From Deltaproteobacteria bacterium (lineage in GTDB: Bacteria > Myxococcota > XYA12-FULL-58-9): a stretch of DNA of 64,000 nt. The DNA is taken from contig JACRCV010000027.1 in assembly GCA_016218825.1 (NCBI GenBank), forward strand, positions 35,770 through 99,769. Direction: 5' to 3'. A program made the position numbers and the translations under genes. The notes under the pieces are model-generated. The model ran no database searches, was not told the DNA's origin, and worked only from the letters and a program-made list of their open reading frames with translations. Shown in pieces: positions 1 through 64,000 of the stretch (positions are counted from its first letter, which is position 1; each line of letters opens with the position of its first letter).

Positions 1-464
1 ACGCGACCGGCACGCTGACGATCGGACAGGACAAGCTGAAGGTCACCGGCGATGCGTGGTTCGACCACCAATGGGGCCAACTGTCGGACGCGAGGGCGAT
101 GGGCTGGGACTGGTTCGCGCTCAGCCTCGACGACGACCGGGAGATCATGGTGTTCATCATCCGCTCGACCCCGGTGATGGTCGGGGGCTCGTACACCGAC
201 GCCGGCTGCCAGACCCAACCGATCCAGGAGGGTGACGTGTCGATCACCGCGACCGGCGCGTGGGTGAGCCCGCACACCGGGCGGACCTACCCGTCCGGAT
301 GGGACATCCAGGTCCTCGGAATGCAGTTTCACGTCGAGCCGCTCCTCGACGATCAAGAGCTCAACGTGAGCGTGCCGCCGCCCGGCGTGGCCTACTGGGA
401 GGGCGCGTGCGCCGTCACCGGCGACGCCACCGGCAAGGCCTACGTCGAGCTGACCGGCTACTGA
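1..464 (+). CDS. Lipocalin-like (AttH / secreted hydrolase-like) protein, 5' truncated
   Basis: The frame is open from the window edge (first full codon at base 3), so only the C-terminal ~153 residues are present. Visible motifs are WFDHQWG, GWDWFALSLDDD and the terminal AYVELTGY. These match the C-terminal half of AttH/CrtC-type lipocalin-like proteins annotated as predicted secreted hydrolases (COG5621). In that family a beta-barrel half is built around the DHQWG signature, and the reaction is usually unknown. Signal peptide and N-terminal half lie outside the window. A GC-rich hairpin follows the stop. Family assignment is fairly sure; activity and substrate are not known. Confidence 0.75.
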   Translation, partial: ATGTLTIGQDKLKVTGDAWFDHQWGQLSDARAMGWDWFALSLDDDREIMVFIIRSTPVMVGGSYTDAGCQTQPIQEGDVSITATGAWVSPHTGRTYPSGWDIQVLGMQFHVEPLLDDQELNVSVPPPGVAYWEGACAVTGDATGKAYVELTGY

Positions 465-490
465 GGACCCGACGGTCTCGGCGTCGGGCC
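465..490 (+). terminator. Terminator-like hairpin
   Basis: Arms CCCGACG (468-474) and CGTCGGG (482-488) flank a 7-base loop directly after the preceding stop. An outer GG/CC pairing needs a bulged A. There is no T-tract, so it may stop transcription weakly or only protect the 3' end. The rest of the gap to 639 shows no gene. Confidence 0.35.
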
Positions 491-638
491 GTGACCGAGG
501 CCTCGAAGACAGGCCGATCTACGGCTAAGCTTTGACGCGCAGCTCAGCAATCACGGGTCTTCTTGCGGGCGCGGGCGCGGCCATGATCGGCCGCCCCCTT
601 CTTCGAGAGCTCCGGGCCTCCGACTGAGAGGTGAAGGT

Positions 639-3600
639 ATGTGGTGTGCGTTGATGCGGCGACAGCTCGCGATGCAGTCATCCCTGCTCATGAGGGCGGC
701 CCTGTTCGGTTCGTTGCTGCTGGCGTCCGGGTGCAGCGACGTCTTCGCGTCGTTGTTCGCGCGCACGGTGTCGTTCGCGGCCGGCGCCCAGAGCGTCGAC
801 GAGGCGGCCGGGGGCGCCGAGGTCGTCGTCCTGCTCAGTGACCCGGCCGCGGCCGAGATGTCGGCGCCGCTCGTGGTCTCGGGGACCGCGACCCCGGGCA
901 GCGACTTCGACGCGGTCGGGACCGCGGTGTTCTTCCACGCCGGTGAGGTGCGGGCGGTGCTTCGCCTGGCGCTCGTCGACGACACGGTCAGCGAGTCGGA
1001 CGAGACCGTGGTGCTGACGCTCGGCGACGACACCGGCGCCGACGTTCATCCCGGCTCCCTCGCCATCCACACCCTGACGATTCGCAACGACGACGCGGTG
1101 CCGACGCTCGCGGCCTTCGGGGTGACGGTGTCGGAGACCGACGGCAGCGCGGTGCTGCCGGTGCGGCTCTCGGCCGCGGCCGGCCAACCGGTGACCGTGG
1201 GCTACACCGCGGTGTCCGGGACCGCGGTGGCCGGCGCCGACTTCGCGCAGACCAGCGGGACCTTGATGTTCGCGTCCGGGCTGACCGAGACCAGCGTCAC
1301 GCTCCAGATCGCGAACGACAACGAGGTCGAAGGCACCGAGAGCTTCGTGGTCCGCCTGGAGGGCGCCGTCGGCGCGAGCGTCGGGGTGCCGGAGGCGACG
1401 ATCAACATCCTCGACGACGACACCGTGCCGGCGCTGACCGCCGCCGCCGTCGTCGCCGGCGAGAACCAGGGTCGAGCCACCTTCACCTTGTCGTTGTCGG
1501 CGGCGACCGGGGCGTCGGTGACCGTGTCGTGGTCCACCGCGGACCAGACCGCGATCGCCGGCCTCGACTACACCGCCGGCGCCGGCAGCGTGACCTTCGA
1601 TCCCGGGGTGACCGAACAGACGTTCGTCGTAGAGCTCGCGGACGACAGCCTCGTCGAGGGCAGCGAGAGCTTCGCGGTGGCGTTGTTCAACCCGCGGCAC
1701 GCGACGTTGGCGACTGCGCAGGTGCCGGCGACCATCCTCGACGACGACCTCGTGCCCGTGGTGTCGGTGGCCGATGCGCAGGTGTCTGAGCTGGGCGGCA
1801 GCGTGGCGGTGATCGTGAGCCTGTCGGCGGCGACCGGGCTGCCGGTGACCGTCGCGGTCGCGACCGCGGACGGCAGCGCCCAGGCGGGCGCCGACTACGT
1901 CGCCTACGCCGGGACGATCACCTTCGAGCCCGGGGCGACCAGCAAGGTCACGACGCTGGCTATCGTCGACGACGCCGTCCTCGAAGGCAGCGAGACCTTC
2001 TTCGTCGATCTGAGCGCCCCCACGCACGCGGTGTTGGGCACGGCGCATGCCGCGGTGACGATCTTCGACGACGAGGTCGTGCCGGCGGTGTCGATTGTCG
2101 ACGCGCAGACGCCGGAGAACGGCGGCGCGATGACCTTCACCCTGACCGTCGACCAGCCGTCGGGGGCCCTGGTGAGCGTCTCTGCGACCACCGCCGACCA
2201 GACCGCGTTTGCGGGGACCGACTATCAAGCGACCGCGACCTCGGTGCTCTTCGCCCCGGGCACGGTTGTCCAGACGCTGAGCGTGCCCCTCTTCGACGAC
2301 GGCGTCGTCACCGGGAGTCAGAGCTTCACGGTGAGCATCGCCAACCCGGTGCACGCGACGCTCGGCCGGAGCACGGCGGTCGGCACGATCTTGGACGACG
2401 AGGTCGTGCCGGTGTTGAGCATCGCCGACGCCACCTTGCCCGAGAGCGCGCTGATCCTCGATCTGGTGGTGACGCTCGACGCCCCGTCCGGCAGCCCGGT
2501 GAGCGTGCAGTACGCGACCAGCGACTTCACCGCGCAGGGCGGCGACGACTATCTGTCGACCGCGGGGACCCTGAGCTTCGCGCCCGGGGTCACGGCGCTC
2601 GCGATCCCGGTGCCGCTCCTCGATGACGCCGTCCTCGAGGGCACCGAGACGTTCTTCGTCGACGTCAGCGCGCCGCTGCATGCGATCCTGGGCCGGGCGC
2701 ACGCGGTCGCCACCGTGCTCGACGACGAGGTGGTGCCGGATCTCAGCATCGCCGCCGCGCAGGTCCCCGAGGTCGCCTTGCTCATGGCGTTCACCGTCAC
2801 ACTGAGCGCCGCCACCGGGATGCCGGTCACCGCGACCTACGGCACCACGAGCGGCACCGCCGCCGCCGACGTCGATTACACCACGACCTCCGGGCCCCTG
2901 ACCTTTGCGGCCGGCGAGCTCACGAAGACCGTGACGGTGCCGATCCTCGACGACAGCGACCCCGAAGGGAGCGAGACCTTCTCGGTGACCCTCGCCGATG
3001 TTTCGGGCGCCAACCTCACGGGTGCGGCCGCGACCGGCACGATCCTCGACGACGACTTCTTGCCGGCGCTGAGCATCGGCGACGCCACCGGCATCGAGAA
3101 CGCCGGGTTCATGGACTTCACGGTCGCGCTCGCCGCGGCGAGCGGCGCCGTGGTCACGGTGGATTGGGCGACCGGCGGCGGCAGCGCTATCGCCGGCGCC
3201 GACTACCAGGCGACGAACGGCGTCGTGACCTTCGACCCCGGCGTCACGACCCAGACGGCGCAGGTCACGCTCTACGACAACGGCGTCGCGACCGGGTCGC
3301 GGACCTTCTTCGTGACGCTCACGAACCCGGTGAACGCCGCGCTCGGGCGGACGCCGGCGCTCGGCACCATTCTGGACGACGACGTCATCCCCGCGGTCAG
3401 CATCGCCGACGCCTCGGCGTCCGAGCTCGCGGCGACGCTGGACGTCGCGGTGACCTTGTCAGCGCCGACCGGGTCGTCGGTGAGCGTGGCCTACACCACC
3501 GTCGACGGCAGCGCCCTGCAACCGGACGACTATCTGCAGACCGCCGGAACCTTGACCTTCGCGCCCGGGATCACGAGCGCCGTCGTCAGCGTGCCGCTCG

Positions 3601-6600
3601 TCGATGACATTCTGACCCAGGGGACGCTGAGCTTCGACGTCCAGCTGTCATCCCCGTCGCAGGCGACCTTGGGCCGGACCCCCGCCGTCGGCACGATCTT
3701 CGACGACGAGGTGATCCCCGATCTCGGCATCGCCGACGCGCAGGGCATCGAGAGCGCCGGCGGCATGGACTACGTCGTGACCTTGAGCGCCGCCACCGGG
3801 GCGCCGGTCAGCTTGACCTTCGCCACCACCGGCGGCAGCGCCGCCGCCGACGTCGATTACACCACGACCTCCGGGCCCCTGACCTTTGCGGCCGGCGAGC
3901 TCACGAAGACCGTGACGGTGCCGATCCTCGACGACAGCGACCCCGAAGGGAGCGAGACCTTCTCGGTGACCGTGGCGAACGTATCGGGCGCGAACGTGGT
4001 GCGCCCGACCGCGACCGGCACCATCCTCGACGACGACTTCTTGCCGGCGCTGAGCATCGGCGACGCCTCGGCGTCGGAGGGGAGCGCCCGGATCACCTTC
4101 ACGGTGTCGCTGTCGGACCTGAGCGGGCGGGTGACCAGCGTCGATTTCAGCACCATCGGCGGCACCGCGGCGCCGGGTACCGACTACGTCGACCAGAGCG
4201 GCACGCTTTCGATCGCGGCCGGCGCGGCCTCGACGACGGTGTCGTTTGATCTGATCGCCAACGCGAAGGACGAGCCGGATCGGAGCTTCACCGTCGGCCT
4301 CGCGAATCCGACGGCCGCCACGATCACCGACGGCGCCGGCGCCGGCACCGTCCTCGACGACGACGATCCGCCGAGCGTCGAGCTCGAAAGCGTCGCGCAG
4401 AGCAACGCCGAGAGCGTCACCACCGTGACCTTGACCCTGCAGCTGTCGGCGGCGTCGGGTCTCCTGGTCTCCGCGCCCTTCACCGTCAACGCGGCGTCGA
4501 CCGCGCTCGACCCCGACGACTACAGCATCGTGGCGAGCCCGGCGCTGATCGCGGCCGGCGACACGACCCAGACGATCACCATCACCGTGGTGGACGACGC
4601 GCTCGCCGAGCCGGCGGAGACTGTCGTGGTCGACCTCGGCGCTCCGAGCAACGCGACCCTGGGCGCCAACCAGACGCACACGGTGACGATCACCGACAAC
4701 GACGTGCTGCCGACGCTCGAGTTTGCCGCCGCGGCGCAGAGCAACCTCGAGAACGTGACCAGCGTGACGATCACCGTGCGGCTGTCGGCGATCGCCGGGC
4801 TCCCGGTCACCGTGCCCTTCGGCGTCAACCCGGCGTCGACCGCGGCCGACCCCGCCGACTACGGCATCGCGGCGAGCCCGGTCGTCATCGGCGCCGGGAG
4901 CCTGACCCAGACCATCGCCGTCACCGTGGTGGGCGACGGCAGCGACGAGGCCTCCGAGGCCATCGTCGTGGATCTCGGCGCGCCGACCAACGCCACCCTC
5001 GGCGCGCTGCAGACGCACACCGTGACCATCCTCGACGACGACCCGTGTGACGGTCCGAAGATCAACGCCGCCGAGTACCTCGACACCGACGGCAACGGTC
5101 GCCTCGACCACGTCCGTCTGGTCTTCGACGAGACCGTGGACGACAGCACCTTCGACGCCTTCAACGCTGCGGGGACGCCGAACGACCAGCTTCACGACGT
5201 CACGACGGTGTGGGGCGTCGCCGGCTACAGCGGTGTTCGTCTCGACACCCGCGACGTCATCGGCGGCTACGACCCCGCCGACACCGGCATCGACGACGAC
5301 GAGCTCTGGCTGGCGTTCGACGAGCTCAGCGTCGGCTTCGATACCGGCAGAGCGCCGGAGCTCACCGCGACTCAGAGCGCCTTGAGGGACGTGGACACCG
5401 GCACCTGCTACGTGCAGACCAGCGTCGCCAACTGCCTGGTGGCGGCCGCCGCCAACATCGTCGCCGCCGACGTCGTCGAGGCGGATCGGGCGGCGCCGAT
5501 CATCGCCAAGGCGAGCGGCGACACCGGCTCGACCACGTTGAACCTCTTCTTCAGCGAGCCGGTCGACGCCAGCGGCGTGCTCGGCTGTCTCGGGGTGCTC
5601 GCCGGCGGTGACTTCTTCTACGACGACCAGAGCGGCTCGGACGCGCACGCCATCCTGAGCATCGGCGCCGACGCCGACGCCTGTGACGATCGGCGCGCGA
5701 GCGCGACCTTGGACGTGGCGCTCGCGGTCGCCGACATGGACACCGACCAGGTGCGCGCCGCTGCCGGTCTCGCGATCTTCGACGCCAGCAACAACGCCAT
5801 GGGGCTCGCGACCCGCTTGGTCCAGATCGCCGACGCGCCCTCCGTCTTCTCGGTGGGCTCCGCCGGCTCCCAGAAGATCCAGATCCGCTTCTCGGAGCCG
5901 GTGGACCTGACGGCGGCGATGGCGCTCGGCAACTACACTCTGAGCGAGTCGCCGGTGGAGGCCGGCTGCAGCGGCTCGGGCTCGGACAGCGTCGCGCTCA
6001 GCGGCGCGGTGCTGGCGCTCTCGGCTACCACCTTCGAGCTGTCGACCGACAACCCGCAGTGCTCGAGCACCACCTATCAGCTCGCGGCGTCCGCGGCGAT
6101 CACCGACCAAGACGAAGGGCTGGCGCTCGTCGACCCGAAGTTCGGCACCTTCATCGGCGACGCGCAGCTCTACATCACGAACGTCACCTGCATCGACACC
6201 ACCAACGTCGCGGTCACCTTCAGCAAGAACGTGCAGGCCGGGTCGGGCGTCGGCGGCGCCGAGAACACCGCCCGCTACCAGCTCTCGGGGCCGGTGGCGC
6301 TCGGCGCCATCAGCACCGCGGTGTTGATAGCAGCGAACCAGGTGAAGCTGACCCACACGGCGCCGCAAACCGGCGGCACGTTCACGCTCGTCGGCTCGAA
6401 CGGCACCAATGGCGACGGCTTCGACGACGCCGGGGTCGGCGCCATCCAGGTCAGCGGGACGGCGGAGACGCTGCAGGCGCCGCCCGGCGATCGGCTGCTC
6501 TGGTCCGGCTGTGGCACCACCGTCGACACCTTCGCGCAGGGGCCGGTCATCACCAATCCGTTCGCCGACGGCTCGTCGGTGGGCTTCCTGGCGTCCTACG

Positions 6601-8030
6601 CCGGCCAGGTCTACATCGGCCCGAACAACCTGGGCTACAGCGCCGCGCGCTTCAACCCGGACGGCAGCAACCCGCAGACCTTGAGCTTCTCGTTTGTGCG
6701 CGACGGCACCGCCACGCCGTGCAACGGCGGCGGGGCTTGCACCCACCAGAACACCGGCGCCCAGCCCTACCGGACCCTCGGCCACACCGGCTGCACCAAC
6801 AACAACACCACGCTCGCGACCGGTTGCGGCCCCGACAACGAGAACGGCCGTGGTCTGTTCTCGACCGGCGTCCTGCGCGGCATGGAGCGGCTGTTCATCG
6901 GCGGCGCCCGCAGCGCCGCGGAGTTCGACTACGTCTACTATACGGCGGACACCGACGCGCAGCTCGACTTCAACTACGTCGACTTCGACAACATGACCGG
7001 CTCGAACTCCAACGGCTTGTCGAGCACCGCGGTGTTCAACGACCGCCTCTTCATCGGCATGGCGCGGCAGCCGAACAATCGGCCGGACTTCTCCAAGGTG
7101 AGCTTCAACGTCGCGGACACCGGTGCCTGCGATCCGGCCACGAGCTGCAACGCCACCGAGTCGGTGGCGGCGCACAGCGTGCGGCTGGACATCCACAACA
7201 TGCCGTACTTCGGGGCGATGGCGCCGGTCGCGAATCGCAACTGGGCGTACTATGTCGGCGTGGACTCTCTGACGGTGTTCAACGGCCTGATCTACGCCGC
7301 CGCCGGCGGTCACGGTCGGGTGGATCACAACGGCGGTCTGATCCGCTCCAACAGCGCCGATCCCGCGGCCTGCACCGGATCGGGGACCTGTGCCGATTGG
7401 ACCGAGATCGCGCCGCGCGCCGACGCCGCCTGGCACAACGGCAGCGGGCGCTTCTCCCTCGAGCTCAACAAGACCTACGATCTCATCCCCGGCGACAAGG
7501 CCTTCGCCCAGTTCGCCGAGTACAACGGGCGCCTCTTCGTGACCCGGACGACCTGCACGGTGCAGGGCGCGAACGGCGCCGACGCCGCGGTCCACACCGT
7601 CGCCGGCTGCAACGACGGCACGGTGACGAACCGCCAGGCGCAGCTCTGGAAGTGCGATCCGGCGCTCAACGCCCCGGCGACGTCCTGCGAGGCCGCGGAC
7701 TGGGGCGTCGTCGCCGACGGCGGCACCGGCCTCACCAACTTCGCCGACGCCAACAACCGCACGCTGTCGATGGCGGTCGCGAACGGCAGCTACCTCTACG
7801 TCGGCTTCGACAACACCAGCGGCGTCGAGATCTGGCGCACCAACACCGCGAACCCCGGCGCCGCCACCGACGTCTGGACCCAGGTGGGCGCCGACGGCCT
7901 CGGCGACGCCGCCAACATCCAGCAGATCTACTCGGCGATCTCGATCCAGCTCGGTTCCCGCTACTACCTGTACGTCAGCGCCGGCAAGGGTGGGGTGCCG
8001 GTGCGGGTCTTCCGCCAGGTGAACGATTAG
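639..8030 (+). CDS. Giant Calx-beta repeat surface lipoprotein
   Basis: A 2463-residue predicted surface protein. ATG 639 follows a GAGAGGTGAAGG ribosome-binding stretch. The N-terminus carries a hydrophobic segment and lipobox LLLASGC, so it is probably a lipoprotein; in-frame ATGs at 654 and 672 are alternatives. Residues ~43-1467 hold 13 tandem ~109-residue Calx-beta-like units. Each has an ENxG/SE start, a (G)xDY centre, an EGSETF-type segment and an end close to ILDDD, acidic residues that bind calcium in this family. A DTDGNGRLD segment near 1480 and SEPVD-containing SbsA/SwmB-like Ig segments follow. The last ~600 residues are Cys-containing with repeated YIG/FIG strands, possibly a propeller. 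Adhesion or surface display is inferred. Units 7 and 10 share an identical DNA tract. Confidence 0.9.
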   Translation: MWCALMRRQLAMQSSLLMRAALFGSLLLASGCSDVFASLFARTVSFAAGAQSVDEAAGGAEVVVLLSDPAAAEMSAPLVVSGTATPGSDFDAVGTAVFFHAGEVRAVLRLALVDDTVSESDETVVLTLGDDTGADVHPGSLAIHTLTIRNDDAVPTLAAFGVTVSETDGSAVLPVRLSAAAGQPVTVGYTAVSGTAVAGADFAQTSGTLMFASGLTETSVTLQIANDNEVEGTESFVVRLEGAVGASVGVPEATINILDDDTVPALTAAAVVAGENQGRATFTLSLSAATGASVTVSWSTADQTAIAGLDYTAGAGSVTFDPGVTEQTFVVELADDSLVEGSESFAVALFNPRHATLATAQVPATILDDDLVPVVSVADAQVSELGGSVAVIVSLSAATGLPVTVAVATADGSAQAGADYVAYAGTITFEPGATSKVTTLAIVDDAVLEGSETFFVDLSAPTHAVLGTAHAAVTIFDDEVVPAVSIVDAQTPENGGAMTFTLTVDQPSGALVSVSATTADQTAFAGTDYQATATSVLFAPGTVVQTLSVPLFDDGVVTGSQSFTVSIANPVHATLGRSTAVGTILDDEVVPVLSIADATLPESALILDLVVTLDAPSGSPVSVQYATSDFTAQGGDDYLSTAGTLSFAPGVTALAIPVPLLDDAVLEGTETFFVDVSAPLHAILGRAHAVATVLDDEVVPDLSIAAAQVPEVALLMAFTVTLSAATGMPVTATYGTTSGTAAADVDYTTTSGPLTFAAGELTKTVTVPILDDSDPEGSETFSVTLADVSGANLTGAAATGTILDDDFLPALSIGDATGIENAGFMDFTVALAAASGAVVTVDWATGGGSAIAGADYQATNGVVTFDPGVTTQTAQVTLYDNGVATGSRTFFVTLTNPVNAALGRTPALGTILDDDVIPAVSIADASASELAATLDVAVTLSAPTGSSVSVAYTTVDGSALQPDDYLQTAGTLTFAPGITSAVVSVPLVDDILTQGTLSFDVQLSSPSQATLGRTPAVGTIFDDEVIPDLGIADAQGIESAGGMDYVVTLSAATGAPVSLTFATTGGSAAADVDYTTTSGPLTFAAGELTKTVTVPILDDSDPEGSETFSVTVANVSGANVVRPTATGTILDDDFLPALSIGDASASEGSARITFTVSLSDLSGRVTSVDFSTIGGTAAPGTDYVDQSGTLSIAAGAASTTVSFDLIANAKDEPDRSFTVGLANPTAATITDGAGAGTVLDDDDPPSVELESVAQSNAESVTTVTLTLQLSAASGLLVSAPFTVNAASTALDPDDYSIVASPALIAAGDTTQTITITVVDDALAEPAETVVVDLGAPSNATLGANQTHTVTITDNDVLPTLEFAAAAQSNLENVTSVTITVRLSAIAGLPVTVPFGVNPASTAADPADYGIAASPVVIGAGSLTQTIAVTVVGDGSDEASEAIVVDLGAPTNATLGALQTHTVTILDDDPCDGPKINAAEYLDTDGNGRLDHVRLVFDETVDDSTFDAFNAAGTPNDQLHDVTTVWGVAGYSGVRLDTRDVIGGYDPADTGIDDDELWLAFDELSVGFDTGRAPELTATQSALRDVDTGTCYVQTSVANCLVAAAANIVAADVVEADRAAPIIAKASGDTGSTTLNLFFSEPVDASGVLGCLGVLAGGDFFYDDQSGSDAHAILSIGADADACDDRRASATLDVALAVADMDTDQVRAAAGLAIFDASNNAMGLATRLVQIADAPSVFSVGSAGSQKIQIRFSEPVDLTAAMALGNYTLSESPVEAGCSGSGSDSVALSGAVLALSATTFELSTDNPQCSSTTYQLAASAAITDQDEGLALVDPKFGTFIGDAQLYITNVTCIDTTNVAVTFSKNVQAGSGVGGAENTARYQLSGPVALGAISTAVLIAANQVKLTHTAPQTGGTFTLVGSNGTNGDGFDDAGVGAIQVSGTAETLQAPPGDRLLWSGCGTTVDTFAQGPVITNPFADGSSVGFLASYAGQVYIGPNNLGYSAARFNPDGSNPQTLSFSFVRDGTATPCNGGGACTHQNTGAQPYRTLGHTGCTNNNTTLATGCGPDNENGRGLFSTGVLRGMERLFIGGARSAAEFDYVYYTADTDAQLDFNYVDFDNMTGSNSNGLSSTAVFNDRLFIGMARQPNNRPDFSKVSFNVADTGACDPATSCNATESVAAHSVRLDIHNMPYFGAMAPVANRNWAYYVGVDSLTVFNGLIYAAAGGHGRVDHNGGLIRSNSADPAACTGSGTCADWTEIAPRADAAWHNGSGRFSLELNKTYDLIPGDKAFAQFAEYNGRLFVTRTTCTVQGANGADAAVHTVAGCNDGTVTNRQAQLWKCDPALNAPATSCEAADWGVVADGGTGLTNFADANNRTLSMAVANGSYLYVGFDNTSGVEIWRTNTANPGAATDVWTQVGADGLGDAANIQQIYSAISIQLGSRYYLYVSAGKGGVPVRVFRQVND
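2858..2990 (+). repeat. 133-bp perfect direct repeat, copy 1
   Basis: Identical to 3839-3971. It lies in Calx-beta unit 7 and encodes the middle of the unit, through the DDSDPEGSETF segment. Near-identity resumes about 50 bases downstream at the unit boundary. Confidence 0.95.
3839..3971 (+). repeat. 133-bp perfect direct repeat, copy 2
   Basis: Second copy of 2858-2990, in Calx-beta unit 10. The offset is 981 bp, exactly three 327-bp units, so the frame and unit register are kept. Other units differ at many bases, so this pair reflects recent duplication or gene conversion. Confidence 0.95.
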
Positions 8031-8095
8031 TGCTGCCGCCGGCCCGAGATCGCTAGGATTTCGTTACGAACGTTTCGGCGATAGGAGAGTCATCG

Positions 8096-9907
<1,812 letters not shown>

Positions 9908-9932
9908 GCGACAGCCCCTCGCGTCAACGACG

Positions 9933-11159
9933 ATGCGCGCCCCGGACCGATTCGAGCAATATCACCGCTACAAGACGGCGGTGGCCGGAGAGCCGCTGCC
10001 GCTGGCGCTCATCGACCTCGACTACGTGGATCACAACCTCGGCGTCATCCTCGAGGCCGCCCGCGTCGGCCACAAGGCGCTGCGTCTGGCCACCAAGTCG
10101 GTGCGGGCGCCGGCGGTGATCGACCACCTGGTCGAGGCGAGCCGGGGGGCGATCGCGGGGGTGATGGCGTACGCGGTCACCGAGGCGGCGCTGCTCGTCG
10201 AGGGGGGCCACACCGACGTGCTCGTCGCCTACCCCTCGGTGCAGGCCTCGGACGTCGAGCTGCTCGTGGCGCTGAACGCCGGCGGGCGCGCCAAGGTCGG
10301 CATCGTCGTCGACTGTGCGGAGCACCTCGACTGTCTCGAGGCCGTGGCGGCAGCGAAGAACGTCGTCGTCCCGGTGATCATCGAGGTCGATCTGTCGCTG
10401 CGCTTGTTCGGCGGGCTGCTGCACCTCGGCGCCTACCGCAGCCCGCTGCGCAGCGCCGCCGGCGTCTTGGCGCTGGCCCGCGAGGTCCGGACGCGCTCGC
10501 ACCTGCAGCTCGACGGGGTGATGGGCTACGAGGCGCAGATGGCCGGGGTGGGGGAGAACAACCCGTTCACGCGGGCGTTGAACCCGGTCAAGCGCCTGGT
10601 GAAGCGCTTGAGCCTGCCGATGATCCGCCGACGGCGTCACGAGGTCCGGGCGACGCTGGTGGCCGACGGCTTCGCGCTGCGGGTCGTGAACGGCGGCGGC
10701 ACCGGCAGCCTGACGACGACGCGGCACGAAGACGCGGTCACCGAGGTCACCGTGGGCTCGGGGTTCCTCTGCAGTCATCTGTTCGACTACTACGCCAGCC
10801 TGCGGGGGCTGTTGCCCGCGGCGTGGTTCGCGCTCCAGGTGGTGCGGGTGTCCGATCCGGGGTTCGTCACCTGTCACGGCGGCGGCCTGATCGCGTCCGG
10901 TGAGCCGGGTCGGGATCGGCTGCCGCTGCCGCACCTGCCGCCCGGGCTGCGCCTGACGAGGTTCGAGGGCGCCGGCGAGGTGCAGACGCCGCTGTGCGGC
11001 CGGGGCGCGTACGAGCTCCGGCCCGGCGATCCGGTCTTCTTCCGCCACGCCAAGGCCGGCGAGCTCGCGGAGCACTTCACCGAGTATCTGCTGGTGCGCG
11101 GCGCCAAGGTGGTCGGGCGGGCGCCCACCTACCGCGGCCTCGGCAAGGACTTTCTCTAA
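9933..11159 (+). CDS. D-threonine aldolase / D-serine deaminase-like PLP enzyme
   Basis: A 408-residue alanine-racemase-fold protein of the DSD1-like group (COG3616), which acts on D-amino acids using PLP and a metal. The N-terminal barrel has PLALIDLDYVDHN, and the expected PLP lysine is in LRLATKSVRAP (K55). C-terminal segments VNGGGTGS and VTVGSGF fit phosphate binding and the second domain. ATG 9933 sits 25 bp after the OmpA gene with no strong ribosome site. It runs 9 bp ahead of an M19 dipeptidase-like gene, suggesting D-amino-acid or wall-peptide catabolism. Exact substrate (D-Thr, D-Ser or other) cannot be told. Confidence 0.8.
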   Translation: MRAPDRFEQYHRYKTAVAGEPLPLALIDLDYVDHNLGVILEAARVGHKALRLATKSVRAPAVIDHLVEASRGAIAGVMAYAVTEAALLVEGGHTDVLVAYPSVQASDVELLVALNAGGRAKVGIVVDCAEHLDCLEAVAAAKNVVVPVIIEVDLSLRLFGGLLHLGAYRSPLRSAAGVLALAREVRTRSHLQLDGVMGYEAQMAGVGENNPFTRALNPVKRLVKRLSLPMIRRRRHEVRATLVADGFALRVVNGGGTGSLTTTRHEDAVTEVTVGSGFLCSHLFDYYASLRGLLPAAWFALQVVRVSDPGFVTCHGGGLIASGEPGRDRLPLPHLPPGLRLTRFEGAGEVQTPLCGRGAYELRPGDPVFFRHAKAGELAEHFTEYLLVRGAKVVGRAPTYRGLGKDFL

Positions 11160-11168
11160 GGGGGCCCC

Positions 11169-12233
11169 ATGACTGCCATCATCGCGAGCGCCGATCTGGC
11201 GCGTGAGCTCGGCATCCCGACCGCGGCGGTCGAGCTGACGCGCGACGCCGATCTCATCGATCTGCACCTCGAGGCGTTCATCACCCACCGCCTGTTCGGC
11301 TACGACATCCTGGCCCGGCACCGTCCGGACGTCCTCGGTGGGCGTTTCTTCGGTCACCTCGACGTGCCGCGGTTGCGAGACGGTGGCGTCGCGGGCGGGA
11401 TGTGGTCGATCACCACCAACCCTTTTCGGCCGCGGCCAGCGCGATGGCGGGTCTTCGAGGACAACGTCCGACGTCTCCAGGCCATCGTCGACCGGTCCGG
11501 GGGAAGTCTGCGCTTCGCGCGCTCGGTCGCCGAATATCGCGAGGTGCGGGCGGCCGGGGCGCACGCTTGCTTCCTCTCGATCCAGGGGGCCGACGCCTTG
11601 GCCGCGGCGCCGAGCGGTGTCGCCTCGGTGCCGGGCGGGCTGTTGGTCCGGGTGACGCTCGTACATCTGACGAGCTCGTTGTACGGCACCACGTCGAGCC
11701 CGCTGTCGCGGCTGCGGCGCGACCATCACCTGACCACCGCCGGCAAAGACCTGGTGCGGGATCTGAACGCCAACCGGGTGTTCGTCGATCTCGCGCACCT
11801 GCATCCCGCGGGCTTCTGGGACGCTGTCGCGGTGCACGACAAGAGCCAGCCGCTCGTCGTCACCCACACCGGGATCGCCGGGGTGTGCAAGAGTTGGCGC
11901 AACATCGACGATCGCCAGATCAAGGCGGTGGCAGACAGCGGCGGCACCATCGGCATCATCTTCCAGATGCCGTTCTTGGCCGCCGCCGGACATCCGACAG
12001 ACGGCCGCATCGTGCTCGATCACATGGAGCACATCATCAAGGTGGCGGGGGAGGACTTCGTGTCCGTCGGCTCCGACTACGACGGCGTGGTCGTGCCGCC
12101 GCCGGGGCTCACGAGCGCGCATCAGTACCCGCGGCTCGTCGCCTGGATGCTCGAGCGACGTTGGTCGGAGGCTCGGATCAAGAAGATCTTGGGCGGCAAC
12201 TTCCTGCGGGCGTTGGGGATGTTGCGGCCGTAG
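11169..12233 (+). CDS. Membrane dipeptidase-like protein (peptidase family M19)
   Basis: A 354-residue protein of the renal-dipeptidase family, zinc enzymes that cleave L-X/D-X dipeptides. Supporting motifs are LIDLHLE (31-35), VFVDLAH (H210), VVTHTG (H233), RNIDD, GSDYDG and ILGGNFLR. The usual metal-binding HxD is H33-L-E35, and the usual EG glutamate is replaced in SIQGAD (Q139), so two expected ligands are altered. No signal peptide is visible, so it is probably cytoplasmic. It follows the D-amino-acid enzyme by 9 bp with a GGGGG run before ATG. Fold is clear; catalytic competence is open. Confidence 0.85.
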   Translation: MTAIIASADLARELGIPTAAVELTRDADLIDLHLEAFITHRLFGYDILARHRPDVLGGRFFGHLDVPRLRDGGVAGGMWSITTNPFRPRPARWRVFEDNVRRLQAIVDRSGGSLRFARSVAEYREVRAAGAHACFLSIQGADALAAAPSGVASVPGGLLVRVTLVHLTSSLYGTTSSPLSRLRRDHHLTTAGKDLVRDLNANRVFVDLAHLHPAGFWDAVAVHDKSQPLVVTHTGIAGVCKSWRNIDDRQIKAVADSGGTIGIIFQMPFLAAAGHPTDGRIVLDHMEHIIKVAGEDFVSVGSDYDGVVVPPPGLTSAHQYPRLVAWMLERRWSEARIKKILGGNFLRALGMLRP

Positions 12234-12244
12234 AGGGCTGCGCC

Positions 12245-13153
12245 TCACGGCGCCGTCGGGGTCGGATCCGGTGGCCGGCGGCGCTTCGCGATCGCCAGGA
12301 AGCGCGGGTCGGGCCGGATGAGCTCGAGATCGGGATCGCGCCGCGCCCAGGCCTTCAGGTGATCGCCGCCCAAGGCGACGGCGTGGGCGAGGTAGTTGAG
12401 CGCGGTGTCGGGGTGGCCGAGGCGGGCGTGGGCGCAGGCGAGGTTGTAGCTCAGATCGGCGTCCTCGGGGGTGAGGCTCTGCGCCTGGTACCAGAGGGCC
12501 AGCGCCAGCTCGTAGCTCGCGTCGGCGTGGGCGCGCGCGGCGCGCAGCGACAGGACCTGCGCCTCCATGCGGGTGAGGGTGACGACCCGGAGATCGCGGG
12601 CCGCCGGCGCGCTGTCGTAGGCGATGCTCAAGGCCACCTGCCGGCGGTCTCGGGCCACGAGCCAGACGCGCTCCAAGACCGGCACCCCGGCGGCAAACAG
12701 CGCCACCGGCAGCTCGGCATCCGCGGCCGCGAGCCGCAGCTCGCCGTCCTGCTCGTAGAGGTCGCCGTGCGCGGTCGTCAAGGTCGGCGTGGTCGCGACC
12801 TCCGGCCACGCGAACCCGAGCGCCGTGATCGCATTTGCGACCGGGCTCGACTGTATGGCGCGGATCGCGTCTTCGACGCCGAGCGCCGGTGTCAGCAGCG
12901 TCGCGGCCGGGAGCTCGGCCTCGAGCGCCGGTGACGTCCGCGTGTGCCGTTCGGAGTCGACGACGAAGAGGTCGAGGCGCGGCGCTCGGCCGAGGGTGCG
13001 CTCGAGCACCAGGTGCCGCGGCGGCTGGTCGGCGAACGCCAGCAGGAAGAGCTCGTGGGCGACCGGGTCCGGGAGCGGCGGGCGGCCGCCGCGCTGGAAG
13101 GGCACGGCGCAGCCCGCGAGGAGGAGCACGGCTGAGGGCGACAGACAGCGCAT
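12245..13153 (-). CDS. TPR-like lipoprotein of unknown function
   Basis: About 302 residues if started at ATG 13153. That start is preferred because it gives MRCLSPSAVLLLAGC, a lipoprotein signal; an upstream in-frame start at 13207 lacks a ribosome site. The middle ~200 residues match nothing I recognise. The C-terminal ~70 residues resemble one or two TPR helices (AQSLTPEDADLSYNLACA, HPDTALNYLAHAV) ending in a DPRF-type motif common after TPRs. It converges on the M19 gene with an 11-bp gap and diverges from the FHA-GGDEF gene. Confidence 0.7.
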   Translation of the reverse strand: MRCLSPSAVLLLAGCAVPFQRGGRPPLPDPVAHELFLLAFADQPPRHLVLERTLGRAPRLDLFVVDSERHTRTSPALEAELPAATLLTPALGVEDAIRAIQSSPVANAITALGFAWPEVATTPTLTTAHGDLYEQDGELRLAAADAELPVALFAAGVPVLERVWLVARDRRQVALSIAYDSAPAARDLRVVTLTRMEAQVLSLRAARAHADASYELALALWYQAQSLTPEDADLSYNLACAHARLGHPDTALNYLAHAVALGGDHLKAWARRDPDLELIRPDPRFLAIAKRRRPPDPTPTAP

Positions 13154-13188
13154 GGCAGCGCGCCTACCGTGACATACCTCGCCCGAGA

Positions 13189-13217
13189 TTGAAACTCGGG
13201 TCGGCATCGCCTAATAA
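13189..13217 (+). promoter_or_regulatory. Sigma-70-type promoter of the FHA-GGDEF gene with overlapping inverted repeat
   Basis: A -35 TTGAAA (13189-13194) and -10 TAATAA (13212-13217) are separated by exactly 17 bases, which stands out in this GC-rich DNA. An inverted repeat CCCGAG (13182-13187) / CTCGGG (13195-13200) straddles the -35 box and could be an operator. Transcription would start near 13224, about 25 bases before ATG 13250. Confidence 0.6.
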
Positions 13218-13249
13218 TGAGAAAGTCGCCTCGGTGCGGGTAGGTGCCC

Positions 13250-14161
13250 ATGGACTTCGAAGACAAGACATCGGTGATCAGCTCGAAGCTCGTCGAGGGT
13301 TTGGTCAAGGAGAAGGTGGACTCGCGGGCGGCGTGTTTCATCGTGCTCGCCGGCACCCAGGCCGGGCGGATGTACAAGCTCGAAGGCGACGAAATCGTCA
13401 TTGGCCGCGTCGACGACGCGCTGATCCGCATCGACGACGACGGGGTGTCGCGGCGCCACGCCAAGATCGTCCGCACCCCCGACGGCGGCGTCACTATCCA
13501 GGACATGGGCAGCACCAACGGCACGTTCTGCAACGGCGAGAAGGTCGGCAGTCGCACGCTGCAAGACGGCGACAAGATCCAGATCGGCAGCACCACGATC
13601 TTGAAGTTCAGCTTCCAGGACTCGGTGGAGGAGGACTTCCAGCGCCGGCAGTACGAGTCGGCGACCCGCGACGCGCTCACCGGTTGCTTCAACAAGAAGT
13701 ACCTCCTGGAGCGGCTGCCGAGCGAGCTCGCCTCCGCGAAGCGGCACGACAAGACGATGGCGCTGGCGATGATGGACATCGACCACTTCAAGCGGGTCAA
13801 CGACACCTACGGCCACCCGGCGGGCGACTACGTGTTGCGGCACGTCGCCGACGTGATGTTGCAGACGGTGCGCGCCGACGACGTCCTCGCCCGGTTCGGC
13901 GGCGAGGAGTTCGCGATGATCATGCGCGAGACCTCGCCGGACAACGCGGTGATCGCGGCGGAGCGCATCCGGCGGCGCATCGAGGCCGCCGAGTTCGTGT
14001 TCGAGGGCACCAAGATCCCGGTGACGATCAGCGTCGGCGTCGCCAGCTGGGTGCCGGGGAAGTCCGACGATGCCCAGGAGCTGTTGGCGCTGGCCGACGA
14101 GTTCCTCTACAAAGCCAAGCGCAACGGCCGCAACCGCACCGAGAGCGCCGAGCTCGGCTGA
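13250..14161 (+). CDS. FHA-domain diguanylate cyclase (GGDEF)
   Basis: A 303-residue cytoplasmic protein. ATG 13250 is chosen over GTG 13244 for its spacing from GGGTAGG. Residues ~40-115 form an FHA domain (VIGR, SRRHAK, GSTNGTFCNG) that reads phosphothreonine. Residues ~140-300 are a GGDEF domain with DALTGCFNKKY, MMDIDHFKRVNDTYGH and GGEEF at 217-221, the active-site signature for making cyclic di-GMP from two GTP. An RxxD inhibitory site (R208-D211) sits five residues before GGEEF, so product inhibition is expected. FHA input implies control by a Ser/Thr kinase-phosphatase circuit. PilZ (39819) and PP2C (43229) proteins in the window are candidate partners only by type. Confidence 0.95.
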   Translation: MDFEDKTSVISSKLVEGLVKEKVDSRAACFIVLAGTQAGRMYKLEGDEIVIGRVDDALIRIDDDGVSRRHAKIVRTPDGGVTIQDMGSTNGTFCNGEKVGSRTLQDGDKIQIGSTTILKFSFQDSVEEDFQRRQYESATRDALTGCFNKKYLLERLPSELASAKRHDKTMALAMMDIDHFKRVNDTYGHPAGDYVLRHVADVMLQTVRADDVLARFGGEEFAMIMRETSPDNAVIAAERIRRRIEAAEFVFEGTKIPVTISVGVASWVPGKSDDAQELLALADEFLYKAKRNGRNRTESAELG

Positions 14162-14202
14162 ACCAAGTCAATCTCGACCGATGCGGCCTCCGGTGTCTGC
14201 GA

Positions 14203-14234
14203 ACCTGGACAGTGGGGACCCAGATTTTCCAGGT
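14203..14234. other. Inverted repeat in the 14162-14296 intergenic gap
   Basis: Perfect 7-base arms ACCTGGA (14203-14209) and TCCAGGT (14228-14234) enclose 18 bases that contain a smaller TGGG/CCCA dyad. It lies 60-95 bases before the next lipoprotein gene. It could be an operator, a terminator of the FHA-GGDEF gene or an old transposon end; there is no T-tract. Nothing else is seen in the gap. Confidence 0.4.
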
Positions 14235-14296
14235 CTTTTCCCGGCCTGGGGCTTGCAGTGCTCAACATGGCTGATCGAGGCGAGTCGGGGTGTTTG

Positions 14297-14962
14297 ATGC
14301 GGCGCGTTTCGTGGTGGTTCTTGGTGATGGCGCTGGCGGCGACGGCCCCGGCCTGCCTCATCGGCACCTGGCCCACCCCCGAAGACACCGACCCGACCTC
14401 GAAGGGCGCGACGCCGGGGCAGCCGCTGTCTCCGGAGGCCTGTGACGGCTTCGACAACGACGCCGACGGCAGCGTCGACGAAGGCTGCCCCTGCACCGAG
14501 GTCGCGCGGGGGTGCGCCGGCCACGACGACGCTCACTGCGGGCTCGGGGTGCAGTGGTGCACCGCGGGCATCTGGCAGGAGTGCACCGACCTCGGGCCGC
14601 CGTTCACGCCGGTCCGGAACGGCGTCGTCGCGCTGAGCAGCGTGTCGCCGGCGGCGCTCGTCCGCGGACAGGGCCAGGCGTTGACGGTGGTCGTGACCCC
14701 GGTGACTCGATGCGCCGGCACGGTCGCGACCGAGCTCGAGCTCCGGCTCGTGGCCGCCCTGCCCCAGATGAGTATCCGCGCGCGGCCGCACGACGACGGG
14801 CTCGAGGGCGATCTGGTCGCCGGTGACGGTGCCTACACCGCGACCCTCGTCGATCCCTTCGGCCCCGGCGTCGGCGCGCAGTCGCTGGCGCTCACCGCGA
14901 CCGCGGTCATCGACGGCAGCCTCGTCGCCGCCCACGCCGCCGTGCCGCTGGAGGAGCCATGA
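14297..14962 (+). CDS. Lipoprotein with MopE-type Cys motif
   Basis: A 221-residue predicted lipoprotein. ATG 14297 is preferred because it directly gives MRRVSWWFLVMALAATAPAC; ATGs at 14258 and 14267 would bury the signal. After the Cys comes CDGFDNDADGSVDEGC, the putative metal-binding motif found in MopE-like and many myxobacterial proteins, plus a small Cys cluster (CPC, CAGH, CGLG). The C-terminal ~110 residues are a beta-sandwich-like segment ending around DGLEGDLVAGDGAYT, which recalls choice-of-anchor modules. It overlaps the next lipoprotein by ATGA, so the two are translationally coupled. Function unknown. Confidence 0.75.
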   Translation: MRRVSWWFLVMALAATAPACLIGTWPTPEDTDPTSKGATPGQPLSPEACDGFDNDADGSVDEGCPCTEVARGCAGHDDAHCGLGVQWCTAGIWQECTDLGPPFTPVRNGVVALSSVSPAALVRGQGQALTVVVTPVTRCAGTVATELELRLVAALPQMSIRARPHDDGLEGDLVAGDGAYTATLVDPFGPGVGAQSLALTATAVIDGSLVAAHAAVPLEEP

Positions 14963-15390
14963 GTCGCGTCTGGCCCTTGTGCCTGGTGCTCGCGACCGCG
15001 GCGTGCTCCGGCGGCGCGATGCTGGCGGATCGCGCCGAGGTGCCCGGCGCCGGCTGCCCCGGGGTTTCTTCGACCGTGCGGCTCACCGTGAGCCCGGCGA
15101 GCCTGGCTCGGGGCGCGGCGACCGAGCTCGTGGTGGAGTGGGCCCTCGACACCGCGCTGAACGCGACGGCGTTCGCGACCCTGGTGAGCGGCGCGCAAGA
15201 CGAGATCGAGGTGGTGGTGGAGCTCCTCGAGGAGGGCATGCCGACCCACGATTGGACCTACCGCGGCCGGCAGCTCAACCCCTACGGGAACGGGGCGCCG
15301 GCGGGCGTGGTGGCGGTCGTTGCCACGTCCCAGAAGGCGACGGGGTGCAGCGTCGCCCCGAGCGCCACGACCAGCTTCACTCTCGAGTAG
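14959..15390 (+). CDS. Small lipoprotein of unknown function
   Basis: A 143-residue protein whose ATG overlaps the previous stop (ATGA). The N-terminus MSRVWPLCLVLATAACSGG is a lipoprotein signal with lipobox TAAC. The mature part is beta-rich with two further cysteines (GCPG, GCSV) that could form a disulfide. I recognise no family. Its tight coupling to the MopE-motif lipoprotein suggests that the pair works together at the envelope. Confidence 0.65.
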   Translation: MSRVWPLCLVLATAACSGGAMLADRAEVPGAGCPGVSSTVRLTVSPASLARGAATELVVEWALDTALNATAFATLVSGAQDEIEVVVELLEEGMPTHDWTYRGRQLNPYGNGAPAGVVAVVATSQKATGCSVAPSATTSFTLE

Positions 15391-15397
15391 TCGCTAT

Positions 15398-15426
15398 GGC
15401 GCGAAGCGCCCGCCGGGAATCAAAAG
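15398..15426 (+). repeat. Intergenic double-hairpin repeat, 3' half only (copy a)
   Basis: Holds GGCGC-GAA-GCGCC followed by the family's 3' signature GGGAATCAAAAG. The first hairpin and G-rich linker seen in full copies are missing. It lies between two co-directional genes. Confidence 0.7.
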
Positions 15427-15479
15427 GATGAGGTTGAAGACCGGTGGCATGGCGGCAGGCGTCGCGTTAGGGTGGGGAA

Positions 15480-16376
15480 ATGTCGTCTTTGCCCCCACCG
15501 CTTCGTGCCGGCGCCGCGATTCGGATCGTGGCGCCGAGCGGCGCGTTCGATCGCACCGTCTTTGACGCCGGCGTGCGGCTGATCGAGGCGGCCGGCTTCA
15601 AGCCGGTGTTCGATGACGGGCTGTTCGCGCGGCAGCGCTACCTCGCCGGCAGCGACGCGCGCCGCCGCCGGGAGCTCGTCGCCGCCCTCGAGGATCCCGG
15701 CGCCGAGGCGATCTGGACGGCGCGGGGCGGGTACGGCGCGACGCGGCTGTTGCCGGCCTTGGGTCTGGACTGGATCCGGAGGCGCCCCAAGTGGCTGATC
15801 GGGTTCTCCGACGCCACCGCGCTGCACGCTGTCTGGGCGCGCGCCGGGCTGGCGTCGGTGCACGGCGCCAACGTGACGACCCTGGCGCAGTGGACGGCGG
15901 CGGCCCAGGCCGAGCTCGTCGCGCTCCTTTGCGGCGGCGCGGTCCCGGCCCTGACCGGCACGACGGTGCACGACGGACCGACGGTGCGCGGGCCGCTCTT
16001 GGGCGGCAACCTCACGGTGCTCGCGGCGATGGCCGGCACCGATGCGCTGCCGAGCTTCGCCGGCTCGGTGGTGCTGCTCGAAGACATCGGCGAGCGCCCC
16101 TATCGCCTCGACCGCTCGCTGACGCAGCTGGTGCAGGCCGGCGCGTTCGCCGGGGTGAAGGGCTTCGCGGTCGGCCAGCTGACCGACTGCGTCGAGCCCG
16201 CCGGGGCTCCGGACGTCGGCTGCAGCGCCCTGGAGGTGGTGGTGGAGGTCCTGGCGCCGCTCGGCGTGCCGATCGTCGCCGAGTTGCCGGTGGGCCACGA
16301 GTCGAGCGCGAGGCCGGTCGTGCTCGGCCGCGACGTCGCGCTGGTCCCGAGCGCCGCGACCCTCGAGAGGTGCTGA
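15480..16376 (+). CDS. LD-carboxypeptidase (peptidase S66)
   Basis: A 298-residue cytoplasmic LdcA/MccF-family serine peptidase. LdcA enzymes remove the terminal D-Ala from tetrapeptides during murein recycling; MccF relatives cleave microcin C-type toxins. Visible features are IRIVAPSGAFD, WTARGGYGATRLLP, the nucleophile elbow GFSDAT (S110), LLEDIGERPYRLDR (E201) and VGHESS (H273), so the Ser-Glu-His triad is complete. Length is normal. ATG 15480 follows GGTGGGG. It is followed by a serine hydrolase and mpl, which favours murein recycling over immunity. Confidence 0.9.
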   Translation: MSSLPPPLRAGAAIRIVAPSGAFDRTVFDAGVRLIEAAGFKPVFDDGLFARQRYLAGSDARRRRELVAALEDPGAEAIWTARGGYGATRLLPALGLDWIRRRPKWLIGFSDATALHAVWARAGLASVHGANVTTLAQWTAAAQAELVALLCGGAVPALTGTTVHDGPTVRGPLLGGNLTVLAAMAGTDALPSFAGSVVLLEDIGERPYRLDRSLTQLVQAGAFAGVKGFAVGQLTDCVEPAGAPDVGCSALEVVVEVLAPLGVPIVAELPVGHESSARPVVLGRDVALVPSAATLERC

Positions 16377-16418
16377 CCGGCGTTGGCGAACCGAAGCCCA
16401 CAGGACTATCATCCCCCC

Positions 16419-17750
16419 GTGCCAGCCCCCCCCACCAAGAAGACGGCGAGCGCGCCGGCGGCGACAGCCGGCGCCGCGGCGGCGACCCCCGAGGCGCGTT
16501 CGGACGCGCGGATCCCGGACATCGACCGCTGCATCCAGACCGGGATCTTCGAGCAGACTTTCTCCGGCGCCGCTTGCATCGCCTCGGTCGGCGGCAAGAT
16601 CTTCCATCGCGGCATCTACGGCTGCCCGACCTTGCCACCGCCGGTGAAGAAGCTCGGCTTCGACGCGCTCTTTGATCTGGCGTCGCTCACCAAACCGCTC
16701 GGCACCGGGCTCGCGACCCTGGTGCTCGCGAGTCAGAACCGCATCGATCTGAACGCCAGCGTCGCGAAGACCATCCCGGAGCTGAAGGACCCGCGCTTTC
16801 AGGCGATCACCATCGACATGCTGCTCGAGCACACCGCCGGTTTCCCGGCGTTTCGCAGCTTCTGGCAGGACCTGTTGCAGGAAGAGGAGAAGAAGGCGGA
16901 GAGCGAGCGGACCCTCGGCACCCGCAAGGCGGTGCCGTATTTTCGCAAGGCGCTCGCCGACTGCACCCTGGAGCACGCGCCCGGCACCAAGACGGTCTAC
17001 TCCGACATCGGCTTCATGCTCCTGGCCCTCATCGTCGAGGGGATCTGCGGCAAGCCCCTCGACGTCTTCCTGGCGCGCGACGTCTACCGGCTGCTCGGGC
17101 TGCAAGACGACCTGTTCTTCGTTCGCCTCGACGACGAGCACACCCGCAGCCGCTTGCGCAAGCGCACCTTCGTCGCGACCGAGGAGTGCCAGTGGCGCAA
17201 GAAGGTGCTGCAGGGCGAGGTCCACGACCCGAACGCCTGGGGGATGGGCGGGGTCGCGGGCCACGCCGGCTTGTTCGGCACCGTCGACGCGGTGTGGACG
17301 CTGGTGAAGGCGCTGTGGGAGTCCTACAAAGGCGACAGCCGGGTGTTTCACAACGGCACCGTGCGCCGCTTCTGGACCCGCTCCAAGCGCCTGCGCGACA
17401 CGACGCGGACCCTCGCCTGGGACACGCCCTCCGCTCACGACTCGCAGGCCGGCAAGCGCTTCTCGCTGACCTCGGTCGGCCATCTCGGCTTCACCGGCAC
17501 CTCGATCTGGGTCGATCTGTCGACCGACATCATCGGCGTGGTGCTGACGAACAGCGTCCACCCGTCGGTCGAGGGCAAGAAGGAGAAGCTGGCGAAGTTC
17601 CGCCCTCGACTCTACGAGCTCATCGCCAAGCACGGCGAGTCGCTGCCCGCGGACCCCAGTCGGAAGACCGGCGCGGCGGCGTTCTACTCCGGCCCGATCA
17701 TCGGGACCACCGTTCCCTTCAAGAACCCGCTCGGCGGGCCAAAGAAGTAG
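16419..17750 (+). CDS. Serine hydrolase of the beta-lactamase / DD-peptidase (class C-like) family
   Basis: About 443 residues. GTG 16419 is preferred over TTG 16383 because AGGA lies upstream and the extra residues are low-complexity Pro/Ala. No signal peptide is visible, which suggests a cytoplasmic location. The SxxK motif is SLTK (S89, K92), the second motif is a YSDIG variant of YxN, and HLGFTG takes the place of the KTG box. MLLEHTAGFP and GMGGVAGHAGLFGT are typical of class-C-like esterase/peptidase relatives. The gene ends 3 bp before mpl. A role in muropeptide hydrolysis is inferred from context; resistance to beta-lactams is not implied. Confidence 0.85.
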   Translation: MPAPPTKKTASAPAATAGAAAATPEARSDARIPDIDRCIQTGIFEQTFSGAACIASVGGKIFHRGIYGCPTLPPPVKKLGFDALFDLASLTKPLGTGLATLVLASQNRIDLNASVAKTIPELKDPRFQAITIDMLLEHTAGFPAFRSFWQDLLQEEEKKAESERTLGTRKAVPYFRKALADCTLEHAPGTKTVYSDIGFMLLALIVEGICGKPLDVFLARDVYRLLGLQDDLFFVRLDDEHTRSRLRKRTFVATEECQWRKKVLQGEVHDPNAWGMGGVAGHAGLFGTVDAVWTLVKALWESYKGDSRVFHNGTVRRFWTRSKRLRDTTRTLAWDTPSAHDSQAGKRFSLTSVGHLGFTGTSIWVDLSTDIIGVVLTNSVHPSVEGKKEKLAKFRPRLYELIAKHGESLPADPSRKTGAAAFYSGPIIGTTVPFKNPLGGPKK

Positions 17751-17753
17751 TGA

Positions 17754-19172
17754 ATGCAGCGATTGGACATCTACCTCGTGGGCATCTGCGGCACCGGCGT
17801 CGGCTCGCTCGCCGGGCTGTTGCAGCAGCAGGGGCATCGGGTGCGCGGCAGCGACGAGCACGTCTATCCGCCGATGAGCGACAAGCTCGAGGAGTGGGGG
17901 ATCGAGGCCCTCGAGGGCTACGACGCGGGCCACCTCGAGCCCGCCCCCGATCTGGTGATCATCGGCAACGTGATCCGCGCCACCAACCCGGAGGCGGTGG
18001 CGGCGCGGGAGCGCGGCCTGAAGACGATGTCGATGCCGGAGGCGGTGGGGGAGTTCGGCATCGGCGCCAAGCACGCGATCGTCATCGCCGGGACCCACGG
18101 CAAGACCACGACCACGGCGCTGCTGGCGCACGTGTTGATGGAGGCCGGCCGCGACCCGTCGTTCCTGATCGGCGGCGCCCCGGTGGGCTTCAAGGAGTCG
18201 TTCCGCCACGGCAGCGGCTCGCTCTTCGTCGTCGAGGGCGACGAGTACGACACCGCCTACTTCGACAAGGGGCCGAAGTTCCTGCACTACCGGCCGCAGA
18301 TCGCGGTGATCACCAGCCTGGAGTTCGACCACGCCGACATCTACCCGACCCTGGCCGCGGTGGAGGCGGCCTTCCGGGCCCTGGTCGGCAAGGTGCCCGC
18401 GGACGGCCGCTTGGTGATCTGGCAGGGCGCGGAGCGCGCCTGGGCGCTGGCGCTGGCGCACGCCCGGACCTCGCGGGTGACGATCTACTCGACGCGGGCG
18501 ACGCCGGACGCGCACCTCTACATGAAGCAGTTCACCAGCGGCCCGGAGGGCCTGGTCTTCGAGCCGGTGCTCCGCGGCCGCTCGCTCGGCGAGATGCGGG
18601 TGGCGCTGTGGGGCGAATTCAGCGCCATGAACGTGCTCGCGGCGATCGGCGCGCTCGAGGACTGTGATCTCTCGGCGGCGCAGATCCGCCGCGGCATGGA
18701 AACCTTCAAGGGCGTAAAGCGGCGCCTCGAGATCCGCGGCGTGCACCGCGGCGTGGCCGTGGTCGACGACTTCGGCCACCATCCGACCGCGGTGCGCGAG
18801 ACTTTGGCGGCGTCGCGCAGCCGGTGGCCGGGGCGGCGCCTGTGGGCGGTCTTCGAGCCGCGCAGCGCCACGACGCGCCGCAACGTGTTCCAGCAGGAGC
18901 TGGTCGCCGCCTTCGATCAGGCGGACGAGATCGTGGTGGCGAGCCACGAGCGCTTGACCGAGATCCCGGTCGCGGATCGCTTCGATCCGGCGCAGTTGGT
19001 CGTGGACCTGGTGGCGCGCGGCCGGCGCGCTCGCTTCGTACCGACGATCAACGACATCGTGGCCCTGATCGGCCGCGAGGCGGCCGACGGCGACGTGGTG
19101 ATCATCTTCTCCAACGGCTCCTTCGGCGGCCTGCACGGCAAGCTCGAGGCGCGGCTCGAGGTGCGGGCGTGA
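17754..19172 (+). CDS. mpl: UDP-N-acetylmuramate:tripeptide ligase Mpl
   Basis: A 472-residue Mur-ligase family enzyme. Mpl reattaches recycled L-Ala-gamma-D-Glu-meso-DAP to UDP-MurNAc in the cytoplasm. Domains in order: N-terminal nucleotide domain (YLVGICGTGVGSLAGLL), ATP-binding central domain with GTHGKTTTT (~residue 113) and VVEGDEYDTAYFD, and C-terminal domain with DDFGHHPTAV and FSNGSFGGLH, a signature that separates Mpl from MurC. ATG 17754 comes 3 bp after the serine hydrolase stop. The stop overlaps the next GTG (GTGA). Presence of Mpl implies DAP-type peptidoglycan. Confidence 0.95.
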   Translation: MQRLDIYLVGICGTGVGSLAGLLQQQGHRVRGSDEHVYPPMSDKLEEWGIEALEGYDAGHLEPAPDLVIIGNVIRATNPEAVAARERGLKTMSMPEAVGEFGIGAKHAIVIAGTHGKTTTTALLAHVLMEAGRDPSFLIGGAPVGFKESFRHGSGSLFVVEGDEYDTAYFDKGPKFLHYRPQIAVITSLEFDHADIYPTLAAVEAAFRALVGKVPADGRLVIWQGAERAWALALAHARTSRVTIYSTRATPDAHLYMKQFTSGPEGLVFEPVLRGRSLGEMRVALWGEFSAMNVLAAIGALEDCDLSAAQIRRGMETFKGVKRRLEIRGVHRGVAVVDDFGHHPTAVRETLAASRSRWPGRRLWAVFEPRSATTRRNVFQQELVAAFDQADEIVVASHERLTEIPVADRFDPAQLVVDLVARGRRARFVPTINDIVALIGREAADGDVVIIFSNGSFGGLHGKLEARLEVRA

Positions 19173-20038
19173 ACGAGCTCGTCAGCGCCGCGACCGAGAT
19201 CGCGACCCAGGCCGGGCGGCTCCTCAAAGACGCGCACCACCGGGGGGACGCCGCGATCTCGTCGAAGAGCACGGTGATCGATCTGGTCACCGACGCCGAC
19301 CGCGAGAGCGAAGCCTATATTCTGGGGGCGATCCACGCCCGCTTTCCGGATCACGCCGTGGTCGCCGAGGAGTCCGGTCACGGTCGCCGCGACGGCGCCT
19401 ACCGTTGGGTCGTGGACCCTCTGGACGGCACGGTCAACTTCGCGCACGGGCTGCCGCACTTCGCGGTGCTGATCGGGGTGCAGGCCTGGAAGGGCGGCGC
19501 CTTCGAGACCGTGGTCGGCGTCACCTACGACCCCATGCTCGCCGAGCTCTTCGTGGCGGTTGAGGGCGGTCACGCGACGCTGAACGGCGCGCGGCTGCGG
19601 ACCTCCGGCACCACGCGCCTGATCGACGCGGTTGGCGCCACCGGGTTCATGTACGATCGCCTGAGCCGCGGCGACGACAACCACCGCGAGTTCTGCCGCT
19701 TGAACCTGTTGACGCAGGGCGTGCGCCGCACCGGCTCGGCCGGCCTGGACCTGGCGTACGTCGCCTGCGGCCGCTTCGACTTCTTCTGGGAGTCGACGCT
19801 GCGGCTCTGGGACCTGGTCGGCGGCGCCCTGATGATCCGGGAGGCCGGCGGGGTGATCACCAACGTCGACGGCAGGCCGCACGACCCGGATCGCGGCACC
19901 GCGCTCGCGGCCAATCCGACGCTGCACCCGATGGTGCTGGCGGCGCTCGCCTCGGCGGCGGCGCACCCGACCGGCAGCCGCGACGGCCTCGAGGCCTTCC
20001 TGCCGCCCGAGCTCGCCAAAGGGCTCTTCCGCGGCTAG
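19169..20038 (+). CDS. suhB: Inositol monophosphatase family protein
   Basis: A 289-residue Mg-dependent, lithium-sensitive-type phosphatase family member. GTG 19169 overlaps the mpl stop, so the pair is translationally coupled. Motifs: VTDADRESE, VVAEESG, WVVDPLDGTVNFAHGLP (metal-binding DPLDGT) and LWDLVGGALMIREAGG. Members hydrolyse inositol phosphate, fructose bisphosphate, histidinol phosphate or PAP. The symbol reflects closest general type; the substrate is not proven. Convergent with the MFS gene downstream. Confidence 0.85.
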   Translation: MNELVSAATEIATQAGRLLKDAHHRGDAAISSKSTVIDLVTDADRESEAYILGAIHARFPDHAVVAEESGHGRRDGAYRWVVDPLDGTVNFAHGLPHFAVLIGVQAWKGGAFETVVGVTYDPMLAELFVAVEGGHATLNGARLRTSGTTRLIDAVGATGFMYDRLSRGDDNHREFCRLNLLTQGVRRTGSAGLDLAYVACGRFDFFWESTLRLWDLVGGALMIREAGGVITNVDGRPHDPDRGTALAANPTLHPMVLAALASAAAHPTGSRDGLEAFLPPELAKGLFRG

Positions 20039-20054
20039 CCCCAATCAGCAGCAC

Positions 20055-20139
20055 GCGATCAAGTCCCCGCCCCACCCGGGGGCGGGGATTTAGGGGTGGG
20101 GGTGGGGAGCGGCGCGGCGGCCGCGCCGCGGGAATCAAA
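20055..20139 (+). repeat. Intergenic double-hairpin repeat, full copy (b)
   Basis: An 85-base element in the convergent gap 20039-20172. Hairpin 1 is 20065-20087 (9-bp stem, loop ACCCG). A G-rich linker of four or more G-runs follows. Hairpin 2 is 20109-20129 (arms GCGGCGCGG / CCGCGCCGC, loop CGG), then GGGAATCAAA. Same length and layout as copy e at 31794. Confidence 0.9.
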
Positions 20140-20172
20140 TGCAGGCGGGGTTCTCTTTGGGGAGTAGTGTTT

Positions 20173-21426
20173 CTATAGGTTACAGAGCCCGAGGCGAGCC
20201 CGGCGCCAGAGAAGCGCGAGGAGCGCGGTGGCGATGGCCGCCGACAGCACCAGCACCAGGAAGATGCGGGTCAGATCGCTCGGGTCTTCCTGGAACAGGT
20301 TGCCGATGACGAGCTCCTGCACCGCGGAGCCGACCGAGCCCATGCCGTTGATGATGCCGGCCGCGGCGAGCGCGTACTTGCGCGAGCCGACGTCGATGGC
20401 GCCGGCGCCGCTGATCAAAGAGTCCGGCCCGTAGAGCATGAAGCCGGTGAGGCTGTAGGCGATCCCGAAGGCGACGAGCGCGTGCGCCCCGGCGACGTAG
20501 AGCATCACGGTGCTCGCGAACAGGCCCACCATCATCATGAAGGCGACCGCGGCGCGCCGGCCTTGGAACAGGCGGTCGGACGCCCAGCCGGCGGCGAGCA
20601 CGCCGACGAAGCCGAAGAGGTCGAAGAGGGTCGAGAAGTAGCCGGCGTTGTCGTGCGCCAGGCCGAACGACAGCTGCAGGAAGTACGGGGTCCAGCTCCA
20701 CAGCGCGTAGCGGATGAACTTGATGAAGAAGTAGAAGCTGCCCATCATCAGGATGGTGACCAAGAGCGGGCGGTTGAAGCCGGTGACCGGGGCGGCGGCG
20801 CTCGCTTGCGGCGTGTCGTCCCTAGGCGTGACCGTGTCGGAGATTGGCGCCAGGCCGACGTCCTCGGGGCGGTTTCGCTGCAGGGCATAGAACAGGAACC
20901 AGACGCCGGTGAGCACCAGCGACGCCGCCCAGAACGAGTAGCGCCAGCCGGCGACGCCGAGGATGAAGGCGGCGAAGCCCTTCGCGAGGGCGCCACCGAT
21001 CTGGTAGCAGGTGGCCCAGACGCCCATCACCCGGCCGCGCTCCGCCTGGCGAAACCAGTTCGCCATCGTGCCGACGTTGCCGGACCAGCCGGTGGCTTGG
21101 GCGAGGCCGTTCAGCGCCATGAACGCCATGAAGGTCCAGGCGTTGTTGGCGAAGCCGAACACCGCGTTGCAGGCGAGGGAGATGCCCATGCCGGCGAGGA
21201 GCAGGCGGCGGGCGCCGATCCGTGAGCCGATGGCGGCGGCGTTGAACTCGCCGACGGCGTAGGCCACCAGGTAGACCAGGCCGATGTTGGCGAGGGTGTG
21301 GGCGTCGAGGCCCAGCTCCTGAGTCAGATCGCCTTTGACGACGTAGAACGTCTTGCGACAGAAGTAGAACCCGGCGTAGCTACACCAGGTGCTGACGAAG
21401 GCGCGGATGCGAAAGGCGCGCAACAT
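20173..21426 (-). CDS. MFS transporter, organophosphate:phosphate antiporter-like
   Basis: A 417-residue, ~12-helix inner-membrane transporter. ATG 21426 is chosen because it begins the protein just before CSYAGFYFCRKTFYVVK, the conserved first helix of GlpT/UhpT/UhpC-type proteins. The 135 codons open upstream are GC-rich filler over a repeat. Other family cues are RVMGVWATCYQIGGALAKG after helix 4 and YALWSWTPYFLQ in the second half. It could import glycerol-3-phosphate or sugar phosphates or act as a sensor-transporter; no partner regulator is adjacent. Divergent from the acyltransferase gene. Confidence 0.85.
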   Translation of the reverse strand: MLRAFRIRAFVSTWCSYAGFYFCRKTFYVVKGDLTQELGLDAHTLANIGLVYLVAYAVGEFNAAAIGSRIGARRLLLAGMGISLACNAVFGFANNAWTFMAFMALNGLAQATGWSGNVGTMANWFRQAERGRVMGVWATCYQIGGALAKGFAAFILGVAGWRYSFWAASLVLTGVWFLFYALQRNRPEDVGLAPISDTVTPRDDTPQASAAAPVTGFNRPLLVTILMMGSFYFFIKFIRYALWSWTPYFLQLSFGLAHDNAGYFSTLFDLFGFVGVLAAGWASDRLFQGRRAAVAFMMMVGLFASTVMLYVAGAHALVAFGIAYSLTGFMLYGPDSLISGAGAIDVGSRKYALAAAGIINGMGSVGSAVQELVIGNLFQEDPSDLTRIFLVLVLSAAIATALLALLWRRARLGLCNL

Positions 21427-21594
21427 CGCCGCATCGTGTGACAATGTCAGCGCGGGCGCGGGGATTATGGGGGCGACGGTCAACGGGTTTCGCTCACCAG
21501 GAAGGCGACACCTACATAGGCGAGCAGTGGTGCGAGGGCAAGGGGAACCACCGTTGCCGCCAGGGCCATCGAGTTCTCGGGCTTCGCCGATGTT

Positions 21595-21696
21595 GCCCGC
21601 CCCACCCGGGGGCGGGCCGAGAGCGGCGCCTGCCGCGCGACGCTCCGGGGTGGGGGTGGGGAGGACGGGCGCGAAGCGCCCGCCGGGAATCAAAAG
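21595..21696 (+). repeat. Intergenic double-hairpin repeat, variant (c)
   Basis: Lies in the divergent gap 21427-21760. Hairpin 1 is 21595-21617; its closing pair is G-C where copies b and e have C-G. The linker is longer. Hairpin 2 is 21664-21684 (GACGGGCGC / GCGCCCGCC, loop GAA, one mismatch), then GGGAATCAAAAG. The rest of this >300-bp gap holds only a doubtful 29-codon hydrophobic reading frame on the minus strand (21480-21569). Confidence 0.85.
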
Positions 21697-21760
21697 AAGC
21701 GAGAACTCGATCGCCTGTGCGTGGTTGACAGCCTCACGGGCCTCGGCTAGTTCGCCAGGC

Positions 21761-22648
21761 GTGGATCTCGCCACCGTCACCGCGCGTTTGTTGAAGCTTG
21801 CGACCAAGGTTTCGGACGAGGTCGGCAGCATCATCTCGAACCCCGAGCTCGACGCCCGCATGGATCGCGTGCCCGCCAACCTCGGGCCCTACGGCGTCGA
21901 CCCTTTCGGCTTCGATCCCGAGTACTTGAAGAAGTGCATGGGGATGGTGTCCTGGATCTATCACAACTACTTCCGCTGCCAGGTGTTCGGGGTCGCCAAC
22001 GTCCCCGAGGGCCGTTGTCTGCTCGTCGGCAACCACTCCGGGCAGCTGCCGTTCGACGCCGCGATGGTGTCGACCGCGGTGTTCCTGGAGCGCGAGCCGC
22101 CGCGCTTCGTGCGCAGCATGATCGAGCGCTTCGTGCCCGATACGCCCTTCATCTCGACCTTCATGGCGCGCTGCGGCCAGATCCTCGGCACCCCCGAGAA
22201 CTGCCGCCGGGTGCTGTCGAACGGCGACGCGATCTTGGTGTTCCCTGAAGGGGTGGGGGGGCTCAACAAGACCTGGCGGGATCGCTACCGGCTGCAGGAG
22301 TTCGGCCAGGGGTTCATGCGCCTGGCGATCGAGACCGCGAGCCCGATCGTGCCGGTGGCGGTGATCGGCGCCGAGGAGCAGGCGCCGACCTTCATCAACG
22401 CCAAGTTCATCGGCAAGCTCTTCGGCGTCCCGGCGTTTCCGATCACGCCGACGAACCCGCTGTTGCCGGTGGTCGGGCTGTTGCCCTACCCGACGCGCTA
22501 TCGGATCTACTTCGGCAAGCCGCTGCAGTTCACCGGCGACGCCAACGACGAGGACGAGGTGATCCTGAAGAAGGTCGATGAGGTGAAGGCGACGATGCAG
22601 GCCATGATCGACGACGGCCTGGCGGCGCGCGAGCACGTGTTCTGGTGA
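21761..22648 (+). CDS. Lysophospholipid acyltransferase-like protein (PlsC/MGAT-like)
   Basis: About 295 residues. GTG 21761 is the first plausible start after an intergenic repeat, but its ribosome site is poor and the true start is uncertain. Motifs are VGNHSGQLPFDAAM (catalytic His and Asp, with the longer spacing of the MGAT-like branch), FVRSMIERF, FPEGVGGLNKTWRDRY and PIVPVAVIGAEEQAP. Members transfer acyl chains from acyl-CoA or ACP to lysolipids or glycerides at the membrane. It lies 16 bp before an SDR gene with GAGGGAGAG between, suggesting one operon. Confidence 0.85.
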   Translation: MDLATVTARLLKLATKVSDEVGSIISNPELDARMDRVPANLGPYGVDPFGFDPEYLKKCMGMVSWIYHNYFRCQVFGVANVPEGRCLLVGNHSGQLPFDAAMVSTAVFLEREPPRFVRSMIERFVPDTPFISTFMARCGQILGTPENCRRVLSNGDAILVFPEGVGGLNKTWRDRYRLQEFGQGFMRLAIETASPIVPVAVIGAEEQAPTFINAKFIGKLFGVPAFPITPTNPLLPVVGLLPYPTRYRIYFGKPLQFTGDANDEDEVILKKVDEVKATMQAMIDDGLAAREHVFW

Positions 22649-22664
22649 CGGCGAGGGAGAGCCT

Positions 22665-23603
22665 GTGCGAATTCTGATCACCGGCATAGCCGGGCGTCTC
22701 GGGAGACGGGTCGCGAACCGCCTACGGCGCAACCATGAGGTGATCGGGATCGACCGCCGGCCCTGTCCGGCGCTGCCGACCGACATCGTCCACCATCGGG
22801 TGGACATCCGCCGCCGCCCGGCCGAGGACGTCTTCCGGCACGCCAAGATCGACGCCGTCATTCACCTCGGCATCATCCACAACTTCCGTATCCCCGCCGA
22901 GCAGCTCCACGCCAGAAACGTCATGGGCACCGAGACGCTCTTGAAGTACGTCAGCAAGTACAACGTCAAGAAGCTGGTGCTGCTGTCGAGCGGCGACGTC
23001 TACGGCGCGAGCGCCGAGAACAGCCAGTTCATCGACGAGGACGTGCCGCTGATGGCGAGCCAGCGCTTCCCGGAGATCCGGGCGCTCGTGGCCGTGGACC
23101 GGATGGTGCAGTCGTTCTTCTGGCGCCACCACGACATCGAGACCGTGATCCTGCGGCCGACCTTCATCGTCGGCCCGAACGTGCGCAACGCGCCGTCGAA
23201 GTACTTCCGCCTCCGGGTGATCCCGACCTTGATGGGCTTCGACCCGATGGTGCAGCTGTTGCACGAGGACGACCTGCTACGGATGCTGGATGCGTCGTTG
23301 AAGCCCGGCCTGCGCGGCGTCTTCAACCTCGCCGGCACCGCCCCGGTGCCGCTGTCGAGGATCTTGAAGATCCTCGGCAAGCCGACCATCCCGGTTCCGG
23401 CGCCGATCGCGCGGGCGTTGCTCGAGCGGGCCTGGAAGTACCGGCTGACGTCGTTTCCGGCGCCGGAGCTCGATCACATCCGCTACAACACCGTCCTCGA
23501 CACCAGCCGCGCCAAAGAGGTGCTCGGCATCGAGCCGGAGCGCAGCCTCTACGAGATCCTGGAGCCGTTCCGCGCCGAGGATCAGGCCGACTACACCGAC
23601 TGA
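22665..23603 (+). CDS. NAD-dependent epimerase/dehydratase-like SDR without YxxxK
   Basis: A 312-residue Rossmann-fold protein of the extended/atypical SDR group. GTG 22665 follows GAGGGAGAG. The nucleotide site TGIAGRLG, acidic GIDR after beta-2 and LSSGDVYGAS are present. In the stretch where SDRs carry the catalytic Tyr-x-x-x-Lys (after EDVPLMA, before VILRPTFIVGP) there is no tyrosine at all; it reads FPEIRALVAVDRM. It may bind nucleotide without classic redox chemistry. It probably shares an operon with the upstream acyltransferase. Substrate unknown. Confidence 0.8.
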   Translation: MRILITGIAGRLGRRVANRLRRNHEVIGIDRRPCPALPTDIVHHRVDIRRRPAEDVFRHAKIDAVIHLGIIHNFRIPAEQLHARNVMGTETLLKYVSKYNVKKLVLLSSGDVYGASAENSQFIDEDVPLMASQRFPEIRALVAVDRMVQSFFWRHHDIETVILRPTFIVGPNVRNAPSKYFRLRVIPTLMGFDPMVQLLHEDDLLRMLDASLKPGLRGVFNLAGTAPVPLSRILKILGKPTIPVPAPIARALLERAWKYRLTSFPAPELDHIRYNTVLDTSRAKEVLGIEPERSLYEILEPFRAEDQADYTD

Positions 23604-23606
23604 CGC

Positions 23607-24701
23607 CTACGTCTGCAGGGCGGCGCGGCGGCTGATCTCGAAGGCGATCGCCTGGTGCTCGAGACAACCGACGACCTCCTTGACCCGGGTCACCGGCGCC
23701 GCCGGCGCCTGAAAGCGGTCGCGCCAGGCGCGCGCCCGCGCTGCCGCGTTCCAGAGCTCGTCGTGGGTGATCGCCTGGCTCTCGGTGGCGGTCACCAGCC
23801 CCCGGTACAGCTCTTGGATGACCTCCGGGGCGTGGCAGGCGAGGAACACGTCGACGCCGGCCTTGAGCCCCATCGTCGCCATCGCGTGGACGTCGTAGTG
23901 GTCGTAGACCGCCTTCATCTCCAGGTCATCGCTGACGATGACGCCGCGAAACTGCAGCTCGCGGCGCAGCGGCGCCAGGGCCGGGACCGACAGGGTCGCC
24001 GGGCGATCCGGATCGAGCGCCTCGACCACCACGTGCGCGGTCATGATGGCGCTGACGCCGGCCTTGGCCGCGGCCGCGAACGGCAGCCACTCGACCTCGC
24101 GCAGGCGCGACAGCTCGTGGCTCACCTTCGGCAGCGCCTTGTGGCTGTCGAGGTCGGTGTCGCCGTGGCCCGGGAAGTGCTTGCCGCAGGCCGCGATCCC
24201 CGCCGCCTGCAGCGCGCCGATGAACGCCGCGCCCTGGGTCGCGACCTCGGCGGCCGACGCCGAGAACGAGCGGTCGCCGATCACCGGGTTCTTGGGGTTG
24301 GTGTCGACGTCCAAGACCGGCGCGAAGTCGACGTCGAAGCCGAGCGCCGAGAGCTCGCGGCCGAGCGCGGTCGCCATCGTCGCGGTGAGGGCGGTGTCGG
24401 CGGCGCGGCCGAGCGTCCGCATCGACGGCCACTCTGTGGCGGGAGCGCGGACCCGTTGCACCCGGCCGCCCTCCTGGTCGACGGCGCAAAGCAGCCGGGC
24501 GCGCGGGTCGAAGAGCTTCAGCTCGCGGTTGAGCTCGGCGACCTGCAGCGGCGACTCGATGTTGCGGGCGAACAGGATCAACCCCAACGGCTTCACCTCG
24601 CGCAGGATCTCCTTGAGCTCGGCGGACAGCGTTTGCCCGTCGAAGCCGCAGATGATGGCGTGACCGGCAGCGGCGCGGATCTCTTCCCGGGTCTTGTACA
24701 T
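23607..24701 (-). CDS. nagZ: Beta-N-acetylhexosaminidase NagZ (GH3)
   Basis: A 364-residue cytoplasmic glycosidase that removes GlcNAc from GlcNAc-anhydroMurNAc peptides in wall recycling. ATG 24701 is chosen because GAGGG precedes it; the frame extends further upstream without a site. Key motifs are VDQEGGRVQRV, KHFPGHGDTDLDSH (substrate-binding KH and the loop His-Asp general acid/base typical of NagZ) and VIVSDDLEMKA with the nucleophile Asp. Length is normal. It converges on the SDR gene with a 3-bp gap. It complements ldcA-like and mpl genes 5-9 kb away. Confidence 0.93.
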   Translation of the reverse strand: MYKTREEIRAAAGHAIICGFDGQTLSAELKEILREVKPLGLILFARNIESPLQVAELNRELKLFDPRARLLCAVDQEGGRVQRVRAPATEWPSMRTLGRAADTALTATMATALGRELSALGFDVDFAPVLDVDTNPKNPVIGDRSFSASAAEVATQGAAFIGALQAAGIAACGKHFPGHGDTDLDSHKALPKVSHELSRLREVEWLPFAAAAKAGVSAIMTAHVVVEALDPDRPATLSVPALAPLRRELQFRGVIVSDDLEMKAVYDHYDVHAMATMGLKAGVDVFLACHAPEVIQELYRGLVTATESQAITHDELWNAAARARAWRDRFQAPAAPVTRVKEVVGCLEHQAIAFEISRRAALQT

Positions 24702-24795
24702 GGTGACGTCCCTCGAGGGCGGCGGGAGTAAAGCACGAAAGGGGCGTGCGGGCAGCCCCTTGGCGCGCACGCGCCCGCCCGTGTAGGATGAACCC

Positions 24796-25521
24796 ATGTC
24801 CGGTCGCGACCTCCTCTACAAACCCACGGTGCCGGTGCCGCTCCCCGAGGAGTCGAGCACCACGAAGCCGGCGGCCGACAAGGTCGGGGTCAAGGTCCCG
24901 CACGGTCGCGACCTGGGCGGCGTGCCCGGGGACGGGCCGGTGCGAGCGCCGGTGGCGAAGGCGCCGACCGAACGCGCTTCGCCGCCGGCGTTCAAGGCGG
25001 CGTACTTCAACAAGGACATCTCGGGGGTCAAGGAAGCGAACCTCCGCCAGAGCAACCTCGCGGCGCTCCGGGGCGCCGAGGGCGCGAGCGATCTGAAGAA
25101 GGTGGTGCTGCCGCCGGCGATCGGCATCGAGACCCCGGATCCGGCGCAGATCCGCCAGGCCGGGGAGCTGATGGGCCTGGACGGCGGGCTGGAGCTGAAC
25201 CTGCAGACCTTCCTCGGGCGGCAGGGCGCCTTCGCCAAGGCCAAGGGCGTGACCGTCGAGATGATCGAGGAGCGCCTGCGGCAGCTCGAGGCGATGGTGA
25301 CCGCGCGGCGCGCGGCGCTCGCCCGGATGCTCGCGGGGCGCGCCAAGGCCCGGGCGAGCTCGGTGACGCTCGAGCAGGCCGATGCCGCCAAAGGCAAGGC
25401 TCTCGACGAGACCGAAGACCTCGCCGCCGCCGGTGGGGACCTGGTGCGCCGGACCGCGGCCCAGGCCGAGGGCATGCACCTGCGGTTGGCGAAGGCGTTG
25501 GGCATCAAGAGGCAGAAGTAG
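24796..25521 (+). CDS. Hypothetical hydrophilic protein
   Basis: A 241-residue protein, divergent from nagZ by ~94 bp. I recognise no domain. The first ~70 residues are rich in Pro, Lys and charged residues and look disordered. The middle has a Leu-rich patch (AGELMGLDGGLELNLQTFLG). Residues ~150-230 are Ala/Arg/Glu/Leu-rich and likely helical or coiled coil (EMIEERLRQLEAMVTARRAAL). There is no signal peptide or membrane segment, so it is probably cytoplasmic. Codon use matches its neighbours, supporting a real gene. Confidence 0.6.
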   Translation: MSGRDLLYKPTVPVPLPEESSTTKPAADKVGVKVPHGRDLGGVPGDGPVRAPVAKAPTERASPPAFKAAYFNKDISGVKEANLRQSNLAALRGAEGASDLKKVVLPPAIGIETPDPAQIRQAGELMGLDGGLELNLQTFLGRQGAFAKAKGVTVEMIEERLRQLEAMVTARRAALARMLAGRAKARASSVTLEQADAAKGKALDETEDLAAAGGDLVRRTAAQAEGMHLRLAKALGIKRQK

Positions 25522-25589
25522 CGCGACCGGTCAGAGTGATTCGCCGACGTCGCCGTCGATGAGCGCGAAAGGCGCGGTGCTGAGTCGTC

Positions 25590-26333
25590 GTGATTGATCT
25601 TCATTGTCATCTGTTGCCCGCGGTCGACGACGGCGCGTTGAGCCTGGAGATGGCGGTGACGATGGCGCGCGCCCTCGCGGCCCGAGGCTATCAGACGATC
25701 GCGGCGTCGCCGCACATGGGCACCGGTCCGGGGGGCGACGTGGCGCTCGAGGTCGCGGCGGCCGCGAGAGCGCTGCTCGCGGCCGAGCTGCGGCGGCTCG
25801 ACGTGGTGCTCGAGTTGGTGCCGAACGGCGAGCACTGGCTGTCGACGGAGCTCTTCGACCGGCTCGCGGCCGGGACCGCGGTGCCGATCGGTGGCGCGGG
25901 GCGCTGGCTGCTCGTCGAGGTGCCGTGGACCGGGATCCCGAACCTGGAGGACGTGATCTTTCGCTTGCAGACGAAAGGCTGGCGTCTGCTGCTCGCGCAT
26001 CCGGAGCGGCTCGAGTCGCTGTCGCTCGAGCTGTTGCTGCGGCTGTCGGCGCGGGGGGTGCGGATGCAGTTGGAGCTCGGCAGCTTTGTTGGCATGTTCG
26101 GCGGCGACGCGGAGCACAAGGCCGAGCTGCTGATGCGAAAGGGTGTCGCGCACGTGCTGGCTACGGACATGCATCGCCCGGACAAGGCGAGTGAGTGGTT
26201 GGCGGCGGCGCTCACCGCGGTGCAGAGGCGTTTCGGGCTCGAGGCGCTGCGGCGCGGGACGGCCGACAACCCGCGGCTGATCCTCGACAACGGCGGCGCC
26301 GAGGCGGTCGCGCCTCTGGTGGAGGTCGCGTGA
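25590..26333 (+). CDS. PHP-domain protein-tyrosine phosphatase (CpsB/CapC/YwqE-like)
   Basis: A 247-residue metal-dependent phosphatase. GTG 25590 starts at MIDLHCHLLPAVDDGA, the PHP metal motif of Mn-dependent tyrosine phosphatases that dephosphorylate capsule kinases. IAASPHMG, NGEHWLS, LAHPER and ATDMHRPD supply further His/Asp/Glu ligands. In relatives it tunes polysaccharide export through BY-kinases; no such kinase is in the window. The stop overlaps the GTG of the next gene (GTGA), so it is coupled to a flippase-like membrane protein, which supports an envelope-polymer role. Confidence 0.85.
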   Translation: MIDLHCHLLPAVDDGALSLEMAVTMARALAARGYQTIAASPHMGTGPGGDVALEVAAAARALLAAELRRLDVVLELVPNGEHWLSTELFDRLAAGTAVPIGGAGRWLLVEVPWTGIPNLEDVIFRLQTKGWRLLLAHPERLESLSLELLLRLSARGVRMQLELGSFVGMFGGDAEHKAELLMRKGVAHVLATDMHRPDKASEWLAAALTAVQRRFGLEALRRGTADNPRLILDNGGAEAVAPLVEVA

Positions 26334-27349
26334 AGCGAGCGCTGCGCCTCGGGATCAGTCTCGGTTTGAGCGGCCTGTTTCTGTGGTTCGCGTTTCACAA
26401 CGTCGACCTCGACACGATGTGGGCGCAGCTGCGGCAGGTCCGGTGGTGGGCGGTGGTCGCGTTCGCGCTCCTGACCATGTTGATCCAGCTGTGCCGCATC
26501 TTGCGCTGGGAGGTGCTGGTCCGGCCGTTCGTCAAGATCTCGACCCCGACCCTGTTCCGGGTCTCCGGCCTCGGGCTGATGCTGATCATGGTGTTGCCGC
26601 TGCGCCTCGGCGAGTTCGCCCGACCTTACCTGTTGAAGAAGGAGACCGGGGCGCCGTTCTCGGCCGGGGTCGGCTCGGTGGTCGTCGAGCGGGCGATGGA
26701 CGGCCTGCTGGTGACCGTGTTGTTCTTTCTCACGACCTTCCTGCTCGGCGCCTCGCACCCGGTGCCGCGGCCGCTGATGGCGGCGGCGGTGGCGGCGCTA
26801 CTGTTCTTCGCCGCGGTGACCGTGGTGATCATCTTTGCCCTCATCACCGAGGCCCGCACCCTGGCGCTGGTGCGCCGTTTGGGGACGCCGTTGGCGCCGA
26901 GGCTCACCGAGCGCGCGGTCGGCATGCTCGGCGCGTTCGTGGTCGGGCTGCGCTCGCTCCCCGACGTCCGGGCCCTCGCGGTGTTCATCGGCTACACGTT
27001 GATTTACTGGGCCGCGAACGGCTGGGGCATGTACCTGGTGATGCGCGGCATGGGCTGGGACGTGCCGCTGTTGGCCGGCTTCACCATCGTCTGCGTGCTC
27101 GTCATCGGCATCATGATCCCGGCGGGCCCCGGTCACCTCGGCACCTTCCAAGGGGCGCTGTTGGCCGGGCTGTCGATCTTCAACATCGGCGCCTCCGAGG
27201 CCGCGGCCTACGGGATGGTCATCTATCCGCTGACGCTCCTGGTCATCATCGCCTTCGGCGTGCCCTATCTCTTCGGGCACGGCGGCGAGGTGTCCGAGAT
27301 CATGCGGGCGTCGGCGGCGGCTGAAGAGGGCGCTGCCGGTCCAAGCTAG
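26330..27349 (+). CDS. Lysylphosphatidylglycerol synthase TM-region / flippase-like membrane protein
   Basis: A 339-residue inner-membrane protein with about 8 hydrophobic helices (PF03706-type, formerly UPF0104). GTG 26330 overlaps the preceding stop. Signature segments are LPLRLGEFARPYLLKK, VVVERAMDG and IPAGPGHLGTFQGA. The MprF aminoacyltransferase domain is absent, so it is a stand-alone transmembrane module. Such proteins are thought to move lipids or lipid-linked molecules. Coupling to the PHP phosphatase suggests a role in envelope glycolipid or polysaccharide handling. Convergent with the ammonia-lyase gene across two repeat copies. Confidence 0.85.
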   Translation: MKRALRLGISLGLSGLFLWFAFHNVDLDTMWAQLRQVRWWAVVAFALLTMLIQLCRILRWEVLVRPFVKISTPTLFRVSGLGLMLIMVLPLRLGEFARPYLLKKETGAPFSAGVGSVVVERAMDGLLVTVLFFLTTFLLGASHPVPRPLMAAAVAALLFFAAVTVVIIFALITEARTLALVRRLGTPLAPRLTERAVGMLGAFVVGLRSLPDVRALAVFIGYTLIYWAANGWGMYLVMRGMGWDVPLLAGFTIVCVLVIGIMIPAGPGHLGTFQGALLAGLSIFNIGASEAAAYGMVIYPLTLLVIIAFGVPYLFGHGGEVSEIMRASAAAEEGAAGPS

Positions 27350-27364
27350 GTCGCCCTGCACCTG

Positions 27365-27445
27365 CTTTTGATTCCCGCGCCGCAGCTGCCGCGGCGCTCC
27401 CCACCCCCACTCCCCCAACCCCTCGCCCCCGGGTGGGGCGAGGGG
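27365..27445 (-). repeat. Intergenic double-hairpin repeat, inverted full copy (d1)
   Basis: Read on the minus strand it has hairpin 1 (27419-27445, an 11-bp stem extended by T-A and C-G pairs), a G-rich linker, hairpin 2 (arms GCGCCGCGG / CTGCGGCGC, one G-T wobble) and GGGAATCAAAAG. It lies in a convergent gap. Confidence 0.85.
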
Positions 27446-27456
27446 CGCCGATCCAT

Positions 27457-27490
27457 GAGCGCGGCCGAGAGCGGCCGCGCGGGAATCAAG
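27457..27490 (+). repeat. Intergenic double-hairpin repeat, 3' half (d2)
   Basis: Arms GCGCGGCCG / CGGCCGCGC with a 4-base loop, then GGGAATCAAG. It points opposite to d1, so the two face away from each other and each ends next to a gene 3' end. Confidence 0.75.
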
Positions 27491-27501
27491 AGATGAGCGG
27501 C

Positions 27502-29040
27502 CTAATCAGCCCACGAGCGCGCGAGCTTGCCGACGCTCGCCTCGACGGCGTCGAGGACGGTGCAGCGCTCGACGGCGGCGGCCATGTTGTTGTGGTCGTT
27601 GAACAACGGCCGATCGACGTCCAAGTGGCGGACGGTCTCGCGCACCGCGGCGCGCGCCGCTTCTGTGCCTTTGCCGAAATGGAACTCGCGGAAGTCGAGG
27701 GCCTGCGCCGCGGCGATGAGCTCGATGGCCAACACCCCGTGGGCGTTGGTCAGGATCTGCCGGGCCTTCAACGCCCCGTTCATCCCCATGCTGACGAAGT
27801 CCTCCTGGTCGGCGGCGGCGGGGATCGACTGGATGCAGGACGGCGTCGACAGGATGCGCTGCTCGACGATCAGCATGTCGGCGGTGTACTGGCTGAGCAT
27901 GTGGCCGGAGAACATCCCGGCGCCCTTGGTCAAGAACGCCGGCAGGCCGACCGACAGCGCCGGGTTCAACAGCCGGTTCAGCCGGCGCTCCGAGAGCACG
28001 CTCACCATCGTCACCCCGGCGGCGACCGCGTCGATCGGCAGGCTCACCGGCGTGCCCTGAAAGTTGGCGCCGGTCAGCACCCGAGCCTCGCCGGGCAAGA
28101 AGATCGGGTTGTCGGCCACCGCGTTGAGCTCGATCTCCACCTGGGTGCGCGCCCAGCGCAGCGCGTCGCGCAACGCGCCGACCACCTGCGGCGTCGAGCG
28201 CAGCGAGTAGGCGTCTTGGACCTTGACCTTGAGCTTGCCGGTCGCGAGGTCGGAGCCGTTGAAGACCCGGCGCAGGTTCGCGGCGGTGGTCACCGCGCCG
28301 TGAAAGCCGCGCAGCTCGTGCAGCTTCGCTTCGTAGGGCCGGAGGTTCGCGAGCAGCGCCTCGAGGGCCATCGCCGCGCAGATCTCCGCCTGGCCGATCC
28401 AGCGCTCGGTGTCGTAGAGGAACAGCGCCGCCATCCCGGTGAGCATGTTGGAGCCGTTGATCGCCGCGAGCCCGTCGCGCGCCTTCAAGCCCGGGATCGG
28501 CACCCCGGCGGCGCGCATCGCCTCGCCGGTCGGCAGCCGCTTGCCCTGGTAGAAGCACTCGCCTTCGCCCATCAGCGACAGCGCGATCTGGCTCATCGGC
28601 GACAGATCGCCGCAGGCGCCGACGCTGCCCTTCTCGCAGGCGATCGGGGTGACGCCGGCGTTGAGCAGGCGGACGTAGGTCTCGGTGATCTCGGGACGGC
28701 AGCCGGAGTGGCCGCGGGCGTGGACGTTGATGCGCGACAGCATCGCGGCGCGCACGTGCTCGACGGGCGCCGGCTGGCCGATGCCGGCGGCGTGGTTGTA
28801 GATCAGGTACATCTGGAAGTCGCGCACCTGGTCGTCGGAGAGCGCGACCTCGGAGAGCTCGCCGATGCCGGTGTTGACGCCGTACATCACCTCGCGGCGC
28901 TCGATCTTCTCCTCCAAGAGCGCGCGGCAGCCGACGATGCGATCCCGGGCGTCCTTGGCGAGCTCCACCGCCTCCTGGTGTCGCGCCACCTTGACCACGT
29001 CTTCGAGGGTGAGATGATTGCCGTTGACAACGACGGACAT
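27502..29040 (-). CDS. hutH: Histidine/aromatic amino acid ammonia-lyase (MIO family) with Ala-Cys-Gly triad
   Basis: A 512-residue member of the histidine ammonia-lyase family; ATG 29040 gives the usual length. HAL releases ammonia from histidine to make urocanate. Known HAL positions align almost without gaps: Y53, H83, the MIO triad at 142-144, N195, then Q275/Y278/R281, F327 and E413 (HAL Q277, Y280, R283, F329, E414). The MIO precursor, usually Ala-Ser-Gly, is Ala-Cys-Gly here (GSVGACGDLSP). Other differences are YNHAAG for SHAAG and QEDF for QEDH. No other hut gene is nearby, so an aromatic substrate or aminomutase activity is possible and the symbol is provisional. It is divergent from the cystathionine beta-synthase gene by 127 bp. 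Confidence 0.8.
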   Translation of the reverse strand: MSVVVNGNHLTLEDVVKVARHQEAVELAKDARDRIVGCRALLEEKIERREVMYGVNTGIGELSEVALSDDQVRDFQMYLIYNHAAGIGQPAPVEHVRAAMLSRINVHARGHSGCRPEITETYVRLLNAGVTPIACEKGSVGACGDLSPMSQIALSLMGEGECFYQGKRLPTGEAMRAAGVPIPGLKARDGLAAINGSNMLTGMAALFLYDTERWIGQAEICAAMALEALLANLRPYEAKLHELRGFHGAVTTAANLRRVFNGSDLATGKLKVKVQDAYSLRSTPQVVGALRDALRWARTQVEIELNAVADNPIFLPGEARVLTGANFQGTPVSLPIDAVAAGVTMVSVLSERRLNRLLNPALSVGLPAFLTKGAGMFSGHMLSQYTADMLIVEQRILSTPSCIQSIPAAADQEDFVSMGMNGALKARQILTNAHGVLAIELIAAAQALDFREFHFGKGTEAARAAVRETVRHLDVDRPLFNDHNNMAAAVERCTVLDAVEASVGKLARSWAD

Positions 29041-29167
29041 CCTGGCGACTCCTTGAGTGCGCGTGCGAGCGCGCGCGGCGCTTCGGGCGCGGACTATGGC
29101 AAATCCGACCGCTGCCGGCAATCGGCCCCGGGCGGCTCGAGGAGTGATCACAGGAGAGGCGCTACCG

Positions 29168-30538
29168 ATGCAGACCTTCGCCAACGTTCTCGAGGCTATC
29201 GGCCGGACCCCGCTCGTCCGCTTGAACAAGGTCGTGGGCGCCAAAGACGCCACGGTGTTCGCGAAGCTCGAGTACCTGAACCCGGGCGGCTCGATCAAAG
29301 ACCGGATGGCGCTCTTCATCATCGAGGCGGCGGAGAAGGACGGTCGCCTGAAGCCCGGCAGCACCATCGTCGAGAACACCAGCGGCAACACCGGCGTCGG
29401 CGTCGCGCTCGCGGCGGCGGTGAAGGGTTACCAGTGTGTCTTCACGATGCCCGACAAGATGTCGAAGGAGAAGCAGGACACCCTGAAGGCCTTCGGCGCC
29501 CAGGTGGTCGTGACCCCGACCAACGTCGCCGCCGACTCCCCGGAGAGCTACTACTCGGTGGCGAAGCGCATCGCCGCCGAGACCCCGAACAGCTTCTATC
29601 TGAACCAGTACCACAACCCGCAGAACATCGAGGCCCACTACCGGCTCACCGCGCCGGAGATCTGGGAGCAGAGCGGCGGCAAGCTCGACTGCTTCGTCGC
29701 CGGCATCGGCACCGGCGGGACGATGAGCGGCTGCGGCAAGTACTTCAAGGAGAAGAACCCGGCGGTGAAGAACATCGGCGTCGATCCGGTGGGCTCGGTG
29801 TATCACTCGCTGTTCAAGACCGGGCAGCTGTCGAAGCCGCACGTCTACAAGGTCGAGGGCATCGGCGAGGACATGATCTGCGGCGCCATGGATCTGACGG
29901 TGATGGACGACGTCCGCCAGGTCGACGACCGGCAGGCCTTCCTGATGGCGCGGCGGCTGGCGCGCGAGGAGGGGATCCTGGCCGGCGGCTCGAGCGGCGC
30001 GGCGGTGCACGTCGCGGTGGAGATGGCGCGCGAGCTCGGGCGCGGCCGCACCGTCGTCGTGCCGCTGCCGGACGGCGGTCGCTCCTACATCTCGAAGTTC
30101 TTCTCCGACGAGTGGATGCGCGACAACGGCTTCCTCACCGCCGCCGGGCTCAAAGCGGCAACCGTCGGCGACGTGCTCGGCCTGCGGCGCGGCAAGGTGG
30201 TGACCGCGAAGGCGACTGACCGCATCCCTGCCATCATCGGCATCTTGAAGGATCACGACATCTCGCAGGTCCCGGTGGTCGACGCGGGCGGCAAGGCCGT
30301 CGGCATGGTGCACGAGCTCGACCTGTTGAACGCGCTGGTCGCCGGGCGGGTGAAGACCGACGACAGCGTCGCGGCGTTGGTGCATCCCCTCGAGGGCGGC
30401 GTGCGCCTCGACGAGCCGATGGCGCGCCTCAAGGAGATCTTCGACGACGACCACGTCGCGGTGGTCCTCGACGGCGACCGGGTGATCGGCATCGTCACCA
30501 AGATCGACTTGATCGCTTTTCTCGGACAGCGGATGTGA
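29168..30538 (+). CDS. Cystathionine beta-synthase with tandem CBS domains
   Basis: A 456-residue PLP enzyme that condenses serine with homocysteine to cystathionine in reverse transsulfuration. ATG 29168 follows GGAGAGG. The catalytic domain (1-~325) has GRTPLVRL, NPGGSIKDR with PLP lysine K44, ENTSGNTGVGVALAA and GTGGTMSGC. The C-terminal ~125 residues are two CBS motifs (DISQVPVVD, VAVVLDGDRVIGIVTKIDL) that bind adenosyl ligands in relatives and regulate activity. A cystathionine gamma-lyase gene follows after 41 bp with its own strong ribosome site, a typical transsulfuration operon. Confidence 0.93.
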   Translation: MQTFANVLEAIGRTPLVRLNKVVGAKDATVFAKLEYLNPGGSIKDRMALFIIEAAEKDGRLKPGSTIVENTSGNTGVGVALAAAVKGYQCVFTMPDKMSKEKQDTLKAFGAQVVVTPTNVAADSPESYYSVAKRIAAETPNSFYLNQYHNPQNIEAHYRLTAPEIWEQSGGKLDCFVAGIGTGGTMSGCGKYFKEKNPAVKNIGVDPVGSVYHSLFKTGQLSKPHVYKVEGIGEDMICGAMDLTVMDDVRQVDDRQAFLMARRLAREEGILAGGSSGAAVHVAVEMARELGRGRTVVVPLPDGGRSYISKFFSDEWMRDNGFLTAAGLKAATVGDVLGLRRGKVVTAKATDRIPAIIGILKDHDISQVPVVDAGGKAVGMVHELDLLNALVAGRVKTDDSVAALVHPLEGGVRLDEPMARLKEIFDDDHVAVVLDGDRVIGIVTKIDLIAFLGQRM

Positions 30539-30579
30539 TCGAGGGCGGGCGCCGCGCCGTTCTCGAGAGGGGAGCCACG

Positions 30580-31776
30580 ATGAGCCGACAACACCTGGAA
30601 ACGCTCGCGATCCACGCCGGGCAGCCGCCGGATCCGCTGACCGGCGCGATCATGACGCCGGTCTACCTGACCTCGACCTACGTTCAGGACGGCCCCGGCG
30701 AGCACAAGGGCTACGAGTATTCGCGCACCCAGAACCCCACCCGGCACGCGCTGCAAGACTGCATCGCGGCGCTCGAAGGCGCGGACCACGGCCTGGCGTT
30801 CGCCTCCGGCCTGGCGGCGATGGACGCGCTCGTGCACCTGTGCTCGACCGGCGACCACGTGGTCTGCTGCGACGACGTCTACGGCGGCACCTTCCGCCAG
30901 TTCGACAAGGTGTTTCGCCAGCTCGGGCTGAGCTTCACCTTCGTCGACATGACCGACCTGAAGGCGGTGACCGGGGCGATGCAGAAGAGCACGCGCCTGG
31001 TGTGGATCGAGACCCCGACGAACCCGATGCTGAAGATCATCGACATCGAGGCGGTGGCGGCGATCGCCCGCAAGCACAAGGCGCTGGCGGTGGTCGACAA
31101 CACCTTCGCGACCCCGTTCTTCCAGCAGCCGCTGGCGCTCGGCGCCGACGTCGTGCTGCACTCGACCACCAAGTACCTGAACGGCCACTCGGACGTCGTC
31201 GGCGGCGCGCTGGCGATGAACGACGGCGCGTTGTTCGAGAAGCTCAAGTTCCTGCAGAACGCGGTCGGCGCGGTGCCGGGGCCTCTCGACTGCTTCCTGG
31301 TGCTGCGCGGCCTGAAGACCCTGCACGTGCGGATGCAGCGCCACGGCGAGAACGCCGCCGCCCTCGCCCTGTGGCTCGGCAAGCGGGGAGAGGTCGAGCG
31401 GGTGATCTACCCCGGCCTCGACAGCCACCCGCAGCATCGGCTCGCCGCGAGCCAGATGTGCGGCTTCGGCGGCATGTTGGCGTTCGACCTGAAGGGCGGC
31501 CTCGCCGCGGCGCGCGCGTTCTTGAAGAGCCTGAAGGTGTTCGCCTGCGCCGAGTCGTTGGGCGGCGTCGAGAGCCTCATCGAGCACCCGGCGATCATGA
31601 CCCACTCGAGCGTGCCGGCGGCGACCAGAGCCAAGCTCGGGATCCGCGACGGCTTCATCCGGATGTCCTGCGGCATCGAGCACCTCGACGACCTCACCGC
31701 CGACCTGGAGCAAGGCTTCCAGGCGATCAAGGGCAAGGCGGGCCGGTCGACGAAGCCGACCGGGCGCGCCAAGTAG
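30580..31776 (+). CDS. Cystathionine gamma-lyase (Cys/Met metabolism PLP enzyme)
   Basis: A 398-residue fold-type-I PLP enzyme. ATG 30580 follows GAGAGGGGAG. Motifs: YSRTQNPTR, FASGLAAMDA, WIETPTNPMLKIIDI, and HSTTKYLNGHSDVVGG with PLP lysine K198. Gamma-lyase (cystathionine to cysteine) is favoured over gamma-synthase because the gene follows cystathionine beta-synthase, but sequence alone does not fully separate these. The last ~12 residues are Lys/Arg-rich and poorly conserved. It converges on udk with repeat copy e in between. Confidence 0.9.
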   Translation: MSRQHLETLAIHAGQPPDPLTGAIMTPVYLTSTYVQDGPGEHKGYEYSRTQNPTRHALQDCIAALEGADHGLAFASGLAAMDALVHLCSTGDHVVCCDDVYGGTFRQFDKVFRQLGLSFTFVDMTDLKAVTGAMQKSTRLVWIETPTNPMLKIIDIEAVAAIARKHKALAVVDNTFATPFFQQPLALGADVVLHSTTKYLNGHSDVVGGALAMNDGALFEKLKFLQNAVGAVPGPLDCFLVLRGLKTLHVRMQRHGENAAALALWLGKRGEVERVIYPGLDSHPQHRLAASQMCGFGGMLAFDLKGGLAAARAFLKSLKVFACAESLGGVESLIEHPAIMTHSSVPAATRAKLGIRDGFIRMSCGIEHLDDLTADLEQGFQAIKGKAGRSTKPTGRAK

Positions 31777-31793
31777 CCTGCACTCGGGAGAAA

Positions 31794-31878
31794 GCGATCA
31801 AGTCCCCGCCCCACCCGGGGGCGGGGAGTTAGGGGTGGGGGTGGGGAGCGCCGCGGCAACCGCGGCGCGGGACTCAAA
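31794..31878 (+). repeat. Intergenic double-hairpin repeat, full copy (e)
   Basis: An 85-base element in the convergent gap 31777-32018. Hairpin 1 is 31804-31826. Hairpin 2 is 31848-31868 (GCGCCGCGG / CCGCGGCGC, loop CAA). It ends GGGACTCAAA. Compared with copy b, base pairs inside hairpin 2 are exchanged on both arms. The remaining ~140 bases of the gap show nothing clear. Confidence 0.9.
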
Positions 31879-32018
31879 CGAAGCCCCAGACCTCGCCCTT
31901 CGTTAGCTGATCGTTCCGCGCCCTTTCTTGCGTTCCTCGCGCTCGGGGCTTCGCCTCCGCGCTGCGGTACCGGCGGGCGCGACGGTGTATTTGAGTCGAG
32001 GCGGCAAGGCTCAAGCGC

Positions 32019-32651
<633 letters not shown>

Positions 32652-32717
32652 GGCGGCGCTATAACACGGACCGGAGGGCGAGCGCCAACTGCCGCGAGGC
32701 GGCCGCGGCGAGCGCGG

Positions 32718-34421
32718 CTATCGCGGCGCCGGCTCGAGCGCGGCCCGGGTGGTGTCGTAGAGGCGGGCCACCACCGCGCCGTTGTAGTAGTAGCCGAGGA
32801 TCTGGCGGTAGGCGTGGCCGGCCTCGGCGCGGCCCACCGCGCCCACCTGACACATGCCGACGCCGTGGCCCCAGCCGCCGCCGACGAAGGTCACGGCGGC
32901 GAGCTTGTTCGCCCGATCGCGCTCTTCGTCGACGCGAAACACGCCGGAGTTCAAGTTGCCGAACAGGCGCCGGATGTTGAGCTCGTGCAACACCGTCACC
33001 TCGCCCTTGTCGCCGATGAGCCTCAGGCTCTTGACCCGGCCGCCCGGACCGCGGTCGACGACCTCGAGGTGGGTGAGGGCGCCGAGCTTGACGCTCAGAT
33101 CGGCGAGCAGGGTCGCGAGCTCGGCGGCGCTGACGATCTTGCGCCAGCGGAGCTTGTCGGGGTTCGCCTTGCTCGCCTTGCCGCAGAAGCTCGCCGGGCG
33201 GGTCCGTAGCCAGGTGTCGAGGTTGGCCGCGGTGATGCCGTGAGCGAAGGTCTCGAGCCCGGGCTCGGCCTCGACGTCGAAGTCCGGCCGGCCGCGCAAC
33301 GCCGGATCGGGGCGGTTGCCCCAGACCGCGTCGTTGTCCTCGGTGTGGCCGCCGCAGCTCGAGGAGTAGACCGTGTCGACGAGCGCGTCGTGCAGGAACA
33401 CCAGCTCGCCGGAGGTCGCGGTGACCGCGGCGGTGGCGCGCGCGTCCTCCTTGGTGACGCCGGCGTACACCTGGCAGTGCTGCTCGCTGCACAGATGGAA
33501 CGGGTCGTCGTGGTGTCTCTTGCCGAGCTTGGCGAACAGCTGGTTGCGGGCCGCGACCGCCTGGGCCTTCAACGCCTCGGGGGGCGCCGACGCGAAGATC
33601 TCGGCGGGCACGACGCCGGCGATGACGTCCTCGGCGCCGAGGACGTTGACGACCGCGAGACGGCCGTCCGGATCGACGACCACGTAGATCTCGCCTTTGA
33701 ACTGCCGATCCTCGAAGCCGTGCCAGGCGTAGCCCCTCGAGTGCTCGACGCCGTCGACCTGGATGGCGCCGCCGGGGGCGACGAGGCGCACGTAGCTGGT
33801 CGCGGTGCCGAGCGGCGCGCTCGTCGCTCTGACCTTGAGCTCGCCCCACGGGCGCTCGGCGAGGCGCGAGCTGACCACGGCGCGCACCCCGAAGCGGGCG
33901 TAGATCTCGTCGATCTTCGCGGTCGCTTCTTTGCGGGTCACGACCGGCAACACCACGCGCAGCTCGCGGTTGTCGATGACCCGGCCGCCGATGCCCAACA
34001 CCGCGCCCTCTTCGATGGTCTCGACCTCCGGGTAGCCGCGGGCCCGCCAGCCGGCGAGCGTCCAATCGAGACGGTCGGCGGCGCCCCACGGGACCCCCTC
34101 GATGTCGACGTAGGTGCGCCGCGTCGCCATCTGCGCCCGGTGGATGCTGACCTCGATGGTGTCGCCGCCGCGCACCGTGGCGCGCTTCAGGGTGCCGGCC
34201 TCGTAGAAGTCCGCCTGGATCGCGGTCGCCGAGCGCAGCGCCACCCGCTCTCTGCCGGTGGCGATGCCCAAGGTGATGAGCGGCTCACCTTTAGGCTTGA
34301 ACGCCACCCGATCGCTGTAGAGCAGGTCCATGCCGCTCGGCACCGGCGAGGGCTCGGCCTGTTCCCAAGGAGCGGCGGCGAAGGCGCACGCGAGCGCCAC
34401 GACGGCGGCAGCTGACGACAT
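32718..34421 (-). CDS. SpoIID/LytB-domain secreted protein
   Basis: A 567-residue protein with an N-terminal hydrophobic Ala-rich segment (VVALACAFAAAP), suggesting export. Residues ~260-560 form a SpoIID domain: VPAEIFASAPPEALKAQAVAARN, the Cys/His segment HLCSEQHCQVYAGV, YSSSCGGHTEDN and the C-terminal GGWGHGVGMCQVGA with YRQILGYYY. SpoIID proteins are lytic transglycosylases acting on denuded glycan strands, and LytB relatives enhance amidases. The N-terminal ~250 residues are beta-rich and unassigned. In a non-sporulating Gram-negative context it probably works in periplasmic wall remodelling. Confidence 0.88.
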   Translation of the reverse strand: MSSAAAVVALACAFAAAPWEQAEPSPVPSGMDLLYSDRVAFKPKGEPLITLGIATGRERVALRSATAIQADFYEAGTLKRATVRGGDTIEVSIHRAQMATRRTYVDIEGVPWGAADRLDWTLAGWRARGYPEVETIEEGAVLGIGGRVIDNRELRVVLPVVTRKEATAKIDEIYARFGVRAVVSSRLAERPWGELKVRATSAPLGTATSYVRLVAPGGAIQVDGVEHSRGYAWHGFEDRQFKGEIYVVVDPDGRLAVVNVLGAEDVIAGVVPAEIFASAPPEALKAQAVAARNQLFAKLGKRHHDDPFHLCSEQHCQVYAGVTKEDARATAAVTATSGELVFLHDALVDTVYSSSCGGHTEDNDAVWGNRPDPALRGRPDFDVEAEPGLETFAHGITAANLDTWLRTRPASFCGKASKANPDKLRWRKIVSAAELATLLADLSVKLGALTHLEVVDRGPGGRVKSLRLIGDKGEVTVLHELNIRRLFGNLNSGVFRVDEERDRANKLAAVTFVGGGWGHGVGMCQVGAVGRAEAGHAYRQILGYYYNGAVVARLYDTTRAALEPAPR

Positions 34422-34506
34422 GCTCGAGAGCTTAGCGGTTGCGCTCTAGGAGGGCAAAAAATCTGATGTTTCGGCGCGAGCCGGTGCCCGAGGGCGGCCT
34501 CGAGGA

Positions 34507-36741
34507 TCAGGTCACCTTCACCGCCGGATCGCCGGCGCCGGCGGCGGCGAGCTGGGCGCGGAACTTGGTGACGAGCTTCGTCACCTCGGTCTCGTCGCCG
34601 GTGTAGTTGTGGCGGTCTTCGCACGCCGACACCGCGCTCTGGAGCTCCGACCAGGTGGGGCTGGCGCCGAAGCCGTAGATCTTCTTCAAGCCGTCGAAGA
34701 TCTGGGTGTCGCGCGACGACTGATCGTAGGAGAGCGACGACGCCGCGAACAACAGCGCCATCGCGTTCTGGGTCGCCTTGTCGGCGAACAGGTGCGCGTC
34801 CTTCTTGGCGTAGTAGCGCACCGTCTCGATGTAGAGCACGACCCGCAGGGTCTCGACCGTCATGTCGGCGAGCGCCGAATTGAGCTGCACGTAGACGCTG
34901 CCGTTCTTGCCCTCGCGGCAGCGGACGTAGGTGTCCGGGTCGTCCTTGCCGTTGAACCACATCCCGTTCGGATCGCTCACCAGCCGCCTTTGGGCGTTGA
35001 GGCTCTGGAGCACGGTGTTGTAGTTGGTCGCGGTGTTCACGAACTGCAGCGCCTGGAACGCCCGGGTGCCGGCGATGCTGTCGGCGTCCACCGTCGGGAC
35101 CTTGAGCTCGAACTCCTTCGCGGTGCTCGCCGCGACGTCGGTGGTGTTGTAGCTCGGCAGCAGGTCGAAGACGTTGGGGATGCCGTCGCCGTCGTTGTCG
35201 ACGAACGCGCCGCCGCGCGGGTCGGTCGGCCAGGTCCAGTTGTTGGCGCTGTCGTGTCCCCACCAGTTGGCGTGCCTCGCCAGGTCGGCGCCGATCTCGT
35301 CCCAGCCCTTCTTGCCGAGCAGGCCGCGCGTCAACGTCATCAGGGCCAGGTAGCCTTCGCTCTCGTTGGCGTACTTGCCCTGCTGCGGATCGGTCGTGGT
35401 GCGGAAGTAGCTCGAGCAGGTCGAGGTGATGGCGTTCAGCGACGCCTCGGGGTACTTGCGCGCCTCGACGTTCTTGGTGTCGACGCCGCAGCACAGGTCG
35501 CGCATGATGATCTTGTCGCCCGCCTGCGCCGGCGCGTTCTCGAGGCTGTCCAGGGTGTTGCCGCCGAAGTCGGAGTGGCCGCCGTAGCTGACGATGTCGA
35601 CCTGCGGGTCGGACATCTTCTTGTACATGTCGGTGCGGTACTCGCGCACGTCGATCTCGATGGTCATGTCGCGGCCCCACTTGTTGAGGTCGCGATCGGT
35701 CGCCGGGATGACGACCCTGAGCTTCGCCGGTCCGCGGACCGTGTCGCCGCTCGTGAGCTCGAACTTGTACTTGCCGGTGTCGCCCTTGGCGTCGCCGACG
35801 CCCTCGGCGACCAGCTCCTTGACGAAGCCGAACAGGAAGTTCTCGCCTTCGCCGCAGACGTGGTCGATCTTGATCACCGACTTCTGGGATTGCTCCCACT
35901 TGGCGTAGTCGGCCGGCGCCTTCGGGAACAGCTTGGCGCGGCGGAGGTCGAGCTCGGCCTTCTGCGCCGCGGCCAGCTTGGCGGTGGTGGTGCTGGATTG
36001 GTCGATGTAGCCCAGGAGGCTGCGCTTCGCGAGCACGCCCATCCGCGGATCGTCGAGCACCCAGCAGAACGCCGCGAACGCCTCCGCCTGCACGGCCTTG
36101 GCCTCGGCGCTTCCGGACGGCGCCATCGCCGCCGCGTCGAACGACTTGACGAGCTCGAGGGTGAGCGCCGCGACGCTGCCCAGGAGCTGCTCGCGTTGCA
36201 CGGCCGACAGCGAGCCGAGGTCGCCGCTCGTCGCGTCGGTCATCTGCTTGAGGGCGGCGCGCTTGCCGGCCGGATCGAGCATCGCCTTGGTGAACAGGTT
36301 GTCGCCGGTGCCGAAGCTCGCCTGCAGCCAGCCGCCGGCGTGATAGAAGGTGTGGACCGCCGCCAGCGGATCGCCGGGCGCCGCGTGCGTCGACTCCATC
36401 ACGAAGCCGGCCTCGGGTTTCAAGAAGACCTTGTAGCCGCGCCGCTCCGGCAGCGCGATCACGTCGCCGGTCGCCCCCCCCTGCAACAGCCCGGGGATCT
36501 GGCCGAGGATCTTCTTCAGCAGGGTCTTGGCGCTCGGCGCCAGATCGGTCGCTGCTGCCAAGTCCTGGAAAAGCTTAGCTTCTTCTGCGGAGAGCGGCTT
36601 GCCGGCCGGTTCGCCGGGCTCGGGGGCGAGCGCGGCGTTCCACGCCTTTTGCAGCTCTCTGGCTGAGATCTTCTCCTTGGAGTACTGCGAGTCTACTTTG
36701 CGCGCGTCCTGGAGGATTCGGGAGACGGCGTCGACGGACAT
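34507..36741 (-). CDS. Large protein with possible clan-CD (caspase/gingipain-like) His-Cys core
   Basis: A 744-residue protein with no signal peptide or membrane helix; I recognise no complete family. The N-terminal ~330 residues are helical. Residues ~360-460 look like an alpha/beta peptidase core: a strand DIVSYGGHSDFGG (H389), then DKIIMRDLCCGVD (C417, C418), then LNAITSTCSSYF (C442). That order of a GH-ended strand and a Cys-ended strand resembles caspase, gingipain and clostripain folds; C417 or C442 could be the nucleophile. FVDNDGDGIPN (~535) is a calcium-type loop. The rest is helical. It starts 3 bp after the GIDE-LemA gene stop, so the pair is co-translated. Peptidase activity is inference. 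Confidence 0.55.
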   Translation of the reverse strand: MSVDAVSRILQDARKVDSQYSKEKISARELQKAWNAALAPEPGEPAGKPLSAEEAKLFQDLAAATDLAPSAKTLLKKILGQIPGLLQGGATGDVIALPERRGYKVFLKPEAGFVMESTHAAPGDPLAAVHTFYHAGGWLQASFGTGDNLFTKAMLDPAGKRAALKQMTDATSGDLGSLSAVQREQLLGSVAALTLELVKSFDAAAMAPSGSAEAKAVQAEAFAAFCWVLDDPRMGVLAKRSLLGYIDQSSTTTAKLAAAQKAELDLRRAKLFPKAPADYAKWEQSQKSVIKIDHVCGEGENFLFGFVKELVAEGVGDAKGDTGKYKFELTSGDTVRGPAKLRVVIPATDRDLNKWGRDMTIEIDVREYRTDMYKKMSDPQVDIVSYGGHSDFGGNTLDSLENAPAQAGDKIIMRDLCCGVDTKNVEARKYPEASLNAITSTCSSYFRTTTDPQQGKYANESEGYLALMTLTRGLLGKKGWDEIGADLARHANWWGHDSANNWTWPTDPRGGAFVDNDGDGIPNVFDLLPSYNTTDVAASTAKEFELKVPTVDADSIAGTRAFQALQFVNTATNYNTVLQSLNAQRRLVSDPNGMWFNGKDDPDTYVRCREGKNGSVYVQLNSALADMTVETLRVVLYIETVRYYAKKDAHLFADKATQNAMALLFAASSLSYDQSSRDTQIFDGLKKIYGFGASPTWSELQSAVSACEDRHNYTGDETEVTKLVTKFRAQLAAAGAGDPAVKVT

Positions 36742-36744
36742 GGC

Positions 36745-38019
36745 TCACCCCAAAGGTTCGTGCGTGGTACTCGACCCCGGGATTGTCGGCGGCGTGGGGC
36801 CAAGGTTGCGCGGATCCAACGCAAAACCCGCGAACGGGCTGAAGCCGGCGAGGACCGCGATGAGGCGCCTGGGGAGGGTCAGGACGTAGGTGTTGTACTC
36901 GGTCACGGTATCATTGAAGAACGAGCGCCCGAACGCGATCTTCTCCTCGATCGCGGTGAGCTCGCGCATCAGACCCGCCACCACGGCGTCGGCGCCGAGC
37001 TCGGGATAGCGCTCGGCCATCTTCACGAAGCGCAACAACGCCGGCGCCATCTCGGTCTCGGCGCGGATGGTCTGCGGCCGGCCGGCGAGCGCCTCGGTTC
37101 GCAGCCGGGTGACGGTGGCGAGGAGGTCGGCCTCGTGTGCCAGGTAGCCGCGGGCGGCGCCGACGAGCCCCGGGATCAGGTCGGAGCGCATCTTCAGGTC
37201 GACGTCGATCTGACGCCAGGCGTTGTCGATGCGGGCGCGATACGCGACGCAGGTGTTGTAGATCGCGACCATCCAGAACGGCAGCAGCGCCGCGGCGCCC
37301 ACCGCGAGCGCCGCGCCGATCGTCGGCCAGTCGGGTCCGCCCGAAAACGGCCGCGGCCAGCCGCTCCAGGCGAACAGGGCATACAGGGCCGCGCCGAGGC
37401 CGGCCCAGGCCAAGAACGCGCCCGCGTACTTCTTCGCCGCTTCGCCGCCCTCGGCGGCCGCGAGATACTCCCGCCGCCCCTTGGGAGTGACGATGAGCGG
37501 GATGTTGGCGTGCGGCTCGAGCGCCGAGCGGTCCTCGGAGACGCTGCCGACGGCGCTCGCCTCCCTGGCGGGCGGCAGGTAGCCGAGGCTGTAGCGCCGA
37601 TTGCCCTCGGTCACGGTGCGCTCTTCGAGCCCTTCGAAGCGCGCCGCTTCGCCGTCGATGCGGACGCGCCGCCCGCCCTCCGAGAGCGCGAACGCGCAGG
37701 CCTCGTGGCGCCGCTCTTGGGTCTCCCACGAGGAATTCCGGCCGCGCTGCACGCGGCGCTCGACGGTGTAGTCGAACGCGACACACTCGACGCCGAAGTG
37801 CGGCGCGACCAGCGGCCGCTCGCACTCGACGACGCCGCGCACCCAGGCGTCGTCCCTCGGGTTCAGGAGGCGAAGCGGCAGCTCGGTGGCGCGCGCCACC
37901 ACGTAGTTCTCTTGGTCGGCGCGCCTGGCGGCGCGCAGCACGACCACGGCCAACAGCATGCCGAGGCCGCCGCCCCCGAAGGTCAGGCCGAGCTCGCGCG
38001 GGATCGGTGGTAGCTCCAT
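36745..38019 (-). CDS. GIDE-LemA fusion membrane protein
   Basis: A 424-residue membrane protein. Helix 1 is at residues ~12-30. Residues ~40-190 match the GIDE/BAM domain (VECERPLVAPHFGVECVAFDYTV, SWETQERR, IPLIVTPKGRREY), known from the mitochondrial ubiquitin ligase MUL1/GIDE and found in bacteria without a RING. Two more helices follow at ~205-265. The C-terminal ~160 residues are a LemA domain (YNTCVAYRARIDNAWRQIDVDLKMRSDLIPGLV, FNDTVTEYNTYV), a helical bundle normally on the outer face of the inner membrane. It is immediately upstream of the His-Cys protein. Function of bacterial GIDE-LemA proteins is not established; a membrane-stress role is inference. Confidence 0.8.
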   Translation of the reverse strand: MELPPIPRELGLTFGGGGLGMLLAVVVLRAARRADQENYVVARATELPLRLLNPRDDAWVRGVVECERPLVAPHFGVECVAFDYTVERRVQRGRNSSWETQERRHEACAFALSEGGRRVRIDGEAARFEGLEERTVTEGNRRYSLGYLPPAREASAVGSVSEDRSALEPHANIPLIVTPKGRREYLAAAEGGEAAKKYAGAFLAWAGLGAALYALFAWSGWPRPFSGGPDWPTIGAALAVGAAALLPFWMVAIYNTCVAYRARIDNAWRQIDVDLKMRSDLIPGLVGAARGYLAHEADLLATVTRLRTEALAGRPQTIRAETEMAPALLRFVKMAERYPELGADAVVAGLMRELTAIEEKIAFGRSFFNDTVTEYNTYVLTLPRRLIAVLAGFSPFAGFALDPRNLGPTPPTIPGSSTTHEPLG

Positions 38020-38057
38020 CGCCCGAGCCTACGGCAACGTCCGCCTCCGGCCAACCG

Positions 38058-38615
38058 CTACAGGCTGCGGCCGATCCCGAGCCAGAGCTGCACCCTCCGG
38101 TCCCACGGCAGGCTCGCGCCGGGGCGCAGGCTCACCCGCCAGGCCTTGTAGGTGGCAAACGGGCCGACGAGGGCCGCCGCCCTGACCGTCGCGCCGTAGC
38201 GGCTCTCGCTCTGCGCGTAGATGCGGGTGCGCACCCGGGTGAGGCGCAACCTGGGCCCGGCGAGCGCCTCGACGCCGAGCCCCTTGTCGCCCTCCTTCAC
38301 GAAGACGTAAGCGACGCCGGTGAGCGCCGCGAGGTCGCCGTCCTGGCGCGCGACCTCGACGGCGTCGACCCCCGCGCCCCACGGCGGCCCGGCGGTGCCG
38401 GTGGCGAGCGACAGCTCGAGGCGCAGCGGCACGCCGAGACAGACGGACAGCGGCAGCCCGGCGCTAAGCCCCAGGTACGCCGCCGCGTCGAAGCCGTCGC
38501 CGTCGGCGCGCCCCTCGAGGCCGAGCCCGACCGGCACCTGGAGATCGAGGTCGCCGCAGGCGGGGGCCGGCGCCGAGGTCTGCAGCACGGCAAAGAGCGC
38601 GGTCGCGACGATCAC
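38058..38615 (-). CDS. Putative outer-membrane beta-barrel protein
   Basis: A 185-residue protein. GTG 38615 overlaps the stop of the upstream metallopeptidase gene (GTGA) and starts MIVATALFAVLQTSAPAPAC, a signal peptide. The rest alternates short hydrophobic and Gly/Asp-rich stretches (LQVPVGLGLEGRAD, LRLELSLATG, GVEALAGPRLRL, VQLWLGIGRSL), consistent with ~8 antiparallel beta strands of a small barrel. I cannot name the family. Coupling to the zinc-peptidase lipoprotein suggests a shared envelope role. Confidence 0.65.
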   Translation of the reverse strand: MIVATALFAVLQTSAPAPACGDLDLQVPVGLGLEGRADGDGFDAAAYLGLSAGLPLSVCLGVPLRLELSLATGTAGPPWGAGVDAVEVARQDGDLAALTGVAYVFVKEGDKGLGVEALAGPRLRLTRVRTRIYAQSESRYGATVRAAALVGPFATYKAWRVSLRPGASLPWDRRVQLWLGIGRSL

Positions 38616-39733
38616 GGACAGACCCCGGTGAAGGCGCCGGCGACCGGCAGGTAGCGCTCGGCGAACAGCGCGCAGGCGGCGGCGCAGTCGGCGGCCGGCA
38701 GCGCTCGCGCCACCTCGCGCTCGAGGTCGCCGAACTGGTAGGTGAACGACTGCACGAGCTGCGAGGAGAGCGCCCGCAGGCCGTCGATGACCGCGGCCTC
38801 GACGGTGTCGACGCCGTGGTCTTGGGCCAGGCGCCACAGCGCCGCCGCCACCACCGCGCCCGGGCCGTAGGGATCGTACTGGCCGTCCTGCTGCGGCTCG
38901 AGCCCGGCGATGAACCTCGGGTCGAGGACGCGGGTCACCGACAGGTCGCGGGCGTCGGAGATCGAGCCCGGCGTGCTCTTGGCGAGGAACGCCGGATCCG
39001 CGGTGATCGCCGCGGCGAAGAAGTCGGCGACGCCCTCGTCGGTGGCCTTGACGCGGTTGAAGCTCTGCTGGGCGCCGGCATCGTACTGGTGCGCCGCGAT
39101 CGCGGCGAACAGGCCGCCGTTCCAACCGACGTAGTAGAACACCCGGTGCGAGACCTCGTGGGCGACGACGCCGGTGTTCATCGCGAACGGGATCTCCTGC
39201 AGGATGCGCATCGGCAACAGCACGAACGCGTCGGTCATCGCGAAGAACGCCGCGTTGTCGCTCTTCGGGAAGGTGAGCTGCGGTCCGTTCTGCAGCGTCG
39301 GGTTGAAGTACACCGGCACCGGTGACGCGGGCAGCGTCGCGCCGAGGCCGCCGAGGTGCAAGGTCGCGCGCTCGAAGTGCGCGTAGGCCGAGAACATCAG
39401 CAGCGAGTCGAAGTCGGCGGCGACGACGACGCCGTCGTCGACGACGAAGCGCGCCCGCACCGTGCCGGCGTTCTCGACCAGGTCGTCGCGCGCCTCGCCC
39501 CGATCGGCGATCGGCGCCGCGCTGTCGAGGCTGATGACCGCGCCGCCCAAGAAGGTCGCGACGCTGCCCTCGACCGCGGCGACGTCGCCGAGCGTCGTCA
39601 GCACCACGTCGGCGAGCGCGATCGAGCCGTCGGGGTTGACGGCATCGATGATTCGGATCACATTCCCTGGAGCCTGGCAGCCGGTCGGTGATACACACAG
39701 GGCCACGAGGAGGGCGCGGGTTGCCGAGGCCAT
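38612..39733 (-). CDS. HExxH zinc-metallopeptidase-like lipoprotein
   Basis: A 373-residue protein. ATG 39733 is chosen over 39790 because it begins a lipoprotein signal (MASATRALLVALCVSPTGC). Zinc motif HEVSH has ligands H192 and H196 and catalytic E193, followed by DEGVADFFAAAI about 35 residues on, which can give the third ligand. This layout resembles gluzincin-type extracellular metallopeptidases. The region before it is beta-rich. The surrounding strand is open and hydrophobic (MNTGVVAHEVSHRVFYYV). It overlaps the barrel gene by 4 bp. Target unknown. Confidence 0.75.
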   Translation of the reverse strand: MASATRALLVALCVSPTGCQAPGNVIRIIDAVNPDGSIALADVVLTTLGDVAAVEGSVATFLGGAVISLDSAAPIADRGEARDDLVENAGTVRARFVVDDGVVVAADFDSLLMFSAYAHFERATLHLGGLGATLPASPVPVYFNPTLQNGPQLTFPKSDNAAFFAMTDAFVLLPMRILQEIPFAMNTGVVAHEVSHRVFYYVGWNGGLFAAIAAHQYDAGAQQSFNRVKATDEGVADFFAAAITADPAFLAKSTPGSISDARDLSVTRVLDPRFIAGLEPQQDGQYDPYGPGAVVAAALWRLAQDHGVDTVEAAVIDGLRALSSQLVQSFTYQFGDLEREVARALPAADCAAACALFAERYLPVAGAFTGVCP

Positions 39734-39783
39734 GACAGCCACTATGACATTCGCCCTCCCCCGGAGCCAAGGCCGCGCTTTGC

Positions 39784-39812
39784 TTGACACCGCCGTTTCG
39801 CTCTCCGATCAT
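39784..39812 (+). promoter_or_regulatory. Putative sigma-70 promoter of the PilZ gene
   Basis: TTGACA (39784-39789), 17 bases, then GATCAT (39807-39812; four of six match TATAAT). Initiation about 7 bases later would fall at or next to ATG 39819, so the message could be leaderless. No ribosome site precedes that ATG. Confidence 0.4.
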
Positions 39813-39818
39813 CCGTTG

Positions 39819-40166
39819 ATGGCGCTGTCACCGACGGAGGATCGGCCCGCGCGACAGGAGCAACGGCACGGACGGCGACGCGCGGCTCTTCTGCGGTGCT
39901 GGCTCTCGGACGGCGCGGTCGAGCGCTACACGTCCTTGGCCGACGTCAGCCTGGAGGGCGCGCGGGTGGCGACGGTGGCGCCGCCGCCGGTGGGCGCGGT
40001 GGTGACGCTGCGCTTTCGTCCGCGGCCGCAAGGAGGCGTGGTGGAGGCGGTCGCCCGAGTGGTGTGGCGGACGGAGGGGTTCCGGGGGCGCGGCGGTGTC
40101 GTCGGTCTCCATTTCGTCGAGGTCACCGGGATGCAGGATCTCGCGGCTCTGGTTGCGGAAGGCTAG
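39819..40166 (+). CDS. Single-domain PilZ protein (cyclic di-GMP receptor)
   Basis: A 115-residue cytoplasmic protein. ATG 39819 is chosen because the upstream frame overlaps the divergent metallopeptidase gene and runs through the promoter-like boxes; ATGs at 39732 and 39744 are alternatives. The cyclic di-GMP signature is present: an Arg-rich RHGRRRAALLR before the barrel and DVSLEGARV (D-x-S-x-x-G) in the first strands. It probably relays cyclic di-GMP made by enzymes such as the FHA-GGDEF protein at 13250 to motility or surface targets. A phosphodiesterase-fold gene follows after 9 bp. Confidence 0.85.
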   Translation: MALSPTEDRPARQEQRHGRRRAALLRCWLSDGAVERYTSLADVSLEGARVATVAPPPVGAVVTLRFRPRPQGGVVEAVARVVWRTEGFRGRGGVVGLHFVEVTGMQDLAALVAEG

Positions 40167-40175
40167 CAGGCACGG

Positions 40176-40907
40176 ATGCGCTACGGGGTCTTCTCTGATG
40201 TCCACGGCAACCTCGAGGCGCTCGAGGTCGTTCTCGAGTTCTTGAAGGGCAAGGGGGTCGACGGCTACTTGTTCTTGGGCGACGCGGTGGGCTACGGCGC
40301 GAACCCGAACGAGGTCTGCGATCGCCTGCGGCCGCTCGTCAGCCACGCGGTGCTCGGCAACCACGACGCCGCGGTCACCAGCCGCATGGAGTACGCCGAC
40401 TACTACGAGGCTGCCCGGCACGCGCTCGATTGGTGCTCCAGCCAGCTGTCGGCCGAGAACCTCGAGTGGCTGCGATCGATTCCCTACCAGACCCGGCACG
40501 GCGACATCGGCTTGTCGCACGGCGCGCCGGTGGCGCCGGAGCTCTTCGACTATCTGTTCACCGCGGAGCAGGTGGCCGACACTCTGGCGGGCTTCGACAA
40601 CCTGCCGCCGGTGACCTTCATCGGCCATTCGCACCTGACGATCTCCTTCGAGATCACCACCGAGCAGGTGACGCCGATGATGGTGCCGCAGGTCCGCCTG
40701 CGGCAAGACGCCCGCTACATCATCACCGTCGGCAGCGTCGGCCAGCCGCGGGACCGCGATCCGAGGGCCTGCTGCGGGATCTACGACACCGACGCCCGCA
40801 CCTTCACGTTCAATCGCCTCGACTACGACAAGGACACCGCCCGACTGAAGATCATCAAGGCGGGCTTGGCGCCGGTGTTCGGTGACCGCCTCCTCGTCGG
40901 CATGTAG
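40176..40907 (+). CDS. Metallophosphoesterase (calcineurin-like)
   Basis: A 243-residue cytoplasmic phosphoesterase with a complete two-metal site: SDVHGN (D8, H10), FLGDAVGYG, LGNHDAAV, LSHGAP and FIGHSHL. It resembles the compact YfcE/MJ0936-like group, which hydrolyse phosphodiesters or diadenosine compounds. GSVGQPRDRDPRACC near the C-terminus is a conserved feature of this subgroup. It sits 9 bp after the PilZ gene, and its 3' end overlaps the next gene. Substrate unknown. Confidence 0.9.
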   Translation: MRYGVFSDVHGNLEALEVVLEFLKGKGVDGYLFLGDAVGYGANPNEVCDRLRPLVSHAVLGNHDAAVTSRMEYADYYEAARHALDWCSSQLSAENLEWLRSIPYQTRHGDIGLSHGAPVAPELFDYLFTAEQVADTLAGFDNLPPVTFIGHSHLTISFEITTEQVTPMMVPQVRLRQDARYIITVGSVGQPRDRDPRACCGIYDTDARTFTFNRLDYDKDTARLKIIKAGLAPVFGDRLLVGM

Positions 40908-41706
40908 GTGGGGTGCGGCGCTCCTCTGCGCCTGCGCCTGCACCAAAGGACCGCCGGAGATCGTCGTCGGCAGCATCGCGCTGGCGCTGCCGCCGGCCCT
41001 CGACAACGACGCCGCGACGCGGGAGGGGGTTCGCGCCCAGGTGGCGGCGCGGCTCGCCGACTCGGCCGGGGTGAGGTTCGCACCCGACCGCCGCCACGCC
41101 ACGCACCGTCTGGCGCTCGACGTCGAGGAGATCGTGCGGCTGCCGGGGAGCGGCCGCGAGCTCCGGCCGGTGCGCGTGCACCTGGCGCCGCTCGCCGGCG
41201 GCGTCGACCTGGCGACCGTCGGCGCCGGGCTGCCGCTCTTGGACGTCGTGGCGTCGGCGATCACCGGATTCGACGACGCCTGGGCCGTCATCAAGGAAGA
41301 GCGAATGTTGACGACGGCCGACGACAGGGCGCTCATCGCCAGCCTCGCGCACCCCGACCGCCGGGTGCGCGACTTCGTGATTCAAGCGCTCGGCGCGCGG
41401 CGCGCGCGGCAGGCGGTGTCGAGCCTCTGCGAGCGCCTGACGGTCGAGCCGCAGCCGGAGCTGGTGCTGAGGATCATCGGGGCGCTGGTGGCGATCGGCG
41501 ACAACGCGGCGGCCGAGCCCCTGATCGAGCTCGCGCGCGACCGGAGCCCGGCCCTGGTGGTGCAGATCGCCTACGCGCTCGGCAGCCTCGGCGGCACGGT
41601 CGCCGAGGGCTACCTGGTGACGCTCGCCAGCGGCCATCCGCTGCCCGAGGTTCGCGAGGCCGCGGCGGCGGCGCTGAAGGACCTCGCCGCCAAGCCGCGC
41701 CGCTGA
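40882..41706 (+). CDS. HEAT-repeat lipoprotein
   Basis: A 274-residue protein from GTG 40882, overlapping the previous gene by 26 bases. This start is favoured because it yields MTASSSACRWGAALLCACAC, a lipoprotein signal, and no later in-frame start does. Residues ~25-130 are an unassigned beta-rich domain. Residues ~145-270 are three to four HEAT/PBS-lyase-type helical repeats (PDRRVRDFVIQALGA, PELVLRIIGALVAIGD, PALVVQIAYALGSLG, LPEVREAAAAALKDLA), usually a protein-binding scaffold. Probably outer-membrane attached. Function unknown. Confidence 0.75.
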   Translation: MTASSSACRWGAALLCACACTKGPPEIVVGSIALALPPALDNDAATREGVRAQVAARLADSAGVRFAPDRRHATHRLALDVEEIVRLPGSGRELRPVRVHLAPLAGGVDLATVGAGLPLLDVVASAITGFDDAWAVIKEERMLTTADDRALIASLAHPDRRVRDFVIQALGARRARQAVSSLCERLTVEPQPELVLRIIGALVAIGDNAAAEPLIELARDRSPALVVQIAYALGSLGGTVAEGYLVTLASGHPLPEVREAAAAALKDLAAKPRR

Positions 41707-41821
41707 CGCCCGACGCAGCTCTTGACACCGAGTCGGCGATGACGTTTCACAAGGGGCAGTTTGCTATCGGACCTGGTTGGTGACGGTCGCTTACCGTAAT
41801 CGGAACAAGGGGATTCGACAC

Positions 41822-42895
41822 ATGAAGCGTTTTTCGATCCTGTCGCTGTCGCTGCTCGTCGTTTTGGCGCCCGGGTGCGAGAAGGCACCGCCACCTCCGG
41901 CCGAGCCGCAGCAGCCCGTCGCCCAGCCGACGCCGCCCCCGCCGCCGGCGAAGTCGGATCCGGCGTGCGTCGGTCCGGTGACCACCGGGACCCCCGAGAA
42001 GATCGTCGTCGGTGACGAGACCTGGGAGCTGAACGGGTCGACGTTGAGCCTGAAGTCGGCCCTGAAGGACGGCCAGCTGGTCGTCGGCGCGGTCACCGAC
42101 ATCAAGGAAGACACCGAGGAGAACAAGGAGAACCTCAAGCTGCTCGTCGCCTGGTTCAAGAAGCACAAGGCCAACCTGATCGTCGTCGCCGGCGACACCG
42201 GTGAGAACCAGGGGCAGGTCGAGGGCGCGCTCGACGTGCTCGCCGCGGCCAAGATCCCGGTGTTGAACATCGTCGGCAACCGCGAAGGCAAGGCCGACTA
42301 TCGCAAGGCGATGGTGGCGCTCAAGGCCAAGCACGGCAACGTGTTCGACCTCGACGTCATCCGCCGCGTCGACACGCCGGTCGCCGACATCGTCTCGATG
42401 CCGGGCTACTTCAACCGCGCCTACCTGCACAACGACGACGGCTGTCTGTACTACCCCGCCGACATCGAGGCGCTGGGCGGGATCCTGAAGGCCTGCGATT
42501 CGCCGGTGGTGTTGGTGTCGCACGGGCCGCCGAAGCAGGAGGGGGTCGAGGCCCTGGATCGCACCGCCGAGGGCGAGAACCGCGGCGACCCCGGGCTCGC
42601 GAAGGCGATGGCGGAGCACAAGGTGCCCTACGGCATCTTCGGCAACTTCCACGAGGCCGGCGGTCGGGCGACCGACTTGTCGGGCAAGACTCGGCTCGAG
42701 GAGAACAAGCTCCACCCGGCGCTCTACATGAACCCGGGGCCGGCGGACGGCGTGCGTTGGATCATGAACGACGGCGGCGAGTCGACCGGCATGGGCGGGC
42801 TGTTGACGATCAAGAAGGACGGCGCCGCTTACGTGATCGAGCGCCTGCACCAGAAGCCCGGCCCGGCCAAGGGCAAGAAGGCCAAGGGCAAGTAG
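41822..42895 (+). CDS. Calcineurin-like phosphoesterase lipoprotein, atypical active site
   Basis: A 357-residue lipoprotein. ATG 41822 follows AAGGGGA and starts MKRFSILSLSLLVVLAPGC, then a Pro-rich spacer. The phosphoesterase fold is seen in GQLVVGAVTDIKE, VVAGDTGENQG, IVGNREGKADY and VLVSHGPP, with GIFGNFHEAGG near the C-terminus. The usual D-x-H is TDIKE and the usual GNH is GNR, so at least two metal ligands are missing; catalysis is doubtful. The tail is Lys-rich (KGKKAKGK). TTGACA at 41722-41727 may be part of a promoter but its -10 is poor. A small helical-protein gene follows after 11 bp. Confidence 0.75.
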   Translation: MKRFSILSLSLLVVLAPGCEKAPPPPAEPQQPVAQPTPPPPPAKSDPACVGPVTTGTPEKIVVGDETWELNGSTLSLKSALKDGQLVVGAVTDIKEDTEENKENLKLLVAWFKKHKANLIVVAGDTGENQGQVEGALDVLAAAKIPVLNIVGNREGKADYRKAMVALKAKHGNVFDLDVIRRVDTPVADIVSMPGYFNRAYLHNDDGCLYYPADIEALGGILKACDSPVVLVSHGPPKQEGVEALDRTAEGENRGDPGLAKAMAEHKVPYGIFGNFHEAGGRATDLSGKTRLEENKLHPALYMNPGPADGVRWIMNDGGESTGMGGLLTIKKDGAAYVIERLHQKPGPAKGKKAKGK

Positions 42896-42906
42896 GGAGC
42901 ACGGGC

Positions 42907-43176
42907 GTGGGACGGCGGCCGCTGTTGTCGGAGCTCGGGGAGAAGGCGCGCGCGCTCGGGGCGAAGGCCGCCCGGGACTTGCTCGCGACCGACGTCGGCG
43001 CCGAGGCGCTGGGCGGCGCGGTCAAGAGGATGCAGGCGGTGCGCGGCCAGCTCGATCTGCAGGGGACCCGGATGCTCGCGGCGATGGGGTTCGCGACCGA
43101 GGCCGACGTCGAGCGCGTCAGTCGCAAGCTCGGACGCCTGCGCAAGCGCCTGCAAGGACTCCTCGATCGGCTGTAG
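42907..43176 (+). CDS. Small helical protein of unknown function
   Basis: An 89-residue protein from GTG 42907, preceded by GGGAGC. The sequence is almost wholly helix-forming (GEKARALGAKAARDLLA, AVKRMQAVRGQLDLQGTRML) and ends with a basic amphipathic helix (SRKLGRLRKRLQGLLDRL). There is no signal peptide or Cys. The MLAAMGFATEADVERVSRKL segment recalls phasin-type helical proteins, but I cannot assign a family. It probably shares a transcript with the phosphoesterase lipoprotein. Confidence 0.6.
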   Translation: MGRRPLLSELGEKARALGAKAARDLLATDVGAEALGGAVKRMQAVRGQLDLQGTRMLAAMGFATEADVERVSRKLGRLRKRLQGLLDRL

Positions 43177-43181
43177 CCGCT

Positions 43182-43214
43182 CCTCGCCCCCGCGGCGGCC
43201 GCGCGGGAATCAAG
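43182..43214 (+). repeat. Intergenic double-hairpin repeat, degenerate 3' copy (f)
   Basis: CGCGG-CGG-CCGCG hairpin followed by GGGAATCAAG, in the convergent gap 43177-43228. Hairpin 1 is reduced to CTCGCCCCC. Confidence 0.65.
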
Positions 43215-43228
43215 TCAGGCGGATCGAG

Positions 43229-44506
43229 TCAGCCCTCGTCGAGGAAGACCTCGAGCTCTTCGGACTGCTGGTTGAGCTCGCGGCGCGCGCCCTGCAGGGC
43301 CTCGTTGGTGTCGCGCAGGCGGCCGGAGAGGACCTGGACGAAGCTCCACAACAGCTTGGTAGCGATCGCAGGCTCGGAGCGGATCAGGCCGAAGAACTCT
43401 TCGCGCCGCATCACCAGCAGGTTGACGTCGGTCTTGGCGCGCACCGTCGCCGAGCGCGGCGCGTTGTCGATGAGCGCCATCTCGCCGATGTGGGCGCCGG
43501 CCTTCAGGCTGACGATCACCGCGTCGCCCTTGATGATCTCGACCTCGCCGGCGAGCACCACGTAGAGCTCGTCGCCGGGCTCGCCTTCGGTGATGAAGCG
43601 GTTCGCGGCCGCGACCCGCGCCATCTGCGTCAGGCCCACCACCTTGACCAGCTCGTTGTAATTCAGGTGGGCGAAGAACGGGATGCGCTTCAGGATCGCG
43701 ATGCGTTGCTCGGCCGCGGTGGCGTCGCTGGCGAGCGGTGTCGCACCGCCGATCCGGAACACCACGCCGGTGACGTTGTCGTGGCCGCCGCGCTCCAGCG
43801 CCCGATCGACCAGGGCGTTGATGCCGTCGTCGATCTTCGGCGCCGTCAGGCCCACCTGGAGCTCGCTCGCGTCCGGGAAGTAGTTGTAGAGGCCGTCGGA
43901 GCACAGCAGGTAGGTGTCGCCCGGGTCCATGTCGAAGATCATGGTGTCGACCGGCACCGTCGGCTGGACGCCGAGGGCGCGCGACAGCACGTTCCCCTGC
44001 GGATGGTTCTTCGCCTGCTCGCGGGTCAAGGCGCCGCGCTTGACGAGCTCGTTGACGTAGGTGTGGTCCTCGGAGAGCTGGTGCACCTGGCCGCCGCGCA
44101 TCACGAAGAGCCGCGAGTCGCCGACGTGGCCGAGGATGCCCTTCTGGTGCCCGGCCATCAGCACCACGGTGCAGGTCGTCCCCATGCCGGCGAGCTCGGG
44201 GTTCTTGCTCGCGAGCTTGAAGACCTCGCGACAGGCGGTGTGGATCGCGGTCTCCAGGGTCTTGCGCAGCGCCTTCAGATCCGCCGATTTGCCGCTGGTG
44301 ATGAACTTCTCGCGCGCCTTGCCGGCGTTCTTGATCTCGTCGCGGATCGCCTCCATCGCCGCCCGGGACGCGACCTCACCGGCCGAGTGCCCGCCCATGC
44401 CGTCGCACACCACGAACAGGCCCAGGTCGGCGTCCGCGAAGAACGAGTCCTCGTTGTTGGTGCGGACGCGCCCGACATCGGTGCGGGTGGCAACGGTGAC
44501 GTCCAT
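43229..44506 (-). CDS. PP2C-type Ser/Thr phosphatase fused to a cyclic-nucleotide-binding domain
   Basis: A 425-residue cytoplasmic protein. Residues 1-~250 are a complete PP2C/SpoIIE-like phosphatase: RTNNEDSFF, VVCDGMGGHSAGE, GHVGDSRLF, LLCSDGLYNYF and GGHDNVTGVV supply the metal-binding aspartates. Residues ~270-390 are a cNMP-binding/CRP-like domain (FFAHLNYNELVKVV, FITEGEPGDELYVVLAGEVEII, AGAHIGEMALIDNAPRSATV), followed by a coiled-coil tail. The fusion suggests dephosphorylation of kinase targets gated by a nucleotide, or a localisation role. It could oppose kinases that signal to FHA proteins such as that at 13250. Confidence 0.92.
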   Translation of the reverse strand: MDVTVATRTDVGRVRTNNEDSFFADADLGLFVVCDGMGGHSAGEVASRAAMEAIRDEIKNAGKAREKFITSGKSADLKALRKTLETAIHTACREVFKLASKNPELAGMGTTCTVVLMAGHQKGILGHVGDSRLFVMRGGQVHQLSEDHTYVNELVKRGALTREQAKNHPQGNVLSRALGVQPTVPVDTMIFDMDPGDTYLLCSDGLYNYFPDASELQVGLTAPKIDDGINALVDRALERGGHDNVTGVVFRIGGATPLASDATAAEQRIAILKRIPFFAHLNYNELVKVVGLTQMARVAAANRFITEGEPGDELYVVLAGEVEIIKGDAVIVSLKAGAHIGEMALIDNAPRSATVRAKTDVNLLVMRREEFFGLIRSEPAIATKLLWSFVQVLSGRLRDTNEALQGARRELNQQSEELEVFLDEG

Positions 44507-44515
44507 GGCGCGACT

Positions 44516-47431
44516 CTATTCTGCCTTCCCAGGCGGAGACAAGCGGCCGGCGACGGTTTGGCGATAGGTCTCCATCTCTTCGACCGCGCGGGCGAACTCG
44601 CCGTCCTCGAACGAGTCCTTCGCGAGGTAATAGGCGATGGCCTTGCGGGTGGCGTCCGAGGCGTCGGTGTGGGCGCGGCCCAGCACCTGGTGGGCGCGCG
44701 CGTACTTGCCGTCGTGGTACAACAGGTAGCCATAGAGCAGGCTGTGGGCGCCGCTCTTCTTGTGCAGCCCGGGGTTACGGTCGAACTCGGCGAGCGCCTG
44801 GTCGCGGTTGCCGGCGAGGGTCAGCTTGGCGATGCGCGCGTAGTCGGCGTCGGCCTCGGCGGCGTCTTCGTAGATCACCGCCTCGCGGTCGTCCTCCTCC
44901 TCCAGCAGGTGTGCCAGGTCCTGGACCTCGCGCGCCACCGCCAGCGCCGGCTTCGGCGCTGCCTCGCGGGCGACCGTGACCTCGGCGGCGGCGGCGTAGG
45001 CGTCGGGGATCATCCCCTGCCGCAGGTAGGAGTGCGCGAGCCGCGCCATGAACGCCGGCGTGTCCTTCGCGGGGGCGGCGGTGAGATCGTTGATCAACCC
45101 CTGGCGCTTGCCGCGCACCGCGCGGATCGGCGGCACCTCGGGGTCGTCCTCGGCGAACAGCAGCAGGTCGCGGGGCGCGCCGAACTCGATGTAGGCGTTG
45201 TCGTCGGTGTTGAGCGGCGTGTCGGCGGGGAAGGTCGAAAGCTCGCGATCGGTGAACAACAACAGCGCCAGCACGTCTTCGAGGCGAGTGAGCCCGGCGC
45301 GGGTCATCTGCTCCCTCAAGGTCTCGAAGCGCGCCGCGAGGCGCTCGATGTCGAAGCGCACCGGGGTGCGGCTGCCGAGCATCAACAGATCGTTGGAGTC
45401 GGCCTGGGGGGTGAAGACCAGGACGTTCGGGAACACCGACTGAAAGGTCTTGATGACCGAGGCGATGCGGTCGGGCGCCAGCTCGTAGATCTGCAGCCAC
45501 TGCAGAAACACGCCGTCGTCGTCGAGGCGCTTGCCGGCGATGCGGAAGAACTCCTGGGTGAAGAGGCTCGCGGCCCCGGTCATCCAGGGGTTGGACGGCT
45601 CCGAGATGATGACGTCGAAGGGCGCGGCGTTGCGGGCCATGAAGTTGCGGCCGTCGTCCTCGACGACCGTCACCCGCGGATCGTTCCACGGCAGGTGATT
45701 CACCGACTCGAAGAGCGCCGCCGCCTCGACCACCGCCTTCTCCAGCTCGACCAACGACAGGTGCGCCGGGTTTGCTGCGAGCGCCGCGCCCACGGTGACG
45801 CCGCTGCCGCAGCCGATCACCGCCACCTCTTTGGGGTCGGGGTGAAAGAGCATCGGCAACACACCGCTCAAGACCTGGGTGGGCATGTCGCCTTCGGAGG
45901 AGCCGTCGATCTTGCCGTTGACCTTGATCCAGCGCACCCCTTCCTCTTCCTCGACGGTCACCGTGGTCGCGAGCCCGTCCTTGTGGAACAGGAGCTTCGA
46001 GGGCACGAAGTTGCCGTCGGGGTAGAAGCTCCGGGTCATCGACATCCGGAAGGTGCCGGCGGTCCAGCGTGGCACGTTCCAAGACGGCCACAGCACGCCG
46101 AACGCGCCCGCGGCCGCGGTCGCGGCGACGAGGCCGAGTCGGATCGGGCGGCCGACCGACGGCTCGAGACGAGCGAGGAGCGCCGCCGCCAGCACCAGGT
46201 AGGCGAGCGCCGCCACCCGCATCCCCCACTCGACGCCGAGCGCCGGCAACAACACGAAGACGCCGGCGAACGAGCCGGCGATGTTGCCGACGGTGTTGAG
46301 CGCGTAGGCCCGGCCGACCGCGGCGCCGACCCTGGACTCGCTCCCGACCACCGCCGACAGCGTCAACGGGAAGATCGCCCCCATGCCGATGGTCGCCGGC
46401 AACACCGACAGCGCCGCGAGCCCGAACTCGGTCTGCAGCAGGCCGCCCATCGTCAGGTGCGGGTTCAGGACCACGCGCAAGAGCAGCACCGGCAGGCGGT
46501 CGACGAGCGCGATGCCGACGAGGCTGGCGACGCCGGTGGTGAGGAGGATGACGGTGAGCGCCAGGCGCGCGGCGGTCAGCCGGTCGGCGATCCAGGCGGC
46601 GAGCCCGCCGCCGATCGCGAGCCCGGCGAGGTAGGTGCAGACGATGGCGGAGAACGCATAGGTGGACGGGCCGAGCGCGGTGCCGATGGCGCGGGTCCAG
46701 AGCACCTGCAGCGCCATCGCCGCCATGCCGGTGACGACGAGCAGCGCCACCAGCGGCCGGGAGCCGGCGCGCAGGACCGGCGCGGTCTGGTGCGAGGTCG
46801 CGGTCACCTCCAAGAGCGGCGGCAAGAGCAGGCCGCCGGCGAGCGCCGCGCCGCCCAAGGCAAGGTCGAGGCCGACCGCGACGGCGTTGGTGGCGAACAG
46901 CCCGGCGGTGGGGATGAGCACGAAGCCCGCGAGCCCGGCGCCGACCATCGCGCCGGCGATGTTGATGGCGTACAACAGGCCGACCTCGCGTCCGACCTGG
47001 CCGAGGCGCACGGTGACGGCGCGGGCCAGGATCGGCAGCGTCATGCCCATCGCGGTGGTCGGCACGATCAGCACCAGCGCCGCGACCGCGAAGCGGACCA
47101 GGGCCCGGCCCGGGCCGGTCGCGATCCCGGTGAACAAGGCCTCGTCGACCGTGGGGATGTAGGTCGCGAGGGTGGGGATGGCGAGGCCGGAGAGCGCCAG
47201 CGCGATCTCGACGCCGCCGTAGACCGCGAGGGGGCGGCGGATGCGGTCCGCGAAGCGGCCGCCTATGTGGCTGCCGAGCGCCAGCCCGCCCATGTACGCG
47301 GCGGTGGTGGTGGCGACCGCGAGGGTGGTGGCGCCGAGCGCCAGACCCAGGTGCCGCATCCAGACGATTTCGAACGTGAGGCCGGCGACGCCGGACAGGA
47401 AGAACGCCGTGCGAGCGAGGCTGCGAATCAT
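44516..47431 (-). CDS. Membrane-fused spermidine synthase-like protein
   Basis: A 971-residue three-part protein. Residues ~1-470 form about 14 hydrophobic helices of an MFS-like membrane module (FLSGVAGLTFEIVWMRHLG is the typical start of this fused group). Residues ~500-740 are an aminopropyltransferase/spermidine-synthase fold: VAVIGCGSGVTVG binds the adenosyl cofactor, LVELEKAVVEAA, VVEDDGRNFM and ISEPSNPWM follow. The last ~200 residues look TPR-like (AHSYLRQGMIPDAYAAAAEV). Members may make polyamines at the membrane or methylate other substrates; activity is unproven. It lies 9 bp after a small coiled-coil membrane protein. Confidence 0.88.
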   Translation of the reverse strand: MIRSLARTAFFLSGVAGLTFEIVWMRHLGLALGATTLAVATTTAAYMGGLALGSHIGGRFADRIRRPLAVYGGVEIALALSGLAIPTLATYIPTVDEALFTGIATGPGRALVRFAVAALVLIVPTTAMGMTLPILARAVTVRLGQVGREVGLLYAINIAGAMVGAGLAGFVLIPTAGLFATNAVAVGLDLALGGAALAGGLLLPPLLEVTATSHQTAPVLRAGSRPLVALLVVTGMAAMALQVLWTRAIGTALGPSTYAFSAIVCTYLAGLAIGGGLAAWIADRLTAARLALTVILLTTGVASLVGIALVDRLPVLLLRVVLNPHLTMGGLLQTEFGLAALSVLPATIGMGAIFPLTLSAVVGSESRVGAAVGRAYALNTVGNIAGSFAGVFVLLPALGVEWGMRVAALAYLVLAAALLARLEPSVGRPIRLGLVAATAAAGAFGVLWPSWNVPRWTAGTFRMSMTRSFYPDGNFVPSKLLFHKDGLATTVTVEEEEGVRWIKVNGKIDGSSEGDMPTQVLSGVLPMLFHPDPKEVAVIGCGSGVTVGAALAANPAHLSLVELEKAVVEAAALFESVNHLPWNDPRVTVVEDDGRNFMARNAAPFDVIISEPSNPWMTGAASLFTQEFFRIAGKRLDDDGVFLQWLQIYELAPDRIASVIKTFQSVFPNVLVFTPQADSNDLLMLGSRTPVRFDIERLAARFETLREQMTRAGLTRLEDVLALLLFTDRELSTFPADTPLNTDDNAYIEFGAPRDLLLFAEDDPEVPPIRAVRGKRQGLINDLTAAPAKDTPAFMARLAHSYLRQGMIPDAYAAAAEVTVAREAAPKPALAVAREVQDLAHLLEEEDDREAVIYEDAAEADADYARIAKLTLAGNRDQALAEFDRNPGLHKKSGAHSLLYGYLLYHDGKYARAHQVLGRAHTDASDATRKAIAYYLAKDSFEDGEFARAVEEMETYRQTVAGRLSPPGKAE

Positions 47432-47440
47432 GGCGGCGGA

Positions 47441-47788
47441 TTAATGCACTTTTTCGAGGTCTTCGTCGATGACAAACTGCGTCGCCTGGACCCCCAGCGA
47501 CCGCGCGAGGTGCTCGCGCTCGGCCGCGGCGCGTCGTGGCCCTTCGACCAGGCGGATGCGGCCGCGGGCGACGTCGTGCGCGTCGAGCAGGTGCTTCTCT
47601 TCGAGCAGCGCCCGCATCACGTACAGGTCTTCTTGCGTGCGCCGCAGCTGGTTGCGGTGATCCGCGAGCGCGCTCGCGAGCTGGCGGTGCAGGTCGGCGT
47701 CTTGCCGCCGTTGGCGCTGCAGCTGATGCTCGCGGATGAGGAGCCCCACCGCCAGCAACAACCCCGCCACCATCGTGAGTATCGCCAT
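47441..47788 (-). CDS. Small single-pass membrane protein with coiled coil
   Basis: A 115-residue protein: helix at residues 2-18 (ILTMVAGLLLAVGLLI), then a strongly charged helical/coiled-coil stretch (EHQLQRQRRQDADLHRQLA, RRTQEDLYVMRALLEEKH). No family recognised. Its stop is 9 bp before the spermidine-synthase fusion start, so they are probably co-transcribed. Confidence 0.6.
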   Translation of the reverse strand: MAILTMVAGLLLAVGLLIREHQLQRQRRQDADLHRQLASALADHRNQLRRTQEDLYVMRALLEEKHLLDAHDVARGRIRLVEGPRRAAAEREHLARSLGVQATQFVIDEDLEKVH

Positions 47789-47842
47789 CGGTCAACCTCG
47801 ACCCCGACATTATAGAGGGCGGCGGCGGCTGTTCACAACGGC

Positions 47843-48268
47843 TCACGACGTCCGGGCGCCGCGGATGAACTCGATGAGCGGCATGTCGACCAGCCGCACG
47901 TGGCGGTTGAACCAGTCGACCGCGAAGGCGGCGGTCTCGGCGGCGAGGGCCTCGTGGTCGCTGCGGGCCGCGGCGGCCGCGATCAGCTCCTCCACGCGGT
48001 TCAGGAACGCGCGGTGTGCGGCGCGGTGGGTCTCGATGTAGGGGAAGGCGAGCGCGACCATGCGCGCGTCCTCGACGTCGAAATGCGCCCTGGCGTAGCC
48101 GTGCAGGAACTTCAGCGCGCCGTCGAGCTGCGCCGCGCTGCGGCCGATCTGCGTCGCGAGCGCCAGCCGCTTGACGATTTTGAACAGGGCTTGGTGGTGG
48201 GTGTCGATCACCCGGTCGCCGGTGATCAGATCGTCGGTCCATCGCGGCATCGGTTTGGGGATTGCCAT
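47843..48268 (-). CDS. Hemerythrin-like diiron protein
   Basis: A 141-residue single-domain bacteriohemerythrin. The diiron-binding set is visible: DDLITGDRVIDTHHQALF (His in helix A), LHGYARAHFDVED (His and Glu), IETHRAAHRAF (two His) and DWFNRHVRLVDMPL (His and Asp). It binds oxygen or NO reversibly in relatives, as a store or sensor. No signal peptide, so cytoplasmic. Divergent from the tRNA-Leu gene. Confidence 0.9.
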   Translation of the reverse strand: MAIPKPMPRWTDDLITGDRVIDTHHQALFKIVKRLALATQIGRSAAQLDGALKFLHGYARAHFDVEDARMVALAFPYIETHRAAHRAFLNRVEELIAAAAARSDHEALAAETAAFAVDWFNRHVRLVDMPLIEFIRGARTS

Positions 48269-48394
48269 GGCCTACAAGTGCCAATTGCGCGGCCAGGTCG
48301 CAACTGCGACGCGATCCGAGCTTGCGAAGGCCCGAGGCATCAGCTATTGACGTAGCGCCGCGCCGACAGCGGTGTGGACGCCTGCCCTGTGGTT

Positions 48395-48481
48395 GCCGGA
48401 GTGGCGGAACTGGCAGACGCGATGGACTCAAAATCCATTGTCCGTAAGGATGTGTGGGTTCGATTCCCTCCTCCGGCACCA
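48395..48481 (+). tRNA. tRNA-Leu (anticodon CAA)
   Basis: Acceptor arms GCCGGAG (48395-48401) and CTCCGGC (48471-48477) pair fully; A48478 is the discriminator and CCA (48479-48481) is encoded. The anticodon stem ATGGA/TCCAT (48422-48426/48434-48438) holds loop CTCAAAA with anticodon CAA at 48429-48431. A long variable arm follows, as expected for class II tRNA-Leu, then a GGTTCGATTCC T-arm. Reads the UUG codon. Confidence 0.97.
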
Positions 48482-48558
48482 ACAACCTTCCGTCTCTATT
48501 GGGCTTCGCCCAGACCCTCCGCCTTCGCCGACGTGGAGGCAGGTCGTGAGCGCCCGAT

Positions 48559-49632
48559 TCACCGGGTGACGTACATCGCGAGCTCGGTGCCGAAGACCAG
48601 CTCGGCTTGCGCGTCGCCGTTCACGTCCGCAGCCGAGAGGCTGTTCGGTTGGACGCTCCCGAGGAGGGGCGGCGACCGCCAGATCTCACGGCCGGTCGCG
48701 GGGTCGACGGCCATGAGCACGTCGCCGGCAAGGCTCTCGACGCCGACGAGGACGTTTCGCCGTCCCGAGCCCGCGGGCTCGATGTAAACCGAGACGCCGG
48801 TCCGGTCGGTGAGGAAGGGCGCTGCCCGCGGTTGCAGCGCCGCGTCGAAGATCCTGAGATAGGGACTCGGCCAACCGGTCGCCTGGAGGACGACGATCTC
48901 CTGGATCGACCCCAGGAATCCGGAGCCCATCCCTGACACGGACCAGTCGAGCGCCAGGGTCGCCGTGGGCGTGGCCGGGGCGAAGGAGTAGCAGTCGACT
49001 CGACCCGAGCTCGCCCGCAAGACGACGAGCTCGGCCCCCGCATCGGCGTCGAGCTCGGCGGCGGTCATGGCACCGGAATACAGCAATCCGGCCGCGCTCC
49101 AGACCAAACTCCTCGTCGACACGTTGATGCCTTGGATCGTACCGTCGGCCTCGGTAGCGCCGATGACCTCAGCCGTGGAGTCGCCGTCGACGTCGCCGAT
49201 CGTGACGGTGTCGCCGAAGGGCGTGCCACGTTGCCACTCGTTCTGCAGCGTAGCGCCGTCGTAGACGATGCCAGCGGCGGTGACGATCTCGAGCGCTGGG
49301 TCGGCGTCGACGTTCCCGACCACGAAATCGGCACCGTGATCGACACCGGTAGCCCGCCACACCTCCGTGAGACTCGCGGCGTCGTGCACGACCACGTCGG
49401 AGGTCGAGCCCATCGGACCCCGGGCCAGATAGACGACCTTCACCTGCCCGTCACTCGCGAGGTCCGCCACGGAGAGTGCGGCGATTTGCCGGCTCTCGAA
49501 GGGCGACAGCTCCCACGTAGTTCGAGCCACGCGCCGTGTGGCACCGTCGACCAGGGCGTACGGAGCAATGGCGGCGACGAGGAGCGGCGTTGCGAACAGG
49601 ACCGCCAACAGCTCACAGCCTTTGCCCTTCAT
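48559..49632 (-). CDS. FG-GAP/VCBS-type beta-propeller secreted protein
   Basis: A 357-residue protein with an N-terminal signal (MKGKGCELLAVLFATPLLVAA). Repeats of the FG-GAP/VCBS type follow: VGNVDADPALEIVTA, IGDVDGDSTAEVIGA, AAELDADAGAELVVL and AADVNGDAQAELVFG. Their DxDxD...E loops bind calcium in propellers of integrin-like and lectin-like proteins. It fits one seven-bladed propeller. Extracellular ligand binding is inferred. It lies downstream of the tRNA on the opposite strand. Confidence 0.85.
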   Translation of the reverse strand: MKGKGCELLAVLFATPLLVAAIAPYALVDGATRRVARTTWELSPFESRQIAALSVADLASDGQVKVVYLARGPMGSTSDVVVHDAASLTEVWRATGVDHGADFVVGNVDADPALEIVTAAGIVYDGATLQNEWQRGTPFGDTVTIGDVDGDSTAEVIGATEADGTIQGINVSTRSLVWSAAGLLYSGAMTAAELDADAGAELVVLRASSGRVDCYSFAPATPTATLALDWSVSGMGSGFLGSIQEIVVLQATGWPSPYLRIFDAALQPRAAPFLTDRTGVSVYIEPAGSGRRNVLVGVESLAGDVLMAVDPATGREIWRSPPLLGSVQPNSLSAADVNGDAQAELVFGTELAMYVTR

Positions 49633-49866
49633 CGAGTCTTCCTATCAGCACGGTCGGGCGGGGCCTACTCCCTGCTGCTCCAACTTGTGTTCGTGCGATT
49701 CACGCCGACGCGGCGGATAGGGCGGCGGGAAGAGGCCAGGCTGGGATGTGTTTAGTGTCAGGGCCTGACCCCTTCCCTTGCGGCAGCGCTGGCGACCCCG
49801 TCCCCGACCAGCACGGCAGCTCAGAGGTTGCGACGAGTGGCTGCGTTGAGGCACTCTGCCCGTGCG

Positions 49867-51051
49867 ATGACTCGGACCGGGAAGGAGCTTGTGAGCAAGG
49901 CCACCAACCCGCTCGCTGGCTACGACGACCTGCTCGCCGACGTCGTTCGCGTGATCGAGGACGCGCGGCGAGCCGCGGCTCGCTCGATCAATGCGGTGAT
50001 GACCGCGACCTACTGGCTTGTCGGACGGCGCATCGTGGAGGAGAAGCAGGGAGGAGAAGCTCGAGCCGGCTATGGCGAAGCGGTCCTGAAGCGGTTGTCC
50101 GCGGACCTGACCACCCGGTTCGGGCGAGGCTTCTCCGTCGACAACCTCGAGACGATGCGGATCTTCTTCCTGGCGTATCCGCCGGCTGCGATTTCCGAGA
50201 CGGCGTCTCGGAAATTACCAGCGCGAAGATCCGAGACATTGTCTCGGGAAACCGGTCTCGCCGAGCTAGCGGGCCGCTTCCGGCTCTCGTGGTCGCACTA
50301 TGTCTTGCTGGTGCGCACGCGCTCCGAGTACGCGCGCACCTTCTACGAGACCGAGGCGCTGCGCGGCGGATGGACTGTGCGTCAGCTTCGGCGGCAGATC
50401 GACAGCCTGTTCTACGAGCGCACGGCGCTCTCCCGGAACAAGGTGGCGATGCTGCGCAAGGGTGCCGTGGCGAAGCCCGAGGACGCGGTGTCGGCCGAGG
50501 AAGAAATCAAGAACCCGTATGTCCTCGAGTTCCTCGGTCTCAAGGACGAGTACTCCGAGACGCAGGTGGAGGAGGCGCTCATCCGGCACCTCGAGACGTT
50601 CCTCCTGGAGCTCGGCGGCGACTTCACGTTCGTGGGCCGCCAGCGCCGGCTCCGCGTCGGAGACGCCTGGTATCGGGTGGACCTGCTGTTCTTCCACCGA
50701 CGGCTACGATGCCTGGTGGTGATCGACCTCAAGCTCGGCGAGTTCACACACGCCGACGCGGGCCAGATGCACCTGTACTTGAACTACGCGCGAGAGCACT
50801 GGACCATGGCGGGCGAGAACCCGCCGGTGGGGCTCATCTTGTGCGCGAAGAAGGACCACGCGGTCGCGAAGTACGCGCTCGAGGGGCTGCCGAACAAGGT
50901 GCTTGCCGCTGAGTACCGCACGGCTCTTCCGGAGGAGCACGTGATTGCCGCTGAGATGGAACGGACCCGGCACGCATTCGAAGAGAGGCGGCCCCTCCTG
51001 CCAGGGCGTGGTGTCAGGGCAGGCAGACGCTCAGCTAGGGCGAAGCGCTGA
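49867..51051 (+). CDS. DUF1016 / YhcG-type PD-(D/E)xK nuclease
   Basis: A ~394-residue protein. Starts TTG 49828, ATG 49867 and GTG 49891 are all possible; the last has GAAGGAG close by. The N-terminal DUF1016 domain is clear (INAVMTATYWLVGRRIVEE, LSADLTTRFGRGFSVDNLE, LSWSHYVLLV, GWTVRQLRRQIDSLFYERTALS). The C-terminal nuclease domain has RVDLLFFHRRLRCLVVIDLK, giving the D...DxK site, and AGQMHLYLNYA. Such proteins occur beside restriction and mobile elements and are suspected DNA nucleases. Between the domains lie two palindromes encoding SETASRK and SETLSRE. It borders a cluster of broken mobile genes. Confidence 0.88.
   Translation: MTRTGKELVSKATNPLAGYDDLLADVVRVIEDARRAAARSINAVMTATYWLVGRRIVEEKQGGEARAGYGEAVLKRLSADLTTRFGRGFSVDNLETMRIFFLAYPPAAISETASRKLPARRSETLSRETGLAELAGRFRLSWSHYVLLVRTRSEYARTFYETEALRGGWTVRQLRRQIDSLFYERTALSRNKVAMLRKGAVAKPEDAVSAEEEIKNPYVLEFLGLKDEYSETQVEEALIRHLETFLLELGGDFTFVGRQRRLRVGDAWYRVDLLFFHRRLRCLVVIDLKLGEFTHADAGQMHLYLNYAREHWTMAGENPPVGLILCAKKDHAVAKYALEGLPNKVLAAEYRTALPEEHVIAAEMERTRHAFEERRPLLPGRGVRAGRRSARAKR
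50191..50247. repeat. Two palindromes inside the DUF1016 gene
   Basis: Palindrome 1 is ATTTCCGAGAC (50191-50201), GGC, GTCTCGGAAAT (50205-50215), perfect. Palindrome 2 is CCGAGAC (50231-50237), ATT, GTCTCGG (50241-50247). Both use the same core and a 3-base loop and keep the reading frame, in the variable linker between the two domains. Confidence 0.9.
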
Positions 51052-51059
51052 GGGTGTGA

Positions 51060-51419
51060 GCGGCCCCGGGCGGCATCCTGGCGGCGGCAGGCGTCCCGGG
51101 GTTCTTGGGCAACCTCGAGTCGCTCTGCGAGAACGCTGACGCCGACGGCGACTTGTGGCGGGAGCTCGTGGCGGCCTGGTGGGCGAAGCACCAGGACGGG
51201 CCGGTGTGCGTCTCGGACCTGCTGGCGCTCTGCCGTGCCGGCGAGCTGATGGGGCAAGTGCTCGGAGACGGCTCGGAGCGCTCCCAGGCCACGCGGCTCG
51301 GTGCCGCGCTCAGGGGCGCCCGCGACCGTGTCTTCGGTGACTACCAGGTCCGCGTGGTCCACGACCCGCACGTGAAGCGGAACCAGTACCGGCTCGGGCC
51401 GGCGGGAGGCAGGCGATGA
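51060..51419 (+). pseudogene. C-terminal fragment of a plasmid/phage-type helicase-primase
   Basis: About 119 codons, open just after an in-frame stop at 51057, so the 5' end is lost. The reading begins AAPGGILAAAGVPGFLGNLE and continues RELVAAWWAKH, VSDLLALC and QATRLGAALRGARDRVFG before the stop. This resembles the C-terminal tail of helicase/primase-like proteins from integrative elements, from memory of the family only. An ATG at 51105 could give a short product but would lack a catalytic domain. Confidence 0.4.
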
Positions 51420-51698
51420 AGGTCCCGCAGGGAGTCCCTCGCGGTTCTCGACGATGGCCCGTGGAGTCAGCTTGCCGGACTGGATCCCTTCGACGGTCGC
51501 TCGAACATCCACGGTGCCGCGGCCGATCACCTGCCCGCGCGAGACGACGGTCGCGTCCGAGACGAACCCCGTCGTACCTCGGGCGCCGGCGCCCCTTGCG
51601 GCACTCTTCCCAACACCCACCCGCGCCGTATTGATGTCGCCCATCGGGTTCGGCCCGGTCAGGAGATCCCCGACAGCGACGCCCAAGCCGCCGATGCT
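51416..51698 (-). pseudogene. Rhs/polymorphic-toxin pre-toxin fragment
   Basis: A short minus-strand reading of about 94 codons with Gly-rich GVAVGDLLTGPNPMGDINTA, then VEGIQSGKLTPRAIVENREG. The second segment resembles the SGKLSPRDVFxNREG junction that precedes toxin domains in Rhs and related polymorphic toxins. There is no N-terminal repeat region, and the C-terminal toxin would begin where the next fragment (51419) starts, so it is decapitated and decaudated. Confidence 0.35.
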
Positions 51699-51750
51699 CT
51701 TTCGTCTGCATGCCGCCCTCCGGGCCGGCGAGGTGAACCCCATCGACTGG

Positions 51751-51766
51751 ACCACTTTTCAGTGGT
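51751..51766. mobile_element. Possible IS21-type terminal repeat remnant
   Basis: A perfect hairpin ACCACT-TTTC-AGTGGT inside CTGGACCACTTTTCAGTGG. Terminal repeats of IS21-family elements often carry such TGGACCAC...CAGT blocks. No transposase of that family is nearby, so this is a weak call. Confidence 0.25.
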
Positions 51767-51848
51767 TCTGCTTTGCATCTCAGCCGACGGGTTGAGTGTT
51801 GACACGCTGCGGTCTTCATCGCGGTCAAGCTCGCTCCGAGTCTGTGGC

Positions 51849-52130
51849 TCATGCTGCGGCCTTGGCGATGATCCGCGTTCGATACACGTCCATGGGCTTC
51901 CGGTTCGAGAGCGACTGATGCGAGCGCTCGAAGTTGTAGTAGCGCAGCCACCGGTCGATCCCGGCGCGAGCTCTGGTTACGTCCTGGTATGCCGCCAGGT
52001 AGACCTCCTCGTACTTCAGGGATCGCCGCAGCCGCTCGATGAACACGTTGTCGAGGCAGCGGCCTTTCCCGTCCATGCTGATCTGAATCCCTCTCGTCTC
52101 CAGCACCGTGGTGAAGCATGCGACGCCGCG
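51849..52130 (-). pseudogene. IS3-family transposase OrfB, C-terminal remnant
   Basis: About 94 codons of the IS3 integrase-core C-terminus: GIQISMDGKGRCLDNVFIERL, LKYEEVYLAAYQD, IDRWLRYYNFERSHQSL and RKPMDVYR. The catalytic DDE Glu region is present but the N-terminal two thirds and OrfA are missing. The homology fades near 52130, where it abuts a Cys-rich fragment on the other strand. Confidence 0.8.
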
Positions 52131-52139
52131 GGCTATCTC

Positions 52140-52430
52140 GTTCCACCGTGCGCTCCTGCATTCGGACTGAGCTGCATCGCCGACGTTTGTGTTGTCGGGC
52201 CCGCGCTCGACGAGGCGTGCACTCCCGCGGTGGATCACTGTCAGCCGGTTTCCGATGTGTACTGCGATGAGCAGGCAGCAAAGTGCCGCGCTCGAGCCGC
52301 GGTGGGCGACCCTTGTGCGTCGACACAGAGCGACGGCGATGGCTCCTGCGTGCCAGGAACGGCATGTTCTTCCCGACTCACACCCACACCTACCCCCACG
52401 TTGTCCGCGAGACCCGAGCACCCGGAGTCT
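52140..52430 (+). pseudogene. Cys-rich secreted-protein fragment
   Basis: A plus-strand reading with regularly spaced cysteines (SCIADVCVVGPALDEACTPA, HCQPV, YCDEQAAKC, AVGDPC, SCVPGTACS). It is typical of Cys-rich lipoproteins of myxobacteria that have repeated CxxxxCxxxxxxGxxC units. Neither start nor natural end is visible; its 5' side meets the IS3 remnant, so the insertion probably broke this gene. No gene is seen from 52430 to 52644. Confidence 0.45.
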
Positions 52431-52644
52431 GAGGAACCCACCGGATGCGGCTCGGCGCGCGTGATCGCACGCGTCGACACACCGGCCGGTCGCAAATCGA
52501 TCGGGGCGTGGACTCGACGGAAGTCCTTTGCTTGTTCACGACAATCCGCGAGCGAAGCGCCGCCCGATTCGAGATCGGTGACGCGAGCTCGCGTCGCCGC
52601 GTGGCCGCGAGCGTCTGGCACATCCGTTGCGATGCTGCTCAGTC

Positions 52645-53118
52645 ATGGCGGCGGCGGGAACACGTTTGCTTTCTTGCGCGGCGATGGTCGCGAACCTCTC
52701 CGGCGCCGCGGTCGGCCTCTGGGACAGCAGCGCGATGACGTCGTGGCCCCGCGCCACGCCGGTCATCACCTACCGCTCGGAGGTGCTCTGCGATCGCGTT
52801 CGTCTGACTCGTTCCCACACGCGCTCGCAGACCTGCATCGTCTGTCACGACGGCTCGGTGACAACGGCCTCCCGGGTCGCGATTCCATCGGCCAGGAGCG
52901 GCGGCGCGCATCACCCGGTCGGCGTCGTCTATGATCCGGCCGGTTCGGCCGGCGACCGCAGCGCGCTGCGGCCGTTGGCGACGTTGCCGGCGGCGATCGT
53001 CTTGCCCGAAGGCCGCGTCGAATGTGTCTCGTGCCACGACGCCTTTGACGATTTTCCGAAGAGCACCGCGATGACGATGGTCGGCAGCGCCCTGTGCCTC
53101 GCGTGCCACGACAAATGA
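52645..53118 (+). CDS. Small c-type cytochrome with three CXXCH motifs
   Basis: A ~157-residue protein. ATG 52645 is favoured over TTG 52627; neither has a good ribosome site. A weak signal-like stretch (RLLSCAAMVANLSGAAVG) starts it. Heme-c motifs are CIVCH (64-68), CVSCH (127-131) and CLACH (151-155), with a distal-type GAHHPVGVVYD that can donate a ligand His. This layout fits doubled-CXXCH multiheme proteins that act in periplasmic electron transfer. It precedes the BchE-like gene by about 110 bp. Confidence 0.75.
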   Translation: MAAAGTRLLSCAAMVANLSGAAVGLWDSSAMTSWPRATPVITYRSEVLCDRVRLTRSHTRSQTCIVCHDGSVTTASRVAIPSARSGGAHHPVGVVYDPAGSAGDRSALRPLATLPAAIVLPEGRVECVSCHDAFDDFPKSTAMTMVGSALCLACHDK

Positions 53119-53226
53119 TCGCCGCGAACGGCGCACGCCGGATGAACCGATGCAGCTCCTAGATCCTCGGAGCGGGCCCGCGGCGTTCGAGTGGTGGAAG
53201 CTCGGCGCCGGTGCTATGGATCCGCC

Positions 53227-54699
53227 GTGGCCGCCGTCCGCAAGGTCCTCTTCGTGTCGCCGCCCTACCACTGCGGCGTGGTCGAGGTAGCGGGGCGCTG
53301 GATCCCGCTGCAGTTCGTGTATCTGGCAGGTGCCGCTCGTCACGCCGGCTTCGACTGCCGGATCTACGACGCGATGAGCGCCGATGCGACGCACGCGCAG
53401 ATCGTCGCGGCCATCGCCGACTTCGCGCCCGACGTCGTCGCCACCTCTTGCATCACCTCGACCTATCCCGACGGCCTCGAGGTTCTTCGCGCAGCCAAGG
53501 ACGCCGGCGCCCGCACGGTCATGGGCGGTGTGCACCCGAGCTTCATGTGGCGCGAGGTCTTGAGCGAGAGCGGCGCGCCGGTCGACTACGTGGTGACCGG
53601 CGAGGGCGAGGCGACCCTCGTCGAGCTCCTGCGGGCGTTGCGCGATTCCGGTGATCTCACCAAGGTGGCCGGGCTCGCATATCGCCACGGCGGCCGCGCG
53701 GTGAACAACCCGCCACGGCCGAGGCGGGCGACGCTCGACGGCATGCCGATGGCCTGGGATCTGCTCGACTGGCCGCTCTACACCTACTTCGTGTACCCCG
53801 GCTCCCGGCTCGCCGCGGTGAGCGGCTCGCGCGGTTGCGCCCACGCCTGCACCTTCTGCTCGCAGCAGAAGTTCTGGGAGAAGACCTGGCGCGGCAGGGA
53901 CGTCGCCGGGCTCGTCGACGAGCTCGAGCTCTTGCGGCGTCGGTACGGCGTCGACGTGGTGCTCCTGACCGACGAGTATCCGACGCCGGACGCCGAGCGC
54001 TGGGAGCGTTTCCTCGATCACGTGATCGAGCGCGATCTCGGGCTCAAGCTCCTCCTCGAGACCCGGGTCGAAGACGTGGTCCGCGATCAGGCGATCCTGC
54101 CCAAGTACGTCGCCGCCGGCGTCGCGCACGTCTACGTCGGCGTCGAAGCGACCGACCAGGCGACGCTCGATCTGATTCACAAAGACAACCAGGTCGAGAC
54201 CGGCATCAAGGCGCTGCGACTGCTGTCCGAGCACGGTCTCATCAGCGAGACGTCCTTCGTGCTCGGCTTTCCCGACGACACCCCCGAGACCATCAAACGG
54301 ACCCTCGAGCTCTCCAAGACCTACGACCCCGATTTCGCCCATTACCTGGCGATTACGCCGTGGCCGTATGCCGACATCTGGAACGACCTGGCGCCGTACG
54401 TCGTGAGCGACGACTATCGAAAGTACAACCTGATCGATCCGGTGATTCGCCCCAAGGCGATGACCTTGGATGACGTCGACAACGCCATCGTCGACTGCTA
54501 TCGCTCCTTTTACACCGCCAAGGCCGTGTCCCTCGCCACCGATCGCAACGCCGCCCGTCGCGACTATCTCTTCCGTTCGATGAAGCTCATCATGGGGAGC
54601 TCGTTCGTCCGCAAGAAGATGACGAGTGGCAAGGGCATGCCGCCCGAAATCCGGGCGCTTCTGAAGAAGCTCAGCGTGGTCGGTGACGGACGATCCTGA
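53227..54699 (+). CDS. BchE-like cobalamin-dependent radical SAM protein
   Basis: A 490-residue protein from GTG 53227 (an earlier in-frame GTG at 53191 adds 12 residues). The N-terminal ~150 residues are a B12-binding domain (VLFVSPPYHCGVVEVAGRW, YDAMSAD, VMGGVHPSFMWREVL, VTGEGEATLVELL). The radical-SAM core has C204, C208 and C211 in RGCAHACTFCSQ for the 4Fe-4S cluster, then LLTDEYPTPDAERWE, GVEATDQATLDLI and TSFVLGFPDDTPETI. The whole length, including APYVV...YRKYNLIDPVIRPKAMT and DYLFRSMK, follows BchE, the anaerobic Mg-protoporphyrin monomethyl ester cyclase. No other pigment gene is present, so chlorophyll synthesis is not implied. Confidence 0.85.
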   Translation: MAAVRKVLFVSPPYHCGVVEVAGRWIPLQFVYLAGAARHAGFDCRIYDAMSADATHAQIVAAIADFAPDVVATSCITSTYPDGLEVLRAAKDAGARTVMGGVHPSFMWREVLSESGAPVDYVVTGEGEATLVELLRALRDSGDLTKVAGLAYRHGGRAVNNPPRPRRATLDGMPMAWDLLDWPLYTYFVYPGSRLAAVSGSRGCAHACTFCSQQKFWEKTWRGRDVAGLVDELELLRRRYGVDVVLLTDEYPTPDAERWERFLDHVIERDLGLKLLLETRVEDVVRDQAILPKYVAAGVAHVYVGVEATDQATLDLIHKDNQVETGIKALRLLSEHGLISETSFVLGFPDDTPETIKRTLELSKTYDPDFAHYLAITPWPYADIWNDLAPYVVSDDYRKYNLIDPVIRPKAMTLDDVDNAIVDCYRSFYTAKAVSLATDRNAARRDYLFRSMKLIMGSSFVRKKMTSGKGMPPEIRALLKKLSVVGDGRS

Positions 54700-54714
54700 G
54701 GTCGGGCGCGCCGC

Positions 54715-55374
54715 TCACGGCTGCGGCAGCAGACCCATCTTGATCGCGAACTGCACGAGCTTCGCGTGGTTGTGGATCCCGACCTTCTCCATGAGGTTGA
54801 ACCGGTGGGTCATCACCGTCTTCACCGCCACGCCGAGGGCCGCCGCGGTCTCCTTGTTCGAGTAGCCCTCGGCGACGAGCTTCAGGACCTGCCGCTCGCG
54901 CGGCGTCAGTGACTCGAAGCCTTCGTCTTCCGAGCGGACCGGGCGCTGCCCGCCCATGCCGACCACCGCGCGCGCCAGGCTGGGGTCGATGTAGGTTCCC
55001 CCCGCGAGGACCGCGCGGATCGCCGCCATCAGCTCGTCACCGCGGGCCGACTTCAGGATGTAGCCGTTGGCGCCGGCCTCGAGCAGCCGCTGGAGGAAGA
55101 TGGGCTCGTCGTGCTGCGTCAGCACCAGGATGGTGACCGCCGAGTTTCGGCGGCGCAGCTCTATCGTGGTCTCGATGCCGCCCATGCCCTTGAGCGAGAG
55201 GTCGAGCAGCAGCAGGTCGGGCTTTGTGCTTTCGACGAGGGGGATGGTCTCTTCGCCGCTCGCCGCTTCGCCCACGACTTCCACCGGGGGGTCCTGTTGC
55301 TCTTCGAGGAAGGATCGCATGCCGACGCGCAGCACGACGTGGTCGTCGGTGAGAATCATTCGGACTGGCTTCAT
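54715..55374 (-). CDS. NarL/FixJ-type response regulator
   Basis: A 219-residue DNA-binding response regulator. The receiver domain (1-~125) has the acidic pair in LTDDHVVL, the phospho-acceptor Asp in LLLLDLSLKGMGG, and conserved T/K positions (LVLTQHDEP, YILKSARG). The C-terminal LuxR-type HTH (~150-215) is typical: LTPRERQVLKLVAEGYSNKETAAALGV. Its ATG overlaps the stop of the histidine-kinase gene (ATGA), so kinase and regulator are co-translated. Targets unknown; nearby heme-protein genes are candidates. Confidence 0.95.
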   Translation of the reverse strand: MKPVRMILTDDHVVLRVGMRSFLEEQQDPPVEVVGEAASGEETIPLVESTKPDLLLLDLSLKGMGGIETTIELRRRNSAVTILVLTQHDEPIFLQRLLEAGANGYILKSARGDELMAAIRAVLAGGTYIDPSLARAVVGMGGQRPVRSEDEGFESLTPRERQVLKLVAEGYSNKETAAALGVAVKTVMTHRFNLMEKVGIHNHAKLVQFAIKMGLLPQP

Positions 55375-57761
55375 GGAACACTGCTCCTGGTGGCCGCCGG
55401 TTGCAGCGGCAAGGTGACGCTCACGGTCGTTCCTTCGTCGGGGGCGGACTCGACGACGAGCTCGCCGCCGAGGAGGTGCGCCCGCTCCTCGATCCCGAGG
55501 AGGCCGAGGCCGCGCGGATCGCCGCCGATGGTCGCACCGCGCAAGCGCGCGCGGTCGAAGCCGCGGCCGTCGTCTTCGACGATCATCGTGACGCGGTTGT
55601 CGCGAAAACGCAGGGTCACGAAGACGTGCGGGGCGCTCGCGTGCTGGACGACGTTGTTGAGGGACTCCTGGAAGATACGGAACAGCGACAGGCTGACGTT
55701 GCGATCGAGGTCGCGGACCTCGCCGTCGACGACGAGCTGGCCTCGGGTCGCGTGTTCTCGTTCCAGGCGCTCGAGGTGCCACTGGAGGGCCGGCATGAAG
55801 CCGAGACGGTCGAGCACCAATGGCCGCAGGTCGAGAGTGATCCTGCGGACGGTCGACAGCAGCACCTGGATCTGCTCTTCGACGGCGCGCAGGCGAGGAC
55901 CGCAGGCGGTGCCCTCGGGTTGATTGCCCAGCCGCTCGAGCTCCAGCCGGATCGCGGCGAGATCTTGGCTCACGGTGTCGTGCAGCTCGCGCGCGAGCCG
56001 CCGGCGCTCCTCCTCTTGGGCCGTGAGGATCTTGCCGAGGAGCTCCTGGCGCAGCTGGTGTCGGTGTTGCTGCTCGTCCTGCAACAGGCGGTTGGCGGCG
56101 CCGATGAGCACGTGGTGGAGCAGCGAGTGGAGGCGCTCCTCCTCGAGCTGCGGCGGACCTTTGGCTTGCGCCAGCACGCAGCTCAAGGTCAGCCCTCCGG
56201 GGACCGCCAGGTCGGCGGCGAGGAGGATCTGGCCGTCGAGCTCGGCGGCGGCGGGATGGGCGACGGCGGGGTCGAGCAGGCACGTGCGGCAGCGGTGCTG
56301 GTCGTCCCCTACCGGCGAGGACGGGGCCGTGCCGAACCCGGCTTGCGCTGCCGCGCGCAGGGCCGTCGCCGCTTCCGGGCTCATCCCGATCTGGGCCTCG
56401 AAGTCGCGGTCGCCATACCGCAGGCTGAGGGTGCCGGCAGGAAATCCCTGGATCTCCATGATCTTGGTGAGACCATGACGAACGATCGCGGGCACGTCGT
56501 CGGCCTTGAGGGAGAGCTCGGTGACGCGATCGAGGGTCTCGAGCAGGCGATGGGAGGACTCGACCTCGACGCGGAGCGCGTTGCGGTGCGCCTCGATCTC
56601 GACCACGGCGTCCGCCACCCGCGCGCGCCAGGCGCTGAGGACCTGGGCCAAAGCGCCGACTTCGTTGTTGCCGAACTTCGGGAGCTGCTCGCGCGCATCG
56701 GTCGCGCGGAGGCGGCGGAGGGCACGGATGAGACGGGACAGAGGATGGACGACGCTGCGCACGGCGAGCCAGGCGAAGACGAGAAAGGCGCCGACGAAGA
56801 GGACGGCCGACCAGATCAGCCGGCGACGCATGACGGAGGCGGGCGCCAGCGCCTCGGTCTCGAGCTGGCGCAGTGCGACACCGAGAGCCAGCGCCGGCAG
56901 TGGGGCGAAGGCCAGGATGTCGGTCACCGGCTCATCGACCGCCTCGGGTCCGGTGTGGCAGCTGTGGCATCGGCTGCGCACCGGCTGTCGATCACGGACG
57001 GCGCGGGTCAGGAGCGCGCCGTGGTCGGCGGTCTGCAGAAGGCCGGTCGGCGCCGTGGTCGCGACGATCGTGCCGCCGGCGTCGATGAGCTGGTAGACCG
57101 CGCTCGACTTCTCGATGCCCACCATGCGCAGCAGGCTCACGGCTCGCGGGGCGACGACGCCGCCGGCGTACAGGTGTGGGGCGCGGCTGTCGGTCTTGGG
57201 CGCCAAGAAGACGAGATCCTCGGCGCCGGAGGCCGTGATGCGCGACACCGCGCTGCGGTGCTTTGACTGAACCTCGGCGACGAGACCCTGGGTGCGCAGG
57301 GTCTCTTCGATGGTCTCGGGGTTCACCGCCGCGGTGTGGGCGACGACGCGGCCCTCGGCGTCGGCCACGAACGCCCGCCCCTCGAAGTAGGTCCCGAGCG
57401 CGGTCCGATCCAGCTGCGCCTGCAGCGCCGCCGGCGTCGCGGGAGACGTGGCGAGCGCTGCCGACAGGCGAGCCAGATCGAGATCGATCTCGTCCTGGAG
57501 GTGACCGGCGGTGGCGGCGACGAGATCGTAACGGTCGGCCAGCAGCTGGTCGACGAACCCTTCGACGACCAACGTCGAGAGCCCGGCGACACCACTGAGA
57601 AGGAGGGCGCTGCCGATGCCCATGACCGCGAGCGCGCGGGCATAGAGACCGTGCCGCCACGAGAACGGCCGGGATTCGTCGAGATTGGGTGTGGCCCTCT
57701 GCATGCTCAGCCGTCGGACCCCGAGACTCGGCAGCCGCGCTCCGCGCGTCGGTCGCTCCAT
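55371..57761 (-). CDS. Sensor histidine kinase with CXXCH in its periplasmic sensor domain
   Basis: About 796 residues from ATG 57761; ATG 57704 is an alternative. Membrane helix 1 (ALAVMGIGSALLLSGVAG) and helix 2 (LIWSAVLFVGAFLVFAWLAV) bracket a ~230-residue sensor domain. Just before helix 2 lies CHSCH (residues 265-269), a covalent heme-c motif. A HAMP linker, a GAF-like region (with CRTCLLDP) and a HisKA_3 box follow (EEERRRLARELHDTVSQDLA, phospho-acceptor His ~593), then an HATPase domain (FRIFQESLNNVVQHA, VEDDGRGFD, GLGLLGIEERA). NarX/LiaS-type kinases have this core; the heme motif suggests redox, O2 or NO sensing. Confidence 0.9.
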   Translation of the reverse strand: MERPTRGARLPSLGVRRLSMQRATPNLDESRPFSWRHGLYARALAVMGIGSALLLSGVAGLSTLVVEGFVDQLLADRYDLVAATAGHLQDEIDLDLARLSAALATSPATPAALQAQLDRTALGTYFEGRAFVADAEGRVVAHTAAVNPETIEETLRTQGLVAEVQSKHRSAVSRITASGAEDLVFLAPKTDSRAPHLYAGGVVAPRAVSLLRMVGIEKSSAVYQLIDAGGTIVATTAPTGLLQTADHGALLTRAVRDRQPVRSRCHSCHTGPEAVDEPVTDILAFAPLPALALGVALRQLETEALAPASVMRRRLIWSAVLFVGAFLVFAWLAVRSVVHPLSRLIRALRRLRATDAREQLPKFGNNEVGALAQVLSAWRARVADAVVEIEAHRNALRVEVESSHRLLETLDRVTELSLKADDVPAIVRHGLTKIMEIQGFPAGTLSLRYGDRDFEAQIGMSPEAATALRAAAQAGFGTAPSSPVGDDQHRCRTCLLDPAVAHPAAAELDGQILLAADLAVPGGLTLSCVLAQAKGPPQLEEERLHSLLHHVLIGAANRLLQDEQQHRHQLRQELLGKILTAQEEERRRLARELHDTVSQDLAAIRLELERLGNQPEGTACGPRLRAVEEQIQVLLSTVRRITLDLRPLVLDRLGFMPALQWHLERLEREHATRGQLVVDGEVRDLDRNVSLSLFRIFQESLNNVVQHASAPHVFVTLRFRDNRVTMIVEDDGRGFDRARLRGATIGGDPRGLGLLGIEERAHLLGGELVVESAPDEGTTVSVTLPLQPAATRSSVP

Positions 57762-57895
57762 GTCCGGCGGCAGTCTAACCGTTCTGGTGGTGGAGCACGA
57801 GACCGGCCGCCGGCGGCCGGCCGATGACAAGTGTCGAAGTCGATGTTATGGACCTTGGGGCCAGCTCGGGGCTGTGCGGATTCTGGAGTCCTCAT

Positions 57896-58351
57896 ATGGT
57901 TCGTCATCTGCCACTCCTGGTCGCGGCGGCGTTGGCCCCGGTGGCCGCCTGTCGTGGTGCTCGTGTCGACGGCGGCGCGTCGCCCGAGGGCTCGGCGGCG
58001 CCGTCCGCGTCGGCGGCCGGGGCGTTGCCGGCGGCGCTGATCGTCGGCGGCGTGAGCGCGCAGCGGCTCACGCTCTTGCCGTGCGTGCAGGCCGCGAGGG
58101 CCGCGGGTGAGCCCGGCAGCGACCTCTACGACTTGCGGCTGAGCTTCACGGTGAGCCCCGACGGGGCCGTGAGCCGGATCGACGTGCAACGGCCGGCGGG
58201 GGTCTTGACGGGGGCCTTTCGCGACTGCGTGGTCGCGGCGATGGGGCGCTGGCGGTTCATGAGCAGTGAGAGCGGCGGACAGGGGACCGCGGTGCCGGTG
58301 TCGATCGCGGCGAGCGACGTCCAGGCCGGCGCTCCGGGCGCGAGACCCTAG
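57896..58351 (+). CDS. AgmX/PglI-like small lipoprotein
   Basis: A 151-residue lipoprotein. ATG 57896 follows TGGAGTCC and gives MVRHLPLLVAAALAPVAAC; the frame extends upstream without a site. A Ser/Ala linker leads to a ~80-residue C-terminal domain (LYDLRLSFTVSPDGAVSRID, GAFRDCVVAAMGRWRF, TAVPVSIAA). This matches the AgmX/PglI C-terminal module of gliding-motility and myxobacterial proteins, which is TonB-C-like. The CxxA and conserved Cys of that module are present. Divergent from the kinase gene; the RCC1 gene follows after 31 bp. Confidence 0.75.
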   Translation: MVRHLPLLVAAALAPVAACRGARVDGGASPEGSAAPSASAAGALPAALIVGGVSAQRLTLLPCVQAARAAGEPGSDLYDLRLSFTVSPDGAVSRIDVQRPAGVLTGAFRDCVVAAMGRWRFMSSESGGQGTAVPVSIAASDVQAGAPGARP

Positions 58352-58382
58352 CGTGGCGCCGCGGCGACTTCGAGAGGCGCAC

Positions 58383-61352
58383 ATGTCGAGATTGCTCCTC
58401 GTGCTGTTGATCTTGGCGGGTTGCGGCCAGCGGGATCCAGGCCACGGGTCCGGCGACCCCGCGCCGGCGGACCAGGCGCAAAGCGACGGCGACGCGAGCG
58501 CGCTCAACACGGCGCCGGTGGCGGTCGCGCAGCAGGTGACCACCGCCGAGGACGAGCCGATCGCGATCACGCTGGTCGGCACCGACGCCGACGACGATCC
58601 CCTGACCTTTGCGGTCACCGTCGGTCCCGGCCGCGGGAGCGTGGCGCTCGACGGCAACGTCGCGACCTACACGCCGGCGGCCGAGGTCTTTGGCGCCGAC
58701 CAGCTCACCTTCGTCGTCTCGGACGGGGTGATGGAGAGCGCGCCGGCGTCGGTCTCGATTACGATCGATCCGAGGAACGACGGGCCGGTTGCCGTCGCCT
58801 CGGTCCCGGCCTTCGCGGTCGTCGGCCGGCCGGCGGCGCTGAAGAGCGCGAGCTACGACGTCGACGACGACGCGTTGGTGTTTGCGTGGAGCGCGGTGTC
58901 GGGGCCGGCGGTGTCTCTCGACCAGCCCGCCGCCGCGGCGCCGTCGTTCGTGCCGACCGCGGCCGGCCTCTATGTGTTCTCGTTGCTCGTCGATGATGGG
59001 CGCCTCACGGCAACCACCCAGGTCAGCGTCGGGGTGTGGGACCTCGCCGCGGCCTACCACTCGCTGGCGCTGGCGCCCGACGCCACCCTCTGGAGCTGGG
59101 GCTACAACGCCTATGGCCAGCTCGGCGACGGCGACCGCCTCGATGCCGCGCGCCCGCGCGCGGCGCGGCTGGCGACCCAGTTTGCGCGGGTCTTCGCCGG
59201 CGGCGATCTTTCACTCGGCCTGGGTCGTGACGGGAGTCTGTGGGCCTGGGGTTATGGGGGCGGCGGCCAGCTGGGGGACGGCTGTGACCCGCTCGTGGAC
59301 TGCGAGGCCGTCGTCGCGGCGCCGCGCCAGGTCTTGGGCACCGGCGCCGCGCCATACGACAGCGATTGGCGCGTGGCCACCGCCGGTTACGGGCACGTGC
59401 TCGCCCTGAAGGAGGACGGCACGTTGTGGGCGTGGGGCGACAACTTCGCGGGCCAGCTCGGCGTCGGCGACGCGGTCCCGCGCAGCCGGCCGACGGAGGT
59501 GCTGGGGCGGGACGGCGTCACCCACGACGGCGATTGGGCCGCGGTCGCGGCCGGCGGGAGTCACTCGCTGGCCCTCAAGACCGACGGCACGCTGTGGGCC
59601 TGGGGCGGCAATCTCGACGGACAGCTCGGCACCGGCTGCACGCCGCTCGCCGACTGTGTGGACTCTTGGACCCCGGTCGAGGTCGCCGGCGGCGGCGGCG
59701 GTCACGACCGTGACTGGAGCCAGGTCACCGCCGGCTACGCGGTGAGCGCGGCGGTCAAACAGGACGGGACGTCGTGGACCTGGGGGGCCGGCGCGAGCGG
59801 GCAGCTGGGTGATGGCTGCGTGGTGGGGGTCACCTGCGCCGCACGCGGGTTCCCCGGCCAGGTGGTCGGCGAGGACGGCGTGCAACCCGACGCCGATTGG
59901 GCCGCGGTGGCGGCGCAGGCCGAGACCTTGCTGCTGCGCAAGCGCGCCGGCAGTTTGTGGGCGGTCGGCTATGACGGCCACGGCGAGCTCGGCGACGGAA
60001 GCGCGACCGACCGTTCGCGCGTCGGCCGGATCGGCGTGGCCGCCGACTGGATCGGGCTGGCGGCGGGCGTCTTCCACGCCCTGGCGGTTCGGGAGACGGC
60101 GGGGTTCTTCGCGTGGGGGATGAACCGTGACGGCGCGCTCGGCAACGGCGAGGCGTTTCTGGAATCGCCCACTCGGGTCGATGGCTCGACGGATTGGGCG
60201 GCCGTCGCCGCCGGCCGTGCGCACGCGCTGGCGACGAAGACCGACGGCTCGCTGTGGGCGTGGGGCGCCAACGCCGACGGCGAGCTCGGGGACGGCTGCA
60301 GCGTCGGGAGCGACTGCGACGACGCGCTCGTCCCGACGCGGGTCGGGGCCGACACTGACTGGGCGGCCGCCGCCGCGGGACACGGTGCGTTCAGCGCCGG
60401 CCGTCGCGGCGGTGCTCTGTGGCTCTGGGGTGCGGAGCAGGTCGGGGAGCTCGCCTCGGGTTGCGTGGTGGGCTTCTGCGTCGGCGCCACGGCGCCCGCC
60501 CGCGAAGTCCTGGCGGCGTCCAACTGGGTCGCGGTCGCGGCCGGCGCGCACCACGCGTTGGGGTTGCAGGACGAGGGCGCGGGCGCGATCAGCCTGTGGA
60601 GCTGGGGCGGGGGCGAGGGCGGCGCGCTCGGCCACGGTGATCAGGCGACCCGCACGACGCCGACCCGGGTCGGGAGCGGCGTCGGCTGGAGCGCGGTGGC
60701 GGCGCGACTGCACAGCCTGGCGGCGCGCACCGACGGCTCGGTGTGGGCGTGGGGGCCGAACCAGTGGCGGCAGCTGGGCGACGGTACGAGCATCGACCGC
60801 TACTCGCCGCGGCCCGTCTGCCTGGTCTACGACAGCGCCGGGGCCTCGTGTACGACGCCGCTCGTGGGCGCGATCGCCGGCATCGCGGTCGGTGACGCGC
60901 ACAGCCTGGCGGTCGTCGACGGCGAGGTCTGGTCGTGGGGTCTCGACGACGCCGCGGCGCTCGGCCGTGGGACCGCGACCGGCACGGCGTTGCCCGGTCG
61001 TGTTTGCGCCGCCGGGGAGGCGTCGCCGTGCGCGGCGTTTCTGGACGGTGCCGTGCAGGTGGCGGCAGGTGGCTCCTTCAGCGTCGCCAGGCGCGCCGAC
61101 GGTTCGTTGTGGGCTTGGGGCACCGGCAGCCACGGTGTCCTCGGCACCGGCCGCTCCGAGCGCGCCGTGGTACCGGTGCAGGTCGGGACGGACAGCGACT
61201 GGGCGGCGGTGAGCGCCGGCTCGGAGTTCGTGCTCGCGATCAAGAGGGATGGCACGCTGTGGGCGTGGGGCGACAACGGCCGCGGCCGGCTCGGGGTCGG
61301 GTCGCCCCAAGAGCGCGCGCTCCCGGTGGCCGTGACGATTGGAGGCGACTGA
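58383..61352 (+). CDS. RCC1-repeat surface lipoprotein with Ig-like domains
   Basis: A 989-residue protein. ATG 58383 follows GAGAGG and starts MSRLLLVLLILAGC, a lipobox. Residues ~40-135 are a cadherin/tandem-95-like Ig domain (VTTAEDEPIAITLVGTDADD). Residues ~140-215 are a PKD-like domain (DVDDDALVFAWSAVSGP). From ~220 to the end are 14 RCC1-type units, each with HSLALxxDGxLWAWG and a GQLGDG-like end. That number fits two seven-bladed propellers. Units 9-12 are irregular. A guanine-nucleotide-exchange role is not implied; bacterial RCC1 proteins are mostly surface or repeat scaffolds. The stop overlaps the next ATG by one base. Confidence 0.9.
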   Translation: MSRLLLVLLILAGCGQRDPGHGSGDPAPADQAQSDGDASALNTAPVAVAQQVTTAEDEPIAITLVGTDADDDPLTFAVTVGPGRGSVALDGNVATYTPAAEVFGADQLTFVVSDGVMESAPASVSITIDPRNDGPVAVASVPAFAVVGRPAALKSASYDVDDDALVFAWSAVSGPAVSLDQPAAAAPSFVPTAAGLYVFSLLVDDGRLTATTQVSVGVWDLAAAYHSLALAPDATLWSWGYNAYGQLGDGDRLDAARPRAARLATQFARVFAGGDLSLGLGRDGSLWAWGYGGGGQLGDGCDPLVDCEAVVAAPRQVLGTGAAPYDSDWRVATAGYGHVLALKEDGTLWAWGDNFAGQLGVGDAVPRSRPTEVLGRDGVTHDGDWAAVAAGGSHSLALKTDGTLWAWGGNLDGQLGTGCTPLADCVDSWTPVEVAGGGGGHDRDWSQVTAGYAVSAAVKQDGTSWTWGAGASGQLGDGCVVGVTCAARGFPGQVVGEDGVQPDADWAAVAAQAETLLLRKRAGSLWAVGYDGHGELGDGSATDRSRVGRIGVAADWIGLAAGVFHALAVRETAGFFAWGMNRDGALGNGEAFLESPTRVDGSTDWAAVAAGRAHALATKTDGSLWAWGANADGELGDGCSVGSDCDDALVPTRVGADTDWAAAAAGHGAFSAGRRGGALWLWGAEQVGELASGCVVGFCVGATAPAREVLAASNWVAVAAGAHHALGLQDEGAGAISLWSWGGGEGGALGHGDQATRTTPTRVGSGVGWSAVAARLHSLAARTDGSVWAWGPNQWRQLGDGTSIDRYSPRPVCLVYDSAGASCTTPLVGAIAGIAVGDAHSLAVVDGEVWSWGLDDAAALGRGTATGTALPGRVCAAGEASPCAAFLDGAVQVAAGGSFSVARRADGSLWAWGTGSHGVLGTGRSERAVVPVQVGTDSDWAAVSAGSEFVLAIKRDGTLWAWGDNGRGRLGVGSPQERALPVAVTIGGD

Positions 61353-62785
61353 TGCTTCGTGGGCTCGGATGGGCGTCGGTGCTGGCGTTGGGGAGTATCG
61401 GCTGCGCCGCCGAGGACGCCAGGTCCGCCGCGGACGGCAAGGACGGCAGCTCCTGCACGGTCTTCGCGCACGCCGATGGGTCGGCCGCGATCGTCTGCGA
61501 TGATGGCACGACCGCCGAGGTCAGGCCGGGCCAGGCCGGGGCCTCCTGCGTCGTCGTCGACAACTTGGACGGCACCAAGACCATCCGTTGCGGGGATGGC
61601 ACCGAGGTGACGGTGAAGGACGGTGTCGACGGCGTCACCTGTACGCTCACCAGCAACGGCGACGGCAGCAAGACCCTCCGCTGCGGCGACGGCACCGAGG
61701 CGGTGATCGTGCCGCCACCGGCCGACGGGGTGCTCGACGGCAGCTATCAGGTCGTGAACAGCATGGATGCCATGCTGCTCGCCGGCTATGTGCGCGTCTC
61801 CGGTGATCTCATCGTGCGGGACACGGCGATGGCCGATCTCGTCCTGGCCGAGCTGACGCGGGTGGACGGCGATCTCATCGTCGAAAACAACCCGACCTTG
61901 AAGAGCGTCTCGATGCCGGCCCTGGTCTCGGTCGGCGGTTCGGTCTCGGTGGCGGGCAACGCCGCGCTCGTGCACCTGCCCGCCCTGCCTCGGCTCCTCG
62001 AGGTGGGGGGAAGCCTGAGCGTCGAGGAGAACGCCGCGCTCGTCGATCTCGCAGGCGTCGCGGCGCTCACGGACGTGGGCGCCGACCTCTTCGTCGCCCT
62101 TGATCCGCGGCTCGCGACCTTGGCGGGGCTCTCGGCCCTCACCACCGTGGGGGGCTCGGTGACGCTGTTCGGCAACGCCGCGCTCACGACTCTGCAGGAG
62201 CCGGCGCAGCTCATCGCCGTCGGTGGCGCGCTGGTGATCGGTCAGAACCCGGTCCTTCGCGACCTCGCAGGACTCGCCTCGGTCGCCACCATCGGCCAGT
62301 GGCTCGCGATCTCGAACAACGAGGCGCTCGAGAACGTAGACGGGCTCGCGTCGCTCTCGGCTGTCGGCGGTGAGCTGTCGCTCTACAACAACGACTCCCT
62401 GGCGAGCGTCACCGGGCTCTCGAGTCTTGCGAGCATCGGCAGCCACGTCATCGTCAACGGCAACGCGCAGTTGCCGTCCCTGGCCGGCCTCGGGGGCATC
62501 GCCACGCTCGGCGGTTACCTGTTCGTGCGCGGCAACCCCTCCCTCGGTAGCCTGGGCGGGCTCGCGAACCTGAGCGCCGTCGAGGGCTACGTGACCGTGA
62601 GCGAGAATCGAGCGCTCGTCGAGCTCGGCCTCGCTTCGCTCGTGTCCGTGGGCGGCGCGACGATCACGCTCACAGACAACGTGTTGCTCCCCACCTGTGA
62701 TGCGACCGGCCTCTTGGCCCAGCTGACCGGGTACGCGGGCACGGTGACCATCAGCGGCAACAACGACGCCGGCATGTGCCCCTGA
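61352..62785 (+). CDS. L-domain (leucine-rich-like) lipoprotein
   Basis: A 477-residue lipoprotein; ATG 61352 shares its A with the upstream stop (TGATG). MLRGLGWASVLALGSIGC is the lipoprotein signal. Residues ~30-125 hold three units of the type C-x-(5-7)-DG-x-(6)-C-x-DGT (CTVFAHADGSAAIVCDDGT is the first), joined by collagen-like GKDG/GVDG turns. Residues ~130-460 are ~20-residue leucine-rich repeats of the receptor L-domain type (VGGSVSVAGNAALVHLP, ALVDLAGVAALTDVGADLFV). It ends CDATGLLAQL...GMCP, a likely disulfide. Probably an exported ligand-binding protein. Confidence 0.85.
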   Translation: MLRGLGWASVLALGSIGCAAEDARSAADGKDGSSCTVFAHADGSAAIVCDDGTTAEVRPGQAGASCVVVDNLDGTKTIRCGDGTEVTVKDGVDGVTCTLTSNGDGSKTLRCGDGTEAVIVPPPADGVLDGSYQVVNSMDAMLLAGYVRVSGDLIVRDTAMADLVLAELTRVDGDLIVENNPTLKSVSMPALVSVGGSVSVAGNAALVHLPALPRLLEVGGSLSVEENAALVDLAGVAALTDVGADLFVALDPRLATLAGLSALTTVGGSVTLFGNAALTTLQEPAQLIAVGGALVIGQNPVLRDLAGLASVATIGQWLAISNNEALENVDGLASLSAVGGELSLYNNDSLASVTGLSSLASIGSHVIVNGNAQLPSLAGLGGIATLGGYLFVRGNPSLGSLGGLANLSAVEGYVTVSENRALVELGLASLVSVGGATITLTDNVLLPTCDATGLLAQLTGYAGTVTISGNNDAGMCP

Positions 62786-62899
62786 CCGCTCGAGTCGCCT
62801 CGGACTCGTGATCGTCGCCGCCGGCCACATCCCCTAACCTGCCGGAAAACAACGTCATTAGAGCTCGGCTCCCGAGCGTCGACTGGAATTGGCTGTACG

Positions 62900-63067
62900 T
62901 TCTAGGTAGAATGACCGATACTTTCGGAGCTCGGGCGGGTACGTAATAGTTCCTAGATTGCAGCGGTAACCGCCCTAGGCGTGCTCAGGGTCTTGAGTCG
63001 TGCAACTGGAAACCGGCGCAACACGCTCGTTGGGAACCCGGGTGTGGCGGTCGTGGGGAGAGCTGGC
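62900..63067 (+). promoter_or_regulatory. Operator-like dyad and long structured leader before the last gene
   Basis: TTCTA-GG-TAGAA (62900-62911) is a dyad that includes TAGAAT (62907-62912), five of six matches to a -10 box; a -35 is weak. A ~150-base leader follows. It contains a CGTG...CACG stem around CAA/CGCAA internal bases and a CTGG-AAA-CCGG hairpin, then GGG-AA-CCC, before GGGGAGAG and ATG 63068. The layout is faintly like cyclic-di-GMP-I (GEMM) aptamers but lacks their exact conserved bases. Upstream, 62786-62899 holds two small hairpins (62791-62808, 62863-62877) and no gene. Confidence 0.35.
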
Positions 63068-64000
63068 ATGAACACTTCCTCGCGTGGGACGCGTGGGCAA
63101 GAAGGACTCCCGGGAGGAGCGTTGGCCATTGCGGCGGCCGTCGGCTTCGCCGGTGTGGGGCTGTTCGCGCCGCGAAACGTCCATGCGTGGCCGACGAACG
63201 GGTCCGCTCCTGACTGCGGTTCGTGTCACGCGACCGACGCCACCGGCGTGGCGACCAATCCGGGCTCCATCCTGGTGGCCATCGACGGCGTGGACAAGAC
63301 GAGCAGTCCGTCAGTGACGGTCGCGCCGTCGGCGTCGATCCAAATCGACTGGCGTTACCTCAGTGTTGCGGGTCGATTGGGCTCCGGGGAGAAGACCACC
63401 GGCGCCGAGATCGTGCTGGGCACAACTTGGACCGCGAACGGCGGCAGCGCTCCCGGCAACGGGACGGCGAACTCGCCGGCGCTGACCGGTTGGAGCACGG
63501 TGTGGGATGGCAACCATGCGCAGCAGCCGGCCTGGACCGGTCCCAACGCGGTCAACTCGCTCGGCATGGTGGGCAATGGTTACACCAAGAACTACAACGG
63601 CACGACCTGGGATCAAGGTGCCCGCAACTCGGCTTTTGACGACGCCAGCGCCGGTGACTTGGATCTCGGCTCCAACAGCATGGGCGTCGACGCCTTGCTC
63701 ACCGCGCCGTCGGCGGCCGGGACCTACTCCCTATGGGTGTTGGGGGTCGGCCACGAACGCACCAGCGGCGGCCGCGCATACGTGGCCAAGGCGCTGACCA
63801 TCACGGTGGTAGCGGGCGACACGACGACGGTCGGGACCGGGACGGAGCCTGGCAGCGGCAGCGTCGGGCCGGGCGGCGCGGCGACGATGCTCGACGCGTT
63901 CACGCTCCAGACCTCGACGGGCACGGACACGGTGACCGCGGCGACGGTGACGCTGGCGGCGGGGACGTACGCGGGGGTCGGGCTGGTGGAGATCACGAAC
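63068..64000 (+). CDS. Secreted protein with one CXXCH motif (choice-of-anchor V-like), 3' truncated
   Basis: The frame runs open to the window edge, at least 311 residues. ATG 63068 follows GGGGAGAG. The N-terminal segment ALAIAAAVGFAGVGLFAP...VHA is a signal peptide. CGSCH at residues 50-54 is a heme-c motif, in a context (NGSAPDCGSCH then SVTVAPSASIQI) like choice-of-anchor V proteins. A beta-rich domain with many Thr/Gly/Asn follows (~60-250). The final residues contain GPGGAATMLDAFTLQTSTG and TLAAGTYAGVGLVEI, the beginning of a repeat type found in large surface proteins. Its full length is unknown. Confidence 0.75.
   Translation, partial: MNTSSRGTRGQEGLPGGALAIAAAVGFAGVGLFAPRNVHAWPTNGSAPDCGSCHATDATGVATNPGSILVAIDGVDKTSSPSVTVAPSASIQIDWRYLSVAGRLGSGEKTTGAEIVLGTTWTANGGSAPGNGTANSPALTGWSTVWDGNHAQQPAWTGPNAVNSLGMVGNGYTKNYNGTTWDQGARNSAFDDASAGDLDLGSNSMGVDALLTAPSAAGTYSLWVLGVGHERTSGGRAYVAKALTITVVAGDTTTVGTGTEPGSGSVGPGGAATMLDAFTLQTSTGTDTVTAATVTLAAGTYAGVGLVEITN

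Follow-up and report, generated by a model that had tools for sequence, protein, structure and literature searches.

A two-hairpin repeat of a Myxococcota genome with covarying arms and two kinds of transposon-like ends

If both arms of a hairpin change together from one copy of a repeat to another, does this reflect selection on the folded structure, or can it follow from the way in which the copies have spread? The question is raised by a repeat with several copies (Table 1) in the window, a stretch of 64,000 nucleotides that forms part of contig C118 of a Myxococcota genome. A sequence-only reading had taken its compensatory base changes as direct evidence for selection on structure and had proposed a G-quadruplex between its two hairpins. 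The changes themselves are as that reading described them: hairpin 1 is CCCCGCCCC-ACCCG-GGGGCGGGG in copies b and e, with G-C closure in copy c and an 11-bp stem in copy d1; the arms of hairpin 2 changed together (GCGGCGCGG/CCGCGCCGC in copy b versus GCGCCGCGG/CCGCGGCGC in copy e); and the loops CGG, CAA, GAA and CAG all occur. The observation is real and extends beyond the window, while its reading changes, so that the earlier account is confirmed in part.

Table 1. Copies and remnants of the repeat in the window.
Feature	Positions	Strand	Remarks
Copy b, hairpin 1	20065..20087	+	9-bp stem, loop ACCCG; read in sequence
Copy b, G-rich linker	20088..20108	+	Three runs of 4-5 G; read in sequence
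Copy b, hairpin 2 and tail	20109..20138	+	GCGGCGCGG-CGG-CCGCGCCGC, tail GGGAATCAA; read in sequence
Copy c, type-C element	21561..21718	+	Inverted ends, CAGGGCCATCGAGTTCTCG at left
Copy c, hairpin 1	21595..21617	+	G-C closing pair; read in sequence
Copy c, linker end, hairpin 2 and tail	21647..21693	+	GACGGGCGC-GAA-GCGCCCGCC, tail GGGAATCAA
Copy d1	27368..27445	-	Hairpin 1 (27419-27445), linker, hairpin 2, tail
Copy d2	27459..27489	+	Second hairpin 2, GCGCGGCCG-AGAG-CGGCCGCGC, and tail
Copy e	31804..31877	+	Hairpin 1 (31804-31826), linker, hairpin 2 (31848-31868), tail GGGACTCAA
Core-less repeat adjoining copy e	31880..32012 (limits approximate)	+	Resembles the hairpin-free TA-ended element L185; read in sequence
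Remnant	15398..15423	+	Right part of type-C hairpin 2, and tail
Remnant	43190..43213 (left limit approximate)	+	Part of hairpin 2, and tail

The core of the repeat consists of hairpin 1, a G-rich linker, hairpin 2 and then the tail. In a sequence pattern scan of the window's own genome (6.54 Mb in 121 contigs, 96.5% complete), the hairpin-2 signature occurred 140 times: the pattern GTGGGGAG-N(15-45)-GGGAATCAA was found 69 times forward and 71 times in reverse, and its backwards-read control 0 times. Copy b used as a DNA query gave 42 matches. Individual units were taken from about 100 rows among the matches listed (of the 140 signatures) and from stretches fetched later. The first extraction yielded 131 hairpin-2 units among the matches listed, three of 134 having been dropped; the later set comprised 142 units of the own genome (117 non-C and 25 type C, as defined below, among the matches listed) and six from G001, a sister genome of the same genus.

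A covariance model, run with stricter filters above 40 genomes, matched two of 195 genomes of the phylum, namely the own genome and its sister. The sequence pattern matched two of 57 relatives: the sister genome at four places, and G010 at one place, where the middle, judged by eye, is without such a hairpin. A pattern scan of genome contigs returned one record, JAKLEG010000104.1 (Myxococcota bacterium RA.bin128), whose element has the same sequence as the one on contig C7 of G001. Among the 195 phylum genomes, matches were confined to one genus. Rfam covariance models gave no match, nor did the plasmid and phage sequences searched, and no such element in Myxococcota came up in the literature searched. 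The copies are dispersed, short, transposon-like repeats, and non-coding as judged from their length only.

One and the same core is borne by two kinds of ends, recognised by the end sequences GACCGYTTTC (TA-type) or CAGGGCRATCGAG (type C). Type-C elements are 153-158 bp long and have the inverted repeats CAGGGCRATCGAGYTCTCG / CGAGARCTCGATYGCCYTG with 10-bp direct repeats alongside. In 12 distinct type-C copies with both ends recognised, the flanking 10-mers are alike in at least 8 of 10 bases in eight and identical in five. Tabulated as 13 rows, in which locus L195 is counted twice (both orientations), they agree at a mean of 8.46 of 10 bases, compared with 2.79 in mismatched pairs, and 9/13 rows reach at least 8/10 while 0/156 mismatched pairs do so. 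The 10-mers at copy c share only 5 of 10 bases, and the lack of a clear duplication at this copy speaks against a transposon reading.

TA-type elements are mostly 110-125 bp long, with matched ends of the form (TA)GACCGYTTTC...GAAARCGGTC(TA) in many copies. Of 40 candidate rows, 12 were counted (110-125 bp, hairpins in view, two with a damaged tail); the remainder, a 124-bp row lacking hairpins and 27 rows of different length, were set aside. TA flanks both sides in nine of the 12 copies, one side in two and neither side in one, and all nine rows with TA on both sides fall within the 12 counted. For comparison, TA makes up 0.9% of the dinucleotides in the window. The three of 12 copies that lack TA on one or both sides are again an observation against a transposon origin. 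The word surrounding these ends is mostly CTAG. Ends of the TA-type also occur without a core, at L185, and a similar stretch follows copy e. Overall, and with some reserve, these repeats are probably short non-coding elements with inverted ends, target duplications and a two-hairpin core, likely to have spread as transposons that depend on an enzyme whose gene lies elsewhere.

A search for such an enzyme in the own genome gave no transposase with matching ends among the five families tried. PF13358, PF00872 and PF13586 had no match there, and the one gene with PF01609 is without such ends; partners of the IS630, Mutator, IS5 and IS4 kinds with matching ends were therefore rejected. Three Y1_Tnp genes are present, and none has the repeat at its sides. 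Long inverted repeats with GGGGTCAG enclose two of them and are unrelated to the ends of the element, and a RAYT origin was set aside, there being no link between the element and these three genes. That no partner enzyme was found in this genome also speaks against the transposon reading.

Covariation over many genomic copies, which the sequence-only reading had put forward as the check on its claim, is strong. The alignment comprised 57 distinct 38-base rows out of 68 distinct units, the excluded rows being seven of type C, a locus read in two ways along with another locus with odd heads, and a single far variant. In these 57 rows, 97.3% of the hairpin-2 stem cells pair, compared with 81.8% in shuffles; two-sided changes occur at 7/9 pairs, and 63 cells are changed on both sides where shuffles give 21.5. 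None of 500 shuffles reached any of five measures, in a control that is not phylogeny-aware and does not remove the relatedness of the copies. When the partner was slid by 1-3 columns, 21-53% of cells paired.

Much of this pairing appears to be shared by descent. Among the matches listed, arms are perfect in 83 of the 117 non-C own units, the common arm types account for 43, 19, 10, 5 and 5 of these 117, and the 25 type-C units have one arm pair throughout. Since the copies are mobile repeats, and many paired variants were inherited from a few common types, covariation alone does not amount to selection on RNA; selection on structure is thus compatible with the data, and the description of the changes as direct evidence for it is not sustained. 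Additionally, a near-perfect palindrome can be re-symmetrised by template-switch repair without selection. The observed covariation fits inherited common types together with either selection on the folded strand or such repair.

Compared with the nearest common type, the 20 nine-base arm pairs seen in single copies comprise five complementary doubles, 14 one-sided singles and one far variant, where independent mutation would be expected to give about 0.016 complementary doubles. The five doubles could mean that selection acts on copies in place and not through mobility. The arm pair of copy b is itself seen once among the 117 non-C own units (among the matches listed), and a half-way form of this variant, with one arm only changed, is present at C46:60948. 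One-sided changes in distinct non-C own arm pairs comprise eight G.T, one A.C (p = 0.039) and 10 other mismatches; the ratio of G.T to A.C becomes 11:2 with the sister genome added (p = 0.022) and 11:3 with the type-C change included too (p = 0.057). Hairpin 2 of copy c has one A.C mismatch. The excess of G.T hints weakly at folding of the plus strand, as RNA or as single-stranded DNA, and strand-biased mutation could mimic it. Wobble counts from hairpin 1 were not used, because many of its G.T cells are outside the stem.

A possible explanation, on the unlikely side, is that the covariation is purely mutational and historical, the product of a few common types, of correction by template switching and of exchange among copies, without selection for folding. 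The concentration of most copies in a few arm types is what this would predict. Similarly, some loops occur as reverse complements of each other (CAG 46 and CTG 5; CCG 13 and CGG 11), and each of the two commonest arm types is combined with every one of the four named linker types (108 units, among the matches listed). This spread of arm types over linker types, together with the core-less ends, indicates that ends, linker and arms were exchanged between copies or changed in parallel; long insertions also occur in some linkers. However, the loops CAT, CAA and CAC are without equally common reverse complements, pairing is kept in the diverged copies of the sister genome (3/6 G001 units have perfect arms, and the remainder hold one A.C and three G.T in all), and both this kept pairing and, weakly, the wobble asymmetry hint that the fold is used.

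The position of the copies relative to genes raises a second explanation. With genes called by our own simple codon-usage caller and checked by eye only, the 84 non-C copies with both neighbours known (among the matches listed) lie in 44 convergent, 33 tandem and seven divergent junctions; a further 25 are at sequence edges and two inside a called gene. For type-C copies, the corresponding figures are one convergent, six tandem and six divergent of 13, with five at edges and two inside genes, and the convergent preference differs between the two kinds (Fisher p = 0.0025). The 49 junctions of the window are 33 tandem, eight convergent and eight divergent. In the 86 non-C copies with an opposite gene downstream, GGGAATCAA lies 14-18 nt before that gene's stop codon in 39 and at most 25 nt before it in 58. 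On the left side, 38 of 55 copies with a same-strand gene upstream have its stop codon in reach (TAG 26, TGA 9, TAA 3). In the window, hairpin 1 of copy b lies 26 nt past the stop codon of its upstream neighbour (19169-20038), and the facing gene's stop codon is 18 nt beyond the tail of copy d1.

The hairpins might therefore act as RNA, with a folded 3' tail that would shield mRNA ends or block convergent read-through, and with host selection keeping both the pairing and the location at stop codons. Copies after stop codons and between convergent genes, the five complementary doubles in single copies, the 8:1 ratio of G.T over A.C and stable folds (z of -1.8 to -3.8 in five folded stretches) would all suit such a role. 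Even so it is unlikely, as type C has the same kind of core and yet is convergent in only 1/13. Moreover, no GC hairpin followed by a T-run, as in a terminator, is present at any core in 20000-32100, where three terminator-like sites compare with 5.3 in shuffles (one being on the minus strand at the right-hand end of copy c). The 14 one-sided changes beside the five doubles, the apparent confinement of the element to this genus among the 195 phylum genomes, and the minimum-energy folds of two of the five stretches (copy b minus strand and copy c), which use an alternative pairing of hairpin 1 with the linker, also count against it. Pairing of the hairpin-1 5' arm and loop with the linker was considered separately and rejected: the two are complementary, but loop and linker types do not vary together. 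The tail may nevertheless have a role at mRNA 3' ends. As to whether the fold is selected, for mobility or as RNA, or kept symmetric by repair, most weight is placed on mobility and repair.

If the repeats are transposon-like, their position could be set by the ends. The TA-type favours convergent junctions and often touches stop codons while type C does not, so that the ends, and not the hairpins, seem to decide where the element sits. In 22 copies without an opposite gene the right end is still often CTAG or one step away from it, which points to a target word and not to the stop codon itself. In 456 kb sampled, a sample enriched for elements, CTAG is eight times less frequent than the base composition would give (157 found, 1272 expected). 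Of these sites, 66 are in element zones; of the remaining 91, called genes contain 19, called stop codons account for 28, and 44 are found in other places. Among element-free convergent pairs in the sample, 3/34 overlap by exactly 4 bp. This overlap corresponds to the YTAR layout, where a single insertion would place both stops flush with the element, and pairs with stop codons flush on both sides probably arose in this way. TGA and TAA stops abut the ends as well, which CTAG alone does not explain and which is a point against the transposon reading. The offset from the stop codon could also be due in part to the limits that selection sets in a compact genome.

Mechanistically, the TA-type enzyme would use TA, preferably in CTAG. 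Because this word is scarce here, and even more so within genes, insertions would gather at gene ends, where they would add a folded 3' tail to one convergent gene or to both. The arms would stay complementary if copies that fold as a single strand are those multiplied, and template-switch repair that re-symmetrises the palindrome may help to keep them paired. A more far-reaching proposal, speculative and distinctly improbable, is that a transposon lands on stop codons by way of TA in CTAG, gives convergent pairs a two-sided folded 3' tail without breaking genes, and has a core whose fold brings a benefit, to the cell or to mobility, for which two unrelated transposition systems acquired it. 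Landing on stop codons, if confirmed, would give a mobile element a cheap route to more than 100 copies in a compact genome.

Among the known systems closest to the element are two kinds of bacterial repeat. RUP of pneumococcus and Correia elements are bacterial MITEs with TA at their ends; as far as the available part of that source describes them, they resemble the element in being shorter than 200 bp, protein-less, intergenic and foldable, with inverted ends, TA at these ends and more than 100 copies (PMC2229807). The element differs from them in being GC-rich, in abutting stop codons and in having a separable two-hairpin core that is also found on ends that duplicate 10 bp, in a genome where no IS630 transposase domain (PF13358) was found. 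The second kind, REPs, have a GT(A/G)G head followed by a short GC palindrome, stems with alternative complementary residues and G.T pairs, and a preference for convergent and tandem junctions, all of which are shared by the element, on the portions available (PMC3733652, PMC2817692). In one of these sources, neighbouring genes are reported to take their TAG stop often from the end of a GTAG REP, and since REPs are already known to abut or supply stop codons, this aspect is less new here (PMC3733652). Unlike REPs, the element combines two distinct hairpins in each unit, flanked by inverted ends and target duplications, and no repeat-flanked tyrosine transposase was found in the own genome. TIRtrons (TIR-associated tyrosine transposases) are present in this genome, as GGGGTCAG fits the GGGGWSAS given in the part of the source available (PMC3733652), but their ends are unrelated to those of the element.

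Other resemblances concern target choice. TA duplication is a mark of IS630-derived elements and is shared here, although an IS630-type transposase (PF13358) was not found in the genome. MIRU units of mycobacteria are inserted at overlapping translation signals of neighbouring genes; they are likened to the element by insertion site only, and the signal here is instead a stop codon, in some cases probably a YTAR that two convergent genes have in common.

A REP/BIME system, mobilised by a tyrosine transposase of the REP-associated kind, with hairpin 2 and its GTGG head as the REP and copies d1 and d2 as an inverted pair, is very improbable: a GTGGGGA(G) head precedes the stem in 122/131 units (among the matches listed), comparable to the REPs in the available part of PMC2817692, and copy d2, which is without its own hairpin 1, does point away from d1, yet 0/3 Y1_Tnp genes are repeat-flanked, two lie between unrelated long inverted repeats, and the inverted ends with target duplications do not fit. 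Equally little speaks for a G-quadruplex element. Three G-runs are conserved in most linkers, where the sequence-only reading had counted at least four runs, each of four or five G: in 78 linkers measured, runs of at least four G number three in 65, two in nine, four in three and one in one. That count fails, and a G-quadruplex as a general feature was rejected on the basis that a four-run motif lies within the linker alone in 5/78; a fourth run is available in the hairpin-1 3' arm, with which the motif is found in 50/78, and its use would open hairpin 1.

Strong covariation across dispersed repeats therefore need not mean a host RNA, which is a trap for covariation screens. The transposon-like reading also makes the two end sets a natural experiment, in that one folding core on both would allow the effects of ends (location) and fold (action) to be separated. 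Within the window, the remnant at 43190..43213 sits between convergent genes (43176 and 43229). At junction d, 152 bp separate the stops in the window, against 24 bp at the orthologous junction of G001, which is free of the element, in line with the transposon reading.

By manual count, 29 of about 100 element places listed lie 300 bp or less from a contig end in the window's own genome (for instance on C3, C19, C22, C24, C30, C33, C39, C43, C46, C51, C57, C59, C84, and C89). In several of these cases a foreign-looking stretch follows past hairpin 1, and the same stretch recurs on other contigs. These several cases look like library or assembly chimeras with the junction inside hairpin 1.

Long inverted repeats with GGGGTCAG enclose two of the three Y1_Tnp transposase genes in the genome (stretches L039 and L040), a setting that fits the TIRYT type as described in PMC3733652. 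Only one DDE_Tnp_1 gene was found, and no ends resembling those of the element are present at it.

Within the window, a transporter-like gene separates copies b and c; the sister genome lacks a counterpart of it at the corresponding place, and its two neighbouring genes are close to each other there. The frame of 2463 codons contains internal repeats, a 64-nt unit present 11 times with a spacing of 327 bp, and its predicted product is a large repeat protein.

A second repeat has TA-type ends and lacks the hairpin core; it was seen at two places. CTAG, in which most TA-type ends lie, is 8-fold rarer than expected from base composition (456 kb sampled from contigs of the same genome).

Positions of features in the window and in other sequence stretches (L-numbers)
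Feature	Stretch	Position	Strand
2463-codon frame	window	639-8030	
Transporter-like gene	window	20173-21426	
Core-less TA-ended repeat	window	31880-32012 (limits approximate)	
Core-less TA-ended repeat	L185	around 1523	
DDE_Tnp_1 transposase gene	L227 (contig C85)	1231-2622	minus
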